A DNA stretch of 58,325 bases from Bacteroidota bacterium (GTDB taxonomy: Bacteria; Bacteroidota; Bacteroidia; 2-12-FULL-35-15), in NCBI GenBank assembly GCA_947479085.1, contig CANJYB010000026.1:1-58325 (forward strand), in the 5' to 3' direction. The position numbers were made by a program, and so were the translations under genes. The notes below the pieces were generated by a model. It was not told the origin of the DNA. It did no database searches and worked only from the letters and a program-made list of their open reading frames with translations. Below, piece by piece: positions 1-58,325 of this stretch; the first letter of the stretch is position 1, and each line of letters opens with the position of its first letter.

Positions 1-54
1 TTCAGAATTTATTTTCCCTGCATCATCCTTATTTTCATTTTGGTTATTTTCCAT
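1..54 (-). CDS. Unknown protein, N-terminal fragment (runs off left edge)
   Basis: Reading leftward from an ATG at 54, the frame stays open to the window edge and gives MENNQNENKDDAGKINSE, a polar Asn/Glu/Lys-rich start with no signal peptide. A TATATTTG promoter element lies 21 bases upstream on the same strand, which supports a real gene start. Only 18 residues are visible, so no function can be assigned. It is divergent from the truncated kinase at 144. Confidence 0.5.
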   Translation of the reverse strand, partial: MENNQNENKDDAGKINSE

Positions 55-74
55 TAGTCGTATTATTTTTATTA

Positions 75-82
75 CAAATATA
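75..82 (-). promoter_or_regulatory. TAnnTTTG -7 promoter element
   Basis: Minus-strand TATATTTG matches the Bacteroidota -7 consensus TAnnTTTG and sits 20 bp upstream of the partial gene starting at 54. No convincing -33 TTG box was resolved. Confidence 0.5.
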
Positions 83-143
83 AATATTAAAGTACATACG
101 AATAAAATAATTATCTATATACAAAAAATAATCTTAGGGATAT

Positions 144-1214
144 GTGCGAGAGGGACAGTATGTGGAGGCAGAAAAACACATTCTTGATGCTTTACAAATT
201 GCATCAAAAAATAAAATACGTTCGGTTGAACGAATGGCTTACAAATCATTGGCTACACTATATATTAAAAGTAAAAATCCAAAGGCAATGGAATTTTATT
301 TAAAATATGATCAGCTGAAAGATTCCATTTTTTCAGAGGAAAGTGTGAAACAAATTGCTGAAATGCAAACCAAGTACGATACTGAAAAGAAAGAACAGGA
401 CAATCAATTATTAACCAAGGAAAATGCAGTAAAAGAAGCTGTTATTAAGCAACAGGCTACCCAAAGGAATTTATTACTACTCTCCATTATTGCCATTCTT
501 GCATTGGCCTTGTTACTATACAACAGGTTTAAATTAAAACAGAAAACACTTTTTCAGGAAGAACTGAACAAACAGCAGGCTCTTCGTTCAAAAGCAGTAA
601 TAGACGCTGAAGAAAAAGAGCGCATGCGCATTGCGCAGGAATTGCACGATGGATTAGGACAACAACTTTCTGCTGTCAAGTTAAATATGAGTAGTCTTGA
701 ATCGTCCATTGACTTAAAAACCAACGAACAAAAACTGATGATGAAAAATGCATTGGAAATTATTGACGATTCGGTAAAAGAAGTCAGGTCGGTATCTCAT
801 AGTATGATGCCCAATGCATTATTGAAATCAGGATTGGCAGCAGCAGTCAGAGAATTTCTGAATCGAATCAGTTCTGCTGATAAATTAAAAATAGAACTCG
901 AAATTCACGGATTGAATGAACGACTGGAAAGTACAATGGAAACAATACTTTTCAGAGTACTCCAGGAAATCGTAAATAACATCATTAAACATTCGCAGGC
1001 AACCAAAGTAAATATTCAAATCATTCGTCATGACCAGGAATTAACACTTATGGTGGAAGACAATGGTATCGGTTTTGATATTTCTAAAATTAAAAGTGAT
1101 GGAATAGGATTAAAAAATATCCAATCCAGAATTGAATTTTTAAATGGCACTGTAGATTTCGATTCACAACCTCAAAAAGGCACCACTGTAATTATTGAAG
1201 TTCCTTTAAAATAA
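144..1214 (+). CDS. NarL-type sensor histidine kinase, N-terminus missing
   Basis: This is the C-terminal part of a membrane sensor kinase of the HisKA_3 family. It begins with a TPR-like helical segment (about residues 1-65), a short coiled coil, one transmembrane helix (about 109-128, LLLLSIIAILALALLLY), then the phosphoacceptor motif ELHDGLGQQL and an HATPase_c domain with N-box EIVNNIIKH and G-box DNGIGF. Family members usually carry several TPR repeats and a signal peptide before this point. Here the only start is a GTG at 144, an in-frame TAG lies at 135, and the sequence before it is promoter DNA of a divergent gene. I infer the 5' end was lost by rearrangement. The partner is the response regulator 18 bp downstream; the truncated product may no longer sense its signal. 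Confidence 0.8.
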   Translation: MREGQYVEAEKHILDALQIASKNKIRSVERMAYKSLATLYIKSKNPKAMEFYLKYDQLKDSIFSEESVKQIAEMQTKYDTEKKEQDNQLLTKENAVKEAVIKQQATQRNLLLLSIIAILALALLLYNRFKLKQKTLFQEELNKQQALRSKAVIDAEEKERMRIAQELHDGLGQQLSAVKLNMSSLESSIDLKTNEQKLMMKNALEIIDDSVKEVRSVSHSMMPNALLKSGLAAAVREFLNRISSADKLKIELEIHGLNERLESTMETILFRVLQEIVNNIIKHSQATKVNIQIIRHDQELTLMVEDNGIGFDISKIKSDGIGLKNIQSRIEFLNGTVDFDSQPQKGTTVIIEVPLK

Positions 1215-1219
1215 TTTTG
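1212..1219 (+). promoter_or_regulatory. TAnnTTTG element before response regulator
   Basis: TAATTTTG overlaps the kinase stop codon and lies 14 nt before the regulator ATG. It could let the regulator be transcribed independently of the truncated kinase. Confidence 0.35.
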
Positions 1220-1232
1220 TACTTTTACTTCA

Positions 1233-1880
1233 ATGAATGTAATAAAGCTGTTTATACTTGACGACCATCAAATGTTACTTGATGGTCTTAAAGCCCTCCT
1301 AGTAAACGAAAGCAGGTACAGCATTATTGGCGAGGCCAATAATGGCTACTTAGCTTTAGAATTAATTTCTGAAAATCTTCCTGATATTGTAATAACTGAT
1401 ATTAACATGCCCGAAATGGATGGCATTCAGTTTACCAAACTGCTTTTGGAAAAACATCCTAAAGTAAAAGTAATTGCTTTGTCCATGTTTGGCGAAAAAT
1501 CCACCATATCTGAAATGCTGGAGGCTGGTGTTTCCGGATATATATTAAAGAATACCGGAAAACAGGAGTTAATAGATGCTCTTGAAAAAGTGGCTTCCGG
1601 TGGAAAATTTCTCAGTGACGAGGTTTTGGTAGAAATGATGAAAGCTATAACCGAAAACGAAGAACGCAAAGAAGAAGAAACAAAGGCTCACCTTACCGAC
1701 AGAGAAAAAGAAATTATTAAACTTATTGCTAAGGAATTTAACAATGCTAAAATTGGCGAAATGCTTTTTATTAGCGAACGAACTGTTGAAACCCACCGAA
1801 AAAATATATTTAGAAAAACAGGCACAAAAACCGTTGTAGGTCTTATCAAATATGCAATTGAGAATAAACTGATTGATTAA
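1233..1880 (+). CDS. LuxR/NarL-family response regulator
   Basis: Two-domain DNA-binding response regulator of usual length (215 aa). The receiver domain has the acidic pair at 10-11 and phosphoacceptor Asp56 in DIVITDINMPEMDG. The C-terminal LuxR-type HTH (about residues 150-213) reads LTDREKEIIKLIAKEF, then NNAKIGEMLFISERTVETHRK. It is the cognate partner of the HisKA_3 kinase immediately upstream. Its last 80 bases recur in damaged form at 3212-3291, so the gene end was once duplicated. Target genes are unknown. Confidence 0.92.
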   Translation: MNVIKLFILDDHQMLLDGLKALLVNESRYSIIGEANNGYLALELISENLPDIVITDINMPEMDGIQFTKLLLEKHPKVKVIALSMFGEKSTISEMLEAGVSGYILKNTGKQELIDALEKVASGGKFLSDEVLVEMMKAITENEERKEEETKAHLTDREKEIIKLIAKEFNNAKIGEMLFISERTVETHRKNIFRKTGTKTVVGLIKYAIENKLID

Positions 1881-2048
1881 TTTCCCTTTTTATATCCGTC
1901 TCTGTGGTATTTGAATGGACAACGTAATTGTGTCATGTTTATTAATTTAGTTAATTGATTGATTTGTATTATGTTAATGTAATTTTTTTCTTCTGCAAAA
2001 CCCTGTTTTTGCGACTAAGCATAAAACTGATGAAACAAAGCCTTCTTT

Positions 2049-2258
2049 TTATGCAATAAGGCCTCCTTTTCCAAAAATAATTTTCTTTTTCAGAAAACCT
2101 CCCTTCCTTTTCATGAAATATTTCTTTTTTTGCTGAAATATTTCTTTTTTCATCAAAAGGTTCCTTTCTTTTGGTAAAAGGAAGCTTACTTTTTTACAAA
2201 TGTTTCCTTCTTTTGAAAAAACATTCCATTTTTTGACAAAATATTTTTTATTTTTCAA
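2049..2258. repeat. Degenerate ~20-21-bp tandem repeat tract
   Basis: About ten pyrimidine-rich units of 20-22 bp. The clearest are two neighbours containing GAAATATTTC (2115 and 2135), followed by units centred on TTCCTTTCTTTT, CTTACTTTTTT, TTCCTTCTTTT and CATTTTTTG. The unit length wobbles by one base, unlike the exact 21-bp tracts elsewhere in this window. The minus strand is open for about 69 codons and rich in Lys/Phe, but this is expected when the period is close to a multiple of three. No gene is called. Confidence 0.6.
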
Positions 2259-2420
2259 TTTCCTTGCTTTCTTTGATCAATTCAAGGCATGGTTGCATCA
2301 ATTTTATGCTTAGTGTCTTTTTTGGCATTTTACCATGTCAAAATTTTACTTTTTAAGTCCTTTTTGCCTTTGTTGCCGCAACCATCGTTCTTTTTGTTAC
2401 CGGCTTTACATGTCTCAGTA

Positions 2421-2504
2421 AGTACTTTATATGTTATATAAAGTACTTTATGTAACTTATAAAGTACAAAGTACACTGCGTTTAGTACTTTATGTAACAT
2501 ATAA
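2421..2504. repeat. Four-unit 21-bp repeat with AGTACT at each unit start
   Basis: Four exact 21-bp steps start at 2421, 2442, 2463 and 2484, each beginning AGTAC. Units 1, 2 and 4 continue with TTTAT and end in TATAA; unit 3 has diverged. The first unit and the start of the second form a perfect inverted repeat, AGTACTTTATAT (2421-2432) with ATATAAAGTACT (2436-2447). The same AGTACT hexamer opens the units of the next tract at 2758, so the two may share an origin. Confidence 0.75.
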
Positions 2505-2736
2505 AGCCCAAATGGAGAAATGGGAGGTAACAGGCTGAAAACTATAAGCTTTTAAAAATAAATAATTAATAAATTGATGTCTTTGCAGGTGTTTTCTCTC
2601 CTATAAAACTAACTTAGCTTTCTTTTTCAGCGTTTGTTGCTGAAAAACACCAACAACGGCAAAAAAGGCAAAAAGATAAAAAATAAACAACAAAAGAAGT
2701 GGTGCCGGGAACGCTAGGAAGTTAAAAAACTCCATT

Positions 2737-3009
2737 AGCCTTATGTTTCTCTCTGAAAGTACTTTTCATCTCTTTGTAAGAGCTCACAAAGAAAGAAAAA
2801 GTACTTTTTATCTCTTTGTAAGAACAAACAAAGAAAGAAAAAGTGCTTACAAACTCTTTGTAAGCGCTCGAAAAGAGAATAAAAGTACTCACAAAGAAAG
2901 AGTAAGCACTCGCAAAGAGATAAAAAGTACTTACAAAGAAAGAGTGAGCACTCGCAAAGAGAAAGAAAGTACTCACAAAGAAAGAGTGAGCACTCACAAA
3001 GAGATAAAA
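2737..3009. repeat. 21-bp repeat array, alternating AGTACT / AGCACT units
   Basis: Twelve consecutive 21-bp units run from 2758 to 3009 without an insertion or deletion, with one weaker unit before them (2737). Odd units begin AGTACT or AGTGCT; even units begin AGAGCT, AGAACA, AGCGCT or AGCACT, giving a 42-bp higher-order period. The first and third units are in the opposite orientation (TCTCTTTGTA against TACAAAGAGA in later units), so the tract can fold on itself. Junctions such as GAGTGAGCACTC are themselves dyads. Frames of about 100 codons are open on both strands, but nothing suggests translation. Confidence 0.88.
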
Positions 3010-3211
3010 AGGGGAAATGGAGTGAATTTAAGCGGAAATGGAAATAACAAAAATTATTATGTGTAATGTGCTCATTATTAAGCATAAAAATTTCCGATAA
3101 GATGCTTCAATTTGTTCAAAATGATAGATTCATTTAAAAAATGGCAGATTGGGCTCCAAAAAAGCCGGGTCATTCTGAACCAAGAGATTGCTTCGTCCTG
3201 CGAAGGGGCAG

Positions 3212-3291
3212 GAAAATATATTTAGAAAAACAGGCACAAAACCGTTGTAGGCCTTATCAAATATGAAATCGAGAATAAACTGATAGATTAA
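3212..3291 (+). pseudogene. 3' remnant of the LuxR response regulator gene
   Basis: This 80-bp stretch matches the last 80 bases of the regulator at 1801-1880 with only a handful of changes, including the shared stop codon. One A is missing from the run in CACAAAAACC, so the copy is frameshifted. Everything upstream of the HTH tail is absent. It is a non-functional leftover of a duplication or recombination event on the far side of the repeat tracts. Confidence 0.85.
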
Positions 3292-3429
3292 AATCAGTTT
3301 CCCCATCCGTACTAGCACGGATATTAAAATACCCTAAAATACGTATAGGTTCGTGCTAATATTTTATATACTTTTTTCCCACAAATAAACATCATTTAAT
3401 TATCAACTAATAATAAAAACAAAAAACAA

Positions 3430-4173
3430 ATGAAAAAACTACTTACAACAGCAGCTTTTGCATTGGCTGCGTGCACATTCGGTGTAGCTCAAGATGCAGG
3501 ATTTAAACCTGATGCAGGTGCCAACAGTTTCGAGTTAAACTTCGTCCCACTTAACGGCAAACCTATTCAGTTAACTTACATTCGTTACAGAAGATTCTTC
3601 AGTCCAACCATGGCACTTCGCTTAGGAGTTGGGGTAAGTTTTTCTTCTCAAAAAGCTGATTCGGTTTTTGCTTCTAACTTAACTGCAAACACCAATATTA
3701 CATCAGGTTACAAAAAAACAACAATGGGCTGGGAAATTAAACCCGGAATTGAAAAACACATGAAAGGTACTGACCGTTTAAGCCCTTACATGGGGTTTGA
3801 ATTAGACATCGCAGGTGCTTCTACCAAAGAAGTTACACCTACTGGTCTTGATGCTGGAGGAACAACTGATGAAGTAGTGATTATGACAGAAAAAAACAAA
3901 AGCAAAGGTGGTTTCTTCCGTATTGGTGCTAATCTTGTTGCAGGTTTCGATTGTTACATCACCCACCACTTGTACTTAGGTTCCGAATTTGGTTTCGGTT
4001 TCCAAATGGTTAACTACAGCAAATATGAAAAAACAACCGCTTACCCATCTACTTACCCAACAATCCCTGCTGGAACAATTGATCCGGGTAACCCAGATGC
4101 TGTAACTCAAGGTAAAGAAATGAATATCGGACCAAACTTTAATAGTGCAATCCGTTTAGGTTGGGTGTTCTAG
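3430..4173 (+). CDS. Outer-membrane beta-barrel protein
   Basis: A 247-residue exported protein. The N-terminus is a typical signal peptide (MKKLLTTAAFALAACTFGVAQ), and the mature part alternates polar and hydrophobic residues in strand-like segments with glycine-rich turns (MALRLGVGVSFSS, LYLGSEFGFGFQMV). The chain ends with aromatic Phe in AIRLGWVF, as expected for an outer-membrane barrel recognised by the BAM machinery. Size suits an 8- to 10-stranded barrel. No substrate or specific family can be read from sequence. A strong hairpin terminator follows 18 bp after the stop. Confidence 0.75.
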   Translation: MKKLLTTAAFALAACTFGVAQDAGFKPDAGANSFELNFVPLNGKPIQLTYIRYRRFFSPTMALRLGVGVSFSSQKADSVFASNLTANTNITSGYKKTTMGWEIKPGIEKHMKGTDRLSPYMGFELDIAGASTKEVTPTGLDAGGTTDEVVIMTEKNKSKGGFFRIGANLVAGFDCYITHHLYLGSEFGFGFQMVNYSKYEKTTAYPSTYPTIPAGTIDPGNPDAVTQGKEMNIGPNFNSAIRLGWVF

Positions 4174-4190
4174 AATTTTTTATTAATTTT

Positions 4191-4225
4191 GAAAGGAGTT
4201 TTCTTAAAAAACTCCTTTCTTTTTC
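4191..4225 (+). terminator. Intrinsic terminator after barrel gene
   Basis: GAAAGGAGTTTT pairs with AAAACTCCTTTC across a five-base loop and is followed by TTTTTC. It separates the barrel gene from the lipoprotein gene at 4248. Confidence 0.85.
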
Positions 4226-4247
4226 TAAACCTTAAATCTATTTTATC

Positions 4248-5078
4248 ATGAAAAAATTAACATCTACACTTAAAGCAATAGGAAGAAGCATCCTGGTTCC
4301 TGTATTGGCACTTGCTGTCATCTCCGTAAGTTCCTGTAAAAAAGAAACTTCCGGAAGACCTCAAAACGTGCCGGTAAGCATGGATACAAAAGCAAAAGCT
4401 GCAAAGCTTCGCGCTTCCACCACCAAGGCGTTAAAAGATTTTATCATCATTTTTAACCCGAGCAACCAGCAAGCTGGTAATGGAGGAGGAAGCAATAATT
4501 GGTCAGTGGTAGGAACCAATGTCACTTCTTATACAACACCTAACGCAAACGTATATCAATGGACCGACCCTTCATCAGGCACACAGTTCACTCTTTCTCA
4601 ATCTACCGGTGGTGCCGGAGGTGGACTTGGACAACTGGCCTATAACGGAAAATCTTTTGATTACAATTTTGTTTTATCCATCAAAGCATCTTCCAACGAC
4701 CCGCAATGGTCAGGATTCCTGAACGGTCGCGACCTTCGTGGAGCTGTTGCAATTGACGGACAACTTACAAATAACGAATTCAGCCTTAAAAACCTTGCTA
4801 TCTTCTTAGTAATGACCACAGGCGGATCCGGAACTTACAAATTTATTGATTGGGATGCCACATCAATTGGTGGCGGAGACGGAATAGGAGAGCTACTCGA
4901 TTTCAGCGATGTAACTAATAATACATTAGCAGGAATGGACAATGCGCACTTCTACATCACCTCTGATGGACATATTGCCGTATCTGACCAATCTTTCGAA
5001 ATGGCATCCGATGCCAAAGTTACAGATGTAGTTACCGGTGGCGAATACTCCATCAGTGGCTCACTGATGTTTGAATAA
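4248..5078 (+). CDS. Predicted lipoprotein of unknown function
   Basis: A 276-residue envelope protein. The N-terminus has a basic n-region, a hydrophobic stretch (LVPVLALAVISVSS) and a lipobox-like VSSC, so residue Cys30 is the likely lipidation site, followed by KKETS. The rest is Gly/Ser/Thr/Asn-rich and predicted mostly beta. No catalytic motif or named domain is recognised. It follows the barrel gene but has its own flanking terminators (4191 and 5108), so it is probably a single-gene unit. Confidence 0.7.
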   Translation: MKKLTSTLKAIGRSILVPVLALAVISVSSCKKETSGRPQNVPVSMDTKAKAAKLRASTTKALKDFIIIFNPSNQQAGNGGGSNNWSVVGTNVTSYTTPNANVYQWTDPSSGTQFTLSQSTGGAGGGLGQLAYNGKSFDYNFVLSIKASSNDPQWSGFLNGRDLRGAVAIDGQLTNNEFSLKNLAIFLVMTTGGSGTYKFIDWDATSIGGGDGIGELLDFSDVTNNTLAGMDNAHFYITSDGHIAVSDQSFEMASDAKVTDVVTGGEYSISGSLMFE

Positions 5079-5107
5079 TTAAATGTTGTTTAGTTTCAAA
5101 CAAATTA

Positions 5108-5140
5108 AGGACTACCTATTCATTTAGGTAGTCCTTTTTT
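5108..5140 (+). terminator. Intrinsic terminator after lipoprotein gene
   Basis: AGGACTACCTA pairs with TAGGTAGTCCT around a short loop, followed by six T residues. It lies 30 bp after the lipoprotein stop codon. Confidence 0.9.
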
Positions 5141-5304
5141 GCTTTTCATTCCTGGCAGCTCCCAAAAAGTTCAACTTCTCAGTTATTTCCCACTTTTAGT
5201 TTTTCATTTGTTTTATCCAAAAAACAAATCACCATTAACGTATACTACTGATTAACAAAATAAAAAACAGGCTCGATTTCAAATTTAATCGCTATAAAAG
5301 AGTG

Positions 5305-5590
5305 AATTTCTTTAGTTTTTGTGTGACGCTCTTTCTTCATTTTATGTCTCTCTTTCTAATTTTTTTGTCTCTCTTACATATTTTTGCATCTCTCTTTCTT
5401 AAATTTATTCCTCTCTTTTCTTCCTTCTCTTTTCAAAATTTACGAGTTTCTTTTCGGTTTTGGTTGCCCTCCTTTTCCTTTTTTGTCTCTCTTTCTAATT
5501 TTTATGCCTCTCTTTCCGAAATTAATTGCTTTCCTTCCTTAATTTCTTCCTATCCGTCCCTAATTTTATTTCGTTTCTCTCTTTATGCGA
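5305..5590. repeat. Pyrimidine-rich 21-bp repeat tract upstream of dehydrogenase
   Basis: Units of the type CTCTCTTTC plus AATTT follow one another in 21-bp steps from 5305 to 5430 and again from 5486 to 5590, separated by 55 bp of more diverged sequence that shifts the register by 13 bp. The strand shown is almost pure C/T with periodic AATTT blocks. A plus-strand frame is open for 121 codons, giving a Ser/Leu/Phe heptad pattern; I treat it as a by-product of the period. The tract ends about 60 bp before the dehydrogenase promoter. Confidence 0.75.
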
Positions 5591-5651
5591 AATTTCCAAT
5601 TGTTGTTTGTTTTTTCATTTTCAAAAATTCATGTTATGTTGCATTTAATTC

Positions 5652-5659
5652 TACTTTTG
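5652..5659 (+). promoter_or_regulatory. TAnnTTTG promoter element of 2-oxoacid dehydrogenase
   Basis: TACTTTTG matches the Bacteroidota -7 consensus. It predicts a transcript start near 5665, which excludes the upstream ATG at 5585 and supports translation from 5687. Confidence 0.6.
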
Positions 5660-5686
5660 TGGGATAAGAAAAATATTCTTTTTACC

Positions 5687-7777
5687 ATGCAGGAAACAAT
5701 GACAGATAAAAAAAGAAAAATAAATTCCACTATTGCTGAAGAAACGTTGGTCAAAGCTTTTGAACTGATGTGCACAGCAAAAGAAATGTCCGAATCATAC
5801 GAGGCAAATAAAGAAGTTACCGCAAAATACGTTCACGCTACTTCACGGGGGCACGAAGCAATCCAACTCGCTATGGGACTTCAGTTAAAGCCCCAGGATT
5901 TCCTCTCGGCATATTACAGAGATGACAGTATGTTATTGGGAATCGGAATGCAGCCTTATGAATTAATGCTTCAGTTAATGGCAAAGCGGGATGACCCTTT
6001 CAGTGGAGGAAGAACGTACTATTGTCATCCAAGTCTTCGCAGAGACGATATGCCAAAAATACCTATGCAATCATCAGCAACAGGAATGCAGGCCATACCC
6101 ACGACCGGAGTTGCTATGGGCATACAATATTTGGAAAAACAAAATCTTCTTCCTGATTATGGCGATGATAAACCCATTGCTGTGTGTTCATTAGGCGATG
6201 CTTGTATTACCGAAGGCGAAGTAGCCGAAGCATTTCAAATGGCGGTATTAAAAAAAATGCCAATACTTTATTTGGTCCAGGACAATGAATGGGATATTTC
6301 TGCCAATGCAAAAGAGATAAGAGCACAGGACGCAACAGAATATGCAAGAGGTTTCAAAGGTTTAGAAACCCGGACCATCGATGGAACGAACTTTGAAAGG
6401 TGTTACAATACCATAAAAGAAGTAATTGAAATTATTCGTAAAGAACGCAGACCATTCTTAATTCATGCAAAAGTTCCTTTACTAAATCACCATACATCTG
6501 GTGTAAGAAAAGAATGGTACCGTGACGACTTGGAAGAAGCGCAAACCAAGGATCCTTTTCCGAAACTGAGAAATTATATGCTGGCAGTTGGTTTTGAAGA
6601 AAAGGAGATTAAAGAAATAGAAAAAGCTTCCAAAATAAAAGTAGAAGAGGATTACCAAAAAGCATTACTAGCAGAGGACCCTCGCCCGGAAGATTTGTTC
6701 GATTACGACTTTGTGCCTACTCCTGTTAAGGAGGAAAAAGGAGAGCGTGAACCTGCAGGAAAGGAAAAAACCGTTATGGTAGATTCTGCCCTGTTTGCTA
6801 TACGTGAACTAATGGCAAAGCATCCCGAATGTTTACTTTATGGGCAGGATGTGGGTGGAAGACTTGGAGGAGTATTTCGTGAAGCAGCTACATTGGCACA
6901 AACCTATGGTGACCATCGTGTTTTTAATACTCCTATCCAGGAAGCATTTATTATTGGCAGTACTGTAGGGATGAGTGCAACGGGTTGTAAACCCATAGTG
7001 GAAGTTCAGTTTGCAGATTACATCTGGCCGGGGTTAAATCAATTATTTACTGAAGTTAGTCGCTCCTGCTATTTATCAAACGGCAAATGGCCGGTAAGCG
7101 CGATTATCCGTGTACCTATTGGTGCCTATGGAAGTGGTGGGCCTTACCATTCTTCGAGTGTAGAAAGTGTACTTGCAAATATCAGGGGAATAAAAATCTG
7201 TTATCCTTCCACGGGTGCTGATTTGAAAGGGCTGATGAAGGCTGCCTATTACGACCCTAACCCTGTTATTATGCTTGAACACAAAGGACTTTACTGGAGT
7301 AAAATAAAAGGTACCGAAGATGCAAAAACAATCGAGCCGGATGAAGATTATATTATCCCTCTTGGAAAAGCGAGAATAGTTCAGGAAGCAGATGCTACTT
7401 CAAACAAACAAACATTAACCATAATTACTTATGGAATGGGAGTCTATTGGGCGAAAAATGCAGCAAAAGAATTTCCAGGGCAGATAGAAATAATTGATTT
7501 ACGCACATTAAATCCTTTAGACGAAGAAACCATCCTTGCTTCGGTGAAGAAACATGGTAAATGTATGGTCCTTACCGAAGAACCTTATAATAATGGCTTT
7601 GCGCAGGCACTTTCAGGTAGAATTTCCAAATATTGTTTTGAATATCTGGATGCACCGGTTGAAATAGTTGGAGCAGAAAACCTGCCTGCCATACCTTTGA
7701 ATTCAACTTTGGAAGCAACCATGTTACCTAATGCGGTCAAGGTAGGCAAGGCAATAAATGACTTACTGAATTACTAA
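5687..7777 (+). CDS. 2-oxoisovalerate dehydrogenase E1, fused alpha and beta subunits
   Basis: Thiamine-diphosphate-dependent E1 component of a branched-chain 2-oxoacid dehydrogenase, which decarboxylates the 2-oxoacids made from Val, Leu and Ile and supplies branched acyl-CoA primers. The N-terminal half is the alpha type, with the ThDP-binding region ICSLGDACITEGEVAEA-like (AVCSLGDACITEGEV) and the phosphorylation-loop-like HHTSG. The second half is the beta type (LYGQDVGGRLGGVF, RVPIGAYGSGGPYHSSS, ILASVKKHGKCMVLTEEP). Both are in one chain of about 696 aa, as is common in this phylum. I chose ATG 5687 over 5585 because the promoter lies between them and the extra residues are low-complexity repeat translation; ATG 5699 is also possible. 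No E2 or E3 gene is nearby. Confidence 0.93.
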   Translation: MQETMTDKKRKINSTIAEETLVKAFELMCTAKEMSESYEANKEVTAKYVHATSRGHEAIQLAMGLQLKPQDFLSAYYRDDSMLLGIGMQPYELMLQLMAKRDDPFSGGRTYYCHPSLRRDDMPKIPMQSSATGMQAIPTTGVAMGIQYLEKQNLLPDYGDDKPIAVCSLGDACITEGEVAEAFQMAVLKKMPILYLVQDNEWDISANAKEIRAQDATEYARGFKGLETRTIDGTNFERCYNTIKEVIEIIRKERRPFLIHAKVPLLNHHTSGVRKEWYRDDLEEAQTKDPFPKLRNYMLAVGFEEKEIKEIEKASKIKVEEDYQKALLAEDPRPEDLFDYDFVPTPVKEEKGEREPAGKEKTVMVDSALFAIRELMAKHPECLLYGQDVGGRLGGVFREAATLAQTYGDHRVFNTPIQEAFIIGSTVGMSATGCKPIVEVQFADYIWPGLNQLFTEVSRSCYLSNGKWPVSAIIRVPIGAYGSGGPYHSSSVESVLANIRGIKICYPSTGADLKGLMKAAYYDPNPVIMLEHKGLYWSKIKGTEDAKTIEPDEDYIIPLGKARIVQEADATSNKQTLTIITYGMGVYWAKNAAKEFPGQIEIIDLRTLNPLDEETILASVKKHGKCMVLTEEPYNNGFAQALSGRISKYCFEYLDAPVEIVGAENLPAIPLNSTLEATMLPNAVKVGKAINDLLNY

Positions 7778-7796
7778 ATTATATACTTCTTTAAAT

Positions 7797-7833
7797 AAAA
7801 AGGCCTCCTGCAAAATTTGCAGGAGGCCTTTTT
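7797..7833. terminator. Bidirectional terminator between convergent genes
   Basis: AAAAAGGCCTCCTGCAAA is an almost perfect inverted repeat with TTTGCAGGAGGCCTTTTT. A-tract and T-tract flank the stem, so it can stop transcription from both the dehydrogenase (+) and the gene at 7853-9070 (-). Confidence 0.92.
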
Positions 7834-7852
7834 ATAAATAACTTTTTAATCC

Positions 7853-9070
7853 TTATTTTCTCTTCCCTCCACCTTGAGGCTTGTTTTGCCTTGGTTCGCT
7901 TCTTTGTTGTGGTTGCGACCTTGGTTGGCTCCGCTCTTGTGTCCTTTCCGCTTTACGTTCCGAACGATTCGGTTTTACCTGTTGATTGTTATTTCGCTGT
8001 TGATTATTCTCCCTCGTATTATTCCTTGGTTCATTATTCCGCGGTTGGTTGTTATTTACCTTGTTTTCATTCCTCTGATGATTATCATTCACTTTACCAT
8101 TCTCATTTCTTTTATGAACGTCATTTTGTTTAGAATTACCGTTTCTATGTTCATCCCTGTTTTGTTGCCCTTTCGGGTTATCCCTTACCGCCTTGTTTTC
8201 ATTCATCGATTTATTCAATAAATCACGTCTTGCATAAGTGGTACGATAAGTTCCTGCACTTCTATAATGAGTTACGGTAACAGAAACACTTCTATGCGGA
8301 GCATAAAAACCATGAGCTACAGGAGCTCTGAATTCATACGCTCTATGGTAATAACCATAATGATGGTAATGGAAACCATAATACTCATGCCAATACCATG
8401 GTACCCAAGGATTCCAATAGTGAGGATAATATCCCCAATGCCATGGTGACACATATACTACATAAGAAGGAGCGTATAAAAAATCCCACATGTACCAGGT
8501 ATTAACAGGGTAATAAGAACCCCCGTAAGAATCCGGATAATTGTCATCGTTACTATAATAGTTGTTGGTGGTATTATTTACAATGGTTTGATTACCTGAA
8601 TATCCGGGATTGGGAGTTCCACCGGAAGCTCCATCCTTTTCACCCGCTTCTTTAGGCTCTACAATGTAATTTTTGCCATAAAGTTCCTCATCACCTACTA
8701 TCTGAATTCTTATTTTTCCGTCTTTATCTTTATCAACTTCAATAACTGCAACATCCTGCAATTCCTTTTCACTTATTTCATCCTTCAGCACTATAGCATG
8801 AGAGGTTCCCTGCACATTATCAACTACCTTAATATAGTCAATTTTATTGTCCCCGTTCAAGTCAAGGTTATTGATTTTAGAATCCTGGGCATTTAACTTC
8901 CCTTCAAACTCTTCAAGCGTTTTGGACTGTTGAAAAATGTCCAACACCCCATAAAGGTTAAGATTATCACCTGGCAAACCAAGAGAATCTTTTATCTGAC
9001 CTTGTGAGAAAACAGGAGAACAGATTAAACTGCTTCCAACCATTGCTATTGAGAAAACTAACTTTTTCAT
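7853..9070 (-). CDS. Secreted His/Tyr/Trp-rich protein with basic Gln/Asn-rich tail
   Basis: A 405-residue exported protein of unknown function. It has a signal peptide ending near VFSQ, then two Asp-rich loops (LNGDNKIDY and DKDKDGKIR) resembling calcium-binding loops within a small alpha/beta domain. The middle (about residues 190-260) is extremely rich in Tyr, Trp and His (WYMWDFLYAPSYVVY, HEYYGFHYHHYGYYH). The final 110 residues are Arg/Asn/Gln/Lys-rich and low complexity. The architecture is seen in Bacteroidota envelope proteins of unassigned role. The His-rich block suggests metal binding and the tail suggests interaction with nucleic acid or polyanions; both are inference. Confidence 0.75.
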   Translation of the reverse strand: MKKLVFSIAMVGSSLICSPVFSQGQIKDSLGLPGDNLNLYGVLDIFQQSKTLEEFEGKLNAQDSKINNLDLNGDNKIDYIKVVDNVQGTSHAIVLKDEISEKELQDVAVIEVDKDKDGKIRIQIVGDEELYGKNYIVEPKEAGEKDGASGGTPNPGYSGNQTIVNNTTNNYYSNDDNYPDSYGGSYYPVNTWYMWDFLYAPSYVVYVSPWHWGYYPHYWNPWVPWYWHEYYGFHYHHYGYYHRAYEFRAPVAHGFYAPHRSVSVTVTHYRSAGTYRTTYARRDLLNKSMNENKAVRDNPKGQQNRDEHRNGNSKQNDVHKRNENGKVNDNHQRNENKVNNNQPRNNEPRNNTRENNQQRNNNQQVKPNRSERKAERTQERSQPRSQPQQRSEPRQNKPQGGGKRK

Positions 9071-9176
9071 TTTACTGATTTTTAATTATAATAATAAGAC
9101 TAAATATTTACTTAAAGGTTTAATTACATAAACCGTTCCAATTTTATTTTTTACATTTACCATCAATATAAAAAAC

Positions 9177-9431
9177 ATGTTAACCAATAACGACATACTA
9201 AAAAAACTTAGGGTAGCCCTTGAGTTAAAAGACGAAGACGTAATAAAAATCCTGAAACTTGCCGACTACGAAATTTCGAAAAGTGAACTCAGTGCTCTTT
9301 ATCGCAAACCCGATCATCCGAACTATAAAGAATGCGGGGATCAACTTTTAAGGAATTTTCTAAACGGTCTGGTTATATACAAGCGGGGCCCGATGCCCCC
9401 TAAAAATACTGAACGAAGAGAAAATAATTAA
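9177..9431 (+). CDS. DUF1456 family protein (single repeat)
   Basis: An 84-residue protein matching one repeat of the DUF1456 (YehS-like) family: LTNNDILKKLRVALELKDED, then IIKIL-like helix and KSELSALYRKPDHPNYKECGDQLLRNFLNGL. Family members in proteobacteria usually have two such repeats in about 150 aa; here only one is present, followed by a short basic tail. Function is unknown. The stop codon lies 2 bp before the helicase start, so the two genes are very likely co-transcribed. Confidence 0.8.
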   Translation: MLTNNDILKKLRVALELKDEDVIKILKLADYEISKSELSALYRKPDHPNYKECGDQLLRNFLNGLVIYKRGPMPPKNTERRENN

Positions 9432-9433
9432 AA

Positions 9434-11752
9434 ATGGAAGAATCTCTGCAAACCAATTTAGAACCCACTGAATTTGTTTCGAAATTCATTGGTCAGACAA
9501 ATAAAAACATTTTCCTTACCGGAAAAGCCGGTACAGGAAAAACCACATTATTGCATCAAATTGTCAGCAATACCTATAAGAAATGTATTGTAGCAGCCCC
9601 AACAGGAATAGCGGCAATTAATGCAAAAGGAGTTACTCTTCATTCCCTTTTTCAACTGCCCTTTGGCAGTTTTATTCCTGAAATTCAAATCTCCAAATCT
9701 TACAGAGAGAATTCAAGAGTAAGCGACCCTACTTCCCTTATCAAAAATTTACAAATGTTTGATGCAAAGAGGAAGCTTTTGCGAGAATTGGAATTACTCA
9801 TTATAGACGAGGTTAGTATGCTTAGGGCGGATTTGCTGGATGCCATAGATCTTATTTTGCGGCATGTCAGGAGAAAGAATCACATTCCGTTTGGAGGGGT
9901 ACAGATTTTATTTATCGGAGATTTACTGCAACTGCCTCCTGTAATTAAAGATGATGAATGGGATCAGTTAAAACCTTTTTATAAGAGTATTTATTTTTTT
10001 GATTCCAGAGTATTGCAACAGAACAAACCTGTTTACATAGAACTTGATAAAATATACCGCCAGGCGGATGAAAAGTTTATTACTCTATTGGCTCACCTTA
10101 GAGACAATATTCTCATGAAAGAGGATTTTAACTTATTGAATACTTATTTTAAACCCGACTTTAAATCAACACCGGAAGATAATTACATTACACTAACTAC
10201 ACATAACTATAAAGCAACAGAACTGAATAAAAATTTTCTGGAACGATTACCTGAGAAATCTTATTTCTTTGAAGCAAAAATTGAAGGAGATTTTTATGAC
10301 AATTCATATCCTTTAGAAAAAACACTGGAGTTGAAAAAGGGTTCGCAAATAATGTTTGTTAAAAACGACCCAAGCGGACAACAACGTTTTTTTAATGGCA
10401 GAATTGGGGTAGTTTCAGCATTAACAAACGAATCAATAGAGGTAACTTTTAACGATACGAAAAATAAAATTATAGTTGAACCGTACAAATGGGAGAATAT
10501 TAAATATAAAGTTAACGGGACTAACAACGAAATAGAAGAAAGTGTTAGTGGCACATTTACACATTATCCTATAAAATTAGCCTGGGCAATTACAGTTCAC
10601 AAAAGCCAGGGTCTTACTTTCGATAAGGCGATTATTGATATTGGAAGTGCTTTTGCCCCGGGACAGGTTTATGTAGCTTTATCACGTTTGCGTTCACTTT
10701 CAGGACTGGTGCTTACTTCGCAGATAAATACCAACAGCATTAGCAGTGACGAAAAAATTGCTGATTATTCTAAAAAACAAACTGAGGAACAAAATCTACC
10801 TGAAATACTAAATGACGAAACCCATCATTATCTTAAGAGTTTTATTTTAAAATGTTTTGATTTCTCTTTATTGATGAGAGAAGTGCAGGAACATGCTGAT
10901 AGTTACCGAAAAACGGATGAATCAAAATCCATTAAGCAAAAACATCATAACTGGGCAAAAGAATTAGAAAAGCAAATAAGTGAAATAAAACCAATAGCTG
11001 AAAAATTTAAGAATCAGGTGGCTCAGATATTAGAGGGCAAACAGGAAGGGTATCTTGACTTTCTTAATAAAAGAGTGCAGTCAGCTTCGGAATATTTTTT
11101 ACCGGCTTTTAAGAATTTTACAAAACAAATTTTTAAGCATATAGAAGAAATTAAAGGAGAAAAGAAAATAAAAACCTATTTGCAGGAATTACTTGAACTC
11201 GAAATTTTATTTTTCGAACAGCAGAAACTAATCAACAAATCAGTTTTTGTAATCGAAGTAACTCTTTTTAATAAAGAATACACCGGAGCAGATGTAAAAA
11301 AATTATATTCCGACATAGTAAGAGATGAGCAATTAAGACAGGTAAATTCAATGCCTTTGTCAACAGGAAAAGAAGGCCAAACAGAAACAATTACAAAAGA
11401 GAAAAAACCACGAGTAAGAAAACCAAAAGGTGCGCCTAAAGAAAAGATTGACACCAAACTTGAAACATTTAAGCTATATAAAGAAGGGAAAAACGTTCTC
11501 CAGATTTCTCAGGAAAGAAAAATGACACCTGGCACTATTGAAGGACACTTAGCCCATTATGTTACAAAAGGAGAATTAAAAGGAAGTGATTTTATATCAA
11601 ACGAAAAAGCTGAAAAAATTATAGCTACCGCTAAAAAACTAAATACTCTCTTTTTCGGTCAGATAAAACAATCATTGGGAGATGAGTTTACTTATAGTGA
11701 AATAAAATTTGCAATAGCTTCCTACCTTTCTACCGACCCGGAAAATAAATAA
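9434..11752 (+). CDS. Pif1/RecD-like superfamily 1 helicase with C-terminal HTH
   Basis: ATP-dependent DNA helicase of 772 residues. Walker A is GKAGTGKT at residues 30-37; Walker B is LLIIDEVSML near 117-126; a glutamine motif III (LFIGDLLQLPPV) follows; and the UvrD_C_2-type C-terminal helicase segment reads LAWAITVHKSQGLTFDKA, then VYVALSRLRSLSGL. The last 100 residues contain a RecQ-type helix-turn-helix (ETFKLYKEGKNVLQISQERK), probably for DNA binding. The family acts in replication-fork and recombination intermediates. It is translationally close to the DUF1456 gene. The exact biological role in Bacteroidota is not settled. Confidence 0.88.
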   Translation: MEESLQTNLEPTEFVSKFIGQTNKNIFLTGKAGTGKTTLLHQIVSNTYKKCIVAAPTGIAAINAKGVTLHSLFQLPFGSFIPEIQISKSYRENSRVSDPTSLIKNLQMFDAKRKLLRELELLIIDEVSMLRADLLDAIDLILRHVRRKNHIPFGGVQILFIGDLLQLPPVIKDDEWDQLKPFYKSIYFFDSRVLQQNKPVYIELDKIYRQADEKFITLLAHLRDNILMKEDFNLLNTYFKPDFKSTPEDNYITLTTHNYKATELNKNFLERLPEKSYFFEAKIEGDFYDNSYPLEKTLELKKGSQIMFVKNDPSGQQRFFNGRIGVVSALTNESIEVTFNDTKNKIIVEPYKWENIKYKVNGTNNEIEESVSGTFTHYPIKLAWAITVHKSQGLTFDKAIIDIGSAFAPGQVYVALSRLRSLSGLVLTSQINTNSISSDEKIADYSKKQTEEQNLPEILNDETHHYLKSFILKCFDFSLLMREVQEHADSYRKTDESKSIKQKHHNWAKELEKQISEIKPIAEKFKNQVAQILEGKQEGYLDFLNKRVQSASEYFLPAFKNFTKQIFKHIEEIKGEKKIKTYLQELLELEILFFEQQKLINKSVFVIEVTLFNKEYTGADVKKLYSDIVRDEQLRQVNSMPLSTGKEGQTETITKEKKPRVRKPKGAPKEKIDTKLETFKLYKEGKNVLQISQERKMTPGTIEGHLAHYVTKGELKGSDFISNEKAEKIIATAKKLNTLFFGQIKQSLGDEFTYSEIKFAIASYLSTDPENK

Positions 11753-11777
11753 CCTATTTTGGGAATAGCCCGATTTG

Positions 11778-12215
11778 TTAATCGGTTAATCCTTTAATAG
11801 GAATAGGGAAAATAAAATTCTCAAAAAAACTTCTGGCTGATTTTTTCACATGGTTAGTATATCCGTCCAAACTTTGGTGTAATGATTTGGCAAATTCCTT
11901 ATTCAATTTTGCAATCACCAAATTGGTAAGTCCAATTTCTTTTTTCAATTCCTCTCGTTTAGCATCGTCAAATGGTGAATACTTTTTAACTACTGCCTCA
12001 AAGTTCATTTTGAAATTAGTTTCTACTTCCATATAATAAGGTAATAAAAGAGGATTAGAAGTAAAGGTTTTCAGGTGTGCCATTTTGATTGCGTCCGCTT
12101 TTTGTTCATTATTTATTCCAAACGAACCGCTGGAAGCAAGAACAGAAAGTAATGCAGGCGCTTTTAATAAGAGTTGCTGATCTTTGCTACTTAATTTTTT
12201 GAACTCTTTTATCAT
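11778..12215 (-). CDS. Hypothetical all-alpha protein
   Basis: A 145-residue soluble protein predicted almost wholly helical, starting MIKEFKKLSSKDQQLLLKAP. No signal peptide, transmembrane segment or catalytic motif is seen. It is convergent with the helicase gene, with 25 bp between stop codons, and has a TACTTTTG promoter element 40 bp upstream, so it is likely expressed alone. I do not recognise the family. Confidence 0.65.
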   Translation of the reverse strand: MIKEFKKLSSKDQQLLLKAPALLSVLASSGSFGINNEQKADAIKMAHLKTFTSNPLLLPYYMEVETNFKMNFEAVVKKYSPFDDAKREELKKEIGLTNLVIAKLNKEFAKSLHQSLDGYTNHVKKSARSFFENFIFPIPIKGLTD

Positions 12216-12255
12216 GGGAATAGAAACAAGTATTTGGAATTGATTTAAAACTATA

Positions 12256-12263
12256 CAAAAGTA
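12256..12263 (-). promoter_or_regulatory. TAnnTTTG promoter element
   Basis: Minus-strand TACTTTTG lies 41 bp upstream of the ATG at 12215 and supports that start. Confidence 0.55.
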
Positions 12264-12379
12264 AACAGATTGTTTCCCTATATATTATAAAATCCTAACT
12301 ATATATTGTATTATTCCATGATTTAATGAAGATAACTGATTTAGTTTACAGTCAAAATATCAATCATCTTGTTTAATTT

Positions 12380-12613
12380 TTATGGAACATAAATACTATG
12401 AGGGGGTGAAAATCTTGAAATATTGCCTGAATCATCTTTTAAGGCAAATCTGTAAGTAACTTTAGAAAATTCTATTAGATTCAAGTCCATCGGAGAATAT
12501 GCATACGAAGCATGAGAAGGAAGTGTGAATCGTAAATCTCCATCTCTGGATACGATGATATGTGTGATACGTGAAGGGTTTTTCATTAAATCAAATCTCA
12601 CGTGATAAAACAA
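12380..12613 (-). pseudogene. Fragment of a fibronectin-like secreted protein
   Basis: A 77-codon open frame ending in a stop. The sequence (THIIVSRDGDLRFTLPSHAS, then VTYRFALKDDSGNISRFSPP) has the strand pattern of a fibronectin type III-like module, similar in style to the lipoprotein at 19451. There is no signal peptide at its start and no promoter element nearby, and it lies in a stretch with other gene debris. I read it as the C-terminal remnant of a larger exported protein; a small intact gene cannot be excluded. Confidence 0.4.
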
Positions 12614-12798
12614 CCTAACTGAAGGGTATTAGGTCGTCTGAAAACTGTCCAGAATAAATCGTTCATCCGGATTTCCTTCCTCAAATACATTATTAGCAAG
12701 CAATTCAGGATCTTCACTTTTTTTTGGTGCATGAGTTGTTTAAGATTACCATAACCAACAAACTAATAAAAATACAAGTATAATTTGATTTTATTTAA

Positions 12799-12984
12799 CT
12801 ACCTATTAATATTAAAAACCAATCCCAAGGAGCACGTAGATATATAATCACTTTTCACATTAATCTGATTCAAAGTTAGTAAAGGTGTTTCAGAATAGAT
12901 TGGTCTCACAAATTTCCTTGACAGAATTAATAGTCCTGCAGACAATACCAAAGCAACAGGAATAATATTTAAATTTCTCATCAT
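12799..12984 (-). CDS. Small membrane or exported peptide, possibly a gene fragment
   Basis: A 61-codon frame beginning MMRNLNIIPVALVLSAGLLIL, which reads as a single membrane helix or signal peptide followed by 40 polar residues. Between this frame and 12613 another short minus-strand frame ends in ERFILDSFQTT, so several broken pieces lie together here. It may be the 5' end of a decayed gene. Weak call. Confidence 0.3.
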   Translation of the reverse strand: MMRNLNIIPVALVLSAGLLILSRKFVRPIYSETPLLTLNQINVKSDYISTCSLGLVFNINR

Positions 12985-13013
12985 TGTTTTTTTTCTTTCA
13001 AAGTTCGGATTAA

Positions 13014-13202
13014 TGCCCCCAGTTTATGCGCAAATACAGGAAACATGCTATAGTTGTTATCCCTATTACTGCTGGAGTTGTTACCCCATCGTCCGATATG
13101 ACTTCTCAATTATTAGTTGTATTTGCGCTTTACATGCTGTATCAACTCAGCATTTTTGTTTCGCTTTATAAAATGCAAAAGCGTAATTTATTGCTGGAGT
13201 AA
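13014..13202 (+). pseudogene. tatC: 3' fragment of tatC
   Basis: The frame reads CPQFMRKYRKHAIVVIPITA, then GVVTPSSDMTSQLLVVFALYMLYQLSIFVS and a basic tail before TAA at 13200. This is the end of TatC, the core membrane subunit of the twin-arginine translocase: the family has FMRKYRR at the start of its last hairpin, a TP(P)D loop, and a final helix ending LYEISIFV. An in-frame TAA at 13011 and unrelated DNA before it show that about three quarters of the gene is missing. A complete tatC should exist elsewhere in the genome if the pathway is retained. Confidence 0.75.
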
Positions 13203-13292
13203 GCAAAAAAACAATTGATAAAATTGTAGATTATTTTCCACTAGAATATATATCTTTACCAACTGAAATGACTTAATAAAAATATTTCGCCA

Positions 13293-16200
13293 ATGAAAAA
13301 ACTCCTACTATTCTTTTCCGTTCTATGTCTTCAGAACATTTTATTTGCTCAAGTAGCAAATGATGATTATGCGCTGAAACTACAGGCAAAATTGGCAGGT
13401 CTTCATCCGCCATCCACTCGAGCCGTTTTGCGCAGCGACCCTGAACAGGATTGTAACAGTGCCATTCCTGTGTGTCAATATACCTATTCACAAAATGTTT
13501 CATATTCGGGCGAAGGTAATACTCAGGAAATTCCAGGTAATACCTGTTTAGCTTCTAATGAATTAAATTCAGTATGGTATATTTTTACAGTTCAGGCAAG
13601 TGGTTCCGAAAACTTTCAGATAACGCCCAACAACAGTAGCGATGATTATGATTTTGCTTTATACAATATTACAGGGCAAAATTGTTCGGGAATAGCTAGT
13701 GGTGCTATTACTCCAATAAGATGTAATTATTCAGCAACCTCAGGCAACACTGGATTAAGCGCAAGCGGAACAAATGCTTCGGAGCCTGCTAGTGGTAGTA
13801 ATCAATCAACAACTTTGGCTGTTACAACAGGGCAAACGTATGTATTGATAGTAAGTAATTATAGTTCTACGCAAAATGGTTATACCTTAAACTTTCAGCA
13901 AGGAGCAGGTGCAGCAAATATTTTTGACAATGTACCTCCTACTCCAGCATCGGTTATTGCTCCATGTGGGTCATCAACCATAACATTGGTTACTTCCGAG
14001 CCTGTTCTTTGTTCAACCATTAGTCCTTCGGGAAGTGAATATACTATCACCGGAACAGGTGGTCCTTACACTATTTCCTCATCATCGGGAATAAACTGTG
14101 GAAATTCAACGCTGCAAATAAATATCAACATCTCTCCAGCACTTTCTGGTACAGGTCCATGGACATTGAATATAGCCAGCGGGTCGGATGGAGATGTACT
14201 AATTGATAATTGTGGAAATCAAATGGTACCGACTTCTATTGTATTTCCTACTTCACCTTCGGTGGCAGCCATTACCGGACCGGGAGTAGTATGCTCTGGA
14301 ACAACAGTGGCATTAACTGCATCCAATGGTTCGTCATGGGCGTGGACGGGACCTGCGGGATTTACCGCAACTACACAAACAATAAGTATCGCACCCACTG
14401 CTTCTGGAACATACAATTGCAATATTACTTTTGGTACCTGCGGAAGTTCTTCTGCATCGTATAATGTAACGGTTAAAGCAAGTCCTACGGCAAGTTTTAC
14501 CATCAACCCAAACCCTGTATGTGTGGGCGTTCCGGTTACCTTTACCAATACTTCGGTAATGGCACAAACCTGTATGTTATTAGGTTTGCCGCAAGGTACG
14601 CCTTGCCCTTGCGGATTTCTGCAAACATGTGGAACACCTTCTAATCAAGGTTTATTTGTAAACTATTTATGGACTTTTGGAGATGGAGGCACATCTTTTT
14701 ATTTGCTAGGTATAGGAGCATTTAGTCCAACTCATACATATACAGCTCCTGGAACTTATACGGTAACATTAACAATTACTGACAATTTTTCGGGATGCAC
14801 TGCTTCAACTGCGCAAACCATTACTGTACTTGCTAATTCAGGACCGCTTACTATTACTCCTGCTACAGTAACCATTTGTCCGGGGCAAAGCACTAACCTT
14901 ACTGCAAGTGGAGGCTCCAGCTATACATGGACTTCCAACCCTGTCGGATTTAATGGTATAGGAGCAACGGTGTCTGTTTCACCATTGGTTACAACCACCT
15001 ATAATGTAACATCACCGGGCTGTTCGGGAGCATTAAACGCATCTGCAGTAGTTACCGTGAGCGGTGCAGCTATTGCCACATCCATAATAACAGGGGTTAC
15101 ACCTGTATGTCCAAATCAGGCAGGAGTTGTTTATTCTGTTGTAAATACGGTTGGTTCCACTTATAACTGGACCGTTCCGGTTGGGGCAGTAATTACTGCA
15201 GGACAAGGGACAAATTCAATAACTGTTACTTTTGGAGCAACGGCAGGAACTGTTTCGGTTACCGAATCTAATTCATGCGGATCAGGAACTCCGATTAATT
15301 TTGCAGTCGCTTTGGGTGCACCTCCTGTAACCTCAGCTATAACGGGTTCTACACCTGTTTGTCCGAATGCAGTTGGAATTGTTTATTCTGTTACTAATAC
15401 TACCGGCTCTAATTATAACTGGACCGTTCCTGTTGGGGCAGTAATTACAGCAGGACAAGGGACAAATTCAATAACTGTTACTTTTGGAGCAACCGCAGGA
15501 ACTGTTTCGGTTACCGAATCTAATTCATGCGGATCAGGAGCTCCTGTAAATTTTGCTGTAGCAATAAGTGCAATACCTGTAACATCAGCTATAACGGGTT
15601 CTACACCTGTATGTCCGAATGCAGTTGGAATTGTTTATTCTGTTACTAATACTACCGGCTCTACTTATAACTGGACTGTTCCGGCAGGAGCAGTAATTAC
15701 AGCAGGACAAGGAACAAATTCAATCACAGTTACTTTTGGTGCAACTGGCGGAAATATATCTGTTACGGAAACTAGCACTTGTGGTGTCGGTGCTCCTATA
15801 AATTTTGCGGTAGCTATTAGTTCAATACCTGTAACATCAGCAATAACAGGAACTATACCTGTTTGCCCCAATGCAGTTGGAATTATTTATTCTGTTACAA
15901 ATACTGCTGGCTCTACCTACAACTGGACTGTTCCCGCTGGTGCAGTAATTACAGCAGGACAAGGAACAAATTCAATCACAGTTACTTTTGGTGCAACTGG
16001 CGGAAATATATCTGTTACTGAAACCAGCACTTGTGGTGTCGGTGCTCCTGTAAATTTTGCGGTTACTATTAGTTCAATACCTGTAACATCAGCAATAACA
16101 GGCACTACTCCCGTGTGCGCGAATGCTACAGGAATAGTTTACTCCGTAACTAATACTGCCGGCTCTACCTATAACTGGACTGTTCCTGCAGGTGCAAGTA

Positions 16201-18557
16201 TTACAGCGGGACAAGGAACAAATTCAATTACTGTTACTTTTGGAGCAACAGTAGGAAATATATCTGTTACTGAAACCAGCACTTGTGGTGTGGGTGCTCC
16301 CGTAAATTTTGCTGTTGCAATAAGTGCAATCCCTGTAACATCAGCAATTACCGGCACTACACCTGTTTGTCCGAATGCAGTTGGAATAGTATATTCGGTA
16401 ACTAATACCGCTGGTTCAACCTATAACTGGACTGTTCCGGCAGGCGCAACTATTACATCAGGACAAGGAACAAATTCAATTACTGTGGATTTCGGAGCAA
16501 CCGGAGGAACTATTGATGTAACTGAAACAAGTACGTGCGGAGCGGGTGTGCCAGTTAATTTTGCAGTAGCAGTAGGTGCAATACCTTTAACATCAGCCAT
16601 AACTGGTACTACCCCTGTTTGTCCGAATGCAGTTGGAATTATTTATTCGGTAACAAATACTGCGGGCTCTACTTATAATTGGACTGTTCCGGCAGGTGCT
16701 TTTATTACCGCAGGGCAAGGAACAAATTCGATAACAGTTACTTTTGGAGCAACAGGTGGAACCATAGATGTAACAGAAACAAGCACTTGCGGTATAGGTA
16801 CACCGGTAAGTTTAGCAGTTGTTACAAGTAACATTCCTATAACATCAGCAATAACAGGTACCACACCCGTTTGTCCAAATGCAGTTGGAGTCATATATTC
16901 TGTAACAAATACTGCTGGCTCTACCTATAATTGGAACGTTCCAGCTGGAGCGGTAATTACAGCAGGTCAAGGAACAAATTCGATAACTGTTACTTTTGGT
17001 GCAACGGGAGGGAACATTGATGTTACAGAAACAAGTACATGTGGCGTTGGTGTTCCTGTTAATTTTGCTGTAGTCGTTAACACAACACCTGTAACATCAG
17101 CAATAACAGGCACTACTCCACTTTGTCCGAATGCTGTTGGAATAATTTATTCAGTAACCAATACCATTGGTTCCACTTACAATTGGACTGTCCCGACTGG
17201 TGCAGTAATTACAGCAGGTCAAGGAACTAATGCTATTACTGTAACATTTGGAACAACACCAGGAAATGTGAGCGTAACTGAAACCAGTGCATGTGGAGTA
17301 GGAACTCCTGTTAATTTTGCAGTAACGTTTAATGTACTTCCTTCAACATCAGCAATAATAGGCACTACACCTATTTGTCCTAATAGTATAGGACTTGTTT
17401 ATTCAGTAACAACAACTGCCGGCTCCTCTTACAATTGGTCAGTACCGGCTGGAGCAATTATTACAGCCGGTCAAGGAACCAATTCTATTACGGTTACTTT
17501 TGGTGCTACAGCAGGAACAATTACTGTTACAGAAACAAATGCTTGTGGAGCAGGAACTCCCATAACATTTACAGTCGCCTTAATTCCGCCTTTGGTTGTA
17601 ACTGTAAATCCTCCATCATCTACTTTATGTTCGGGCTCAAGTGTTTCGCTTACAGCAATTGGTGCAACCACCTATAATTGGCTTCCGAATGCAGGATTAA
17701 ATACTTCCATTGGTGCTACAGTTGTTTCTACACCAATATCCACTATTACTTACACTGTAACAGGGGCTGTTGGTCTTTGTTATTCCACAGCTACAGTAAC
17801 TGTAACCATTATTCCAACACCTGTTGCCAGTGGCGGCTTAGACCAATCATTTTGTTTAGGACAATCAGCACAATTGAATGCTTCAGGAGGTACAAGTTAT
17901 TCGTGGCAGCCAACAATAGGATTAGATAATCCATTAATACCTAACCCCATTGCATCACCAATTGCTACAACTACATATACTGTTACAGTGACGAATGGAG
18001 GAATATGTACTGCAACTGACAATGTATTGGTAACAGTATTTCCTTTGCCAAGTGCAAGCGCAGGAGCAGATGCCACCATTTTAATAAATGAATCAACAGT
18101 ACTTTATGGTACAGGATCCGGAACTTTATTGTGGGGCGAGTCCGGATTTAATAATACATTAAGTTGCAACACCTGCTCTAACCCAATAGCAACACCTACA
18201 GACAATGCTTATTATTTTTTAACGGTAACAGATGCTAACGGATGTACCGATTCAGATACTGTTTTTATCAACGTAAATACCGATTTTGGTTTATATATTC
18301 CTAACGCTTTTACCCCGTCAGAAGGAACAACGAACCTTGTTTTTGCTGCAAAAGGATTTGGAATTAAAACTTTGGAAATGACAATATATAATCGCTGGGG
18401 AGAAAAACTATTTGAAACCACAGAACTTGACAAAGGTTGGGATGGAACTCTAAATGGTAATCCTGTTGAATCAGGAGTATATGTCTATTCGATAACAGCT
18501 AAGCCATTTAAAGGAGATGTAATTAAACGGATAGGGCACGTAACATTGATTGAATAA
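13293..18557 (+). CDS. Giant secreted repeat protein with type B T9SS sorting domain
   Basis: A 1754-residue protein exported by Sec and then the type IX system to the cell surface or medium. It has a signal peptide (MKKLLLFFSVLCLQNILFAQ), an N-terminal beta domain (about residues 48-210) typical of large Bacteroidota surface proteins, Ig-like and PKD-like modules (YLWTFGDGG near 450), ten tandem 84-residue modules (about 600-1435, each with PVCPN, YNWTVPAGA and GQGTNSITVTFG), and two more Ig-like modules. The last 85 residues are a gliding-motility-associated C-terminal domain (IPNAFTPS, IYNRWGEKLFE, GWDGTLNGNPVESGVYVY), which marks type B T9SS cargo. Likely an adhesin or matrix protein; ligand unknown. 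Confidence 0.9.
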   Translation: MKKLLLFFSVLCLQNILFAQVANDDYALKLQAKLAGLHPPSTRAVLRSDPEQDCNSAIPVCQYTYSQNVSYSGEGNTQEIPGNTCLASNELNSVWYIFTVQASGSENFQITPNNSSDDYDFALYNITGQNCSGIASGAITPIRCNYSATSGNTGLSASGTNASEPASGSNQSTTLAVTTGQTYVLIVSNYSSTQNGYTLNFQQGAGAANIFDNVPPTPASVIAPCGSSTITLVTSEPVLCSTISPSGSEYTITGTGGPYTISSSSGINCGNSTLQININISPALSGTGPWTLNIASGSDGDVLIDNCGNQMVPTSIVFPTSPSVAAITGPGVVCSGTTVALTASNGSSWAWTGPAGFTATTQTISIAPTASGTYNCNITFGTCGSSSASYNVTVKASPTASFTINPNPVCVGVPVTFTNTSVMAQTCMLLGLPQGTPCPCGFLQTCGTPSNQGLFVNYLWTFGDGGTSFYLLGIGAFSPTHTYTAPGTYTVTLTITDNFSGCTASTAQTITVLANSGPLTITPATVTICPGQSTNLTASGGSSYTWTSNPVGFNGIGATVSVSPLVTTTYNVTSPGCSGALNASAVVTVSGAAIATSIITGVTPVCPNQAGVVYSVVNTVGSTYNWTVPVGAVITAGQGTNSITVTFGATAGTVSVTESNSCGSGTPINFAVALGAPPVTSAITGSTPVCPNAVGIVYSVTNTTGSNYNWTVPVGAVITAGQGTNSITVTFGATAGTVSVTESNSCGSGAPVNFAVAISAIPVTSAITGSTPVCPNAVGIVYSVTNTTGSTYNWTVPAGAVITAGQGTNSITVTFGATGGNISVTETSTCGVGAPINFAVAISSIPVTSAITGTIPVCPNAVGIIYSVTNTAGSTYNWTVPAGAVITAGQGTNSITVTFGATGGNISVTETSTCGVGAPVNFAVTISSIPVTSAITGTTPVCANATGIVYSVTNTAGSTYNWTVPAGASITAGQGTNSITVTFGATVGNISVTETSTCGVGAPVNFAVAISAIPVTSAITGTTPVCPNAVGIVYSVTNTAGSTYNWTVPAGATITSGQGTNSITVDFGATGGTIDVTETSTCGAGVPVNFAVAVGAIPLTSAITGTTPVCPNAVGIIYSVTNTAGSTYNWTVPAGAFITAGQGTNSITVTFGATGGTIDVTETSTCGIGTPVSLAVVTSNIPITSAITGTTPVCPNAVGVIYSVTNTAGSTYNWNVPAGAVITAGQGTNSITVTFGATGGNIDVTETSTCGVGVPVNFAVVVNTTPVTSAITGTTPLCPNAVGIIYSVTNTIGSTYNWTVPTGAVITAGQGTNAITVTFGTTPGNVSVTETSACGVGTPVNFAVTFNVLPSTSAIIGTTPICPNSIGLVYSVTTTAGSSYNWSVPAGAIITAGQGTNSITVTFGATAGTITVTETNACGAGTPITFTVALIPPLVVTVNPPSSTLCSGSSVSLTAIGATTYNWLPNAGLNTSIGATVVSTPISTITYTVTGAVGLCYSTATVTVTIIPTPVASGGLDQSFCLGQSAQLNASGGTSYSWQPTIGLDNPLIPNPIASPIATTTYTVTVTNGGICTATDNVLVTVFPLPSASAGADATILINESTVLYGTGSGTLLWGESGFNNTLSCNTCSNPIATPTDNAYYFLTVTDANGCTDSDTVFINVNTDFGLYIPNAFTPSEGTTNLVFAAKGFGIKTLEMTIYNRWGEKLFETTELDKGWDGTLNGNPVESGVYVYSITAKPFKGDVIKRIGHVTLIE
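15085..17604 (+). repeat. Ten tandem 252-bp coding repeats
   Basis: The motif CCTGTxTGTCC recurs every 252 bp from 15102 to 17370, marking ten in-frame 84-codon units inside the giant secreted protein. Neighbouring units share long identical nucleotide runs (for instance around 15700 and 15950), while others differ mainly at synonymous sites. This points to ongoing unequal exchange or gene conversion and a copy number likely to vary between strains. Confidence 0.9.
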
Positions 18558-18601
18558 AATTAACTTTTTGTTGCTATATATTAAACAACAGTTATTACTC
18601 T

Positions 18602-19091
18602 TTAAAACTCATTCAGCACTTTTCTTATAATGGAAACACGTTCCATTAATTGTAGTTCAGTAATAATCAAAGGCGGGGCGAATCGAATAATATCTCCATG
18701 AGTTGGTTTAGCTAATAAACCATTTTCCACTAGCTCAAAACATACTTCCTAGGCGGACTTTCCGTTTCGTTTATTAATTAACATTGCACAAAACAAACCT
18801 TTTCCTCTTACCAATTTTATTAATTCCGGATTTTCTGCCTGAATAGATTTTAATTCCTTTAATAATATTTTTCCTAAACACTCAGAATTTTCAGACAATT
18901 CTTCGTCCCTTAATACTGAAAGAGCTGCAACACTTACCTTGCAGGCTAAAGGGTTTACACCATACGTACTTCAATGCTGTCCAGGTTTTATACAAAGCAT
19001 TATTTTATTATTTGCTAATACTGCTGATACTGGATAGGTTCCACCCGAAAGGTCTTTTCCCAAAATCAAAATATCGGGATGTACATTTTCC
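18602..19091 (-). pseudogene. Broken 3' copy of ornithine aminotransferase gene
   Basis: About 490 bp match the 3' part of rocD (20688-21176) at high nucleotide identity through the segment encoding the PLP-lysine region to the stop. The conserved Trp codon in SAWEV has become TAG (18749-18751), the LGKALSGG motif reads LGKDLSGG, and a further stop interrupts the segment after CIKPGQH. The 5' 770 bp are missing and replaced by unrelated sequence at about 19092. It cannot encode an enzyme. Confidence 0.88.
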
Positions 19092-19099
19092 CGCTCTGT

Positions 19100-19356
19100 A
19101 ATTAAACATTTGTCTTTTGTAAATATTATATTCAGGAGTATTTCTAAGTTCTTTAGTAACAAATACAGTTTTATTTTCCTCAATTTTAATGGTGTCTATA
19201 GACAATTGTTTATGAGGAGCCCTGGCCTTTACAACATATTTCCACTCCTATAGTGAAACAGGTCTTTCGCTTTGCTTTAATAACATTGTATCTAAACAGA
19301 CTATTACCGGAGTATTTGATTCAAAAAAAACAATGGCTCGTCCTTTACCTTGTTAG
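19100..19356 (-). pseudogene. Broken paralogue of the neighbouring 19864-20592 gene
   Basis: On the minus strand the frame reads GKGRAIVFFESNTPVIVCLD, a stop after SERPVSL, then [20 protein letters not shown] and [16 protein letters not shown]. Its layout parallels the N-terminal domain of the intact neighbour (RGFVRLRIYGLYKPLCRLD, HRVRIWEPTLTLIDSSINIK, ANDTVKYSFMVQQE). I infer a decayed member of the same family, cut off at 3' by the rocD fragment. Similarity is by eye only. Confidence 0.5.
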
Positions 19357-19450
19357 AAAGTTTGAGCAATAAGAGAGTAGATATTTAAAAAAAACAGGGA
19401 AGAAAAAATAGCGAATTGATACTTTTCATCTCCTTACTGTTATAAACACA

Positions 19451-19852
19451 TTATTGAGTAGTGCAATCAAAACCATCCGAAAGAGAAGTGTAGCCTACTT
19501 CAAAATTTAGTTTAACCTGGTAGGAATAGGTTGTTCCGATAACCGAAGTAGAGTCAAGAATTGATTCTTGCTGATGAGAACCATAAAAGTAGGACGCTCT
19601 TGGCACTCGTTTTAAATAGGCACCATTTCTATACACAAGTAAATTTTGATAATAAGTAGTAGAAGTAGCCACATTTATTTGGTTAAAGTGGTTACTTGCA
19701 TCAATTATTATTGTTGAAGCCCCTGTAATATTAACTACTTTAGTACCTGTATAATCCTTATCGTATGGATTATCATTTAATTTAGTGTCTTTTAATTTGC
19801 TGCAGCCGGAAAACGTAAATACCAGTAATAATAGAGAGAATAAATGCTTCAT
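19451..19852 (-). CDS. Predicted lipoprotein with fibronectin-like domain
   Basis: Starting at MKHLFSLLLLVFTFSGC gives a type II signal peptide with lipidation at the Cys of FSGC; the longer frame from 19894 would bury this signal, so I chose 19852. The mature part is about 115 residues, mostly beta (VVNITGASTIIIDASNHFNQ, SVIGTTYSYQVKLNFEVGY), resembling a fibronectin type III or Ig-like fold. It follows the 19864-20592 gene on the same strand with 11 bp between them, so the two are probably one transcript encoding envelope proteins. Function unknown. Confidence 0.7.
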   Translation of the reverse strand: MKHLFSLLLLVFTFSGCSKLKDTKLNDNPYDKDYTGTKVVNITGASTIIIDASNHFNQINVATSTTYYQNLLVYRNGAYLKRVPRASYFYGSHQQESILDSTSVIGTTYSYQVKLNFEVGYTSLSDGFDCTTQ

Positions 19853-19863
19853 ACCTTTTAATT

Positions 19864-20592
19864 TTAAAATTTCATTATTAGTCCACATAACCAATTTTTA
19901 TTGCCAACAGAAGGGTAAATATTAAAGTCCACTTTTGATAATAAAGTATCCTGTTGCTTATAAACAGGTATTGGAACCTTTTTTTGCTTAATAAGAATTC
20001 TTACGTAATTTATTGCCAGAACACCTGCTGCGGCATAAATCCCATATTCAAGCTTTTTATAATTATCATACTTCTTTTTATACATTTCAAAATCTCCTTT
20101 CTGTTTATCCAGATTAGCCTGACTTCCTGATCTTGAATATACATCTTTGGCATGCAAGGCATTATTATATTGTCTTTCAACGGGAACTTGTTCTATATAC
20201 ATTCCCAATCCTACAGTCATAGCTACTAAAATCGGAGAGAAAAAAAGACGCCTGTTTCTGACAGATCTGTAATTTCTGTAATTATATCTATAGACTACAA
20301 AAGCTCGTTCCTGTTGTACCATAAAACTATACTTCACTGTATCATTCGCTTTTATGTTAATGGAAGAATCTATTAAAGTTAAAGTTGGTTCCCAAATCCT
20401 AACTCTGTGGACTCCGGGAGATAGACTTAGCAAGGTGTCATTAGTATTCAATTTGGCAGTATCTAAGCGGCATAATGGTTTATATAAACCATAAATGCGA
20501 AGCCGAACAAATCCCCTTTCTTCAGGATTCTGGGCTTGCAAAATAGCCGTAAAAGAAACAAATAAAAAAAGTAGAATAGTTTTAAATTTCAT
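19864..20592 (-). CDS. Envelope protein with PEGA-like N-terminal domain
   Basis: A 242-residue exported protein. The signal peptide is MKFKTILLFLFVSFTAILQAQ. The following 75 residues resemble a PEGA-type carboxypeptidase-regulatory fold (FVRLRIYG, LSPGVHRVRIWEPTLTLIDS). A hydrophobic helix (FFSPILVAMTVGLGMYI) precedes a coiled-coil stretch, a second hydrophobic segment (YGIYAAAGVLAINYVRILI), and a short tail. This suggests an inner-membrane protein with an exposed domain. A decayed relative lies 0.5 kb away at 19100. The gene heads a likely two-gene unit with the lipoprotein that follows. Confidence 0.65.
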   Translation of the reverse strand: MKFKTILLFLFVSFTAILQAQNPEERGFVRLRIYGLYKPLCRLDTAKLNTNDTLLSLSPGVHRVRIWEPTLTLIDSSINIKANDTVKYSFMVQQERAFVVYRYNYRNYRSVRNRRLFFSPILVAMTVGLGMYIEQVPVERQYNNALHAKDVYSRSGSQANLDKQKGDFEMYKKKYDNYKKLEYGIYAAAGVLAINYVRILIKQKKVPIPVYKQQDTLLSKVDFNIYPSVGNKNWLCGLIMKF

Positions 20593-20687
20593 AGATTAAT
20601 ACTGCTAAAATTTTAAATAGGTACATACTTTCCTGAAAGAAAGGTTAATTAAAACTCCTTTCTAACAGTTAACAATGATTAGATTAA

Positions 20688-21929
20688 TTAGAATTTGGTG
20701 ATTACTTTTCGAATGATGGAAACACATTCCATTAATTGTTGTTCAGTAATAATCAAAGGCGGGGCGAATCGAATAATATCTCCATGAGTTGGTTTAGCAA
20801 GTAAACCATCATTCATTAACTCTAAACATACTTCCCAGGCGGACTTTCCGTTTCGTTCATTAATTATCATTGCGCAAAACAAACCTTTCCCTCTTACCAA
20901 TTTTATTAATTCCGGGTTTTCTGCCTGAATAGAATTTAATTCTTTTAATAATATTTTTCCTAAACGCTCCGAATTTTCTGACAATTCTTCGTCCCTTAAT
21001 ACTGAAAGAGCAGCAACGCTTACCTTGCAGGCTATAGGGTTTCCACCATACGTACTTCCATGCTGTCCGGGTTTTATACAAAGCATTATTTCATTATTTG
21101 CCAAAACAGCTGACACGGGATATGTTCCACCAGAAAGCGCTTTTCCCAATATTAAAATATCAGGATGTACATTTTCGTGATCACAAGCCAGGCGTTTACC
21201 TGTACGACCTAAACCTGATTGTATTTCATCGGCAATGAATAAAACATTGTTTTGTTTACACAAGTCATAACATTTTTTTAAATATCCTTCATCAGGAACA
21301 ACTACCCCTGCTTCTCCTTGTATAGGCTCAATTAAAAACCCTGCTACAGTTTTATCTTTCAAAGCTTCTGTTAAAGCATCCACATTATTATATTCTACAG
21401 AAATAATTCCAGGAGTAAATGGACCGAAATTGTTTTTTGCATCAGGGTCGCTACTTGCAGAGACAATTGAAATGGTTCGGCCATGAAAATTATTTTTGCA
21501 AACTATAATTTTAGCCTCGTTTGATGCAACACCTTTTACTTCGTAAGCCCATTTACGAGCTAATTTTAAAGCTGTCTCCACTCCTTCGGCTCCGGTATTC
21601 ATAGGTAATACTTTGTCGAAACAAAAGTAAGAAGTAACAAACTGTTCGTATTCTCCCAAACAATCATTATAAAAAGCACGGGAAGTAAGTGTTAACTTCT
21701 GAGCCTGTTCAATCATTGCGGCAACTATCTTAGGATGACAATGCCCCTGGTTTACTGCGCTGTAAGCTGATAAGAAATCAAAATACTGTTTGCCGTTTAC
21801 ATCCCAGACAAATACTCCTTCTCCCCGCTCCAATACCACAGGTAGTGGATGATAATTATGCGCTCCGTATTTATCTTCTAATTCTATTGCCTTTTCAGAG
21901 GCTATTCTATTGCTCATAAGAGTTTCCAT
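20688..21929 (-). CDS. rocD: Ornithine aminotransferase
   Basis: PLP-dependent class III aminotransferase that converts L-ornithine and 2-oxoglutarate to glutamate-5-semialdehyde and glutamate, linking arginine breakdown to proline and glutamate. Diagnostic features are [20 protein letters not shown] at the N-terminus, [31 protein letters not shown], and the Schiff-base lysine in [17 protein letters not shown]. Length (about 413 aa) is normal. I start at ATG 21929 because the longer frame uses TTG and runs into the -7 promoter element at 21948-21955. A broken second copy of its 3' end lies at 18602. Divergent from rlmD, with 90 bp between start codons. Confidence 0.95.
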
Positions 21930-21947
21930 AAAAAAATATTTATCAGA

Positions 21948-21955
21948 CAAAATTA
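21948..21955 (-). promoter_or_regulatory. TAnnTTTG promoter element of rocD
   Basis: Minus-strand TAATTTTG lies 18 bp upstream of ATG 21929. It predicts a very short leader and decides the rocD start. Confidence 0.55.
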
Positions 21956-22003
21956 AGGAAATTAATTGAACTGGAAAGTGAAGCCAAGCAATGGAAACTT
22001 TGC

Positions 22004-22011
22004 TACTTTTG
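22004..22011 (+). promoter_or_regulatory. TAnnTTTG promoter element of rlmD
   Basis: TACTTTTG lies only 8 bp before ATG 22020, so the transcript should be leaderless or nearly so. It rules out the upstream ATG at 21966. Confidence 0.6.
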
Positions 22012-22019
22012 CGCCAACG

Positions 22020-23450
22020 ATGAGAAATAATAAAAAAATATTACCAATACTGGAGAATGTCAGTGTGGTTGATGCCAGTTCAGATGGACAATCTGTAGGG
22101 AAAGTGGACGATTACGTGGTTTTTATAAAAGATGCTATCCCCGGAGATATTGTGGATGTTCAGATTACTAGAAAGAAAAACAAATTCAGGGAAGGTAAAG
22201 CCATTAAAATACATTCTTTTTCTGAAAAGAGAACAGAGCCTGTTTGCAGTCATTTTGGGGTATGCGGAGGTTGTAAATGGCAGAACATGAATTATGAATG
22301 GCAATTGTTTTACAAACAGAAACAGGTTGCAGATGCACTTACACGTATTGCAAAGATTGACCTTCCGGAGATAGAGAAAATTATTCCTTCAGAAAAAATA
22401 TATCATTACCGAAACAAACTGGAATTTACTTTCTCCAATAAAAAATGGCTGACATTGGAACAAGTGAATGACAAAAGCATTGCATTTGGTGAAGGAAAAG
22501 ATGAGATAACAAGGAATGCCCTTGGTTTTCATATTCCGGGAATGTTTGATAAGATATTGGATATTGATACCTGTTACTTGCAGGAAGAACCATCGAATGC
22601 TATAAGAAATGAAATAAGGAAGTATGCATTAGAAAACAATTTACCTTTCTTTGATTTACGCGACCAGATAGGATTGCTTAGAAACATTATTATCCGCAGC
22701 ACCTCAACCGGAGAATGGATGTTGATTGTGGCTTTTCATTACGAAGATAAATCAGCTATTGAAAATTTATTAAATCATCTTTCAGAAAAATTTCCACAAA
22801 TCACTTCGTTACAATATGTAATTAATCCTAAAAAAAATGATACCATCAGTGACCTGGAAATAAAATTATTCAAGGGGAACGACAGTATTTATGAAAACAT
22901 GGAAGGTTTGAAATTTAAAATAGGACCAAAAAGTTTTTATCAAACCAATTCCGAACAGGCCTATCAGTTGTACAAAGTAACCCGTGATTTTGCTGCTATA
23001 CAACCAGGTGACATTGTTTATGATTTATATACAGGAACAGGAACCATCGCCAACTTTGTGGCGCATCAGGCCAAGAAGGTGGTGGGTGTTGAATATGTTC
23101 CTGCGGCAATAGAAGACGCAAAAATTAATTCTCAATTAAATTCTATTTCCAATACTTCTTTTTATGCCGGAGATTTAAAAGATGTGCTGAATAATGATTT
23201 TATTAATGAAAATGGTACGCCTGATATCATTATAACTGACCCGCCAAGGGCCGGAATGCACGAAGATGTGACTATGAAGATTTTAGAAATAGCTCCAAAA
23301 AGAATAGTTTATGTAAGTTGCAACCCTGCCACACAGGCAAGAGATTTACAATTATTAGATGCTAAATATAAAGTGGTAAAAGTTCAACCGGTTGATATGT
23401 TTCCTCAAACCCACCATGTGGAGAATGTGGTGTTGCTGGAAAAAAGATAA
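22020..23450 (+). CDS. rlmD: 23S rRNA (uracil-5-)-methyltransferase RlmD/RumA type
   Basis: SAM-dependent RNA uracil C5-methyltransferase of the TrmA/RumA family. It has an N-terminal TRAM-type OB domain ([20 protein letters not shown]), an iron-sulfur cluster signature ([12 protein letters not shown]), the SAM-binding motif [16 protein letters not shown], the DPPRAGMH motif, and the nucleophilic Cys in [14 protein letters not shown]. In E. coli RumA modifies U1939 of 23S rRNA; the exact site here is inferred. Start ATG 22020 (about 476 aa) is preferred over 21966 because of the promoter at 22004-22011. Confidence 0.92.
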
Positions 23451-23591
23451 TCTTGAAATTAAAATAAATAATAAAAGTCGTTTCTGGCAAATCCAATCTT
23501 TTTACTCTCACTAACCGATTTTGTAAAAACAGAAATGTTTTTACAAAAAGTTTAACCTTTCCGAAGAAATATTAATCTGTTTTTTCAAAAC

Positions 23592-23906
23592 CTGTGAGCT
23601 TTTTTACCAAACCTTACAACTTTTTCGCCAAAGTTTGAAAACAATTGGCGAAAGTTGTATAACAATTGAAGAAAGTTTGACAACAATTGGCGAAAGTTGT
23701 AAAACAATTGAAGAAAGTTTGACAACAATTGACAAAAGTTGTAAAACAATTGAAGAAAGTTGTTAATCTTTTGGCCAAAGTTTGACAACTTTCGTCAAAA
23801 AGTTGTAAGGTTTCGTGAAAAAGTATCAAACTTTGGCGAAAAAGTATGAAACTTTAGAAAAGGAGCTTCAACTTTTGCACCATAAGGTCGACAATTTGAC
23901 GCAAAA
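23592..23906. repeat. 21-bp repeat array with CAATTG cores, alternating unit classes
   Basis: Fifteen 21-bp units fill 315 bp exactly, with no indel although the outer units differ greatly from the central ones. Six central units share ACAATTG, and they alternate between a TTTGA..CAACAATTG class and a TTGTAAAACAATTG class, giving a 42-bp period; nearly all units end in AAAG or AAAAA. The left end is inverted: TTTCGCCAA (23622-23630) pairs perfectly with TTGGCGAAA (23645-23653). On the right, ACAACTTT (23785-23792) pairs with AAAGTTGT (23799-23806). It lies between the convergent rlmD and ilvE genes. Confidence 0.9.
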
Positions 23907-24032
23907 GGAGTAAAGAATAAGGGAAAAGGTAAAACAAAAGTGTTTGTTATTGAAAATTGAAGATGTTACACTTTGTAACAAGTGCAGTAAGGATAATTTG
24001 AAATCAAGTAAATCCTTCATTCTAAATAAAAA

Positions 24033-24082
24033 CTCCATAAAATCGACCTGGAATAACCGAGTCGATTTTATGGAGCCTTTTT
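24033..24082. terminator. Bidirectional terminator between rlmD and ilvE
   Basis: CTCCATAAAATCGAC pairs perfectly with GTCGATTTTATGGAG around a 13-base loop; T-rich sequence follows on the plus strand and an A-tract precedes the stem, serving the minus strand. It can end transcription of both convergent genes. Confidence 0.88.
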
Positions 24083-24148
24083 ACTTTTAGTATTTCTCTG
24101 TTCTTTTTAACAATAAATCGGAACTAATATATTGTAAAAAGTATCGCT

Positions 24149-25219
24149 CTATATTTTATACATCCAGTTATGAATATCTTCTACTTTTCCTTTTCGGATG
24201 TTATCCAATTCCTGTGAAACGCGATGTGAGAATATACGACCTTCTACCGGTGGAAGTTCATAATCTTTTCCTTCAAAACCGATTAAAGAAATATGTGCTA
24301 TGGTAGCTGCAGTTCCTGTACCAAAGGCCTCTTCGAGGGTACCCCTCTTATGAGCATCAATAACTTCGTCAATACTTATTTTACGCTCCTGAACTTTCAT
24401 TTTCCAATCACGGGCCAATGTTAACACACTGTCGCGCGTTATACCAGCCAATATAGTATCTCCAAGCGGTGGAGTAATTAATACATCATCGATAACAAAC
24501 ATCAGATTCATTGTTCCGGATTCTTCCAGGTAACGATGATTACGACCATCTGTCCAGATGATTTGCTGATAGCCTCTTTGTTGTGCCAGTTTGGTAGGAA
24601 ACAAAGAACGTCCGTAATTACCTGAAGCTTTTACAAATCCTACTCCTCCTTCTACAGCCCTGATAAAGTTAGTTTCTACCAATACTTTTACCGGTTCGTT
24701 ATAATAAGCCCCTCCGGGAGAAGTAATAATATAAAAACGATAATCATCAGATGGCTTTACACCAATATACTCGTCAGTACCTATAATAAAAGGCCTAATA
24801 TAAAGAGAAGCTCCTTCGGTAGTAGGAACCCAATTACTATCTAAACTTATTAATTGTTTCAAACCCTCCATAAATACTTCCTGCGGAATATTTGGCATTG
24901 CCATACGTTCAGCAGAAAGATTTATTCGTTTGTGATTATCCAATGGACGAAATAAAAGCACTTCGCCTTTGTCATTTTTGTAGGCTTTCATACCTTCGAA
25001 AATAGCCTGTCCATAATGCAATGCTGAAGTTGCAGGGCTCATTGGCACCTGGCCATAAGGAATTATTCGCGCATCACCCCACTGTTCATTTTTATAATCA
25101 GAAATAAACATGTGGTCAGCAAAAACTTTTCCGAAATGAAGATCATTAAAATCAATTTCGCTTATTCTTGAATGTGTAGTTTTTTGAACTTTCACAACCG
25201 GTGTTTGTGTTGTAAGCAT
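24149..25219 (-). CDS. ilvE: Branched-chain amino acid aminotransferase
   Basis: PLP-dependent class IV transaminase, 356 aa, catalysing the last step of valine, leucine and isoleucine synthesis and the first step of their degradation. Visible signatures are LHYGQAIFEGMKAYK near residue 67, the catalytic Lys197 in GFVKASGNYG, and YLEESGTMNLMFV. The length and sequence match the large bacterial/eukaryotic BCAT subgroup rather than the 300-aa E. coli form. Its 2-oxoacid products are substrates of the dehydrogenase at 5687. A TAATTTTA near-match to the -7 consensus lies about 20 bp upstream. Confidence 0.95.
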   Translation of the reverse strand: MLTTQTPVVKVQKTTHSRISEIDFNDLHFGKVFADHMFISDYKNEQWGDARIIPYGQVPMSPATSALHYGQAIFEGMKAYKNDKGEVLLFRPLDNHKRINLSAERMAMPNIPQEVFMEGLKQLISLDSNWVPTTEGASLYIRPFIIGTDEYIGVKPSDDYRFYIITSPGGAYYNEPVKVLVETNFIRAVEGGVGFVKASGNYGRSLFPTKLAQQRGYQQIIWTDGRNHRYLEESGTMNLMFVIDDVLITPPLGDTILAGITRDSVLTLARDWKMKVQERKISIDEVIDAHKRGTLEEAFGTGTAATIAHISLIGFEGKDYELPPVEGRIFSHRVSQELDNIRKGKVEDIHNWMYKI

Positions 25220-25287
25220 ATTATCAGGTATTAACTATGCGATAAAATTAGTGATTTAATTTGTTTTGAAAGCAATTTAGGTAATTA

Positions 25288-27363
25288 TTAATTTGCCCCG
25301 TTTCGTTTGCGCATAAACCATTCGAAACTTAATAAGGTCAGAAGTAAAAAGAAAATCCACTTCAGGTTAACCAGGTCTGTTAATTTCTTTTCAGAATAAG
25401 AAACTGATTTAATATCTTCTCTTGCATTCAACTTTTTAACAAGATTCTCTAAATCATTAGGATAAACCATTTCGCCACTGTGTTTTTTAGCCAGGCTATA
25501 TAACATCTGATGGTCAGCCACTGTGTTAATCAATTCCACCTGCAGAGCACTCACACTAAAATCTCCTCTTTGTGTGTACATCTTATCGCCCACTTTTACT
25601 TTTGCCTCATATTTATATTCACCCACAGGCATCATTCCGGCATTAAGGCGATAAGCATTGGCAGTTTTACTGAATGTAAAAGGAAATGATTTGTTGTCGG
25701 AATTGGTAATAGTGATGTTTACTTCCGGGTCGTTTATTAATTCATAGCTTTCGTTATAAACTTCCCCTTCCATTTCTATTGCCTCGTTTTCAAGGAAATT
25801 ATTTTTTGCAATGACTTTAAAGAAGCTTTTATCCACTTTTACTGAAAGGTATTGAACAGTTTTGGAAACCAGTTCATCAAACAAATTATGATTTCCGTGA
25901 GAAGCAAAATCCTGCAAACGCCAGCGCCAGATGCCTTCGCCTTCCACTATCGCCACCTTGTTTTCGCCAACCGAGTTAAAATACATAAAGGGAGTTTTGG
26001 TATCTACCACCCCAATTCTTTGGTATATCAATACATTGCTACTGTTTTCTCCACCATAAGTTCCAAACGGACAGCTAACAGCAGGGAAATCCTTTACCGC
26101 CTTTCGCAACTCATCACTAATAGTAAATAAAGGAAAGTTTTGATCCAATACCGCTTCACTTTCATTTGTTTTCTGATTCGCAGGGGTTATACTTAAATTG
26201 CTTTTCAATATAGAACCGGAGCCGGAAAATGCCCAAACAGGAATATTGGACCCGTTTATTTCATTCATTACTTTAGAAGCAGGATTTTTTGTATTCGGCA
26301 ACTGATAAAGGATTACGAGATTATATTTTTTTAATAGCTTATCGAAATTATCAATGGTATAACTTTCCACTTCATAGTTTTGGTTGGCTTCTATTGATTC
26401 TTTTAAAGCAGCAACATCAGGATGGGGGGCATCTGCGAGGATAAGTACTTTCTGTCTGGCATCCAATACATCAATAAAAACATCCCTTTCGTTATTTATA
26501 AGGCTCATCTCTTCCGGAAGTGAAGAAAGTTTTATTTTATAATGTTGCAGGCCGACTTCTTTTGCATCCAGCAATACAGGAATTGTGGTTATGAATGCAT
26601 CGGAATTAAAATTGAGCGTTTGAGTGAATAAAACAGCTGCCCCTTTATTAATAGTAAGGGTGGTGGTTTTCCCTTTTAATTGTTTGGCGTTAACTACCAC
26701 CTCCATTGGAAACTGATTTCCTAAATACGCCAAACGGTTAGCATTTACTTTTGCAAGTATGATGTCTTTCTTTATTGTTGTATCGCCAAGCGCGATGGTA
26801 TAAACAGGAACTTTAATTTTATCCGTGGAATAAACAGGGTTAGCTCCTTTGTTGTATAAACCATCAGAGGCAATGATTACGGCACCTACATTCCTGTTAC
26901 TATAACGTGTGTCGATTTCATCAAAAAGGGAAGAAATATCTGTTTGCTTTTCGTTAAACTTTAATGAATCTATCGATTTTAATTCTTTTATTTTATCAGC
27001 AAATGAATAAGAACGCACTTCATATTTATCGCTCAATTCATCAGATAGCTTTTGGAGATTTTGTTTGTACTCATTTCTGTAAAAAGCAGAATCTTTTCCA
27101 ACTACAATTGACTCAGAATTATCCTGAGCTATAATAATTACCGGTTTCTCTATGCTTCTGTTAATTGTTTTTAATAATGGAGAAAGTAAAAAGAAAGAAA
27201 GGATGGTAATAACTATAAAACGAAAGGTTGCCATTAAGCGAACCAACCAAACTGATAATTCGCCTAAGGATTTATCCTTTCTGTAAAGAACAAAAGAATA
27301 TGCAAATCCTGCAAGGATGCAGAACAAGGTAAACCATAAAGGATATTCAGTAACTAGGTTCAT
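25288..27363 (-). CDS. Membrane protein with VWA-like domain
   Basis: A 691-residue inner-membrane protein. Two transmembrane helices lie at the N-terminus (WFTLFCILAGFAYSFVLY; FRFIVITILSFFLLSPL) and one at the C-terminus (LKWIFFLLLTLLSFEWFM, ending in a basic KRNGAN tail). Between them is a VWA-like fold with a degenerate MIDAS (IIAQDNSES, then GAVIIASDGLYNKGANP), followed by a glutamine-amidotransferase-like segment and beta domains. The layout is that of the large BatA/BatB-related proteins found across Bacteroidota; role uncertain. It precedes fabG by 33 bp on the other side and may share its transcript. Confidence 0.75.
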   Translation of the reverse strand: MNLVTEYPLWFTLFCILAGFAYSFVLYRKDKSLGELSVWLVRLMATFRFIVITILSFFLLSPLLKTINRSIEKPVIIIAQDNSESIVVGKDSAFYRNEYKQNLQKLSDELSDKYEVRSYSFADKIKELKSIDSLKFNEKQTDISSLFDEIDTRYSNRNVGAVIIASDGLYNKGANPVYSTDKIKVPVYTIALGDTTIKKDIILAKVNANRLAYLGNQFPMEVVVNAKQLKGKTTTLTINKGAAVLFTQTLNFNSDAFITTIPVLLDAKEVGLQHYKIKLSSLPEEMSLINNERDVFIDVLDARQKVLILADAPHPDVAALKESIEANQNYEVESYTIDNFDKLLKKYNLVILYQLPNTKNPASKVMNEINGSNIPVWAFSGSGSILKSNLSITPANQKTNESEAVLDQNFPLFTISDELRKAVKDFPAVSCPFGTYGGENSSNVLIYQRIGVVDTKTPFMYFNSVGENKVAIVEGEGIWRWRLQDFASHGNHNLFDELVSKTVQYLSVKVDKSFFKVIAKNNFLENEAIEMEGEVYNESYELINDPEVNITITNSDNKSFPFTFSKTANAYRLNAGMMPVGEYKYEAKVKVGDKMYTQRGDFSVSALQVELINTVADHQMLYSLAKKHSGEMVYPNDLENLVKKLNAREDIKSVSYSEKKLTDLVNLKWIFFLLLTLLSFEWFMRKRNGAN

Positions 27364-27396
27364 ATCAACGAAAATAATTCGTTATTCGTTGAAAAA

Positions 27397-28143
27397 TCAG
27401 GTGAGCATACCACCACATACATTTATTACCTGCCCGGTAATGTATGCACTCATTTCGGAAGCTAAAAAAACAGTAGCATTGGCAACGTCATCAGCAGTTC
27501 CTCCTCTTTTTAAAGGGACATTATTTCTCCAGCCTTCCACCACTTTTTCATCCAGTGCAGCTGTCATTTCGGTTTCAATAAATCCGGGAGCAATGGCATT
27601 GCAACGAATGTTACGTGAACCCAGTTCCAAGGCAACGGATTTGGTAAAGCCAATGATACCTGCTTTGGAAGCGGCATAATTAGATTGACCGGCATTACCC
27701 TGAATACCTACAACAGAACTCATATTAATGATAGAACCCTTGCGTTGTTTCAGCATTGGTTTCTGTACCGCTTTGGTAACATTAAAAACAGATTTAAGAT
27801 TTGCGTTCATCACTTCATCCCATTGTTGTTCGCTCATTCGCATCAATAATGTATCACGCGTAATACCGGCATTGTTAACCAAAACATCAATGGTTCCAAA
27901 ATCAGCAATAACATTATTCACCAATTCTTCTGACGCTTTATAATCTGCTGCATCGGAGCGGTAACCTTTTGCTTTTATTCCAAAAGCTTCCAACTCTTTT
28001 TCCAGTTCCATTCCTTTTTCGACAGAAGATAAATAAGTGAAAGCAACATTTGCTCCCTCCTGTGCAAATTTCAAGGCTATGCCTCTTCCTATTCCTCTTG
28101 ATGCGCCTGTGATTAAAGCAATTTTACCTTCCAACAATTTCAT
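27397..28143 (-). CDS. fabG: 3-oxoacyl-[acyl-carrier-protein] reductase
   Basis: NADPH-dependent short-chain dehydrogenase (248 aa) that reduces 3-oxoacyl-ACP in fatty-acid elongation. It has the cofactor motif TGASRGIG (12-19), NNAG (90-93), catalytic Ser142/143, Tyr156 and Lys160 (YAASK), and the C-terminal ITGQVINVCGGM typical of FabG. It is followed on the same strand by the VWA-like gene and preceded by sucD. Confidence 0.93.
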   Translation of the reverse strand: MKLLEGKIALITGASRGIGRGIALKFAQEGANVAFTYLSSVEKGMELEKELEAFGIKAKGYRSDAADYKASEELVNNVIADFGTIDVLVNNAGITRDTLLMRMSEQQWDEVMNANLKSVFNVTKAVQKPMLKQRKGSIINMSSVVGIQGNAGQSNYAASKAGIIGFTKSVALELGSRNIRCNAIAPGFIETEMTAALDEKVVEGWRNNVPLKRGGTADDVANATVFLASEMSAYITGQVINVCGGMLT

Positions 28144-28206
28144 AGATTAATAATTAACAGTTGATATAATGTGAGTTTATTTTATAAAGAAACTATATTA
28201 AAAAAA

Positions 28207-29127
28207 TTAGTCCACTCTGTTGGAGTGATGATGCGGACTAGCTTTTCTTACTTCTTCGGCCAAAGCCTTTGCCATTGCAATACCGATATCGGCCGGAGAA
28301 TCAACAACTATTATTCCACATTCCCGCATGATTTTCTTTTTTGCTTCAGCTGTATCATCAGCACCGCCAACGATGGCACCAGCATGACCCATGGTACGAC
28401 CTTTAGGGGCAGTTTCACCGGCAATAAATCCTACAATCGGTTTACGATTACCATCCGCTTTTATCCAGCGAGCTGCTTCTGCTTCCAGGTTACCTCCTAT
28501 TTCTCCAATGATAATAATTGCATGTGTATCGTTGTCGTTCATTAAAAGTTCGACTGCTTCCTTTGTAGTAGTACCGATAATAGGGTCACCACCAATACCA
28601 ATAGCAGTGGACACTCCAAGCCCGGCTTTTACCGTTTGGTCGGAAGCTTCGTAAGTTAATGTTCCTGATTTTGAAACAATACCTACATTTCCTTTCTTAA
28701 ACACAAAACCAGGCATAATACCCACTTTTGCTTCTTCGGCAGAAATAACACCCGGACAATTAGGTCCTATAAGGCGGCAATCTTTTCCTTTCAAATATTC
28801 TTTTACCTGAATCATATCCTTTACAGGTATACCTTCTGTAATACAAACTATCACTTTAATTCCTGCTTCGGCAGCTTCCATAATGGCATCGGCAGCAAAA
28901 GCGGGAGGTACGAAAATGATGGACGTATCAGCATCCGCTTTTTGAACAGCTTCCTGAACGGTATTAAACACGGGGCGTTCCAAATGGGTGCTACCGCCTT
29001 TTCCCGGAGTAACTCCACCAACCACATTGGTTCCATATTCAATCATTTGGGATGCATGAAAAGTGCCTTCGGTACCGGTAAAGCCCTGTACTATTATTCT
29101 TGAATTTTTATTTACTAAAACGCTCAT
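28207..29127 (-). CDS. sucD: Succinate-CoA ligase alpha subunit
   Basis: Alpha subunit (306 aa) of succinyl-CoA synthetase, the TCA enzyme that forms ATP or GTP from succinyl-CoA. It has the CoA-binding Rossmann region (VQGFTGTEGTFHASQMIEYG, GGVTPGKGG), RLIGPNCPGVI, GDPIIGT, and the active-site phospho-histidine in MGHAGAIVGG. The beta subunit gene (sucC) is not in this window, so the subunits are encoded apart. Confidence 0.95.
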   Translation of the reverse strand: MSVLVNKNSRIIVQGFTGTEGTFHASQMIEYGTNVVGGVTPGKGGSTHLERPVFNTVQEAVQKADADTSIIFVPPAFAADAIMEAAEAGIKVIVCITEGIPVKDMIQVKEYLKGKDCRLIGPNCPGVISAEEAKVGIMPGFVFKKGNVGIVSKSGTLTYEASDQTVKAGLGVSTAIGIGGDPIIGTTTKEAVELLMNDNDTHAIIIIGEIGGNLEAEAARWIKADGNRKPIVGFIAGETAPKGRTMGHAGAIVGGADDTAEAKKKIMRECGIIVVDSPADIGIAMAKALAEEVRKASPHHHSNRVD

Positions 29128-29228
29128 ATTTATGTTTTATTTGTATTGAATTATTTGATTGTTTGATTGCTGAATTGAATTCAGTCGGCTAAATTATAGT
29201 TTTACAACGTTATTGCAAAGCAAATAAT

Positions 29229-29236
29229 TACTTTTG
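29229..29236 (+). promoter_or_regulatory. TAnnTTTG promoter element of mnmE
   Basis: TACTTTTG lies 11 bp before ATG 29248, predicting a leader of only a few bases. Confidence 0.55.
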
Positions 29237-29247
29237 TCGAAATTAAG

Positions 29248-30660
29248 ATGATTAAACCGTTGAAAACATCATTTATTAATAAAGATACTATTGTTGCCCT
29301 TGCCACTCCGCAAGGTATCGGTGCCATTGGAATTATCAGGGTAACCGGACCTAATGCCCTGCCTATTTGCAATCAACTCTTTGCCACCAAAAGTTTAAAG
29401 AAAATTAACCTTGATAAAAAAGCATCACATACCGTTCATTTTGGGGTAATACACGATGGGGATGTAATATTAGACGAAGTGTTGCTGACTCTGTTTAAAG
29501 CACCTACCTCTTATACAGCAGAAGATACCATTGAAATCTCCTGCCATGGTTCGGGTTTTATTCAGCAACACATTATTCAACTGATAGTGAAAACCGGGGC
29601 AAGAATGGCGCAATCGGGCGAATTTACCTTAAGGGCTTTCCTGAACGGCAAACTTGACTTATCTCAGGCCGAAGCAGTGGCTGACCTGATTTCATCCAAC
29701 TCATCTTCTTCTCACCAGATAGCCATAGAGCAAATGCGTGGCGGATTTTCCAGTAAAATAAAATTACTAAGACAAAACCTGATTGACTTTGCTTCGCTGA
29801 TAGAACTTGAACTTGATTTCAGTGAAGAAGATGTGGAGTTTGCAGACCGTTCGGATTTAAAGAATTTAGTGAATGCCATCCATCGGATAGTACAGCGACT
29901 GATTGATTCATTTGAGGTAGGCAATGTTATTAAAAACGGCATACCGGTAGCAATAGTAGGTAAACCCAATGCGGGAAAATCGACTTTATTAAATGTATTG
30001 CTGGAAGAAGACAGGGCCATCGTATCTGAAATCGCGGGTACTACCAGGGATGTGATTGAAGATGAAATCACTATTGATGGTGTACTTTTCCGTTTTATTG
30101 ATACGGCTGGCATTCGTGACACTACTGATATTATTGAATCGATAGGAGTTGAAAAAACATTTCAGCAGATAAAACTTTCTTCTATTGCCATTTATTTATT
30201 TGATGCGCACGAAATAACCCCTTCGGAATTACAACCCATAGTAGACGAACTGGTGCCACATCTTCATAATTCGCATTTGCTGCTGGTGGCCAATAAAATT
30301 GATAAAGAAGACCTTGGTTATATCAAAAAAGAATTTGCGGCCTTCCCGGATATGCTTTTCATTTCAGCAAAGGAACGCATCTATATTGATGAACTGAAGC
30401 AACAACTGGTGGCTTTGTTTGACAGCAAAACAGTGAATGTAACCGAAACCATTGTTACCAATGCGCGTCATGTGGAAGCATTAAGGCATACCAATGTGGC
30501 TTTACAACGCGTGCTGGATGGATTAAACACAGGAGTAACAGGAGATTTCCTTGCTATGGATATTCGCCAGGCGTTGCATTACCTTGGTACTATTACTGGA
30601 GAAATTTCTACCGATGATTTGCTTTCGAATATTTTTTCGAGGTTCTGTATCGGAAAGTAA
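29248..30660 (+). CDS. mnmE: tRNA modification GTPase MnmE
   Basis: MnmE (470 aa) works with MnmG to modify the wobble uridine of certain tRNAs (cmnm5U). It has the N-terminal folate-binding domain (DTIVALATPQGIGAIGIIRV), a long helical domain, the inserted GTPase domain (G1 GKPNAGKS, G2 TTRD, G3 DTAGIRDT, G4 NKID), and the essential C-terminal FCIGK. The 3' end of the gene is also the left attachment site of the element that follows; the reading frame is restored so the C-terminus stays intact. Confidence 0.96.
   Translation: MIKPLKTSFINKDTIVALATPQGIGAIGIIRVTGPNALPICNQLFATKSLKKINLDKKASHTVHFGVIHDGDVILDEVLLTLFKAPTSYTAEDTIEISCHGSGFIQQHIIQLIVKTGARMAQSGEFTLRAFLNGKLDLSQAEAVADLISSNSSSSHQIAIEQMRGGFSSKIKLLRQNLIDFASLIELELDFSEEDVEFADRSDLKNLVNAIHRIVQRLIDSFEVGNVIKNGIPVAIVGKPNAGKSTLLNVLLEEDRAIVSEIAGTTRDVIEDEITIDGVLFRFIDTAGIRDTTDIIESIGVEKTFQQIKLSSIAIYLFDAHEITPSELQPIVDELVPHLHNSHLLLVANKIDKEDLGYIKKEFAAFPDMLFISAKERIYIDELKQQLVALFDSKTVNVTETIVTNARHVEALRHTNVALQRVLDGLNTGVTGDFLAMDIRQALHYLGTITGEISTDDLLSNIFSRFCIGK
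30643..30660 (+). other. Left attachment site (attL), within mnmE stop region
   Basis: TTCTGTATCGGAAAGTAA encodes the end of FCIGK plus stop. It matches the right boundary at 15 of 18 positions. The 3' end of mnmE (trmE/thdF) is the known integration site of Salmonella genomic island 1, whose att site has a very similar sequence because the peptide is conserved. Confidence 0.8.
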
Positions 30661-30715
30661 AGTACTTTTCCCTTGTTTTCCTTTCCCTTACTTTACTATA
30701 CTTTTAAAGGTAATT

Positions 30716-30769
30716 ACTTGTTGTTTGTTTCCTTTATTTGTTGTTATTATGTTTTTATTTGTTGCTAAT
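30716..30769. repeat. Probable integrase arm-type sites, left end
   Basis: Three related 13-mers, ACTTGTTGTTTGT (30716), ATTTGTTGTTATT (30736) and ATTTGTTGCTAAT (30757), stand 20-21 bp apart upstream of the recombinase gene. The last recurs exactly at the right end (37033). Spacing at two helical turns on one DNA face fits arm-site binding by a tyrosine recombinase. Confidence 0.6.
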
Positions 30770-30772
30770 TAT

Positions 30773-30780
30773 TATCTTTG
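30773..30780 (+). promoter_or_regulatory. TAnnTTTG promoter element of the recombinase
   Basis: TATCTTTG lies 29 bp before ATG 30810 and directly abuts the arm-type sites, so recombinase binding could repress its own promoter. Confidence 0.5.
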
Positions 30781-30809
30781 CACACCATTAACAACAAACA
30801 ACAACAAAA

Positions 30810-31937
30810 ATGAAGGTACATTTAAGACAAAGAAAGCAATCAAAGAAAGGTAAAGTATCCCTTTACCTTGAAATCTATAAAGGAACTACACAAAATGCAA
30901 ATGGCAAAATTGTAGGTATTAGGGATTATGAATATTTAGAACTCTATTTGATTGACAAACCAAGAACTCCAATTGACAAAAGGCATAACAAGGAAACTAT
31001 TGAGGTTGCCAACAATATCAAAACAAAAAGAGAACTTGAAATTAAAAATGGTGAATATAGTTTAAAAAGTGGTTTTAATCAATCTGCAAACTTTATTGAG
31101 TACTTCAAAGCAGAAACAGAAAAGCGATTAAATAATAATGGAAACTATGGAAATTGGGATAGTTCATATAAACACCTCATCAAATTTGCAGGTACAAAAG
31201 TCACATTTAGAGAAGTTGATAAAAGATTTTGTGAGGAATTTAAAGACTATTTAACCAAAGCAAAAACAAAAAGTGGTAAAACATTATCCTCCTCTGCAAT
31301 AGCATCTTACTTTACAAAGTTTAGAGCCTGTTTGAACAAAGCTGTTGAGGAGGATATAATTTTAAAAAGCCCTGCAATATCAATAAGTACACCTAATACA
31401 GTAGAAAACATAAGAGAGTATTTAACCTTAGATGAGTTGAAAGCAATTACAAAAAAAGAATGTAGATATGAGGTACTAAAAAATGCTTTTATCTTTTCCT
31501 GTTTAACTGGTTTGAGGTGGTCAGATATTCAAAAATTGCAATGGTCAGAGGTGCAAAAAAATGATACTGGATACAAAATTGTATTTCACCAAAAGAAAAC
31601 TAAAGGATTGCAATATCTTGATATTTCAGAACAAGCAAGGGGGTATTTAGGAGAGAAAAGCAATTCAGGTGAGAGAGTTTTTGAAGGATTAAAATATAGT
31701 GCTTACCATAATTTAGCCTTACAAAGATGGGTAATGAGTGCAGGCATCACAAAACAAATTACTTTTCATTGTGCAAGGCATACAAACGCTGTACTATTAC
31801 TATCAATGGGAGTTGATATATATACAGTATCAAAACTATTAGGACACTCTGAAATTAAAACTACACAGATTTATGCAAAAATTGTAGATGAGAAAAAAAG
31901 AGAAGCAGTTAATAAGATACCTGATTTAGCACTATAA
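30810..31937 (+). CDS. Tyrosine recombinase (element integrase)
   Basis: Site-specific integrase of 375 aa. An N-terminal arm-binding region is followed by a SAM-like core-binding domain (about 93-190) and the catalytic domain with all active residues visible: Arg236 in TGLRWSDI, Lys near 263-265, His320 and Arg323 in HCARH, His346 in LLGHS, and the nucleophile Tyr355 in IYAKI. It resembles the integrases of Bacteroidota mobile elements. It most likely recombines the sites at the mnmE 3' end and 37116. The start ATG is preceded by an A/C-rich leader complementary to the TTGTTGTTTG arm region. Confidence 0.93.
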   Translation: MKVHLRQRKQSKKGKVSLYLEIYKGTTQNANGKIVGIRDYEYLELYLIDKPRTPIDKRHNKETIEVANNIKTKRELEIKNGEYSLKSGFNQSANFIEYFKAETEKRLNNNGNYGNWDSSYKHLIKFAGTKVTFREVDKRFCEEFKDYLTKAKTKSGKTLSSSAIASYFTKFRACLNKAVEEDIILKSPAISISTPNTVENIREYLTLDELKAITKKECRYEVLKNAFIFSCLTGLRWSDIQKLQWSEVQKNDTGYKIVFHQKKTKGLQYLDISEQARGYLGEKSNSGERVFEGLKYSAYHNLALQRWVMSAGITKQITFHCARHTNAVLLLSMGVDIYTVSKLLGHSEIKTTQIYAKIVDEKKREAVNKIPDLAL

Positions 31938-32080
31938 ACATGGCAAAAAAAAACAAACAAAACATAGTTTGGAGAGTTTTAAAATACTATTGTAAGTGTT
32001 TTTGTTCAATTGTTTTTTCAAATAACTTTAACAGTCAAAGAGAGAAAAAAGATTCTTAAAAACATTATTAATTTCAAACT

Positions 32081-33451
32081 ATGGCAATACCATTCATTTT
32101 AACAGAAATTGAGAACCACCTAAATACTCTTAAATCAAAAGAAGAAAAGATAAATCATTTGGTAGAACTTTTATTTGGCAGGCAAAAGAGAAGAGCAGAG
32201 ATGGAAGGAGATAAACCTAAATTATCATTTCTTAAAAAGCAAACCAAGAATGACTATGAAATTTATCAAAATGAATTTTTAAATGGGAGATTGGTATATT
32301 TATCAAGAGAGGCTAAATGGAATAAAATAACTGCAAAAAGATTAGGAATAAAGAATATCGACTTATTGATGGAAAGACTTTCCCTTGAAAATAAATTAAA
32401 TCTTATTAATGGTGAAATTTTAGTGCTTAAGGGATTAATAGCCAAAACAAAAAACTTAAGTGATAACAAACCTGTACTAAAAGAAACAGAGAATACAAAT
32501 AACCCCCAAATGCAATTGGAAACTAAAAATACCGAAGCACTCGTTTATGAAATAAATAATTTTCATTTAGAATGGAGAGGGATTAAAAAAAAGTTTGAAT
32601 TATTTTATAATGACAATCCAATAATGCAAGAAAATTATCCCTTAAAACTTGAGAACCTGCTAACTAATTGCCTACAAGAAATAAATAATAATTTGCTTAT
32701 TGTTAGTAGTGTTGAAAAGGAGTTAAGTTACCTAAACAGATTAGAAAATAAATTAATTTCTCCATATAAGAAAAAAGATGGAACATTTTATACATACCTT
32801 GAGATGCAATTTGATTTAATATCTGACAAAAGAAATAATAAAAATCACACTGGTAATAATAATAAACAAAGGATTTCAAATTTTATTACTATTGATGGTG
32901 TAAAAGAAAGTGATGAGGAGTATAAGGTTTTATATCCTGATAAAAACAATCCAGAAAGTTTAGGATTACTAAAATACTTTTTGATGATGAAAAGCAATAC
33001 TCAAAGTAAATTAAGAACTGAAATTGAAAAATTAAAAAGAACTTCTGATAAATCACTTCCACAAATAAAAGAAACAAAAACGCCAAAAGAAAAAGAAACA
33101 ACTGAAATTTTAAATACATTTGATTACTCCAATCTTACTGAAATATTTTACCCTGATAAGATTAATGATTTTAAAAGAATTGAAAATGAAATGCTGAACA
33201 GCGATTTTTTTGAAAAGAATAAATGGAGCAGTAAGCACCCCAAATATGAATTGGCAGCATTTATTCACATATTAAATGATAAAAATTACCTTAAAAAATT
33301 GAAAGGTAAAAACCCTTCTACCTCATTACTTTCATATAGAAAATTTTTTGAGAATCGTTATGGCATTGCTATTAAGAAAGAATTTCAAAAGAATAGAGTA
33401 ACTGAAAAATTACCTTTAACTAAACCCGTTTTTATGTTTATACCTATTTAA
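32081..33451 (+). CDS. Unknown element protein, possibly RteC-like at C-terminus
   Basis: A 456-residue, strongly charged, mostly helical protein without signal peptide or membrane helices. The first 330 residues are Lys/Asn/Glu-rich, with a coiled-coil tendency. The last 75 residues (KYELAAFIHILNDKNYLKK, then LLSYRKFFENRYGIAIKKEF) loosely resemble the C-terminal helical domain of RteC-type regulators found beside integrases in Bacteroidota elements. That resemblance is by eye and weak. It lies between the recombinase and the excisionase-like gene, where such elements often keep regulatory genes. Confidence 0.6.
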   Translation: MAIPFILTEIENHLNTLKSKEEKINHLVELLFGRQKRRAEMEGDKPKLSFLKKQTKNDYEIYQNEFLNGRLVYLSREAKWNKITAKRLGIKNIDLLMERLSLENKLNLINGEILVLKGLIAKTKNLSDNKPVLKETENTNNPQMQLETKNTEALVYEINNFHLEWRGIKKKFELFYNDNPIMQENYPLKLENLLTNCLQEINNNLLIVSSVEKELSYLNRLENKLISPYKKKDGTFYTYLEMQFDLISDKRNNKNHTGNNNKQRISNFITIDGVKESDEEYKVLYPDKNNPESLGLLKYFLMMKSNTQSKLRTEIEKLKRTSDKSLPQIKETKTPKEKETTEILNTFDYSNLTEIFYPDKINDFKRIENEMLNSDFFEKNKWSSKHPKYELAAFIHILNDKNYLKKLKGKNPSTSLLSYRKFFENRYGIAIKKEFQKNRVTEKLPLTKPVFMFIPI

Positions 33452-33477
33452 TTACCACAAAATACAATACCATATTT

Positions 33478-33639
33478 AGTGGTACTAATACCACTTTTAA
33501 ATACCTCACTTATTTATTTCTGCATAAAAACCCTTTATTTAAAGGGCATTTTACTACTATTTGTATTAATACCACTTTTTCCCTTGTTATGCCATTGATA
33601 TACTTTTGTTGACGATTAATCATCAAAGGTAGTACTACC
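33478..33639. promoter_or_regulatory. Operator-like palindromes and promoter before excisionase gene
   Basis: This AT-rich gap holds an inverted repeat AGTGGTA-CTAA-TACCACT (33478-33495), a palindrome GTATTAATAC followed by the same CACTT flank, a small hairpin CCCTTTA/TAAAGGG, a TACTTTTG -7 element (33601-33608), and a perfect 12-bp palindrome GGTAGTACTACC (33628-33639) just downstream of it. The last is well placed as a repressor site controlling the excisionase-like gene. Assignment to a particular protein is inference. Confidence 0.5.
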
Positions 33640-33667
33640 ATTTCTCTAACTTTTATAAATTATTAAA

Positions 33668-33910
33668 ATGGAACAAAAAGAAGTAATGACAATTGGGGAC
33701 TTGTCCCTTTACACAGGATGGAGCAAAAGCTATATCTACAAAAAAACAAGTGATGGAACGTTAAAATTTAGTAAACCATTAGGTAAAACAATTTTCTTTA
33801 ACAGAGATTGGGTAATTCAATTTCTATTATCAAACACCACAGCCACAGCAAATGAACTGGAGGCAAAAGCATCTACTATTGTTACACTTAAAAAAGGGGG
33901 TGCAAAATGA
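33668..33910 (+). CDS. Excisionase-like HTH protein
   Basis: An 80-residue protein with a MerR-type/HTH_17 winged helix: MTIGDLSLYTGWSKSYIYKK, then GTLKFSKPLGKTIFFNRDWV. This pattern is typical of excisionases and small regulators of mobile elements; it probably biases the recombinase toward excision or controls element genes. Its stop overlaps the next start (ATGA at 33907), so the two are translationally coupled. Confidence 0.8.
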   Translation: MEQKEVMTIGDLSLYTGWSKSYIYKKTSDGTLKFSKPLGKTIFFNRDWVIQFLLSNTTATANELEAKASTIVTLKKGGAK

Positions 33911-34377
33911 TAGGAAACATTTTTTCAGATTATTACAAAGGAGAGCTAAAAACCAATGCTAAAAGCAGGTTTGATATAACTCATAGTACTGGAGGTTATC
34001 CATTCTTTGAAAGTTTGTTAATAAACAAACAAAAATCCAATGTAGGAGGTTTGTCATTCAATTATGCACCAAGACCGATGCAATTCAAAGGCAATGAAAA
34101 AAGACTTGCTGAAATGATTATAAGCAAAGGTTGCAGTAGTATTAGTAGTGTGTATGTACCTAACCTTCAAAAATATTATTTTGCTTATGGTGATGTAAAA
34201 ACCACTAATGATGCAATGATTATAATTTTTGATGAGGATAAAAAAACTATTGAAATATTCATTGCAAGAGGTTTAAAGAATGATAAGCAACAATTATACA
34301 CAGATGTTTGTGCAGGTTATTATGATAATGAACTGGAGGCTATAAGACAAAGTGCAAAATATGTTTTCAAAGGATAG
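33907..34377 (+). CDS. Unknown element protein
   Basis: A 156-residue soluble protein, mixed alpha/beta, starting at the ATGA overlap with the excisionase-like gene. A segment with alternating strands (QKYYFAYGDVKTTNDAMIII, FDEDKKTIEIFIARG) is followed by a helical end. No recognised motif. Its coupling to the HTH gene and position before the putative initiator suggest a regulatory or replication accessory role, which is inference. Confidence 0.65.
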   Translation: MIGNIFSDYYKGELKTNAKSRFDITHSTGGYPFFESLLINKQKSNVGGLSFNYAPRPMQFKGNEKRLAEMIISKGCSSISSVYVPNLQKYYFAYGDVKTTNDAMIIIFDEDKKTIEIFIARGLKNDKQQLYTDVCAGYYDNELEAIRQSAKYVFKG

Positions 34378-34494
34378 TAACCAATTCAGTAACCGATTGA
34401 GAGAGGGTAAAAGGGTGCTTTTTATCCTCTCCAGTTTGTTTCTGTATATCAATACATATTTAGTTACCGATTTAGTTACTCTTATTTATTCAGG

Positions 34495-35427
34495 ATGGAT
34501 ACAATAAGTTTAACATTAAGAAAAGAACAATTGCCAAATATTGATTTATTGGCTGAAATACCCCTTTACCTTACAAGTATATCAAGTGAAGGTTTAAGTT
34601 ATGGCAAATCAACTGTAAATGGCAAATTAGGTAGTTTTGATGTAACCATTAATGAGGATAGGATTAAAATAAGAAATGCAAGTTTAACAAAGTATTATTT
34701 AGGCAATAGTTTATCAATGATGGGCAGAGGTGCAATAAAACAGGCAATTGAAAAAATGAGTGATGTTCTACATTTACCGATTGAAAAAGCAGAGGTGCAA
34801 AAATTTGATTTTGCAAAAAACATAATGCTGAATAATGATGTTAGTTTGTATTTGAAGTATTTAGGCAATTACAGCCATTTTAAGAGATTAGAGCAACCAA
34901 ATGGCATAAACTATAAGCAGGTAAGCAAAGAGTTTGTTATATATGATAAAATAAGGGAAACAAAGCACCATAGAGAGCCATTACCACAAATGTATAAGGA
35001 TAGATTTATGATGAGGTTAGAAAGCAGGTATAGCAACAATTTGTGCAAACAATTTAATTTACTTTCAATCACAGCAAGTTTATTATATGATGAAAGTTTT
35101 TATATGTTAGTGAATGATAACTGGTATAAGGATTATAAGAATATTGATAAAATAAAAAACTACAAAATTGATATGGAACAAGTAACCACAAAAGAACAAT
35201 TAAAACTTTTAGGAGTATTGTCATTAGTACAAATGGAAGGAGGGAAAAGTCAGGCTCTACAAAATTTAAAGGAAAGGTATCTGCAAGGCAAACTAACCAA
35301 AAAACAGCACTATGATTTAAAAGCATTGATTGAGCAAAGTAGTACAATGAAATTGCAAACAGTAGAAAGTGATTTAATACTGGAGCTTAATCAAAAAGTA
35401 AAAGAAGCAGTAAAGTACTATGTTTAA
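34495..35427 (+). CDS. Possible phage/plasmid-type replication initiator
   Basis: A 310-residue protein. The start MDTISLTLRKEQL, a central part rich in Lys and Tyr, and the segment DRFMMRLESRYSNNLCKQFN resemble proteins of the filamentous-phage gene II / RepA-type replication family, which often begin with a similar MIDTI strand and carry an RxExR motif in the middle. I could not identify the metal-binding HUH or the catalytic tyrosine with certainty, so this is a tentative call. The position after the excisionase gene fits the order seen in small satellites. Confidence 0.45.
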   Translation: MDTISLTLRKEQLPNIDLLAEIPLYLTSISSEGLSYGKSTVNGKLGSFDVTINEDRIKIRNASLTKYYLGNSLSMMGRGAIKQAIEKMSDVLHLPIEKAEVQKFDFAKNIMLNNDVSLYLKYLGNYSHFKRLEQPNGINYKQVSKEFVIYDKIRETKHHREPLPQMYKDRFMMRLESRYSNNLCKQFNLLSITASLLYDESFYMLVNDNWYKDYKNIDKIKNYKIDMEQVTTKEQLKLLGVLSLVQMEGGKSQALQNLKERYLQGKLTKKQHYDLKALIEQSSTMKLQTVESDLILELNQKVKEAVKYYV

Positions 35428-35463
35428 ATAGAAACTGTAACTGATTAATCAAATTATATCAAT

Positions 35464-35706
35464 ATGAATAAGGGAGGCAAAAGAGAGGGTGCAGGTAGAA
35501 AGCCCAAAGCCACAGAAATAGAATTAATTGAATTACTTACTCCATTAGATGCAATAGCTTTTAAAGCATTGGAGAAAGGAGTAAAAGCAGGAGAGTATCA
35601 ATTCATAAAATTGTTTTTTGAGTATCGCTATGGCAAACCAAAACAACAAATAGATATTGAACAAGCTGAATTACCTTGTCCGGTAATTGTAATGAGAAGG
35701 GAGTAG
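35464..35706 (+). CDS. Small basic GGKREGAGRKP protein (phage-like)
   Basis: An 80-residue protein beginning MNKGGKREGAGRKPKATEIE. This opening is common in phage-encoded small proteins, including N-termini of terminase small subunits, where it precedes a helical DNA-binding region; the middle here (LDAIAFKALEKGVKAGEYQF) is helical. It is too short to be a full terminase subunit. It lies 36 bp after the putative initiator and is likely co-transcribed. Role unknown. Confidence 0.6.
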   Translation: MNKGGKREGAGRKPKATEIELIELLTPLDAIAFKALEKGVKAGEYQFIKLFFEYRYGKPKQQIDIEQAELPCPVIVMRRE

Positions 35707-35707
35707 T

Positions 35708-36337
35708 TTATTTTAGGTAATATACCAAAGCAACGCCCATTGGAGTAGGTTTAACTTGAACAGTTTTATTTTCTTTTTTTTTATTTCCCATTAATTGCCC
35801 TCCTGCTATTACTATAAACAGCCCACCTAATCCATAACAACCAGCACTAATGATTTTAAACTGTTTTTGTTTTGTATTGTATTTATCAATTTCAATATTG
35901 TATTTTACAATAGCATTTGAATTAATATTATTTGCATCAAAATAAGGAACTTTTGCAGTTGCATTTATTATAGTTGCTAACGAACCAAGAACAAAGCACC
36001 CTCCTGCAACTCCAAATAAAGTTGATGAATTTCTTAAATTGACATTAATACTCTCTGATAGTTTTTCAGTTTGTATTGTGGTATCTTTTTTATAAAGAAT
36101 TAAAGGCACTGATTTATTTTCACTCATTGAATAGTACTTTACTTTATTAACTGGAAGCATATCATTTACTATTCCTCGTTTTGTTTTATGGTCATAAAAG
36201 AAGTTATTATCATTGAAAAGAGTAATAGTGCAATGAATAGAATCATTTGCATTTGTTACTATCAAATCTTTAAATTCTTGTGAGTAACCTGATATTATGC
36301 AACTCAATGCAGATAGAATAAGTATAATTTTTTTCAT
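35708..36337 (-). CDS. Exported or membrane protein of unknown function
   Basis: About 209 residues from ATG 36337 (MKKIILILSALSCIISGYSQ), which gives a clean signal peptide; the longer frame from 36370 would add 11 residues in front of it and runs into the promoter region. Two hydrophobic segments follow (LFGVAGGCFVLGSLATII and AGCYGLGGLFIVIAGGQ). It is convergent with the GGKREGAGRKP gene with 1 bp between stops. It has a TACATTTG element at 36372-36379. It resembles host-type envelope proteins rather than element core genes, so it may be cargo. Confidence 0.65.
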   Translation of the reverse strand: MKKIILILSALSCIISGYSQEFKDLIVTNANDSIHCTITLFNDNNFFYDHKTKRGIVNDMLPVNKVKYYSMSENKSVPLILYKKDTTIQTEKLSESINVNLRNSSTLFGVAGGCFVLGSLATIINATAKVPYFDANNINSNAIVKYNIEIDKYNTKQKQFKIISAGCYGLGGLFIVIAGGQLMGNKKKENKTVQVKPTPMGVALVYYLK

Positions 36338-36371
36338 TGTTAAAATATTAATTGTTTGTGTATTCAACAAA

Positions 36372-36379
36372 CAAATGTA
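36372..36379 (-). promoter_or_regulatory. TAnnTTTG promoter element (minus)
   Basis: Minus-strand TACATTTG lies 35 bp upstream of ATG 36337. The rest of the 364-bp gap to 36701 holds only AT-rich sequence with no recognisable RNA or repeat; an element origin could lie there but I see no iterons. Confidence 0.5.
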
Positions 36380-36688
36380 ACATTAATTTAAGAAATTGAT
36401 TTTTGATTTTTCTCTATTTCAATATGGGGTACTTCAAATATTAACACTTTTCCTTTTAACAATGCACCCCAAGCAAACCATTCATTACCACATTTAAAGA
36501 CCTATACACTACTTTTTTCCCTTAGTAGTATGTTCTTTTCCTCAAAAGTTATATAAATGCTATTCTAAACCTTTAAAATTAAGTATTACAGGGTATTTGC
36601 TTTTTGATATACTTGAAAAGGGGTAAATTCCTAAAAAGTGCTAATGTGGTAACCTCTCATTCTTACCTACAAATAAAAAAATCTTTGT

Positions 36689-36696
36689 TACATTTG
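36689..36696 (+). promoter_or_regulatory. TAnnTTTG promoter element (plus)
   Basis: TACATTTG ends 5 bp before ATG 36702, so the transcript is probably leaderless. Confidence 0.45.
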
Positions 36697-36701
36697 TTTC
36701 T

Positions 36702-37004
36702 ATGGGAAAAATACTCAATGACGTTTTTGTATTTTATTTAGAATGTTTGCCTATGCTTATTGCCTTTCATTTTGCAAAACGTTTTAGTAATGGAGTTTCA
36801 TTATTAGGGAAGTTGCAAGTCGGTCTTTATAGCGGTGTTGTTATTGCTATCGCCTTACTCATTTTTACTGGTACTGATGAGAATGGAAACAAAATTCAAT
36901 TTGAGTGGTGGCACTCATATTTATTAACCTCTTATTTTTTTAAATGCTTAATTGCATCATGGATAGGAATTGTAATAGCAAAAAAAGAAAAAACACCTAA
37001 ATAA
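36702..37004 (+). CDS. Small membrane protein at right end of element
   Basis: A 100-residue protein with three predicted transmembrane helices (FYLECLPMLIAFHFA; VGLYSGVVIAIALLIFTG; LLTSYFFKCLIASWIGIVIA) and a Lys-rich C-terminus. No family recognised. It is the last gene before the right attachment site and is probably cargo. Confidence 0.6.
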   Translation: MGKILNDVFVFYLECLPMLIAFHFAKRFSNGVSLLGKLQVGLYSGVVIAIALLIFTGTDENGNKIQFEWWHSYLLTSYFFKCLIASWIGIVIAKKEKTPK

Positions 37005-37032
37005 CAGGATAGAAAGTAACACTTATGTATAA

Positions 37033-37045
37033 ATTTGTTGCTAAT
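37033..37045 (+). repeat. Probable integrase arm-type site, right end
   Basis: ATTTGTTGCTAAT is identical to the left-end copy at 30757-30769 and in the same orientation, 75-85 bp inside the right attachment site. Confidence 0.6.
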
Positions 37046-37115
37046 ATTCAATATTTATCATGCCAAAATACACTACACCCCTTTATTAATAACACTTACA
37101 TAGGTTTACTTCACT

Positions 37116-37133
37116 TTTTGTATCGGTAAATAA
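37116..37133 (+). other. Right attachment site (attR)
   Basis: TTTTGTATCGGTAAATAA matches the mnmE end (30643-30660) at 15 of 18 positions, with TGTATCGG identical. It marks the right boundary, 26 bp before the stop of the PhyH-family gene. Confidence 0.75.
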
Positions 37134-37158
37134 AAAGAAGTTGGAAGGAAAGAAAAAA

Positions 37159-38220
37159 CTATTTCAACTCCATATTTTGAGCAAACACTTTATTTGCTTT
37201 ACAAAATGCTTTAAACTCATCTGAAGCATTTTCAATTTCTAGTTTAGCAGAATTAACCCCAAACATGGAACTAGTGTATTCAAATTCCAAAACCAGGCGG
37301 TGTCCTTTATTCAAAGGTATGCCTTTATGCCAGCATTTGGTATCGCCAGCAAATACATCACCGGCCTCTCCTGTCACTACCTTTATATCTTCGGCTTTAT
37401 AATAAGGATGCAGTTCTTCGTCTTTAATTCGCACATACCCTCTTTGCAACATTTCCATTGGTTTGGAATCGGGCAAATGAGAACCTTGTATATAACAATG
37501 CGGGCCGTTTTCCATAGTTACATCGTTTATATAAAAAAACAGTTTGAGCCATTTCACCCTGTCCATATCAAAATGATAGAGCTGCGCGGCTTCGCTGGAA
37601 GCTTCTTTCTGAAAGGCAGTACTCCACCACATGGCAGGGAAATCGAATATAGGTTCGCATCCCAGGTAATTCCTTGCAATGTTCAGCAAAACAGGGTCCA
37701 TCATTAGTTGCTGTATGTCCGAATTATTGACCAAATCTTTTATATCGAACCTGTAAATCTCTGCCTGTGGTTTATCCGGTTGATAAATTATTTTTTCATT
37801 GTATGCAGGAGGAATCCGGGCAGGGGTTATGGATGCAAATTGATAAAGAGAATTGCAAAGTTCCTTGCTCAATTTCTTTTCGAAGTGAGAATACCCTTTT
37901 TCATTCAATTCGGTGTTCACCTTTTTGAAATCAGTTTGCAAAAAATTTCCGATGATTCCCGTTAACGGTTCATTAATAACCTTAGCCGGGTTTTTAAGTT
38001 TAAGTTTATTCGCAAATGTTTCAGTAAACTCTCCGTTGGTGCCACAGTACATTTTAATAATGGCCATGTACGCCTGCTCAGGCGTCTTCCCGGTTTGCAA
38101 AAAGGTATTGTATCCATCCAGAAATATTTTTTTATCGCTGGATAATTTAAGATTCTGATAGAATTTACTTTTTTTGATTCCCTTGGGAACCAGTTGAGAA
38201 ACCACATACTTTACGTTCAT
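37159..38220 (-). CDS. Phytanoyl-CoA dioxygenase (PhyH) family protein
   Basis: A 353-residue enzyme of the non-haem Fe(II)/2-oxoglutarate oxygenase fold. The likely metal ligands are the His and Asp of LYHFDMDRVKW and the later His in CWHKGIPLNKGHR, with Arg of GHRLVLEFEY as probable 2-oxoglutarate contact. GPHCYIQGSH is also typical of the family. Bacterial members hydroxylate varied small molecules or sugars. It is last in a minus-strand run after a polysaccharide ABC exporter, so a role in modifying an exported glycan or lipid is plausible. Substrate unknown. Confidence 0.8.
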   Translation of the reverse strand: MNVKYVVSQLVPKGIKKSKFYQNLKLSSDKKIFLDGYNTFLQTGKTPEQAYMAIIKMYCGTNGEFTETFANKLKLKNPAKVINEPLTGIIGNFLQTDFKKVNTELNEKGYSHFEKKLSKELCNSLYQFASITPARIPPAYNEKIIYQPDKPQAEIYRFDIKDLVNNSDIQQLMMDPVLLNIARNYLGCEPIFDFPAMWWSTAFQKEASSEAAQLYHFDMDRVKWLKLFFYINDVTMENGPHCYIQGSHLPDSKPMEMLQRGYVRIKDEELHPYYKAEDIKVVTGEAGDVFAGDTKCWHKGIPLNKGHRLVLEFEYTSSMFGVNSAKLEIENASDEFKAFCKANKVFAQNMELK

Positions 38221-38248
38221 CTGAAAATGATTAAAATGTTAAACGTAT

Positions 38249-39526
38249 TTATTTAACCCGGGTATTTAAGATAGTATAATCGATATTAATTAATCCATTT
38301 GGATTTAAAGGTTCGTACCCCAATATTGATTTATCTTTTGTGGAGATAAAATTAAGATTAAATAAACTATCAATGCAATCATAATGATAATTTTCGGCAG
38401 CTAGTTCACCTTTTTTTCCAATCCATAAATACAAAGGAAAAAAACCGGTCCGGAAAATTCCACCGGGAATAACCAATTCGAAACTAATTTTAGCACCTGC
38501 TTTAACAGCTGTCTCAGAAATAGGAAGCAAAGGACAATTGGTTATCGGTAAATTATCTGATGAACCCAATACGGAAAACATAAAATAAATAGATGGAACA
38601 TCCTGAAACACCTCCACCGATAATTTTATTTTTACATCACTGGTCGGGTCAATGGAAAAATCGCCATCGTTAACAGTTACTTCGGCAAACCTTACTTCAC
38701 CGTGCCCTCTCCTGGTTTTATAATCATTGAGAAGATTGGTGGTTGAAGAAATAGTGGTTGGTTCAGATAGATAAGTTCTTAAAACAGTATTGGTTTCGCC
38801 TGCCTCCACCACCGCCCCTGACTTTAACAAAATAGCCCTGTTGCAAAGTTGCTTTACTGCGGCCATGTTATGGCTGACGAAAATGACAGTTCTTCCTTCT
38901 CCGGAAACCTGCTGCATTTTGCCAAGGCATTTCTTTTGAAACTCCGCATCACCCACTGCCAGTACTTCATCCACAATTAATATATCCGGTTCCAGGTGCG
39001 CTGCAACTGCAAATGCAAGGCGAACATACATACCGGAAGAATAGCGTTTAACGGGAGTATCCAAAAATCTTTCTACCTCTGCAAATGCCACAATCTCATC
39101 AAACTTTCGTTCGATTTCCTTTTTTGACATTCCTAAAATAGAACCATTCAGAAAAATATTTTCCCTTCCACTTAATTCAGGATGAAAACCGGTACCAACT
39201 TCCAATAAACTGGCTGCGCGGCCATCAATAGTTATTCTTCCTTTGGTAGGGGCAACAATCCTGCTTAGTATTTTTAATAAGGTAGATTTCCCTGCGCCAT
39301 TTCTGCCGATTATCCCAACACGTTCTCCCTGCTGTATTTCGAATGAAACATCATTCAATGCCCAGAATTCTTCTTTTGATTGCTGACCACCTGAAGGCTT
39401 TGAATTAAAAACACCTTTTACTTTATTGGTAATTACATCGCGCAAGGCTGTATACCGTTCGGCATTTTCGTGCCTCAGAATGTATTTCTTACTTAAATGT
39501 TCTACTTTTATAATTGGCTCGCTCAT
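38249..39526 (-). CDS. Polysaccharide ABC exporter, ATP-binding subunit (Wzt-like)
   Basis: ATPase of an ABC-2 exporter for O-antigen or another surface polysaccharide, 425 aa. The nucleotide-binding domain has Walker A GRNGAGKS (74-81), signature YSSGM, Walker B ILIVDEVLAVGD, and switch His in VIFVSHNMAAV. About 150 extra residues at the C-terminus form a beta-rich domain like the Wzt carbohydrate-binding domain, which in studied systems recognises the modified glycan end. The gene lies 7 bp after the permease gene, so they form one operon. Confidence 0.9.
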   Translation of the reverse strand: MSEPIIKVEHLSKKYILRHENAERYTALRDVITNKVKGVFNSKPSGGQQSKEEFWALNDVSFEIQQGERVGIIGRNGAGKSTLLKILSRIVAPTKGRITIDGRAASLLEVGTGFHPELSGRENIFLNGSILGMSKKEIERKFDEIVAFAEVERFLDTPVKRYSSGMYVRLAFAVAAHLEPDILIVDEVLAVGDAEFQKKCLGKMQQVSGEGRTVIFVSHNMAAVKQLCNRAILLKSGAVVEAGETNTVLRTYLSEPTTISSTTNLLNDYKTRRGHGEVRFAEVTVNDGDFSIDPTSDVKIKLSVEVFQDVPSIYFMFSVLGSSDNLPITNCPLLPISETAVKAGAKISFELVIPGGIFRTGFFPLYLWIGKKGELAAENYHYDCIDSLFNLNFISTKDKSILGYEPLNPNGLINIDYTILNTRVK

Positions 39527-39533
39527 CTAAATA

Positions 39534-40376
39534 TTATATCACATCAGCAAATGATTTTTCCATTCTCCTGAAATACCATACACCAAAAAATAAAAACAAA
39601 ATACTTATCCCGATTGAGATAATAAATCCTTGCATGTTCAATGAAATATTACCACCAAAGATACACCATCTGAAACCATCTATTACGCCTACCATTGGGT
39701 TAAGGGAATACATGATTTTTAAAACAGCAGGAATATGTTCGTTGCTGTAAATATCATTGCTGCTGAAAGCAATGGGAGAAGCATATAATCCAAACTGAAC
39801 AATAAACGGGACAACATACCTGAAATCTCTGTATTTAACGTTCAGCGCTGCTATATATAATCCGGTACCCATAGAGGTGACCAAAGCCAGCAACAGGAAG
39901 AGTGGAAGAAAAAGAATCCTGATATCAGGTGTGTATCTGCAGAAAACCATCAACACAATAAGAATAGCAAAAGAGATAAAAAAATCAATTACGCAAACGA
40001 TAACAGTACTTGCAGGAACAATTAAACGGGGAAAATAAACCTTGGTAAGTAAATTTGAATTTGCCACTAATGAATTGCTGGCTTCGCTAAAGGAAGATGA
40101 AAAAAATGTCCAGGGTAATGTTGCAGCAGCTACAAATACTAAGCGAGGGATGCCATCAGGGATGTTAGATTTAAACAACCACCCGATAAATGCCATAACA
40201 GTTATGGTAAGCATTGGCCGAAGTAAACTCCAAAGTATTCCAATTGCTGTTTGTTTATATCGAACAAGTATATCCCTCCAGGCCAAAAAATAAAAAAGAC
40301 CCCGAAAATTCCAAAGATCTTTCCAGTAATTACTGTTAATTGTATCGGGTTCTATTACTATCCTGTGTTTACTCAA
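39534..40376 (-). CDS. Polysaccharide ABC exporter, permease subunit (Wzm-like)
   Basis: ABC-2 type membrane permease of 280 aa with about six transmembrane helices. It shows the family features RDILVRYKQTAIGILWSLLR near the N-terminus and LNPMVGVIDGFRWCIFG near the C-terminus. It partners the ATPase that follows and precedes the PhyH-family gene. Glycosyltransferases for the glycan are not in the window. Confidence 0.9.
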   Translation of the reverse strand: MSKHRIVIEPDTINSNYWKDLWNFRGLFYFLAWRDILVRYKQTAIGILWSLLRPMLTITVMAFIGWLFKSNIPDGIPRLVFVAAATLPWTFFSSSFSEASNSLVANSNLLTKVYFPRLIVPASTVIVCVIDFFISFAILIVLMVFCRYTPDIRILFLPLFLLLALVTSMGTGLYIAALNVKYRDFRYVVPFIVQFGLYASPIAFSSNDIYSNEHIPAVLKIMYSLNPMVGVIDGFRWCIFGGNISLNMQGFIISIGISILFLFFGVWYFRRMEKSFADVI

Positions 40377-40460
40377 AATACTCTTTCAGGTTTATTATTC
40401 TTAGCCAGAAACCTGTACCTATTTAAATTAATATCAAGATAAAATTTTATTATTTCACCC

Positions 40461-42008
40461 TTATTTGGCAAAATTCACAGCTCTTGTTTCTCTTATAACT
40501 GTCACTTTTACCTGTCCCGGATATGTCATTTCTGTCTGAATACGTTGTGAGATATCAAACGACAGAGCTTCTGCGTCTTTATCGGTTACTTTATCACTCG
40601 AAACCAATACACGCAGTTCCCTCCCAGCTTGTATAGCGTAAGTTTTTTCAACCCCCGGATAGGATAACGCTAAAGCTTCGAGATCTTTTAAACGCTTAAT
40701 GTATTGTTCAACAACTTCTCTTCTGGCTCCAGGTCTTGCACCGCTAATTGCATCGCAAACCTGAACAATAGGAGAAATAAGGGTCGTCATTTCAATTTCA
40801 TCGTGGTGAGCACCAATAGCGTTACAAACCTCCGGCTTCTCTTTATATTTTTCAGCCAGTTGCATACCAAGTATTGCATGCGGTACTTCAGGCTGATCAT
40901 CAGGAACCTTACCAATATCATGTAATAATCCGGCACGTTTTGCAACTTTTACATTCAATCCTAATTCGGCAGCCATTGTAGCACATAAATTGGCTACTTC
41001 GCGCGAATGTTGCAACAGGTTTTGTCCATAAGAAGAACGGTATTTCATACGACCAACCATACGAATCAATTCAGGATGTAAACCATGAATACCAAGGTCA
41101 ATGGTGGTACGTTTTCCTATTTCAACTATCTCATCTTCTATTTGTTTTTTCACTTTTTCCACCACCTCTTCAATGCGTGCAGGGTGAATACGGCCATCGG
41201 TAACTAACTGGTGCAATGCCAAACGGGCAATCTCTCTTCTCACCGGGTCGAAGCCGGAAAGGATAATTGCTTCCGGGGTATCATCTACTATAATTTCAAT
41301 CCCGGTTGCGGCTTCCAGTGCCCTTATGTTTCTACCTTCACGTCCAATGATTCTTCCTTTTATTTCATCGTTTTCGATATGAAAAACAGAAACAGAATTT
41401 TCAATTGCATGTTCAGTAGCCACACGTTGAATGGTTTGAATTACCACTTTTTTTGCTTCTTTGTTAGCCGAAATTTTAGCTTCCTCCACAATATCTTTAA
41501 TAAGAGACATGGCATCTGTTTTAGCTTCCGCTTTCAAAGATTCTACCAGTTGAGCTTTTGCTTCTTCTGCTTTCAGCCCGCTTAATGTTTCTAATTGCTC
41601 CACCTGCCTGCGATGAAACTTGTCTACTTCCAGTTGTTTGGAATTAACAAGTTCTAATTGGTGGGTAAGGTTTTGACGAAGAGTATCTAATTCAGCATCT
41701 TTACGTTGTATCTGCTCCTGTTTTTGGGCAACGCTTTGTTCCTTTTGTTTAATCCTGTTTTCTGATTGCTGTACAGCATTATTCTTTTCGCTGATCACTT
41801 TTTCATGCTCCGTTTTTAGCTGCAGAAATTTCTCTTTTGCCTGCAACATCTTGTCTTTTTTAATTACCTCTGCCTCTGCTTCTGCATCTTTAATAATTGT
41901 TTGTGCTTTCCCTTCACTTGATTTTTTAATCATCAAATAAGCAACCAGCGCACCCAAACCAATTCCAACAATGGCTACTGCCACAATAAGTATAATATTA
42001 ATGTCCAT
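40461..42008 (-). CDS. rny: Ribonuclease Y
   Basis: Membrane-anchored endoribonuclease (515 aa) that starts turnover of many mRNAs. It has an N-terminal transmembrane helix ([23 protein letters not shown]), a long coiled coil to about residue 200, a KH domain ([19 protein letters not shown]), and an HD domain with metal-binding [11 protein letters not shown] and GAHHDE. Length and order are normal. Confidence 0.95.
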
Positions 42009-42149
42009 AATTTTTTTAAAATATTAAATTGTTTATATAATTATTAAACCCTCTTTCTAATTTTGAATAGGCCAAAATAGACTTTTAAGGGGTACTGCAA
42101 ACCAATACGGGAAGTTTTTGTTTACAATTGAATGTTAACAACGTGTAAA
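42009..42149 (-). ncRNA. Candidate structured RNA between zapA and rny
   Basis: This 141-bp gap on the rny/zapA strand can form a 7-bp hairpin GTTTACA/TGTAAAC and a second small hairpin GTATTG/CAGTAC with loop GTTTG. In several phyla 6S RNA is encoded next to zapA, and a 6S-Flavo RNA family exists in Bacteroidota, so this is where I would look. I could not confirm the long open-bubble 6S shape by eye. It may simply be the rny leader. Confidence 0.2.
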
Positions 42150-42443
42150 CTAAAAGGACATGCTTTGCTTTTGAAGATAGGCTGAAACAAATAAATCGAG
42201 TTGATTAATCTCTTTTTCCAACTCTGGCGATTTTTTAGGTGTATTCTGTTGAGCTACTAATAAATTTAATGCGGTCATTGCCAGTAAATCCTGTTTATCT
42301 CTCACTGCATAATTCTGCTCCATTTCTTTCACTTTATCACTAATCATTTTAGCTGCATCTTGCACCATTTGTTCATCTTCCTGTTTAACAGTCAACGGAT
42401 AGGTTCTGCCTGCAATTAAAACTTTTATAGATACTTCAGCCAT
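42150..42443 (-). CDS. zapA: Cell division protein ZapA
   Basis: A 97-residue ZapA homologue, which binds and bundles FtsZ filaments at mid-cell. The N-terminus VSIKVLIAGRTYPLTVKQED matches the family strand-turn-strand, and the rest forms the dimerising coiled coil (MVQDAAKMISDKVKEMEQNY). It is followed by rny and preceded by a small coiled-coil gene. Confidence 0.85.
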   Translation of the reverse strand: MAEVSIKVLIAGRTYPLTVKQEDEQMVQDAAKMISDKVKEMEQNYAVRDKQDLLAMTALNLLVAQQNTPKKSPELEKEINQLDLFVSAYLQKQSMSF

Positions 42444-42514
42444 TATTTATTTTCTTACAAGTTAAAGTTTTATAGTACAATTTACTTTAGTACTTCAGAC
42501 CTCTTACTTTTTTT

Positions 42515-42799
42515 CTACTTCAAAAGAGCAATGCAATCATCAATTTCCTGCACCAGCTCGTTAATTTTTTGTTTTGTATCCGATATTACTTCTTTTTGTT
42601 TGTTATTATTACTTTCTGCTAACTCCAGTTTCTCTTTTTCCAATCTATCAGCAATTAGCTTTTGTTCCTCTATAGTTTTAACTAATTTTTTATTGTCCTC
42701 GGAAAGTTGCTCTTTTTCCTTTTTTAAATCCTGATGTAAACCAACCAACTGCTCTACTTTTAACTTTAAATTGGTAATTGTTACTGTTAATTCCTCCAT
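42515..42799 (-). CDS. Small coiled-coil protein, possibly division-associated
   Basis: A 94-residue protein that is almost entirely coiled coil (LKVEQLVGLHQDLKKEKEQL), rich in Lys, Glu and Leu. It is reminiscent of ZapB-like division proteins and lies directly upstream of zapA on the same strand, with a TATCTTTG promoter element 34 bp before its ATG. The ZapB-like role is an inference from size and position only. Confidence 0.65.
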   Translation of the reverse strand: MEELTVTITNLKLKVEQLVGLHQDLKKEKEQLSEDNKKLVKTIEEQKLIADRLEKEKLELAESNNNKQKEVISDTKQKINELVQEIDDCIALLK

Positions 42800-42832
42800 A
42801 ACTTATTCAAAAAAAAACATTTTTAATTTTTA

Positions 42833-42840
42833 CAAAGATA
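42833..42840 (-). promoter_or_regulatory. TAnnTTTG promoter element of coiled-coil/zapA unit
   Basis: Minus-strand TATCTTTG lies 33 bp upstream of ATG 42799. Confidence 0.5.
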
Positions 42841-42905
42841 AGATTGTATTAATATAAATGCAAAACAAAAAAAATTACAAGTCCAAATCAATGATTTTTA
42901 GCTAT

Positions 42906-43571
42906 TTAATCAAGTAAATTGTTTTTCATTCCATACATAACCGCTCCAATAATGTTTTTCGAATTCGTTTTTTTTATGATATTTTTTTTGTGGGTCGACA
43001 CGGTTGACACATCAATGTGCAATATTTCGGAAATCTGAGCATTATTATATTCCTTAACAACCAAAGCCAGAATATCCCTTTCTCTTTCCGATAAGTTCAC
43101 TTTATCATACCTTGGTTTTATTTTTTTTTCTTTTATTAGGTTCACCACCATTTTTTTCTGAACCTTATCATTAAAATAATAACCGTTATCTAATACTGAA
43201 TAAATGGCATCAACTATTGTATCTATAGAATTATTCTTCAGTAAAAAACCCTGAGCACCTAAATCGATCAAATGAAGCATGATTTGTTCCGAATTATGAT
43301 GCGTAAGAATGATTATTTTTATTTCAGGATGATGTTCTTTAAGATATTTGGTGGTTTCGTATCCATCCATTTCCGGCATATCAACATCTAACAGGATAAT
43401 ATCAGGAACAAACCTCTTTAGTTTATTTGTTAAATCCAAACCATTCTCAGCTTCCAGGATAATGTGCATTTCTCGGAACTTCCTAAAAAGTTTAATCAAT
43501 CCTGCTCTGAAAATAGCATGGTCATCAACTATTGCAATCTTAATCTCAGGAATGTTATCATTTTCTATCAT
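42906..43571 (-). CDS. LuxR/NarL-family response regulator
   Basis: A 221-residue response regulator. The receiver domain has acidic residues 16-17 (IVDDH) and phosphoacceptor Asp62 in ILLDVDMPEMDG; the C-terminal HTH reads LSERERDILALVVKEYNNAQ, then ISEILHIDVSTVSTHKKNII. It follows the HisKA_3 kinase at 43596 by 24 bp and is its likely partner. It is related to, but clearly distinct from, the regulator at 1233. Confidence 0.92.
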   Translation of the reverse strand: MIENDNIPEIKIAIVDDHAIFRAGLIKLFRKFREMHIILEAENGLDLTNKLKRFVPDIILLDVDMPEMDGYETTKYLKEHHPEIKIIILTHHNSEQIMLHLIDLGAQGFLLKNNSIDTIVDAIYSVLDNGYYFNDKVQKKMVVNLIKEKKIKPRYDKVNLSERERDILALVVKEYNNAQISEILHIDVSTVSTHKKNIIKKTNSKNIIGAVMYGMKNNLLD

Positions 43572-43595
43572 AGTTCCGTTTTTTAATTTTGTCCT

Positions 43596-44402
43596 TTAAG
43601 TTAAAAATGCTTCAGGCACTCTAATAACTATAGTGGGACTTAGTTTATTTTCATTGTACATTATGGTGGCATTTAAATTCTGAACCCTGCTTTGTATGCT
43701 TCTTAACCCAATTCCCTTTCCTGTTTGTATTAATAATTCTATTTCTTCGTTTGATATCCCTATACCATCGTGAAGAAAAGTAAGTATCAAATCTGTTTCT
43801 ACACTAATATGAATTGTTAAATTTTTAGCATTAGCATATTTAAGTATGTTGTTTATTATTTCCTGGGTAATCCGATATAGTTGCAATTCTGTTTTCTGAG
43901 GGAAGCGAGAATTTATATCTTTACATTTCACCACGGTTTTCATCCTTCCCGAAATTTCGATTAAAGAACATAATTCAATAGTAGCTTTTATATATCCAAA
44001 TTTTAATAAAGCCGGAGGCATCGAATCGTATATAATGTTTCTGCTTGAATCTATGACACCCTCCAACAAATTTATCGAATTATCCAAGATTTCATCTACC
44101 TCATTCCAGTCGTCTGGATGATTGCTAATAATTGCCAGATTATGATTCAAAATATTAAGCTTTATACCCAAATCATCATGAAGATTTTTTGCAATCTTTT
44201 CTCTTTCCTTTTCAGTTACTTCTATTTCAGCTTCCATCAATTTTTGTCTGTGGTTTAGTTTTTCAAGTTGCAACTCATTTTGTTTTGAATTCATTCTCTT
44301 TTGATACAATACCAGAAAAAGAATTAAAGCCACTCCAAGTATAAGCATACCTATGAAGCCAAAAATTATCAGATAAGATATTTCTACTGTTTTGCCTTCC
44401 AA
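43596..44402 (-). CDS. NarL-type sensor histidine kinase, short form
   Basis: A 268-residue HisKA_3 kinase with a single N-terminal transmembrane helix (YLIIFGFIGMLILGVALILFLVLYQ), no periplasmic sensor, a coiled coil, phosphoacceptor His in AKNLHDDLGIKL, N-box EIINNILKY, and G-box HDGIGIS followed by GKGIGLRSI. Its start overlaps the end of the small membrane protein gene at 44384 by 19 bp, so that protein may have supplied or still supplies the sensory part. Confidence 0.88.
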   Translation of the reverse strand: MEGKTVEISYLIIFGFIGMLILGVALILFLVLYQKRMNSKQNELQLEKLNHRQKLMEAEIEVTEKEREKIAKNLHDDLGIKLNILNHNLAIISNHPDDWNEVDEILDNSINLLEGVIDSSRNIIYDSMPPALLKFGYIKATIELCSLIEISGRMKTVVKCKDINSRFPQKTELQLYRITQEIINNILKYANAKNLTIHISVETDLILTFLHDGIGISNEEIELLIQTGKGIGLRSIQSRVQNLNATIMYNENKLSPTIVIRVPEAFLT

Positions 44403-44656
44403 AATCCTATGCTAATGCCTAAATAATTAATAATATTTAGTACTGAGTTTATCTCCCAAAGCCATTTCATAGAATGCTTTCCCCGACCAATTAATAGATT
44501 GCTATACATAAAGAGGAACAAATTTCCCGAAAAATAAACTATAAATGAAGAATTTAACCAAAAAACAGGGTTGATTATTACATTTTGATCCATCATTTCT
44601 TTGATTATTAAAAAGAAAGTTAAAACAAAGTATATAATTACCAAAATATCTTCCAC
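44384..44656 (-). CDS. Membrane protein remnant, possible sensor partner, 5' end missing
   Basis: Ninety residues with three hydrophobic segments (ILVIIYFVLTFFLII; FWLNSSFIVYFSGNLFLFMY; VLNIINYLGISIGF). The segment NPVFWLNSSFIVYFSGNLF is characteristic of about 200-residue membrane proteins encoded just before such kinases in this phylum. Only a GTG start is available; the frame is open upstream to about 44700 without an ATG. I infer that the first half is missing, at the same point where the divergent gene at 44827 also loses its start. Confidence 0.6.
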   Translation of the reverse strand: MEDILVIIYFVLTFFLIIKEMMDQNVIINPVFWLNSSFIVYFSGNLFLFMYSNLLIGRGKHSMKWLWEINSVLNIINYLGISIGFWKAKQ

Positions 44657-44826
44657 TGATAAAAGTAAGTCATTTATTTCCGTTATGCTATCACCATAAA
44701 AATCATAAACGGAAACAGGATGCGGAAGGAAATTTCAGAGCCGGTGCACTTAACAAGGAAGTATACAAAGAGGCCATTGCTACACCATTTAGAATAGTAG
44801 CTAATAAATCGCATTCGAAAAGAGAT

Positions 44827-45543
44827 ATGGGAATTATGGCCAGTGTAAAAAAAGAATTGAGTGATACAAAAAGCAACGAAACAATAAATGCGATATTCGA
44901 TTGCTTCAATGTTCAAAATAAAGCGCAATACGATGTATTGATTGAGAAATTTAAAACTGAAACAGAAACGGTACAAAAGAATGGGAAAATAGAAATAGAA
45001 ACGAGAAGGTTCTTAAAAGACCGTGTGTTTATTCATGACCGTTACTCCCTTATTATTTTTAGAATTACAGATACAGACGGACGACCGGTTTATGATTTTG
45101 ATTTGTTACTAACCGCAGGAGATGACAGCGACCCTAATCATTTGCCGGAAGGTTTTTTTATTGACCGGCAACGCAATACTTTAAACAAAAACATGATTAC
45201 CTATTTTTTTAATTACGATGTAATGGTTGGAACGGACGCTGCTGTGGACAAGGATGGAAACGGACTGAGAGAAAAATTAGATGGTGCAACCAAGCTTGGT
45301 TTTAAATTAAAATTACGCCCCGATAGTGGTTTTGTTCAATATATTCCATGCGAGATAAATGCTACAGCAGAGATTTTAAAAATGGCGCTTCATCCAAATG
45401 CCACTACACTAATTGATATATGTGTGCAACGGGTGGTTGACCAGGAAGTTTTCAGACTCGTTAAGCTGGAAGGCAATGTGATGCCTACAGAAGAGGAAGG
45501 AGATTTTAAAGATGTTGAAGTTTCAAGGAAAATAGTAGAATAA
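44827..45543 (+). CDS. Unknown protein, 5' end missing
   Basis: The first usable ATG is 44827 (238 aa), but the same frame reads as convincing protein further upstream from about 44716 (QDAEGNFRAGALNKEVYKEA, then IATPFRIVANKSHSKRDMGI), with no ATG before the breakpoint near 44700. The rest is a mixed alpha/beta domain with FIHDRYSLIIFRITDTDGRP and YDFDLLLTAGDDSDPNHLPE, perhaps the accessory domain of a lipase or esterase; no catalytic motif is visible in what remains. It probably represents the 3' two-thirds or less of a gene. A palindromic terminator follows. Confidence 0.55.
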   Translation: MGIMASVKKELSDTKSNETINAIFDCFNVQNKAQYDVLIEKFKTETETVQKNGKIEIETRRFLKDRVFIHDRYSLIIFRITDTDGRPVYDFDLLLTAGDDSDPNHLPEGFFIDRQRNTLNKNMITYFFNYDVMVGTDAAVDKDGNGLREKLDGATKLGFKLKLRPDSGFVQYIPCEINATAEILKMALHPNATTLIDICVQRVVDQEVFRLVKLEGNVMPTEEEGDFKDVEVSRKIVE

Positions 45544-45553
45544 TAAAAGAGGT

Positions 45554-45580
45554 AAAAAGGAGCTTTAAAGCTCCTTTTTA
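45554..45580. terminator. Bidirectional terminator between convergent genes
   Basis: AAAAAGGAGCTTT is a perfect inverted repeat with AAAGCTCCTTTTT. It overlaps the stop codon of the flavoprotein gene and serves both strands. Confidence 0.88.
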
Positions 45581-46849
45581 TTTTATCTCCAAATCCTTAA
45601 TATTTCTGTTATGCAGTCTTCCTACTTTCATTAAAGTAAGCATAGAACCTGTTACAAAATTCAGGAACCTGCGGCTATAACCCACATATACTGCTTCTCC
45701 TGAAAATATACGCGTAAGGTGTTTTTGAAACTGAGGCCCGAGTTTTCTTCCCAAAGCTGTATCCATTCTGTCCTGACCAACCTTGAATAAGGTAAATAAA
45801 CTGCCACTGTACCAGGTGTCGACAAGGCGCTGCCACATTTTTAATTCCAGTAATTGCTCTTTTTGATAACGACTATATTCCGGATTTGTACCATCACCAA
45901 TAATATTTGCCAGACGGAAAGACCCTTTGATGGCCAGAAATAAGCCGGAAGAAAAAATAGGGTCAAGGAAACCGCCAGCATCTCCTGTAAGCACCCAGTT
46001 GGTACCATACATTTTCTGAGAGATGACCTGGTAATTATCGTACTGCATTACGGCCGTATCACGCTTACCCATACTTGTAAATTTTTGCAGGGTAGGTTCG
46101 CTTTTCAGATAATTATCATAACGTTCTTCCTTGGTAGCACCATACGATTCAAGGTGTTTAGGATTAATAACTACACCAACAGAAGTTCTTCCCGGTAATG
46201 GAATACGCCATGCCCAGCCTTTTTCGAGACGATGAAGGTGAATATTAAAAGGTTCTATCTTTTCAGTACCTGTCATGTGAGAGAACAATGCGATATCTTT
46301 GCGGTAACCATTTTTAGTGGTAAGATTTAAGAAACGCGATATGGTTCGCGAACGTCCACTTGCATCCACTATCAGGTCGGGCTGACCTTTGAAAAAATCA
46401 TTTATTCCTTTTATCGTTTCGTCACTTAATTTCAGTTCGTCCCCATTCCCGGTCTTTTCAATCTTCGCTATTTGTTCAAAAAACTGCACACCTTCGCGCA
46501 CGGCAAGGTCGAAAACTGTTTTATCAAAATTTACACGGGGAACATTATATGCATAAGGTGGCAATGAACCTTCACCAAAACCAAAAGGAGAGGTAGCTTC
46601 TTCATCTTTATTCACCCAAACCGAAGCACCCGGTTTATAAGTACTGTATGATTTCACTTCATCCTCAATTCCCAGTTCGCGTAACATAGGAATGATGGCG
46701 GGTACCAATGATTCTCCCACAATTATCTCCGGACGTTTGGCTACATAAAATACCGCCACTTTAAATCCTCTTCTGTTCAGTAAGGTGGCTAATGCACATC
46801 CTGAAGGTCCTCCTCCGATAATGGCTATGGTTTTGATATTTTTCTTCAT
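45578..46849 (-). CDS. FAD-dependent oxidoreductase, flavin-halogenase-like
   Basis: A 423-residue flavoprotein. It has the dinucleotide-binding motif IGGGPSGCALA (11-21), GESLVP near 45, a second FAD motif WVLTGDAGGFLDPIFSSG, and the sequence WAWRIP at 212-217, which fits the WxWxIP motif of flavin-dependent halogenases. Lys72 in TYKPGASVW stands where halogenases carry their catalytic lysine. Related reductases without halogenating activity also exist, so function is not settled. No biosynthetic genes adjoin it. A TACTTTTG promoter lies 24 bp upstream, suggesting a single-gene transcript. Confidence 0.75.
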   Translation of the reverse strand: MKKNIKTIAIIGGGPSGCALATLLNRRGFKVAVFYVAKRPEIIVGESLVPAIIPMLRELGIEDEVKSYSTYKPGASVWVNKDEEATSPFGFGEGSLPPYAYNVPRVNFDKTVFDLAVREGVQFFEQIAKIEKTGNGDELKLSDETIKGINDFFKGQPDLIVDASGRSRTISRFLNLTTKNGYRKDIALFSHMTGTEKIEPFNIHLHRLEKGWAWRIPLPGRTSVGVVINPKHLESYGATKEERYDNYLKSEPTLQKFTSMGKRDTAVMQYDNYQVISQKMYGTNWVLTGDAGGFLDPIFSSGLFLAIKGSFRLANIIGDGTNPEYSRYQKEQLLELKMWQRLVDTWYSGSLFTLFKVGQDRMDTALGRKLGPQFQKHLTRIFSGEAVYVGYSRRFLNFVTGSMLTLMKVGRLHNRNIKDLEIK

Positions 46850-46873
46850 AAAATAATTTTAAAATAATGGCTG

Positions 46874-46881
46874 CAAAAGTA
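46874..46881 (-). promoter_or_regulatory. TAnnTTTG promoter element of flavoprotein gene
   Basis: Minus-strand TACTTTTG lies 25 bp upstream of ATG 46849. Confidence 0.55.
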
Positions 46882-46972
46882 TAAAAAAAACACTACATGG
46901 ATTTACCAATATAGCAGTATTGCAACAAAGAAAGGGGTGAATTGTTTTGAAAAAGAAACTATTTTTTAAATA

Positions 46973-47000
46973 AAAAGGGATTTAAAATTAAATCCCTTTT
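46973..47000 (-). terminator. Intrinsic terminator after UVR-repeat protein gene
   Basis: AAAAGGGATTTAA pairs with TTAAATCCCTTTT; on the minus strand the stem is followed by TTTATTTAAAAA. It lies 32 bp past the stop of the gene ending at 47032. Confidence 0.85.
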
Positions 47001-47031
47001 CACAATGAATAAATAAAATTCAGTTTACTGC

Positions 47032-48567
47032 TTATCTGGCAGGTCTGTAAAATTTATCTACATACATTTTAGTTGCTGCTGTCATGGCATCATTCCAGCC
47101 AGACAAAGTCGCTCCTCCGCTGCCTTTTCCGTACATTTTCTGGGAAGTAATAATTGTTTTCGACTCGATGTCGAACCAAACAAATTCCATTACATAATTA
47201 TTTTTGTCCTCGTTAAATAGTTCAGGGATTAACACCAGACCAATTCCGCGAGCTCCTGTTTTGTAATTTCCCAACTGATTTTGAATTTCACTTAGAGAAA
47301 CATCATGGATATCACTATTTATCCAGTTTGGTTTAATCATGGTTCGGTATAGATTTTCAACATTGTCCTTGTCTTCCCTTAATCCCGGTTTTTTCAGCCA
47401 TTGTGCCAGTTTTTTATCCGGCACTTCTTTATCATAGACTCTTTGCCATGCATCAATGTGTTTAAGGAGTTCCGCTTCCTTACCTTCTTTGCGCATAAAT
47501 GTGTAAGTAAACAAACTGAAATCTACTCCAAACCAGGTTACATTTGATTCATTGTAAATATCGTTTTTGTTGTATTTAGAAGTATAATCACCAGTGGAAG
47601 AAGATTTCTGATTATCAGTATTAGCAGGAGGTGCATTACTTACAAAGCTTCTTCCAAGAGAGAACGAAAACATTTTTCCTAATCCGTAAAAAGTATATTC
47701 ACCTGCTGATAGTCTGCCATTGGGAACTAGTTCGTAATAACTTTCATCCAGCTTTTTGTACGATACCGGGATGTCATGTTCTCTTCTTTCTTTGGTGGAA
47801 GAACCTGCATAAGCAGCAGATGTACTGGTATAAGCGGCCATGTGGCGCGATGGTGATATTTTGCCAAGTATTTCAAATTTCACAAAACGGAACAAATCAA
47901 CAGGATTGACTCCCGGAGCTACTTTTAGGATAAACGATGAATTGTCATCCATGGTCAGTCTTACATCTGATTCTGTACCTTGTACACACCAGAAGCTTGT
48001 TGCCTGCGCATACCCAAAACCTACATTGGTTTCTGTTTTCAATTCGGGAGTATCATATTCCAGCGATTTCACTGAATTTTCTTCCTTGTTCCAGAAATAC
48101 ACCTGGTTAACAAACTCCACAGCAGGTATGGTTACAGCAGCTGAATTACTCACAGACTTCTTTGTGTTTTCCGATTTAGCAGTTTCAGGCGGTTTGTTGC
48201 CTTTTAAAATTTCCACCTGTTTTTTCAGTTCACCTGCTTTTGCATAATCCTCAGCAGCTACTGCTTTTTTTATTTCCTCTTCCAGTTTATTTATTTTTTC
48301 TACATCACCCGGACTAATCAGTTTCAATGATTTTAATTGTTGCTTTAGGGCTGCTGCTTTTGTAAAATCTTCTGTTTTGGTGGCAGCGTCCATTTGTGTT
48401 CTCAGGTTGATTGCCTTTGTATATACTGCTGTATCATACATTTTGTTTTGCGCCACCGCATCTCCTTTTTGCTGTTGCAATTCCTCCAGAGAACAATCTG
48501 CCAATGGTTTTTGTGCAAAAGAACAAAATGATAAACTCATCAATAAAATAAATAGCGATTTTTTCAT
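47032..48567 (-). CDS. Exported protein with UVR-like helical motifs
   Basis: A 511-residue exported protein. The signal peptide is MKKSLFILLMSLSFCSFAQ. Residues 25-125 contain two or three UVR-type helical hairpins (AATKTEDFTKAAALKQQLKS; AVAAEDYAKAGELKKQVEIL), motifs best known from UvrB/UvrC but also found in unrelated proteins. The C-terminal 300 residues form an uncharacterised alpha/beta domain (VTWFGVDFSLFTYTFMRKEG). The UVR motifs probably mediate protein contact here, not DNA repair, because the protein is exported. It has its own promoter and terminator. Confidence 0.72.
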   Translation of the reverse strand: MKKSLFILLMSLSFCSFAQKPLADCSLEELQQQKGDAVAQNKMYDTAVYTKAINLRTQMDAATKTEDFTKAAALKQQLKSLKLISPGDVEKINKLEEEIKKAVAAEDYAKAGELKKQVEILKGNKPPETAKSENTKKSVSNSAAVTIPAVEFVNQVYFWNKEENSVKSLEYDTPELKTETNVGFGYAQATSFWCVQGTESDVRLTMDDNSSFILKVAPGVNPVDLFRFVKFEILGKISPSRHMAAYTSTSAAYAGSSTKERREHDIPVSYKKLDESYYELVPNGRLSAGEYTFYGLGKMFSFSLGRSFVSNAPPANTDNQKSSSTGDYTSKYNKNDIYNESNVTWFGVDFSLFTYTFMRKEGKEAELLKHIDAWQRVYDKEVPDKKLAQWLKKPGLREDKDNVENLYRTMIKPNWINSDIHDVSLSEIQNQLGNYKTGARGIGLVLIPELFNEDKNNYVMEFVWFDIESKTIITSQKMYGKGSGGATLSGWNDAMTAATKMYVDKFYRPAR

Positions 48568-48641
48568 GGTTAAGTTAATTATAAGAGTTAATAAATATAA
48601 AGTACTTGTTTCTAATCTTTATTCGGTTGAATGTTGTCGGA

Positions 48642-48649
48642 CAAAAATA
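48642..48649 (-). promoter_or_regulatory. TAnnTTTG promoter element
   Basis: Minus-strand TATTTTTG lies 74 bp upstream of ATG 48567. Confidence 0.45.
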
Positions 48650-48743
48650 CACTTCTTTTCGGTTATAACAAGCATGAAAAAAACGACACCAATACCGAGG
48701 TTTAAAAAACAGTATTGATGCCGCTTAAAGACAAAGGATCAAA

Positions 48744-49730
48744 CTAGTGACTTTGTGTGTAGGTATTTAACTCTTCAATAGATGATTCGAAAGAGAAGGC
48801 ATCGTTCAGTTTATAGTAGTTCCCTTTATCGAGGTTATGATTCCAGGCAAATTTAGCAAGGTCAAGCTTGGTTTCTTCAAAGCTCATTAATTTCATCAGT
48901 TCCTTTATTTGCGAACATAACATACAGTTGCTCCCGATTATTTGTTTGGCAATGGTTAAACGACTTTCGTCAAAACCTTTTGAAGAAATGGTTTGTTTCG
49001 CACTTTCAAAATCTGATTGGCCCATAGGGTAAGGGCAGCCGTAAATACCACTATATCCCTGCAAGACATAACTATTTTGATTATTGTTATTATAACCACC
49101 GTTATTATTGTTGTTATTGCTATTACTATAATTATTGTTCATTCCTGTTCCGGAAGTGGTAGTAGTGGTGGTGGTGCTATAGGTGCTGGTGGTGTTTACA
49201 TTACCATTTGTACTGATAACAGCCTGCTCTGTAGGGATGGAAATGTTAATTCCAATGTTTGCACCCGGCATGCTGGTGGTTGTTTCCACTGTTGTAGTAG
49301 TTGTTTCCACTGTTACAGGTGGAGGAGCTATGGTAGTATACACCACAGTAGTTTGCTGCGGGTCCGGAGTATTGCTTACCTGCACCGGAATAGGTTCGGT
49401 GCTTTTTAACTTTAATTTAATAACTCCTTTTGCATCTACCAAGGAATAAGAATATTCTGTATTGGAAGTAACATTACCTCCCCACATTAAATATACATTG
49501 CCATTGACATCGGGCATTTTGTTTTCAAAAATTACTTTTGCCTGATAGTTGGTAGCGTTGAGTCCTGTAACTTTTACACTGGTAGAAGGTTTGGCATTTT
49601 GTAAAATTCCGTTCAGTACTAAGGAAAATTTATATCCATCCTGAGAGTATACCACCAGGTTATTGTTCTGCGAAACTGCAGTAAAACTTACTAATACGGC
49701 AAGTGCTAAAGTTGTAAAAAGTAATCTCAT
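48744..49730 (-). CDS. Exported DUF4476 protein
   Basis: A 328-residue exported protein. After the signal peptide (MRLLFTTLALAVLVSFTAVSQ) comes a small beta domain (to about residue 110), then a Thr/Val-rich and Asn-rich low-complexity linker (about 120-230, long runs of Thr and of Asn), and a C-terminal DUF4476 domain with MGQSDFESAKQTISSKGFDE, LTIAKQIIGSNCMLCSQIKE and LMSFEETKLDLAKFAW. DUF4476 is a helical domain frequent in Bacteroidota with no proven activity. The linker is likely variable between strains. Confidence 0.82.
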   Translation of the reverse strand: MRLLFTTLALAVLVSFTAVSQNNNLVVYSQDGYKFSLVLNGILQNAKPSTSVKVTGLNATNYQAKVIFENKMPDVNGNVYLMWGGNVTSNTEYSYSLVDAKGVIKLKLKSTEPIPVQVSNTPDPQQTTVVYTTIAPPPVTVETTTTTVETTTSMPGANIGINISIPTEQAVISTNGNVNTTSTYSTTTTTTTSGTGMNNNYSNSNNNNNNGGYNNNNQNSYVLQGYSGIYGCPYPMGQSDFESAKQTISSKGFDESRLTIAKQIIGSNCMLCSQIKELMKLMSFEETKLDLAKFAWNHNLDKGNYYKLNDAFSFESSIEELNTYTQSH

Positions 49731-49963
49731 GTTTTTCTTATTTAAAGTTAATTGTTTTTTAAAACTGATTTTTAATCCCTAAACAAATAATGTGCCTTTT
49801 ATTTATTTTGATTTCGGGGGAACAAATATATACTATTTTCCTTAACAGTTATTTCATTTCTTCCTTTACTAATACAACTGATAACAATCATTTAAAAATT
49901 ATTTTTACGATTACGGATTTTAAAAGTGCATTTAGTACTTTAGCTTCATCAAAATATCATACC

Positions 49964-50302
49964 ATGGAAGAGGAACAAACTTTTGAATACTACCTTGAAC
50001 AAGCAAAAAAGCTGATGGAACAAGGTTATGATGCAGTTTCCATTGAAAACCAGTTGAAACAAAAAGGGATGGATGCTTCTGCTCTTCCTGAAATTTTGAA
50101 ACAATTAAAACTCCTTCGCAACCGAAAACGAACGAAGACAGGCAGTCAACTTGCTTTAGCGGGAGTGTTATTGCTGGGAGCTGGTTTTATTAGTTGCATT
50201 GTCATTCACATCAACGGTGGTGATATTGGGTTTTCGCTTTATGGCATCACCGCAGTTGGCGCTGTGGTATTGATTGCAGGACTGGTATTTATTTTTAACT
50301 GA
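49964..50302 (+). CDS. Small membrane protein with soluble helical head
   Basis: About 112 residues from ATG 49964 (MEEEQTFEYYLEQAKKLMEQ); the longer frame from 49790 adds 58 residues of promoter-region translation and is rejected. A helical head resembling a UBA or DUF-type three-helix bundle (GYDAVSIENQLKQKGMDASA) is followed by two transmembrane helices (LALAGVLLLGAGFISCIVIHI; LYGITAVGAVVLIAGLVFIF). A TACTTTAG near-match to the -7 consensus lies 20 bp upstream. Function unknown. It is convergent with the T9SS protein gene, with 10 bp between stops. Confidence 0.65.
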   Translation: MEEEQTFEYYLEQAKKLMEQGYDAVSIENQLKQKGMDASALPEILKQLKLLRNRKRTKTGSQLALAGVLLLGAGFISCIVIHINGGDIGFSLYGITAVGAVVLIAGLVFIFN

Positions 50303-50312
50303 TTATTCCTTT

Positions 50313-51311
50313 CTATTCTACAATGAGCTTCTTGGTTTCAATAGCTTTGGCTGTTTGTATATTCAAAAAGTATATTCCTTTTTTTAATCCTCTTACATCG
50401 AGTTCTTCTGAATAAAATCCTGGAGACATTGTTTCCTCATTAGTTGAATACACCACTTCACCCAGAGAATTTAGTATAGCAATTTTAACCGGAGTATTGT
50501 TTGATAAGGAATACGTCAATGTTGAAAATTCACCAGAGGGGTTCGGGAATAGATTGCTAAAATCAGTTCCTGCATTCAAATCATTAATCCCCAAACTTGC
50601 TTCATTTAAATAACTGCAAAAATTATAAGTAAGCGATGAAGCTGTGGCAGAGCCCATATACAAAACAGCCTGATGAACACCCGGCAAATACCATTGATAA
50701 ATAGTTTCAGTTATTGTGTCCGTTGACGCTGATGTGGTTTCGTAAAAAGTTAAAACCATTTTTACTCTCAAAACATTATTCAAAGTTCCGTATGGCAACT
50801 GCAAATCTTCGTATCCATCGGCTAACGAAACAAGGGTACCACTTTCCGTTCCGGGACTTGTTCCTGTGATGGTTGCATAGAAGTTTTCAGTGTATCCGGT
50901 ATTAAAAGCATACGGATATTTACTGATTTTAAAAGGATTGGTATAAATAGTGGTACCAGTAGTATTTTGAGTTCCCAGTATTACTAATGAATCAGAAGAA
51001 GCTTTAAAAAAATCGTAAGTGGAAGAGGAAACAGGGTGAATGGAAAACGAAGCGGAAGGAAAAGTGGCTGCATACGGAGTGGCAGAAACAGCAATAACTT
51101 CTGAGGTATCTATAATTCCAGAAAAGAGACTTGAAAAATTCCAATTGATGTTTGCACCTGCGCTTCCCTCCGAACCAGGATATATAGAAGATACCGTATA
51201 AAACATATCACCAACTACAGGATTAATAGTTGCCCCTGTTAATACCGGTTGAGAATAAGACAAACCGCAAAACAACAGTTGAATAAAAGCTAAAGAGTAT
51301 TTCGATTTCAT
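50313..51311 (-). CDS. Secreted protein with type A T9SS sorting domain
   Basis: About 332 residues from ATG 51311, which begins a signal peptide (MKSKYSLAFIQLLFCGLSYS); the longer frame from 51359 would put 16 extra residues in front. The body is beta-rich, with Ser/Thr repeats. The final 80 residues are a type A T9SS C-terminal domain: LFPNPSGEF, VKIAILNSLGEVVYST, LDVRGLKKGIYFLNIQT and ending KKLIVE. It should be exported across the outer membrane by the type IX system and have this domain removed. Mature function unknown. Confidence 0.85.
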   Translation of the reverse strand: MKSKYSLAFIQLLFCGLSYSQPVLTGATINPVVGDMFYTVSSIYPGSEGSAGANINWNFSSLFSGIIDTSEVIAVSATPYAATFPSASFSIHPVSSSTYDFFKASSDSLVILGTQNTTGTTIYTNPFKISKYPYAFNTGYTENFYATITGTSPGTESGTLVSLADGYEDLQLPYGTLNNVLRVKMVLTFYETTSASTDTITETIYQWYLPGVHQAVLYMGSATASSLTYNFCSYLNEASLGINDLNAGTDFSNLFPNPSGEFSTLTYSLSNNTPVKIAILNSLGEVVYSTNEETMSPGFYSEELDVRGLKKGIYFLNIQTAKAIETKKLIVE

Positions 51312-51431
51312 ATTTTTTAATTTTATTTTATAACATAATTCAACCTGGTAAGAGAACACTGTTAATTAATTGCTGGTAAAGGTAATATTCCTTTTATGTA
51401 CAGAAAATGATTTTAATCATTGACCATTAGA

Positions 51432-52535
51432 CTAAAACACCCTCACTGCTCTTACAAAATAGGCATTGTATTTATTGTAATAATCATACGAATCACCGGA
51501 ATGAAAATCGAAAATCCAGGCATACTCATCGCGGTTGATGGTGGAACTCCAATAGTTCTTAGCAGCAAAATCTTTTATTCCTTTCTTTTTATAGAGTAAA
51601 TCATATATCATGGAAAGTTCCTCTTTTGTAGGCAGTCGCCAATCTTTAAAGCCACCGGCATTATATGCTTCGCATTCATTTTTTGCGTCTGCCATTATAG
51701 ACTTGCCTACATCGGCAAGCGAACATATAAGACCATGGTCGCCATTACCAACTGTATAAACAATTACTCCTCCTGCAAATAATTCGCCTGTGCGTTCTTC
51801 ATTAATCTTGTCCGAATTGTCTTCTTCCCAAGGTCTGTTAAGTGTTTTTATTCTTATTTCAAGGTCGTTGATAAGGGTATTTATCAGGAGTTTTTCAGAA
51901 TCGTATTTTGTTTCTTCTTCCTTTATACGGTTTATCTCCCGCTCCTCGTCTGTAATGTTTTCTTTAATTTTTTCAATCTGCTTTTGCTTTTCTTCAATTT
52001 CCCGTTCTATTAAAAAAATATCGTTCTCCCTCTCTCCTATTCTTCTTTTCACTTCTTTTATTTCATCTGCTTTCTGCCTTTTGCCACTTTCTTTTTTCAG
52101 CAATTCAGCTTTGTGTTTTTCTATTTCTTTCAGCAGCTTTTCTTCTTCCTGCTTTTTCCAGGTCTCGTCTTCCCTGCGTTTTATTTCTCTTTCTTCGGCT
52201 GCTTTCTGCTCTGCTGTTTTGTATTTGGTTTTTATTTCGTGCTCTTTCTTTTTCAGTTCTTCCCCAAATCGTTTTACTACTTCCTGCTGCTCCTTATTGC
52301 TTTTAGTAGTTACAACTATTCGCGTGGTTTTAAATTTAAAATCGTAATCGGCTCGTTTTTCATTATTACTCAGTATTTCGTAAGCTTCCTGGATGGTTTT
52401 AAATCGTTCTTCGTATAATTTATCTCCCTGATTTTTGTCCGGGTGAAAGCGGACTGCCAGCTTGCGGTAAGCAGCTTTTATTTCCATATCGGTGGCTGAG
52501 TTTTCGATACCGAGTGTAAAATAATAGTCTTTCAT
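51432..52535 (-). CDS. DnaJ-domain protein fused to coiled coil and DUF1566 domain
   Basis: A 367-residue cytosolic-looking protein. Residues 1-66 are a J domain with the HPD motif ([10 protein letters not shown]) that activates DnaK ATPase. Residues 85-235 are a highly charged coiled coil. The last 115 residues are a DUF1566/Lcl-type domain, related to C-type lectin-like and formylglycine-enzyme folds ([46 protein letters not shown]). No signal peptide is present, although Lcl domains are usually exported. The combination suggests a DnaK co-chaperone that recruits partners through the lectin-like domain, which is inference. Confidence 0.88.
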
Positions 52536-52575
52536 TTTGTTCTATGGTGAAGTAATGTTTGTTTTATTACTTTGG

Positions 52576-52583
52576 CAAATGTA
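52576..52583 (-). promoter_or_regulatory. TAnnTTTG promoter element of the DnaJ fusion
   Basis: Minus-strand TACATTTG lies 41 bp upstream of ATG 52535. Confidence 0.5.
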
Positions 52584-52667
52584 TCTAATTAAGGGGGGTA
52601 GTTTTTTTGAAGACAATTCAGGTAATCAACAATGATAAGTTAATAAACCAAAGGATATTGATGGGAA

Positions 52668-52960
52668 TTTTTACCGCGAAGGCGCAAAGCCGGAAAGTTT
52701 TTTTAAGAGAAAAGAAATTTTTCCGCAAAGGCGCAGAGGCGCAAAGATTTTTAAAGAGAAATTAAAATGGTACGCAGATGACGTGGATTGGGAAGGATTA
52801 AAAATGATTATTGGAGTTATGATAAATACGTTTGCAAGACATCACCCCTGAATGGCTCCGGATTTTCAACCCCTGCCGCTCTTCTTAAATACCGAATAAC
52901 TTGGTAAAGAGTTCAGAGAGGGTTGAAGGAATGTGACGGTTGGAGTAATGTTATTCATAT
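52668..52960. repeat. Dispersed intergenic repeat, copy 1
   Basis: The stretch contains GCAAAGGCGCAGAGGCGCAAAG, split here as GCAAAGGCGCAGA and GGCGCAAAG, then AATGGTACGCAGATGA, GGGAAGGATTAAAAATGAT, CACCCCTGAATGGCTC, GGATTTTCAACCC, and GTGACGGTTGGAGTAATG. The same blocks recur in the same order at 54661-55060. No reading frame is conserved through them. The two copies flank the broken tail-fibre-like gene. Confidence 0.75.
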
Positions 52961-53074
52961 CACGCTGATTGGAAATTTAAACACAGTGGCAGGTAAGAAT
53001 TTCATTAAGATGATTACCATATAAGTTGATTTAACTAATTCTATTCCTGCCATTTCTTATTCATATTATTCTCT

Positions 53075-53082
53075 TATATTTG
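53075..53082 (+). promoter_or_regulatory. TAnnTTTG promoter element of tail-fibre-like gene
   Basis: TATATTTG lies 52 bp upstream of ATG 53135. Confidence 0.5.
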
Positions 53083-53134
53083 CCCTACGGAATGCCAAGT
53101 TTATGTTTTTATACACAAATTTATTTTTATTTTC

Positions 53135-54658
53135 ATGAAATTAAAAACACTATCCACCTCACTTTTTACCTGTTTGTTAATTGTAGGCATCAGTTCATTT
53201 TCCTTTTCGCAAAATGTGGCCATTAATGGTTCGGGTGCTTTGCCCGCTGCATCCTCCATGCTTGATATTTCTTCCACATCAGAAGGACTGCTTATTCCGC
53301 GAATGACCACTGCACAGAAAACAGCAATAGCTGCACCTGCTACCGGTTTATTAATTTATCAAACAGATGGATTGTCCGGATTCTGGTATTATACCGGAGC
53401 TATATGGATACGCTTAGGCAATGGTGATGGCACTGTTACCTCGGTGGCTACCACTGCTCCATTATCAGGTGGAACTATTACTACCAGCGGTACGTTAAGT
53501 ATTTCGCAGGCCAGTACTTCCACTGATGGCTACTTATCTTCTACCGACTGGAATACTTTTAATAACAAACCGGGAGGAAGCGGTACTGCCACACGGGTAG
53601 CTTTCTGGTCGGCTGCCACCACTCTTTCGAGCAATGCGGCATTGTACTGGGACAATACCACTTCTGCACTTGGCGTGGGAACTTCTGCTCCAGGATTTCG
53701 ATTGGATGTACTTTCTGCGGCCCGGGCAATAAACGGCAACTGTACGGTGGGAACTGCTGCTGGTGTTTTTGGGTTTAACACTGCTGCTGCAGGTGCAGGT
53801 GCAGGTGGGTAAGGTATTGCAGGACAGACTAACCAAAGCTCAAGCCAGGCAGTAAGAGGAGAACAAATAAATGGAGGAGGCTATGCTGCTGCATGTATTA
53901 ATTTTGCTGGTGCTGCTGCCCTTGGTGGTGGTGGTGTGTACGGGCAAACGAGCCAGAGCAAAGGTTTTGGTGCTGACGGCCGTAATTTTAATACTTCCGG
54001 TACAGGTATTTTTGGTGTAGGGCAAAATGTGGCCGGTAATTATCTTGTTGCAGGAAGTGGTGCGGCTATTAATGGTGTTACCACCGGAATATATGCCAGG
54101 GCGAGCACAGCAGGTGTAGGTCAAGCTATTTATACTGATCAGTTTGGTTCTGTTACGAGGGTAAACTACTGGAGCGGTGCTTTGCAATATAAAATTTTAG
54201 GTACGGGTTCGGTTTCTACGATTGCAAAAAACACGGAAGGAAATAATGTAGTATTGCATTGTACGGAAGCACCTGAAATTTATTTTGAAGATTATGGCGA
54301 AGGGAAATTAGTGAACGGCAAAGCGCATATTAGTATTGACCCTACTATTGCTAAAAATATTTTGGTGAATGATAAACATCCGCTTCGGGTTTATATACAA
54401 CTGGAAGGCGATTGTAAGGGAGTGTTTGTTACTAACAAAACCGGTCAGTCGTTTGATGTGGCTGAACTAGCCGGAGGACAAAGCAATGTGAGCTTTCAAT
54501 ACCATATTGTAGGTAACCGCGCTGATGAAGAATTGCCGGGAGGAAGAATTTCGAGAAATGCAGATGCTCGGTTTGAACCTGCTCCGTTGCCTGCTGAAAC
54601 CAAAACAGCAAACACTATTGATGTTGGTTCGCCAACTGCTTTATCTCCTAAAAGATAA
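53135..54658 (+). pseudogene. Tail-fibre-like surface protein gene with an in-frame stop
   Basis: One 508-codon frame is interrupted by a single TAA at 53810-53812; the reading frame on both sides is continuous (AGAGAGG, stop, GIAGQTNQSSSQAVRGE, and on to VYGQTSQSKGFGADG at 53936). The N-terminus has a signal peptide ending FSFSQ, then the tail-fibre-like segment GTVTSVATTAPLSGGTITT, SGTLSISQASTSTDGYLSS and TDWNTFNNKPGG common in Bacteroidota. The C-terminal part (PEIYFEDYGEGKLVNGKAHI, SIDPTIAKNILVNDKHPLRV) is a conserved domain that often ends such proteins. TAT to TAA would explain the stop. Either a recent pseudogene or a sequence error. Confidence 0.8.
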
Positions 54659-54660
54659 GT

Positions 54661-55060
54661 TTCCATTTTGTTTACCGCAAAGGCGTAGGATAAGGGAAAG
54701 AGAAAGTTTAACCGCAGAGGCGCAGAGGCGCGAAGATATTCTTTTAAGAGAAATGAAAATGGTACGCGGATGATAAAGATGGGAAGGATTAAAAATGATG
54801 ATTGGAGTTATGATAAATTCGTTTGCTTTTTGTGTGGAGACTTGATACCTCCGAATAAATATCACGAGTTGGACAATCGCGATGGAGGAGACGCAGAGAC
54901 GAGAAGTTTTTTTAAAGAAATGAAAATGGTACGCGGATTTACAAGACCTCACCCCCGAATGGCTCGGGATTTTCAACCCGGCCGCTATCCTTGAATCCCG
55001 AATAACTCGGGACATGATTCGGAGAGGGGTGACGCTATGTGACGGTTGGAGTAATGAAAA
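54661..55060. repeat. Dispersed intergenic repeat, copies 2 and 3
   Basis: Two tandem, partly overlapping versions of the 52668 element: ACCGCAGAGGCGCAGAGGCG then AAATGGTACGCGGATGA and GGGAAGGATTAAAAATGAT (54709-54810), and GACGCAGAGACGAGAAG, AAATGGTACGCGGATTT, CACCCCCGAATGGCTC, GGATTTTCAACCC, GTGACGGTTGGAGTAATG (54890-55057). The motif CCGAATAAATATCACG at 54851 also returns as CCGAATAAGTATCACG at 55096. From 55061 to 55598 I see no gene; a 94-codon frame at 55190 lacks any protein-like features. Confidence 0.7.
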
Positions 55061-55598
55061 TTAAAGTTTGCTTTTTTGAGTGGTGGTATGATGCCACCGA
55101 ATAAGTATCACGGGAATTTATGGTTAATAATAAGCGTGGGAATATAAACACGAACAAAGAATAAAACACCATAAACTTGCTTTGAAAAAGTGGCTATTGA
55201 AAAAATAGCAAAAAACGGCAAATCAACACTTTATGAAAAACAACCAAGTTTCCGTGCAGGCAAAAACCCCACTCAAAGTACTATGGTTGTTACAAATGTT
55301 ACCATGAAAATTTTATGCTTGCTCAGGGAAAATAAATTACAGTATAAAAAAACAAAAATTAACCCTCCTAAAATGTCATTTTTATTGGCGAATACCACCT
55401 TGTTTTTCTTCATTTTTATTGCCCGGATTCTTAAAAAAGGGGTGTTTCGGGGGCTGTTTCGGGCGATTTCGTAAAATAAGGGCCAAGAATTAAAAACATA
55501 TCGTTGTTTAGTGTTTTGTTTAATAATTACATTACCAATAATCAGCAGAAGTGAAGCAAACCTGCACCTTCGGGGGACGCTACGCGAACAGGAAATGC

Positions 55599-56081
55599 CA
55601 AAATACCTGCGATTTTATTTGAAGTTCCTGCGGTTTTATTGGAAGTTCCAACGGTTTAATTGGAAGTTCGGTTGGTTTTATTGGAAGTTCCAACGATTTT
55701 ATTGGAAGTTCGGTTGGTTTTATTGGAAGTTCTAACGATTTTATTGGAAGTTCGGATGGTTTTATTGGAAGTTCCAACGATTTTATTGGAAGTTCGGTTG
55801 GTTTTATTGGAAGTTCCAACGGTTTTATTGGAAGTTCCAACGGTTTAATTGGAAGTTCGGGTGGTTTTATTGAAAGTTCCAACGGTTTTATTGGAAGTTC
55901 AGGTGGTTTTATTGGAAGTTCGGGTGGTTTTATTGAAAGTTCCAACGATTTTATTGGAAGTTCGGTTGGTTTTATTGAAAGTTCCAACGATTTTATTGGA
56001 AGTTCGGGTGGTTTTATTGAAAGTTCCAACGGTTTTATTGGAAGTTCAGGTGGTTTTATTGGAAGTTCCAGCGATGTTCTT
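55599..56081. repeat. 23-unit 21-bp repeat array, constant 15-mer plus variable 6-mer
   Basis: Twenty-three 21-bp units follow without any insertion or deletion. Each carries a near-constant 15-mer, TTTTATTGGAAGTTC, and six variable bases. The variable block falls into two classes, CAACGG/CAACGA/TAACGA and GGTTGG/GGGTGG/GGATGG/AGGTGG, that alternate along most of the array, so the effective period is 42 bp. The class I block with its flank (CCAAC) is complementary to class II (GTTGG), so neighbouring units can pair. Class I units also contain the palindrome TTGGAAGTTCCAA. The terminal units are more diverged. No cas-like or other linked gene is seen. Confidence 0.95.
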
Positions 56082-56094
56082 GACCTGTTTTACG

Positions 56095-56275
56095 GGGTTT
56101 TACCCTGTTTTTCTTTGAAAAAGGAGGGTGTGGCAATGCTTTGTGAAATACCTAATGTAGCGGAATGCCAATAAGTTTCGGGTGTTCGGGGGTTTTATCC
56201 TGTTTTTAATTGAAAAAAGTGAGTAAGGACAGGCTTTTCGAGGTAGCTAATGTGGCGGAAGCCAATAAAAAATCG
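56095..56275. repeat. Direct duplication of ~85 bp between the two arrays
   Basis: The blocks GGGGTTTTACCCTGTTTTT, TTGAAAAAGG, ACCTAATGTAGCGGAATGCC, AATAAG (56095-56175) recur as GGGGGTTTTATCCTGTTTTT, TTGAAAAAAG, AGCTAATGTGGCGGAAGCC, AATAAA (56187-56270). The remaining bases to 56497 hold no recognisable gene. Confidence 0.6.
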
Positions 56276-56488
56276 GGATTGGTGAAATATACCAGAGCAG
56301 CGTGGATATTTTTACCACCCCGTATGAAGGACGGGACAGGCATAGGCACATAGAGACATAGAAAAAACACATAGGCAATAAAAACGGCAGGATGCCGGTT
56401 AAATACAAATTAGCGGGAGGCTAAGCTGAACAGGGGAATTTATGCAAATTAATTACTGACTGACAGAAAAACTGCCATAAACACCGGC

Positions 56489-56812
56489 CGAACCAGGGAC
56501 AACTGGTTCGCGATTGATGACAACTGGTTCGCGATTGATGACAACTGGTTCGCGATTGATGACAACTCGTTCGCGATTGATGACAAGTGGTTCGCGATTG
56601 ATGACAACTGGTTCGCGATTGATGACAACTCGTTCGCGATTGATGACAACTTGCTCGCGATTGATGACAACTGGTGCGCGATTGATGACAACTGGTTCGC
56701 GATTGATGACAACTGGTTCGCGATTGATGACAACTGGTTCGCGATTGATGACAAGTGGTTCGCGATTAATGACAACTGGTTCGCGATTGATGACAACTGG
56801 TTCGCGATTGAT
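56489..56812. repeat. 15-unit 21-bp repeat array with upstream anti-repeat
   Basis: Fifteen 21-bp units occupy 56498-56812 exactly. A constant 14-mer GCGATTGATGACAA is followed by a 7-mer that is usually CTGGTTC but also CTCGTTC, GTGGTTC, CTTGCTC or CTGGTGC. Each unit junction carries the palindrome TCGCGA. Directly before the first unit, CGAACCAG (56489-56496) is the exact complement of CTGGTTCG in the units and forms an 8-bp hairpin with the first one. Several frames on both strands are open only because the period is a multiple of three. Confidence 0.95.
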
Positions 56813-57043
56813 GAGCGAGGGTATTTTTGGAGTAAGCGATGATTCCCGAGTGACGGGAAGCAATGATAAACTAAGGGGAACTTGTGTTAAATGGTGGAGC
56901 GATGGTGAAAAACGAGCATTAAATGACACGGGAAGGGTAAAAAGTTAAGAAGGGGGGTTATGGTTTTGGGTTAAGGTAAGAATAGGAGGAATAAAAATGA
57001 AAGGCTAATTCTTTGTATGGAGGTGAGGACACTAACGAATAAC

Positions 57044-57069
57044 GGGCACAGGCGAAACACGCCTGTGCC
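57044..57069. repeat. Hairpin repeat, copy 1
   Basis: GGGCACAGGCG and CGCCTGTGCC form a near-perfect stem around AAACA. It is preceded by GGTGAGGACACTAACGAATA. The same module occurs at 58153. This copy lies just after the XRE gene stop and could act as its terminator. Confidence 0.8.
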
Positions 57070-57082
57070 ATAGGGAGCTTTT

Positions 57083-57391
57083 CTACTCTTCTATTTCTTT
57101 AAATAAAAAATGAGTGTATGAAGGAAACAATTCACTATAATGAACACCGAGCGGCAATGAAAGTAAATAAGTTTCACTAACTCTATAGTCGTCTGTTGGT
57201 TCGCATGCTTCCACTTTAGTAATTAACTGCTCAGATACACCACTTTGTTCTGCCAACTGTTTTATGGTTAAGCCTTTTGCTTCTCTTAATTTCTTTAATA
57301 AATTTCCTGCTATTTCAAAAACCTCTTTTTCTGTGTCCAGTTCTGCATTTTTACCTGCAGGTTGTAGTTCTGATTCCTTCTTTTTTTTCAT
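57083..57391 (-). CDS. XRE-family HTH regulator
   Basis: A 102-residue protein with a Cro/CI-type HTH at about residues 30-65 (LLKKLREAKGLTIKQLAEQS, then GVSEQLITKVEACE), a basic-acidic N-terminal extension, and a short C-terminal tail. It could be an antitoxin or autoregulator of the unknown gene upstream on the same strand; toxin-then-XRE order is common. It also has its own TATATTTG element at 57410-57417. The start ATG is supported by that element. Confidence 0.8.
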   Translation of the reverse strand: MKKKKESELQPAGKNAELDTEKEVFEIAGNLLKKLREAKGLTIKQLAEQSGVSEQLITKVEACEPTDDYRVSETYLLSLPLGVHYSELFPSYTHFLFKEIEE

Positions 57392-57409
57392 CTTATTAAT
57401 CTTTATTTA

Positions 57410-57417
57410 CAAATATA
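57410..57417 (-). promoter_or_regulatory. TAnnTTTG promoter element of XRE gene
   Basis: Minus-strand TATATTTG lies 19 bp upstream of ATG 57391, so the HTH gene can be expressed without its neighbour. Confidence 0.5.
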
Positions 57418-57459
57418 GTGAACTGACTATTCAAAAATTCTCTTTGGGGGAAAGCAATT

Positions 57460-58026
57460 TTATTTCTTTCGGTTAATATTTTTTATCATTCCGGCTGCTG
57501 CCTTTTTTTCTGCTGCACGCATCATGTTCATTACCGAAATTACTTTTCTATATAAAGAGCCTTCCACTTTAAAACCTACCTCAATTGACAAACTATGCAT
57601 GACACTACGGTCGTCCTCACTAATTTCTTTTAAATGATCTATTCTTTCCACAACATCTTTCTTTCCTAAATGCTCTGCCATTTTTAATCTCAATTTCATT
57701 GGATTAATATCCGATTGAATATATGCATCATCATTTAACCAATAATAGACAGATAGTTTGATATTGGTTCCTTCCCTGTCTAACCATACTGAATAAATTT
57801 TACCATAATTGAGTGCTATGTCTTCATGGGAAAACAAGGAAATTTTGACCGGCAAATCGGTGCAATCTATTCCTTTCAAACGCTGAGTTAAATGCTCATG
57901 ACCATCACCTCCATAAAAACCCTTGTCAGGTTTATAAGAATATACTTCAGCCTCCGGTATGCCTTTTAAAATAAACTGCCATTCATTCTCCTCACCTTCC
58001 AGCTTTTTCAGTTCTATTTTTTTCAT
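57460..58026 (-). CDS. Unknown protein paired with XRE regulator
   Basis: A 188-residue soluble protein, mixed alpha/beta with a helical C-terminus (YRKVISVMNMMRAAEKKAAAG). Segments include QFILKGIPEAEVYSYKPDKG and DLPVKISLFSHEDIALNYGK. No nuclease, kinase or other catalytic motif is evident and I do not recognise the family. It is preceded by a TATATTTG element at 58052-58059 and followed 68 bp later by the XRE gene. A toxin-like role is possible from gene order only. Confidence 0.65.
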   Translation of the reverse strand: MKKIELKKLEGEENEWQFILKGIPEAEVYSYKPDKGFYGGDGHEHLTQRLKGIDCTDLPVKISLFSHEDIALNYGKIYSVWLDREGTNIKLSVYYWLNDDAYIQSDINPMKLRLKMAEHLGKKDVVERIDHLKEISEDDRSVMHSLSIEVGFKVEGSLYRKVISVMNMMRAAEKKAAAGMIKNINRKK

Positions 58027-58051
58027 TGGTTATTTCGTGAATTTCTTTCTA

Positions 58052-58059
58052 CAAATATA
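58052..58059 (-). promoter_or_regulatory. TAnnTTTG promoter element
   Basis: Minus-strand TATATTTG lies 26 bp upstream of ATG 58026. It is identical to the element before the XRE gene and may be co-regulated with it. Confidence 0.5.
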
Positions 58060-58152
58060 AATAATTGAATATTCGAAATTGAATTTTGGGAAGGAATTTT
58101 ATTGGAAGGTGGGATAATGTTTTGGTAGGTGGTGAGGACACCACCAAATAAT

Positions 58153-58179
58153 GGGCACAGGCGAAACACGCCTGCGCCC
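58153..58179. repeat. Hairpin repeat, copy 2
   Basis: GGGCACAGGCG and CGCCTGCGCCC repeat the 57044 hairpin with one change, again preceded by GGTGAGGACACCACCAAATA. The two copies are direct repeats about 1.1 kb apart that enclose the XRE two-gene unit. Confidence 0.8.
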
Positions 58180-58283
58180 AATGTCATTAAGTTAAGGAGA
58201 CGAAATTAACATTATAGTTTTAATAAGATACAATGAAGTTGGGTAATTCAAGAGGAAACAAGCCCGAATTTTACAAATAAAAA

Positions 58284-58325
58284 ATGGCAAAAAAAACAAT
58301 ACTCAACTTATTTCAGTATTTAAAA
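58284..58325 (+). CDS. Possible gene start at right edge
   Basis: An ATG at 58284 opens MAKKTILNLFQYLK, still open at the window end. Only 14 codons are visible and no promoter consensus is evident, so this is a weak call. Confidence 0.3.
   Translation, partial: MAKKTILNLFQYLK

Follow-up and report, generated by a model that had tools for sequence, protein, structure and literature searches.

A probable 21-bp intergenic minisatellite with a 42-bp higher-order repeat, one of many arrays of shared period in a few related Bacteroidetes genomes

What kind of sequence is a tandem array whose units share a nearly constant part and end, in almost regular turns, on one or the other of two six-base variants, and what, if anything, keeps it that way? 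The question is posed by positions 55613-56081 (plus strand) of the window, i.e. the whole stretch of 58,325 nucleotides that was analysed, where TRF, a unit table and the alternation of the units delimit an array of TTTTATTGGAAGTTC plus a 6-mer of class A or class B. A preliminary description had counted 23 units; the array is real, but it consists of 22 full 21-bp units (55613-56074) preceded by one degenerate unit (55592-55612, plus strand; GAAATGCCAAAATAC followed by CTGCGA), which the unit table leaves unclear as a copy. The last seven bases of the array span, up to 56081, run into a right-hand module described below. TRF finds the 21-bp period over 55613-56070 (21.8 copies) and gives a higher score to a period of 42 bp over 55610-56082 (11.3 copies). 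The two classes that had been proposed, CAACGR and GGKTGG, exist as classes but not as exact formulae: the 12 class A units comprise nine CAACGR plus TAACGA, CTGCGG and CAGCGA, and GGKTGG fits seven of the 10 class B units (GGTTGG in four, GGGTGG in three, AGGTGG in two and GGATGG in one). Similarly, the constant 15-mer is right in outline but altered in seven units, which carry TTTAATTGG (two units), TTGAAAG (four) or TTTGAAG (one). All array units share one orientation, a comparison that takes in the homologous arrays as well.

The near-strict switching between the classes is fully borne out, occurring at 18 of the 21 junctions (permutation p = 0.0013), with two A-A junctions and one B-B junction as the only exceptions, and unit identity amounts to 0.90 at a lag of two units versus 0.78 at a lag of one. 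A longer run, GGGTGG, CAACGG with the GAAA variant and AGGTGG, is found twice, at 55844-55906 and again at 55991-56053. A two-unit layout of 42 bp is thus real in the window, and it recurs in homologous arrays of the genome that holds the window, G000 (C8 and C12), and of the genomes G015 (G15a, G15b and G15c) and G005 (G5a and G5b): switching is complete in C8 (9/9), G15c (10/10) and G5a (6/6), strong in G15a (14/17) and weaker in C12 (6/8), G15b (6/8) and G5b (3/6). Does such regularity imply selection, as had been claimed? In a growth simulation, an A-B dimer seed was enlarged by copying random blocks and scored for at least 18 switches, which arose with a probability of 0.14 when blocks spanned one to four units, 0.45 when they spanned one to eight, and 0.26 when two-unit blocks were made twice as likely; copying of single units never got that far. 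Since neutral block duplication from an A-B seed reaches the observed alternation with probabilities of 0.14-0.45, selection is not needed to account for it, and this part of the claim falls.

How singular is the array in its surroundings? TRF finds four further 21-bp repeat sets of other sequences in the window: an intergenic array with periods of 21 and 42 bp at 2756-3011, of another family and related to one at C13 of G000 (L031); weak intergenic repeats of a different sequence at 5329-5565, whose score below 100 left them outside the family comparison; an array of yet another family with periods of 21, 42 and 63 bp between convergent genes at 23630-23855; and a homogeneous array at 56498-56814 (GACAACTGGTTCGCGATTGAT; 15 copies, 94%), again of another family. 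The last of these begins 417 bp after the window array. Taking in other sampled sequence, periods that are multiples of 21 bp (21n) characterise 39 of the 45 non-coding tandem repeats in 681 kb from four related genomes, and 15 of the 18 in a second sample of 386 kb (G015, 8/8; G004, 7/10), compared with two of seven in 640 kb sampled from eight further genus members and none of one in outgroups (358 kb). Set aside from these counts were 14 repeats within long open frames of the bearing genomes, six of which also have 21n periods. The 41 arrays of the first sample, one of them from G027, fall into 35 sequence families by blastn. The shared period spans dozens of arrays in ~1.07 Mb sampled from four related genomes, and the window array is one of many such arrays, mostly of unrelated sequence, that occur in a small set of related genomes from a single Bacteroidetes genus. 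Short repeats with a 7-bp period also occur in these genomes (L037, 657-726; L134, oriented 11942-11987).

The densities have to be read with the sampling in mind. G000 holds 25 arrays with a TRF score of at least 100 and a period of 21, 42 or 63 bp in 458 kb, i.e. 5.5 per 100 kb; the corresponding values are 4.0 for G015, 8.0 for G005 (on contigs chosen for their matches), 9.5 for G004, 1.5 for G027 and 0 for two outgroups and the seven further genus members sampled. Sampling was not random: family matches guided the choice of all three G005 stretches and of the C8, C12 and window stretches of G000, and the second G004 sample consists of contigs from earlier hit lists; in the second sample, where criteria differ slightly, the density in G015 is again 4.0 per 100 kb and that in G004 drops from 9.5 to 3.2. 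Once the C8, C12 and window stretches are left out, 19 arrays remain in 360 kb of G000, and extrapolation from this density gives a little more than 200 arrays per genome. As for location, 18 of the 25 G000 arrays lie between tandem genes, three between convergent and one between divergent genes, two at stretch ends and the remaining one inside a low-scoring ORF made largely of repeat.

Is a 42-bp order, then, a general property of these arrays? It is not: an excess of 42-bp order is seen in 19 of the 36 first-sample arrays that are 147 bp or longer and in four of 14 in the second sample, with the reverse sign in none of either, and 63 bp is the best period of eight of the 18 non-coding repeats in the second sample, 63-bp orders being seen at other loci too. 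A universal 42-bp order is therefore rejected, and the alternation in the window is one of several block orders. Taken together, the window array is probably a non-coding intergenic minisatellite with a 21-bp unit and a 42-bp higher-order repeat that arose via block duplication. An early copy of the 21-bp unit would have diverged to give two versions, A, with its palindrome TTGGAAGTTCCAA, and B. Unequal recombination or slippage would then have enlarged the array block by block, frequently by an A-B pair, so that it reads as a 42-bp higher-order repeat. Its support is sample-based and comprises the non-coding and intergenic nature of the array, the 21n excess, the homologous arrays elsewhere, presence or absence at one site, and the lack of A/B co-variation, the last three of which are considered next.

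Among 58 other genomes searched, the array family is matched well in G015 and G005, and weakly, over 33 bp, in G021. One G015 locus (C29) and a locus of the MAG Bacteroidetes bacterium RH-15aug16-189 agree in every base over a stretch of 3149. The C12 array of G000 and the C15 array of G015 are orthologous (81% over 2.3 kb); they align unit by unit and differ in length by one 21-bp unit. The window array itself matches that at C24 of G015 (87% over 478 bp), and a DnaJ-domain gene lies on the same side of both, at ~3.1 kb in the window and ~4.8 kb in G015; as this DnaJ-domain protein is the only one of seven window proteins tried at C24 that found a match, orthology is judged from the sequences to be probable rather than proven. 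(The gene names assigned in the analysis, namely rlmD, ilvE, DnaJ-domain, response regulator and tail-fibre-like, are readings of translations.) The window array has 22 units and its probable orthologue about 10, so that unit number differs between orthologous loci in this pair as well as in the first. Moreover, the 23630-23855 array is absent from the short orthologous gap in G015 and G004, where the matches of the genes flanking it are 90 and 71 bp apart, respectively, compared with ~700 bp here, which means that arrays come or go within the group. Two side observations concern the neighbourhoods of such arrays. In G004 (C52; L134, oriented 11171-11554), a different 21-bp array (TTGTACAAATCGTGTAGTGAC) lies ~6 kb from a DnaJ-domain gene whose neighbourhood carries an array of the window family in the window genome and in G015. 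Furthermore, an interspersed module of ~195 bp (L012, 1147-1339), with homologues in L005, L011 and L010 and most copies near 90% identical, sits some 200-360 bp from several arrays of the window family.

The module to the right of the window array (56082-56280, plus strand; delimited by homology and TRF) has its own 95-bp tandem duplication (56094-56268) and adjoins homologous arrays at C8 and C12 of G000 and in G015 and G005 as well, with 83% mean column identity across seven copies. It contains two terminator-like hairpins followed by T-runs on the plus strand, at 56092-56108 (three GC pairs kept in six of seven aligned copies) and, in the other half of the duplication, at 56187-56202 (three GC pairs kept in five to six of seven). 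Might the array then be transcribed into a non-coding plus-strand RNA that ends at the two hairpins travelling with it? The position of the hairpins directly after the array, their conserved GC pairs and the conservation of the module as a whole all speak for such a transcript, as does a count of eight terminator-like sites in 54600-57500 versus 3.0 (sd 2.1) in shuffles. However, the stems are just 5-7 pairs long, a scan confined to sigma-70-like promoters finds only two where 5.9 are expected, and a double change affects only one of 25 predicted pairs of the module. Rfam yields no match at gathering scores within 50000-58325, which disposes of a known structured RNA in that interval. Judged from these sequence features, the putative transcript appears unlikely.

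If alternation does not demand selection, could pairing between the classes? The preliminary description had regarded A and B as complementary through CCAAC/GTTGG and had envisaged selection for hairpins between neighbouring A and B units. Exact GTTGG occurs in only four of the 10 B units of the window. Pairing was tested on eight homologous arrays (the window, C8 and C12 of G000, three from G015 and two from G005), where the 5-bp stem between an A unit and the next B unit has a mean of 4.4 pairs in the window and 4.0 in G15b and G5a, in keeping with the proposal, but only 3.0 in C12 and G15a, 2.8 in G15c, 2.0 in C8 and 2.0 in G5b (from one unit pair), i.e. at most three of five in five of the eight arrays. 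The two classes do not covary either: on the minus strand, B varies between arrays (CCACCC, TGACCT, CGACCC, TCACCG and others) and A mostly stays CGTTG, so that no compensatory change is seen; this contrast between a persisting A and a drifting B rests on the alternating arrays C8 and G15c, a conservation profile per class being circular because the classes are defined by those very positions. Comparison with shuffled unit orders splits by strand: the real order helps slightly on the minus strand, where three of 150 shuffles equal or beat it, but not on the plus strand, where 133 of 150 fold as well or better. Finally, ten A units alone fold at -59.3 kcal/mol on the minus strand, versus -37.4 kcal/mol for the first ten real units and -4.1 kcal/mol for ten B units, which assigns the minus-strand structure to A units and not to A-B pairs. 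On the homologous arrays and the unit-order shuffles, A/B pairing is unsupported and was rejected, and selection for it is very improbable.

What remains is the folding of the A units themselves. Both strands of the array outfold dinucleotide shuffles (z = -4.5 for plus and -6.3 for minus). Against column-permuted controls, the minus strand stands out in six of the eight homologous arrays, where at most two of 100 controls fold as well, the exceptions being C12 (12/100) and G5a (36/100), and the plus strand in three (C12, 1; G15a, 0; G5b, 0), controls being as good in 7 of 100 cases for the window, 25 for C8, 15 for G15b, 11 for G15c and 59 for G5a. In the minus-strand hairpin, GTTGGAA of the A unit pairs with TTCCAAT of the constant part just before it, leaving a loop of ~6. 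The same inverted repeat, read across the unit centre, constitutes the 13-bp DNA palindrome TTGGAAGTTCCAA (for example at 55638-55650), formed by the standard A unit together with the constant part and absent from standard B units. Six of the eight arrays form more of the palindrome's six possible pairs in their A units than in their B units (A/B: C8, 6.0/4.4; G15a, 5.9/5.1; window, 5.6/4.6; G15b, 5.4/5.0; G15c, 5.2/4.8; G5b, 6.0/4.8); C12 (4.7/4.8) and G5a (3.7/5.0) do not.

Two rival explanations build on this repeat. It is conceivable that a dimeric DNA-binding protein recognises the A-unit palindrome every 42 bp, i.e. every four turns and on the same face of the helix, with B units serving as degenerate spacers. 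Besides the better pairing of A in six arrays and its constancy next to a variable B in the strictly alternating C8 and G15c, this idea draws on an over-representation of inverted repeats among unit consensuses, of which 13 of 39 reach p<0.05 (39 of the 41 arrays were used, short ones being dropped); with one consensus per family, which dropped six arrays, inverted repeats are found in 6, 10 and 7 of 33 for loops of 0-3, 4-9 and 10-15, respectively. Yet the enrichment extends over every loop size and is not found in many arrays, C12 and G5a defy the rule, and the thirty-five families would need as many proteins or a single one that reads shape, all of which makes protein sites a rather doubtful explanation. 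Alternatively, what is kept might be the predicted minus-strand hairpins of the A units, as RNA or single-stranded DNA. Such stem-loops make up most of the minus-strand structure, ten A units fold far better than ten B units, and that strand exceeds its controls in six arrays; against them count the two arrays that do not, the position of both terminator-like hairpins on the opposite strand, and the fact that the same inverted repeat equally gives a DNA palindrome, which would favour neither strand. On the strength of this folding model, hairpins as the selected entity would seem quite improbable. Nevertheless, the excess of minus-strand folding and the persistence of A while B drifts make selection on A units possible, as protein site or as hairpin, and it stands as a live rival to a purely neutral reading.

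Could the array have been brought in by a mobile element or spread by a transposase in the manner of REP/BIME repeats? Array and module together occupy different loci in three genomes, and an 80-bp direct repeat (1801-1880 and 3213-3291) brackets a 1.33 kb insert that carries another array, both of which would suit such an origin. Against it, all units face one way, no strong flanking motif is common to the arrays (the leading k-mers are each present in 3-13 of 40, the G027 array excluded, and some of these belong to the homologous family), and the Y1 transposase family, Y1_Tnp, is matched in 11 of 12 genomes (10 above cut-off) with or without sampled arrays; the match includes the RAYT subfamily without separating it. 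No link to RAYT was seen at this level, matches to the Y1 family not tracking the sampled arrays in these 12 genomes. A viral, plasmid or phage origin was rejected, with 0 viral contigs carrying the exact pattern and no plasmid or phage match at E 1e-5. A mobile-element or transposase-driven origin thus looks distinctly unlikely. With regard to the insert itself, the repeated 80 bp are the last of a response-regulator-like gene (1801-1880) and are 94% identical at 3213-3291; the 1.33 kb between them holds the 2756-3011 array, and the matches flanking this site in G015, G005 and G004 adjoin without the insert. Even less can be said for a coding array, in which 21 nt would represent seven codons of a heptad-repeat protein. 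Long open frames do exist (149 aa on the minus strand), but over 41 arrays their numbers stay close to column-permutation expectation (83 fully open frames versus 78; 37 arrays with at least one versus 34.3), and the same minus-strand frame has TGA in the B units of a homologous G015 array; the coding reading, hardly credible on these counts, was rejected. Elsewhere in the window, 252-bp tandem repeats (15086-17554) lie inside an ORF of 1754 aa that reads like a secreted protein. At 53135-54658, two adjacent ORFs give the impression of one secreted tail-fibre-like protein interrupted between 53812 and 53936.

The minisatellite reading can account for the alternation; what could set the unit at 21 bp? 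The length of the unit in a bacterial minisatellite is usually regarded as a matter of chance, settled when the first duplication occurred. A common 21-bp quantum across sequence-unrelated arrays is the point worth following. Twenty-one base pairs equal two turns of B-DNA at 10.5 bp per turn, and it may be, as a weaker part of the proposal, that this length is kept since only its multiples hold every unit on one face of the helix, in which case the array would act, if at all, as DNA rather than RNA. The reasoning here is purely geometrical and takes 10.5 bp per turn; for two turns instead of three, the exact phase would be the sole explanation offered. Strict phase-keeping is not claimed: with standard TRF scoring, indels number ~124 against 1411 mismatch positions in 49 arrays (~9%), which rejects an indel-free phase, even if the rounded TRF value is 0% indels for 33 of 39 arrays. 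Very permissive gap scoring brings up many other periods, among which 21 and 42 are still the commonest (36 and 33). An origin from 7-mers was rejected likewise, identity at lag 7 having a mean z of -0.25 in 40 arrays and exceeding 2 in one of them, and no excess curvature was detected in 37 arrays with a wedge model (mean rank 0.475). Out of the 41 arrays, short ones had been dropped to leave these 40 and 37, and the 36 of the test for 42-bp order.

It can be suggested, tentatively and as a view with the odds clearly against it, that intergenic arrays in a few related Bacteroidetes genomes are built and maintained in exact 21-bp steps by a process independent of sequence, be it a protein machine that measures two turns or selection for helix phase, with ~200 phased arrays per genome by extrapolation. 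Were the 21n excess genome-wide, it would point to a physical or enzymatic two-turn ruler acting on intergenic DNA, which could be sought by comparing array-bearing with array-poor species of the genus. A literature search found no account of intergenic arrays quantised at 21 bp, which counts as weak evidence.

How do these arrays compare with known systems? Bacterial intergenic minisatellites, or VNTR loci, consist of head-to-tail units of tens of bp with variable copy number, and the present arrays resemble them in having head-to-tail intergenic units (about 10-100 bp) whose number differs between orthologous loci; the difference is that most sampled non-coding arrays share a 21n unit length although their sequences are mostly unrelated. 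The likeness to a repeat-spacer array suggested in the preliminary description does not hold, since its 'spacers' are two recurring 6-bp variants, whereas CRISPR-like arrays have unique spacers of ~20 bp or more. Plasmid centromeres of the sopC type and iterons also consist of tandem units phased on the helix, ~20 or 43 bp long and in some cases with a dyad; each, however, is a single functional locus with a known protein, as opposed to many arrays of unrelated sequence. TAACTGA heptamers, too, occur as numerous sets of intergenic direct repeats within single genomes, some of them of Bacteroidetes, but they have a fixed 7-bp sequence and, in one Beggiatoaceae genome, are mostly located immediately before start codons (MacGregor 2015; PMC4679880), whereas here the sequence is free, the period is fixed and no 7-bp substructure was seen. 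REP/BIME elements share the intergenic arrays of short palindrome-bearing units; successive BIME units, however, point in opposite directions and are associated with RAYT transposases (BMC Genomics 2010;11:44; PMC2817692), unlike the present arrays, in which all units have one orientation and a RAYT tie was not seen. It is the shared 21-bp quantum that, on this comparison, would set arrays of the window type apart from ordinary bacterial minisatellites.
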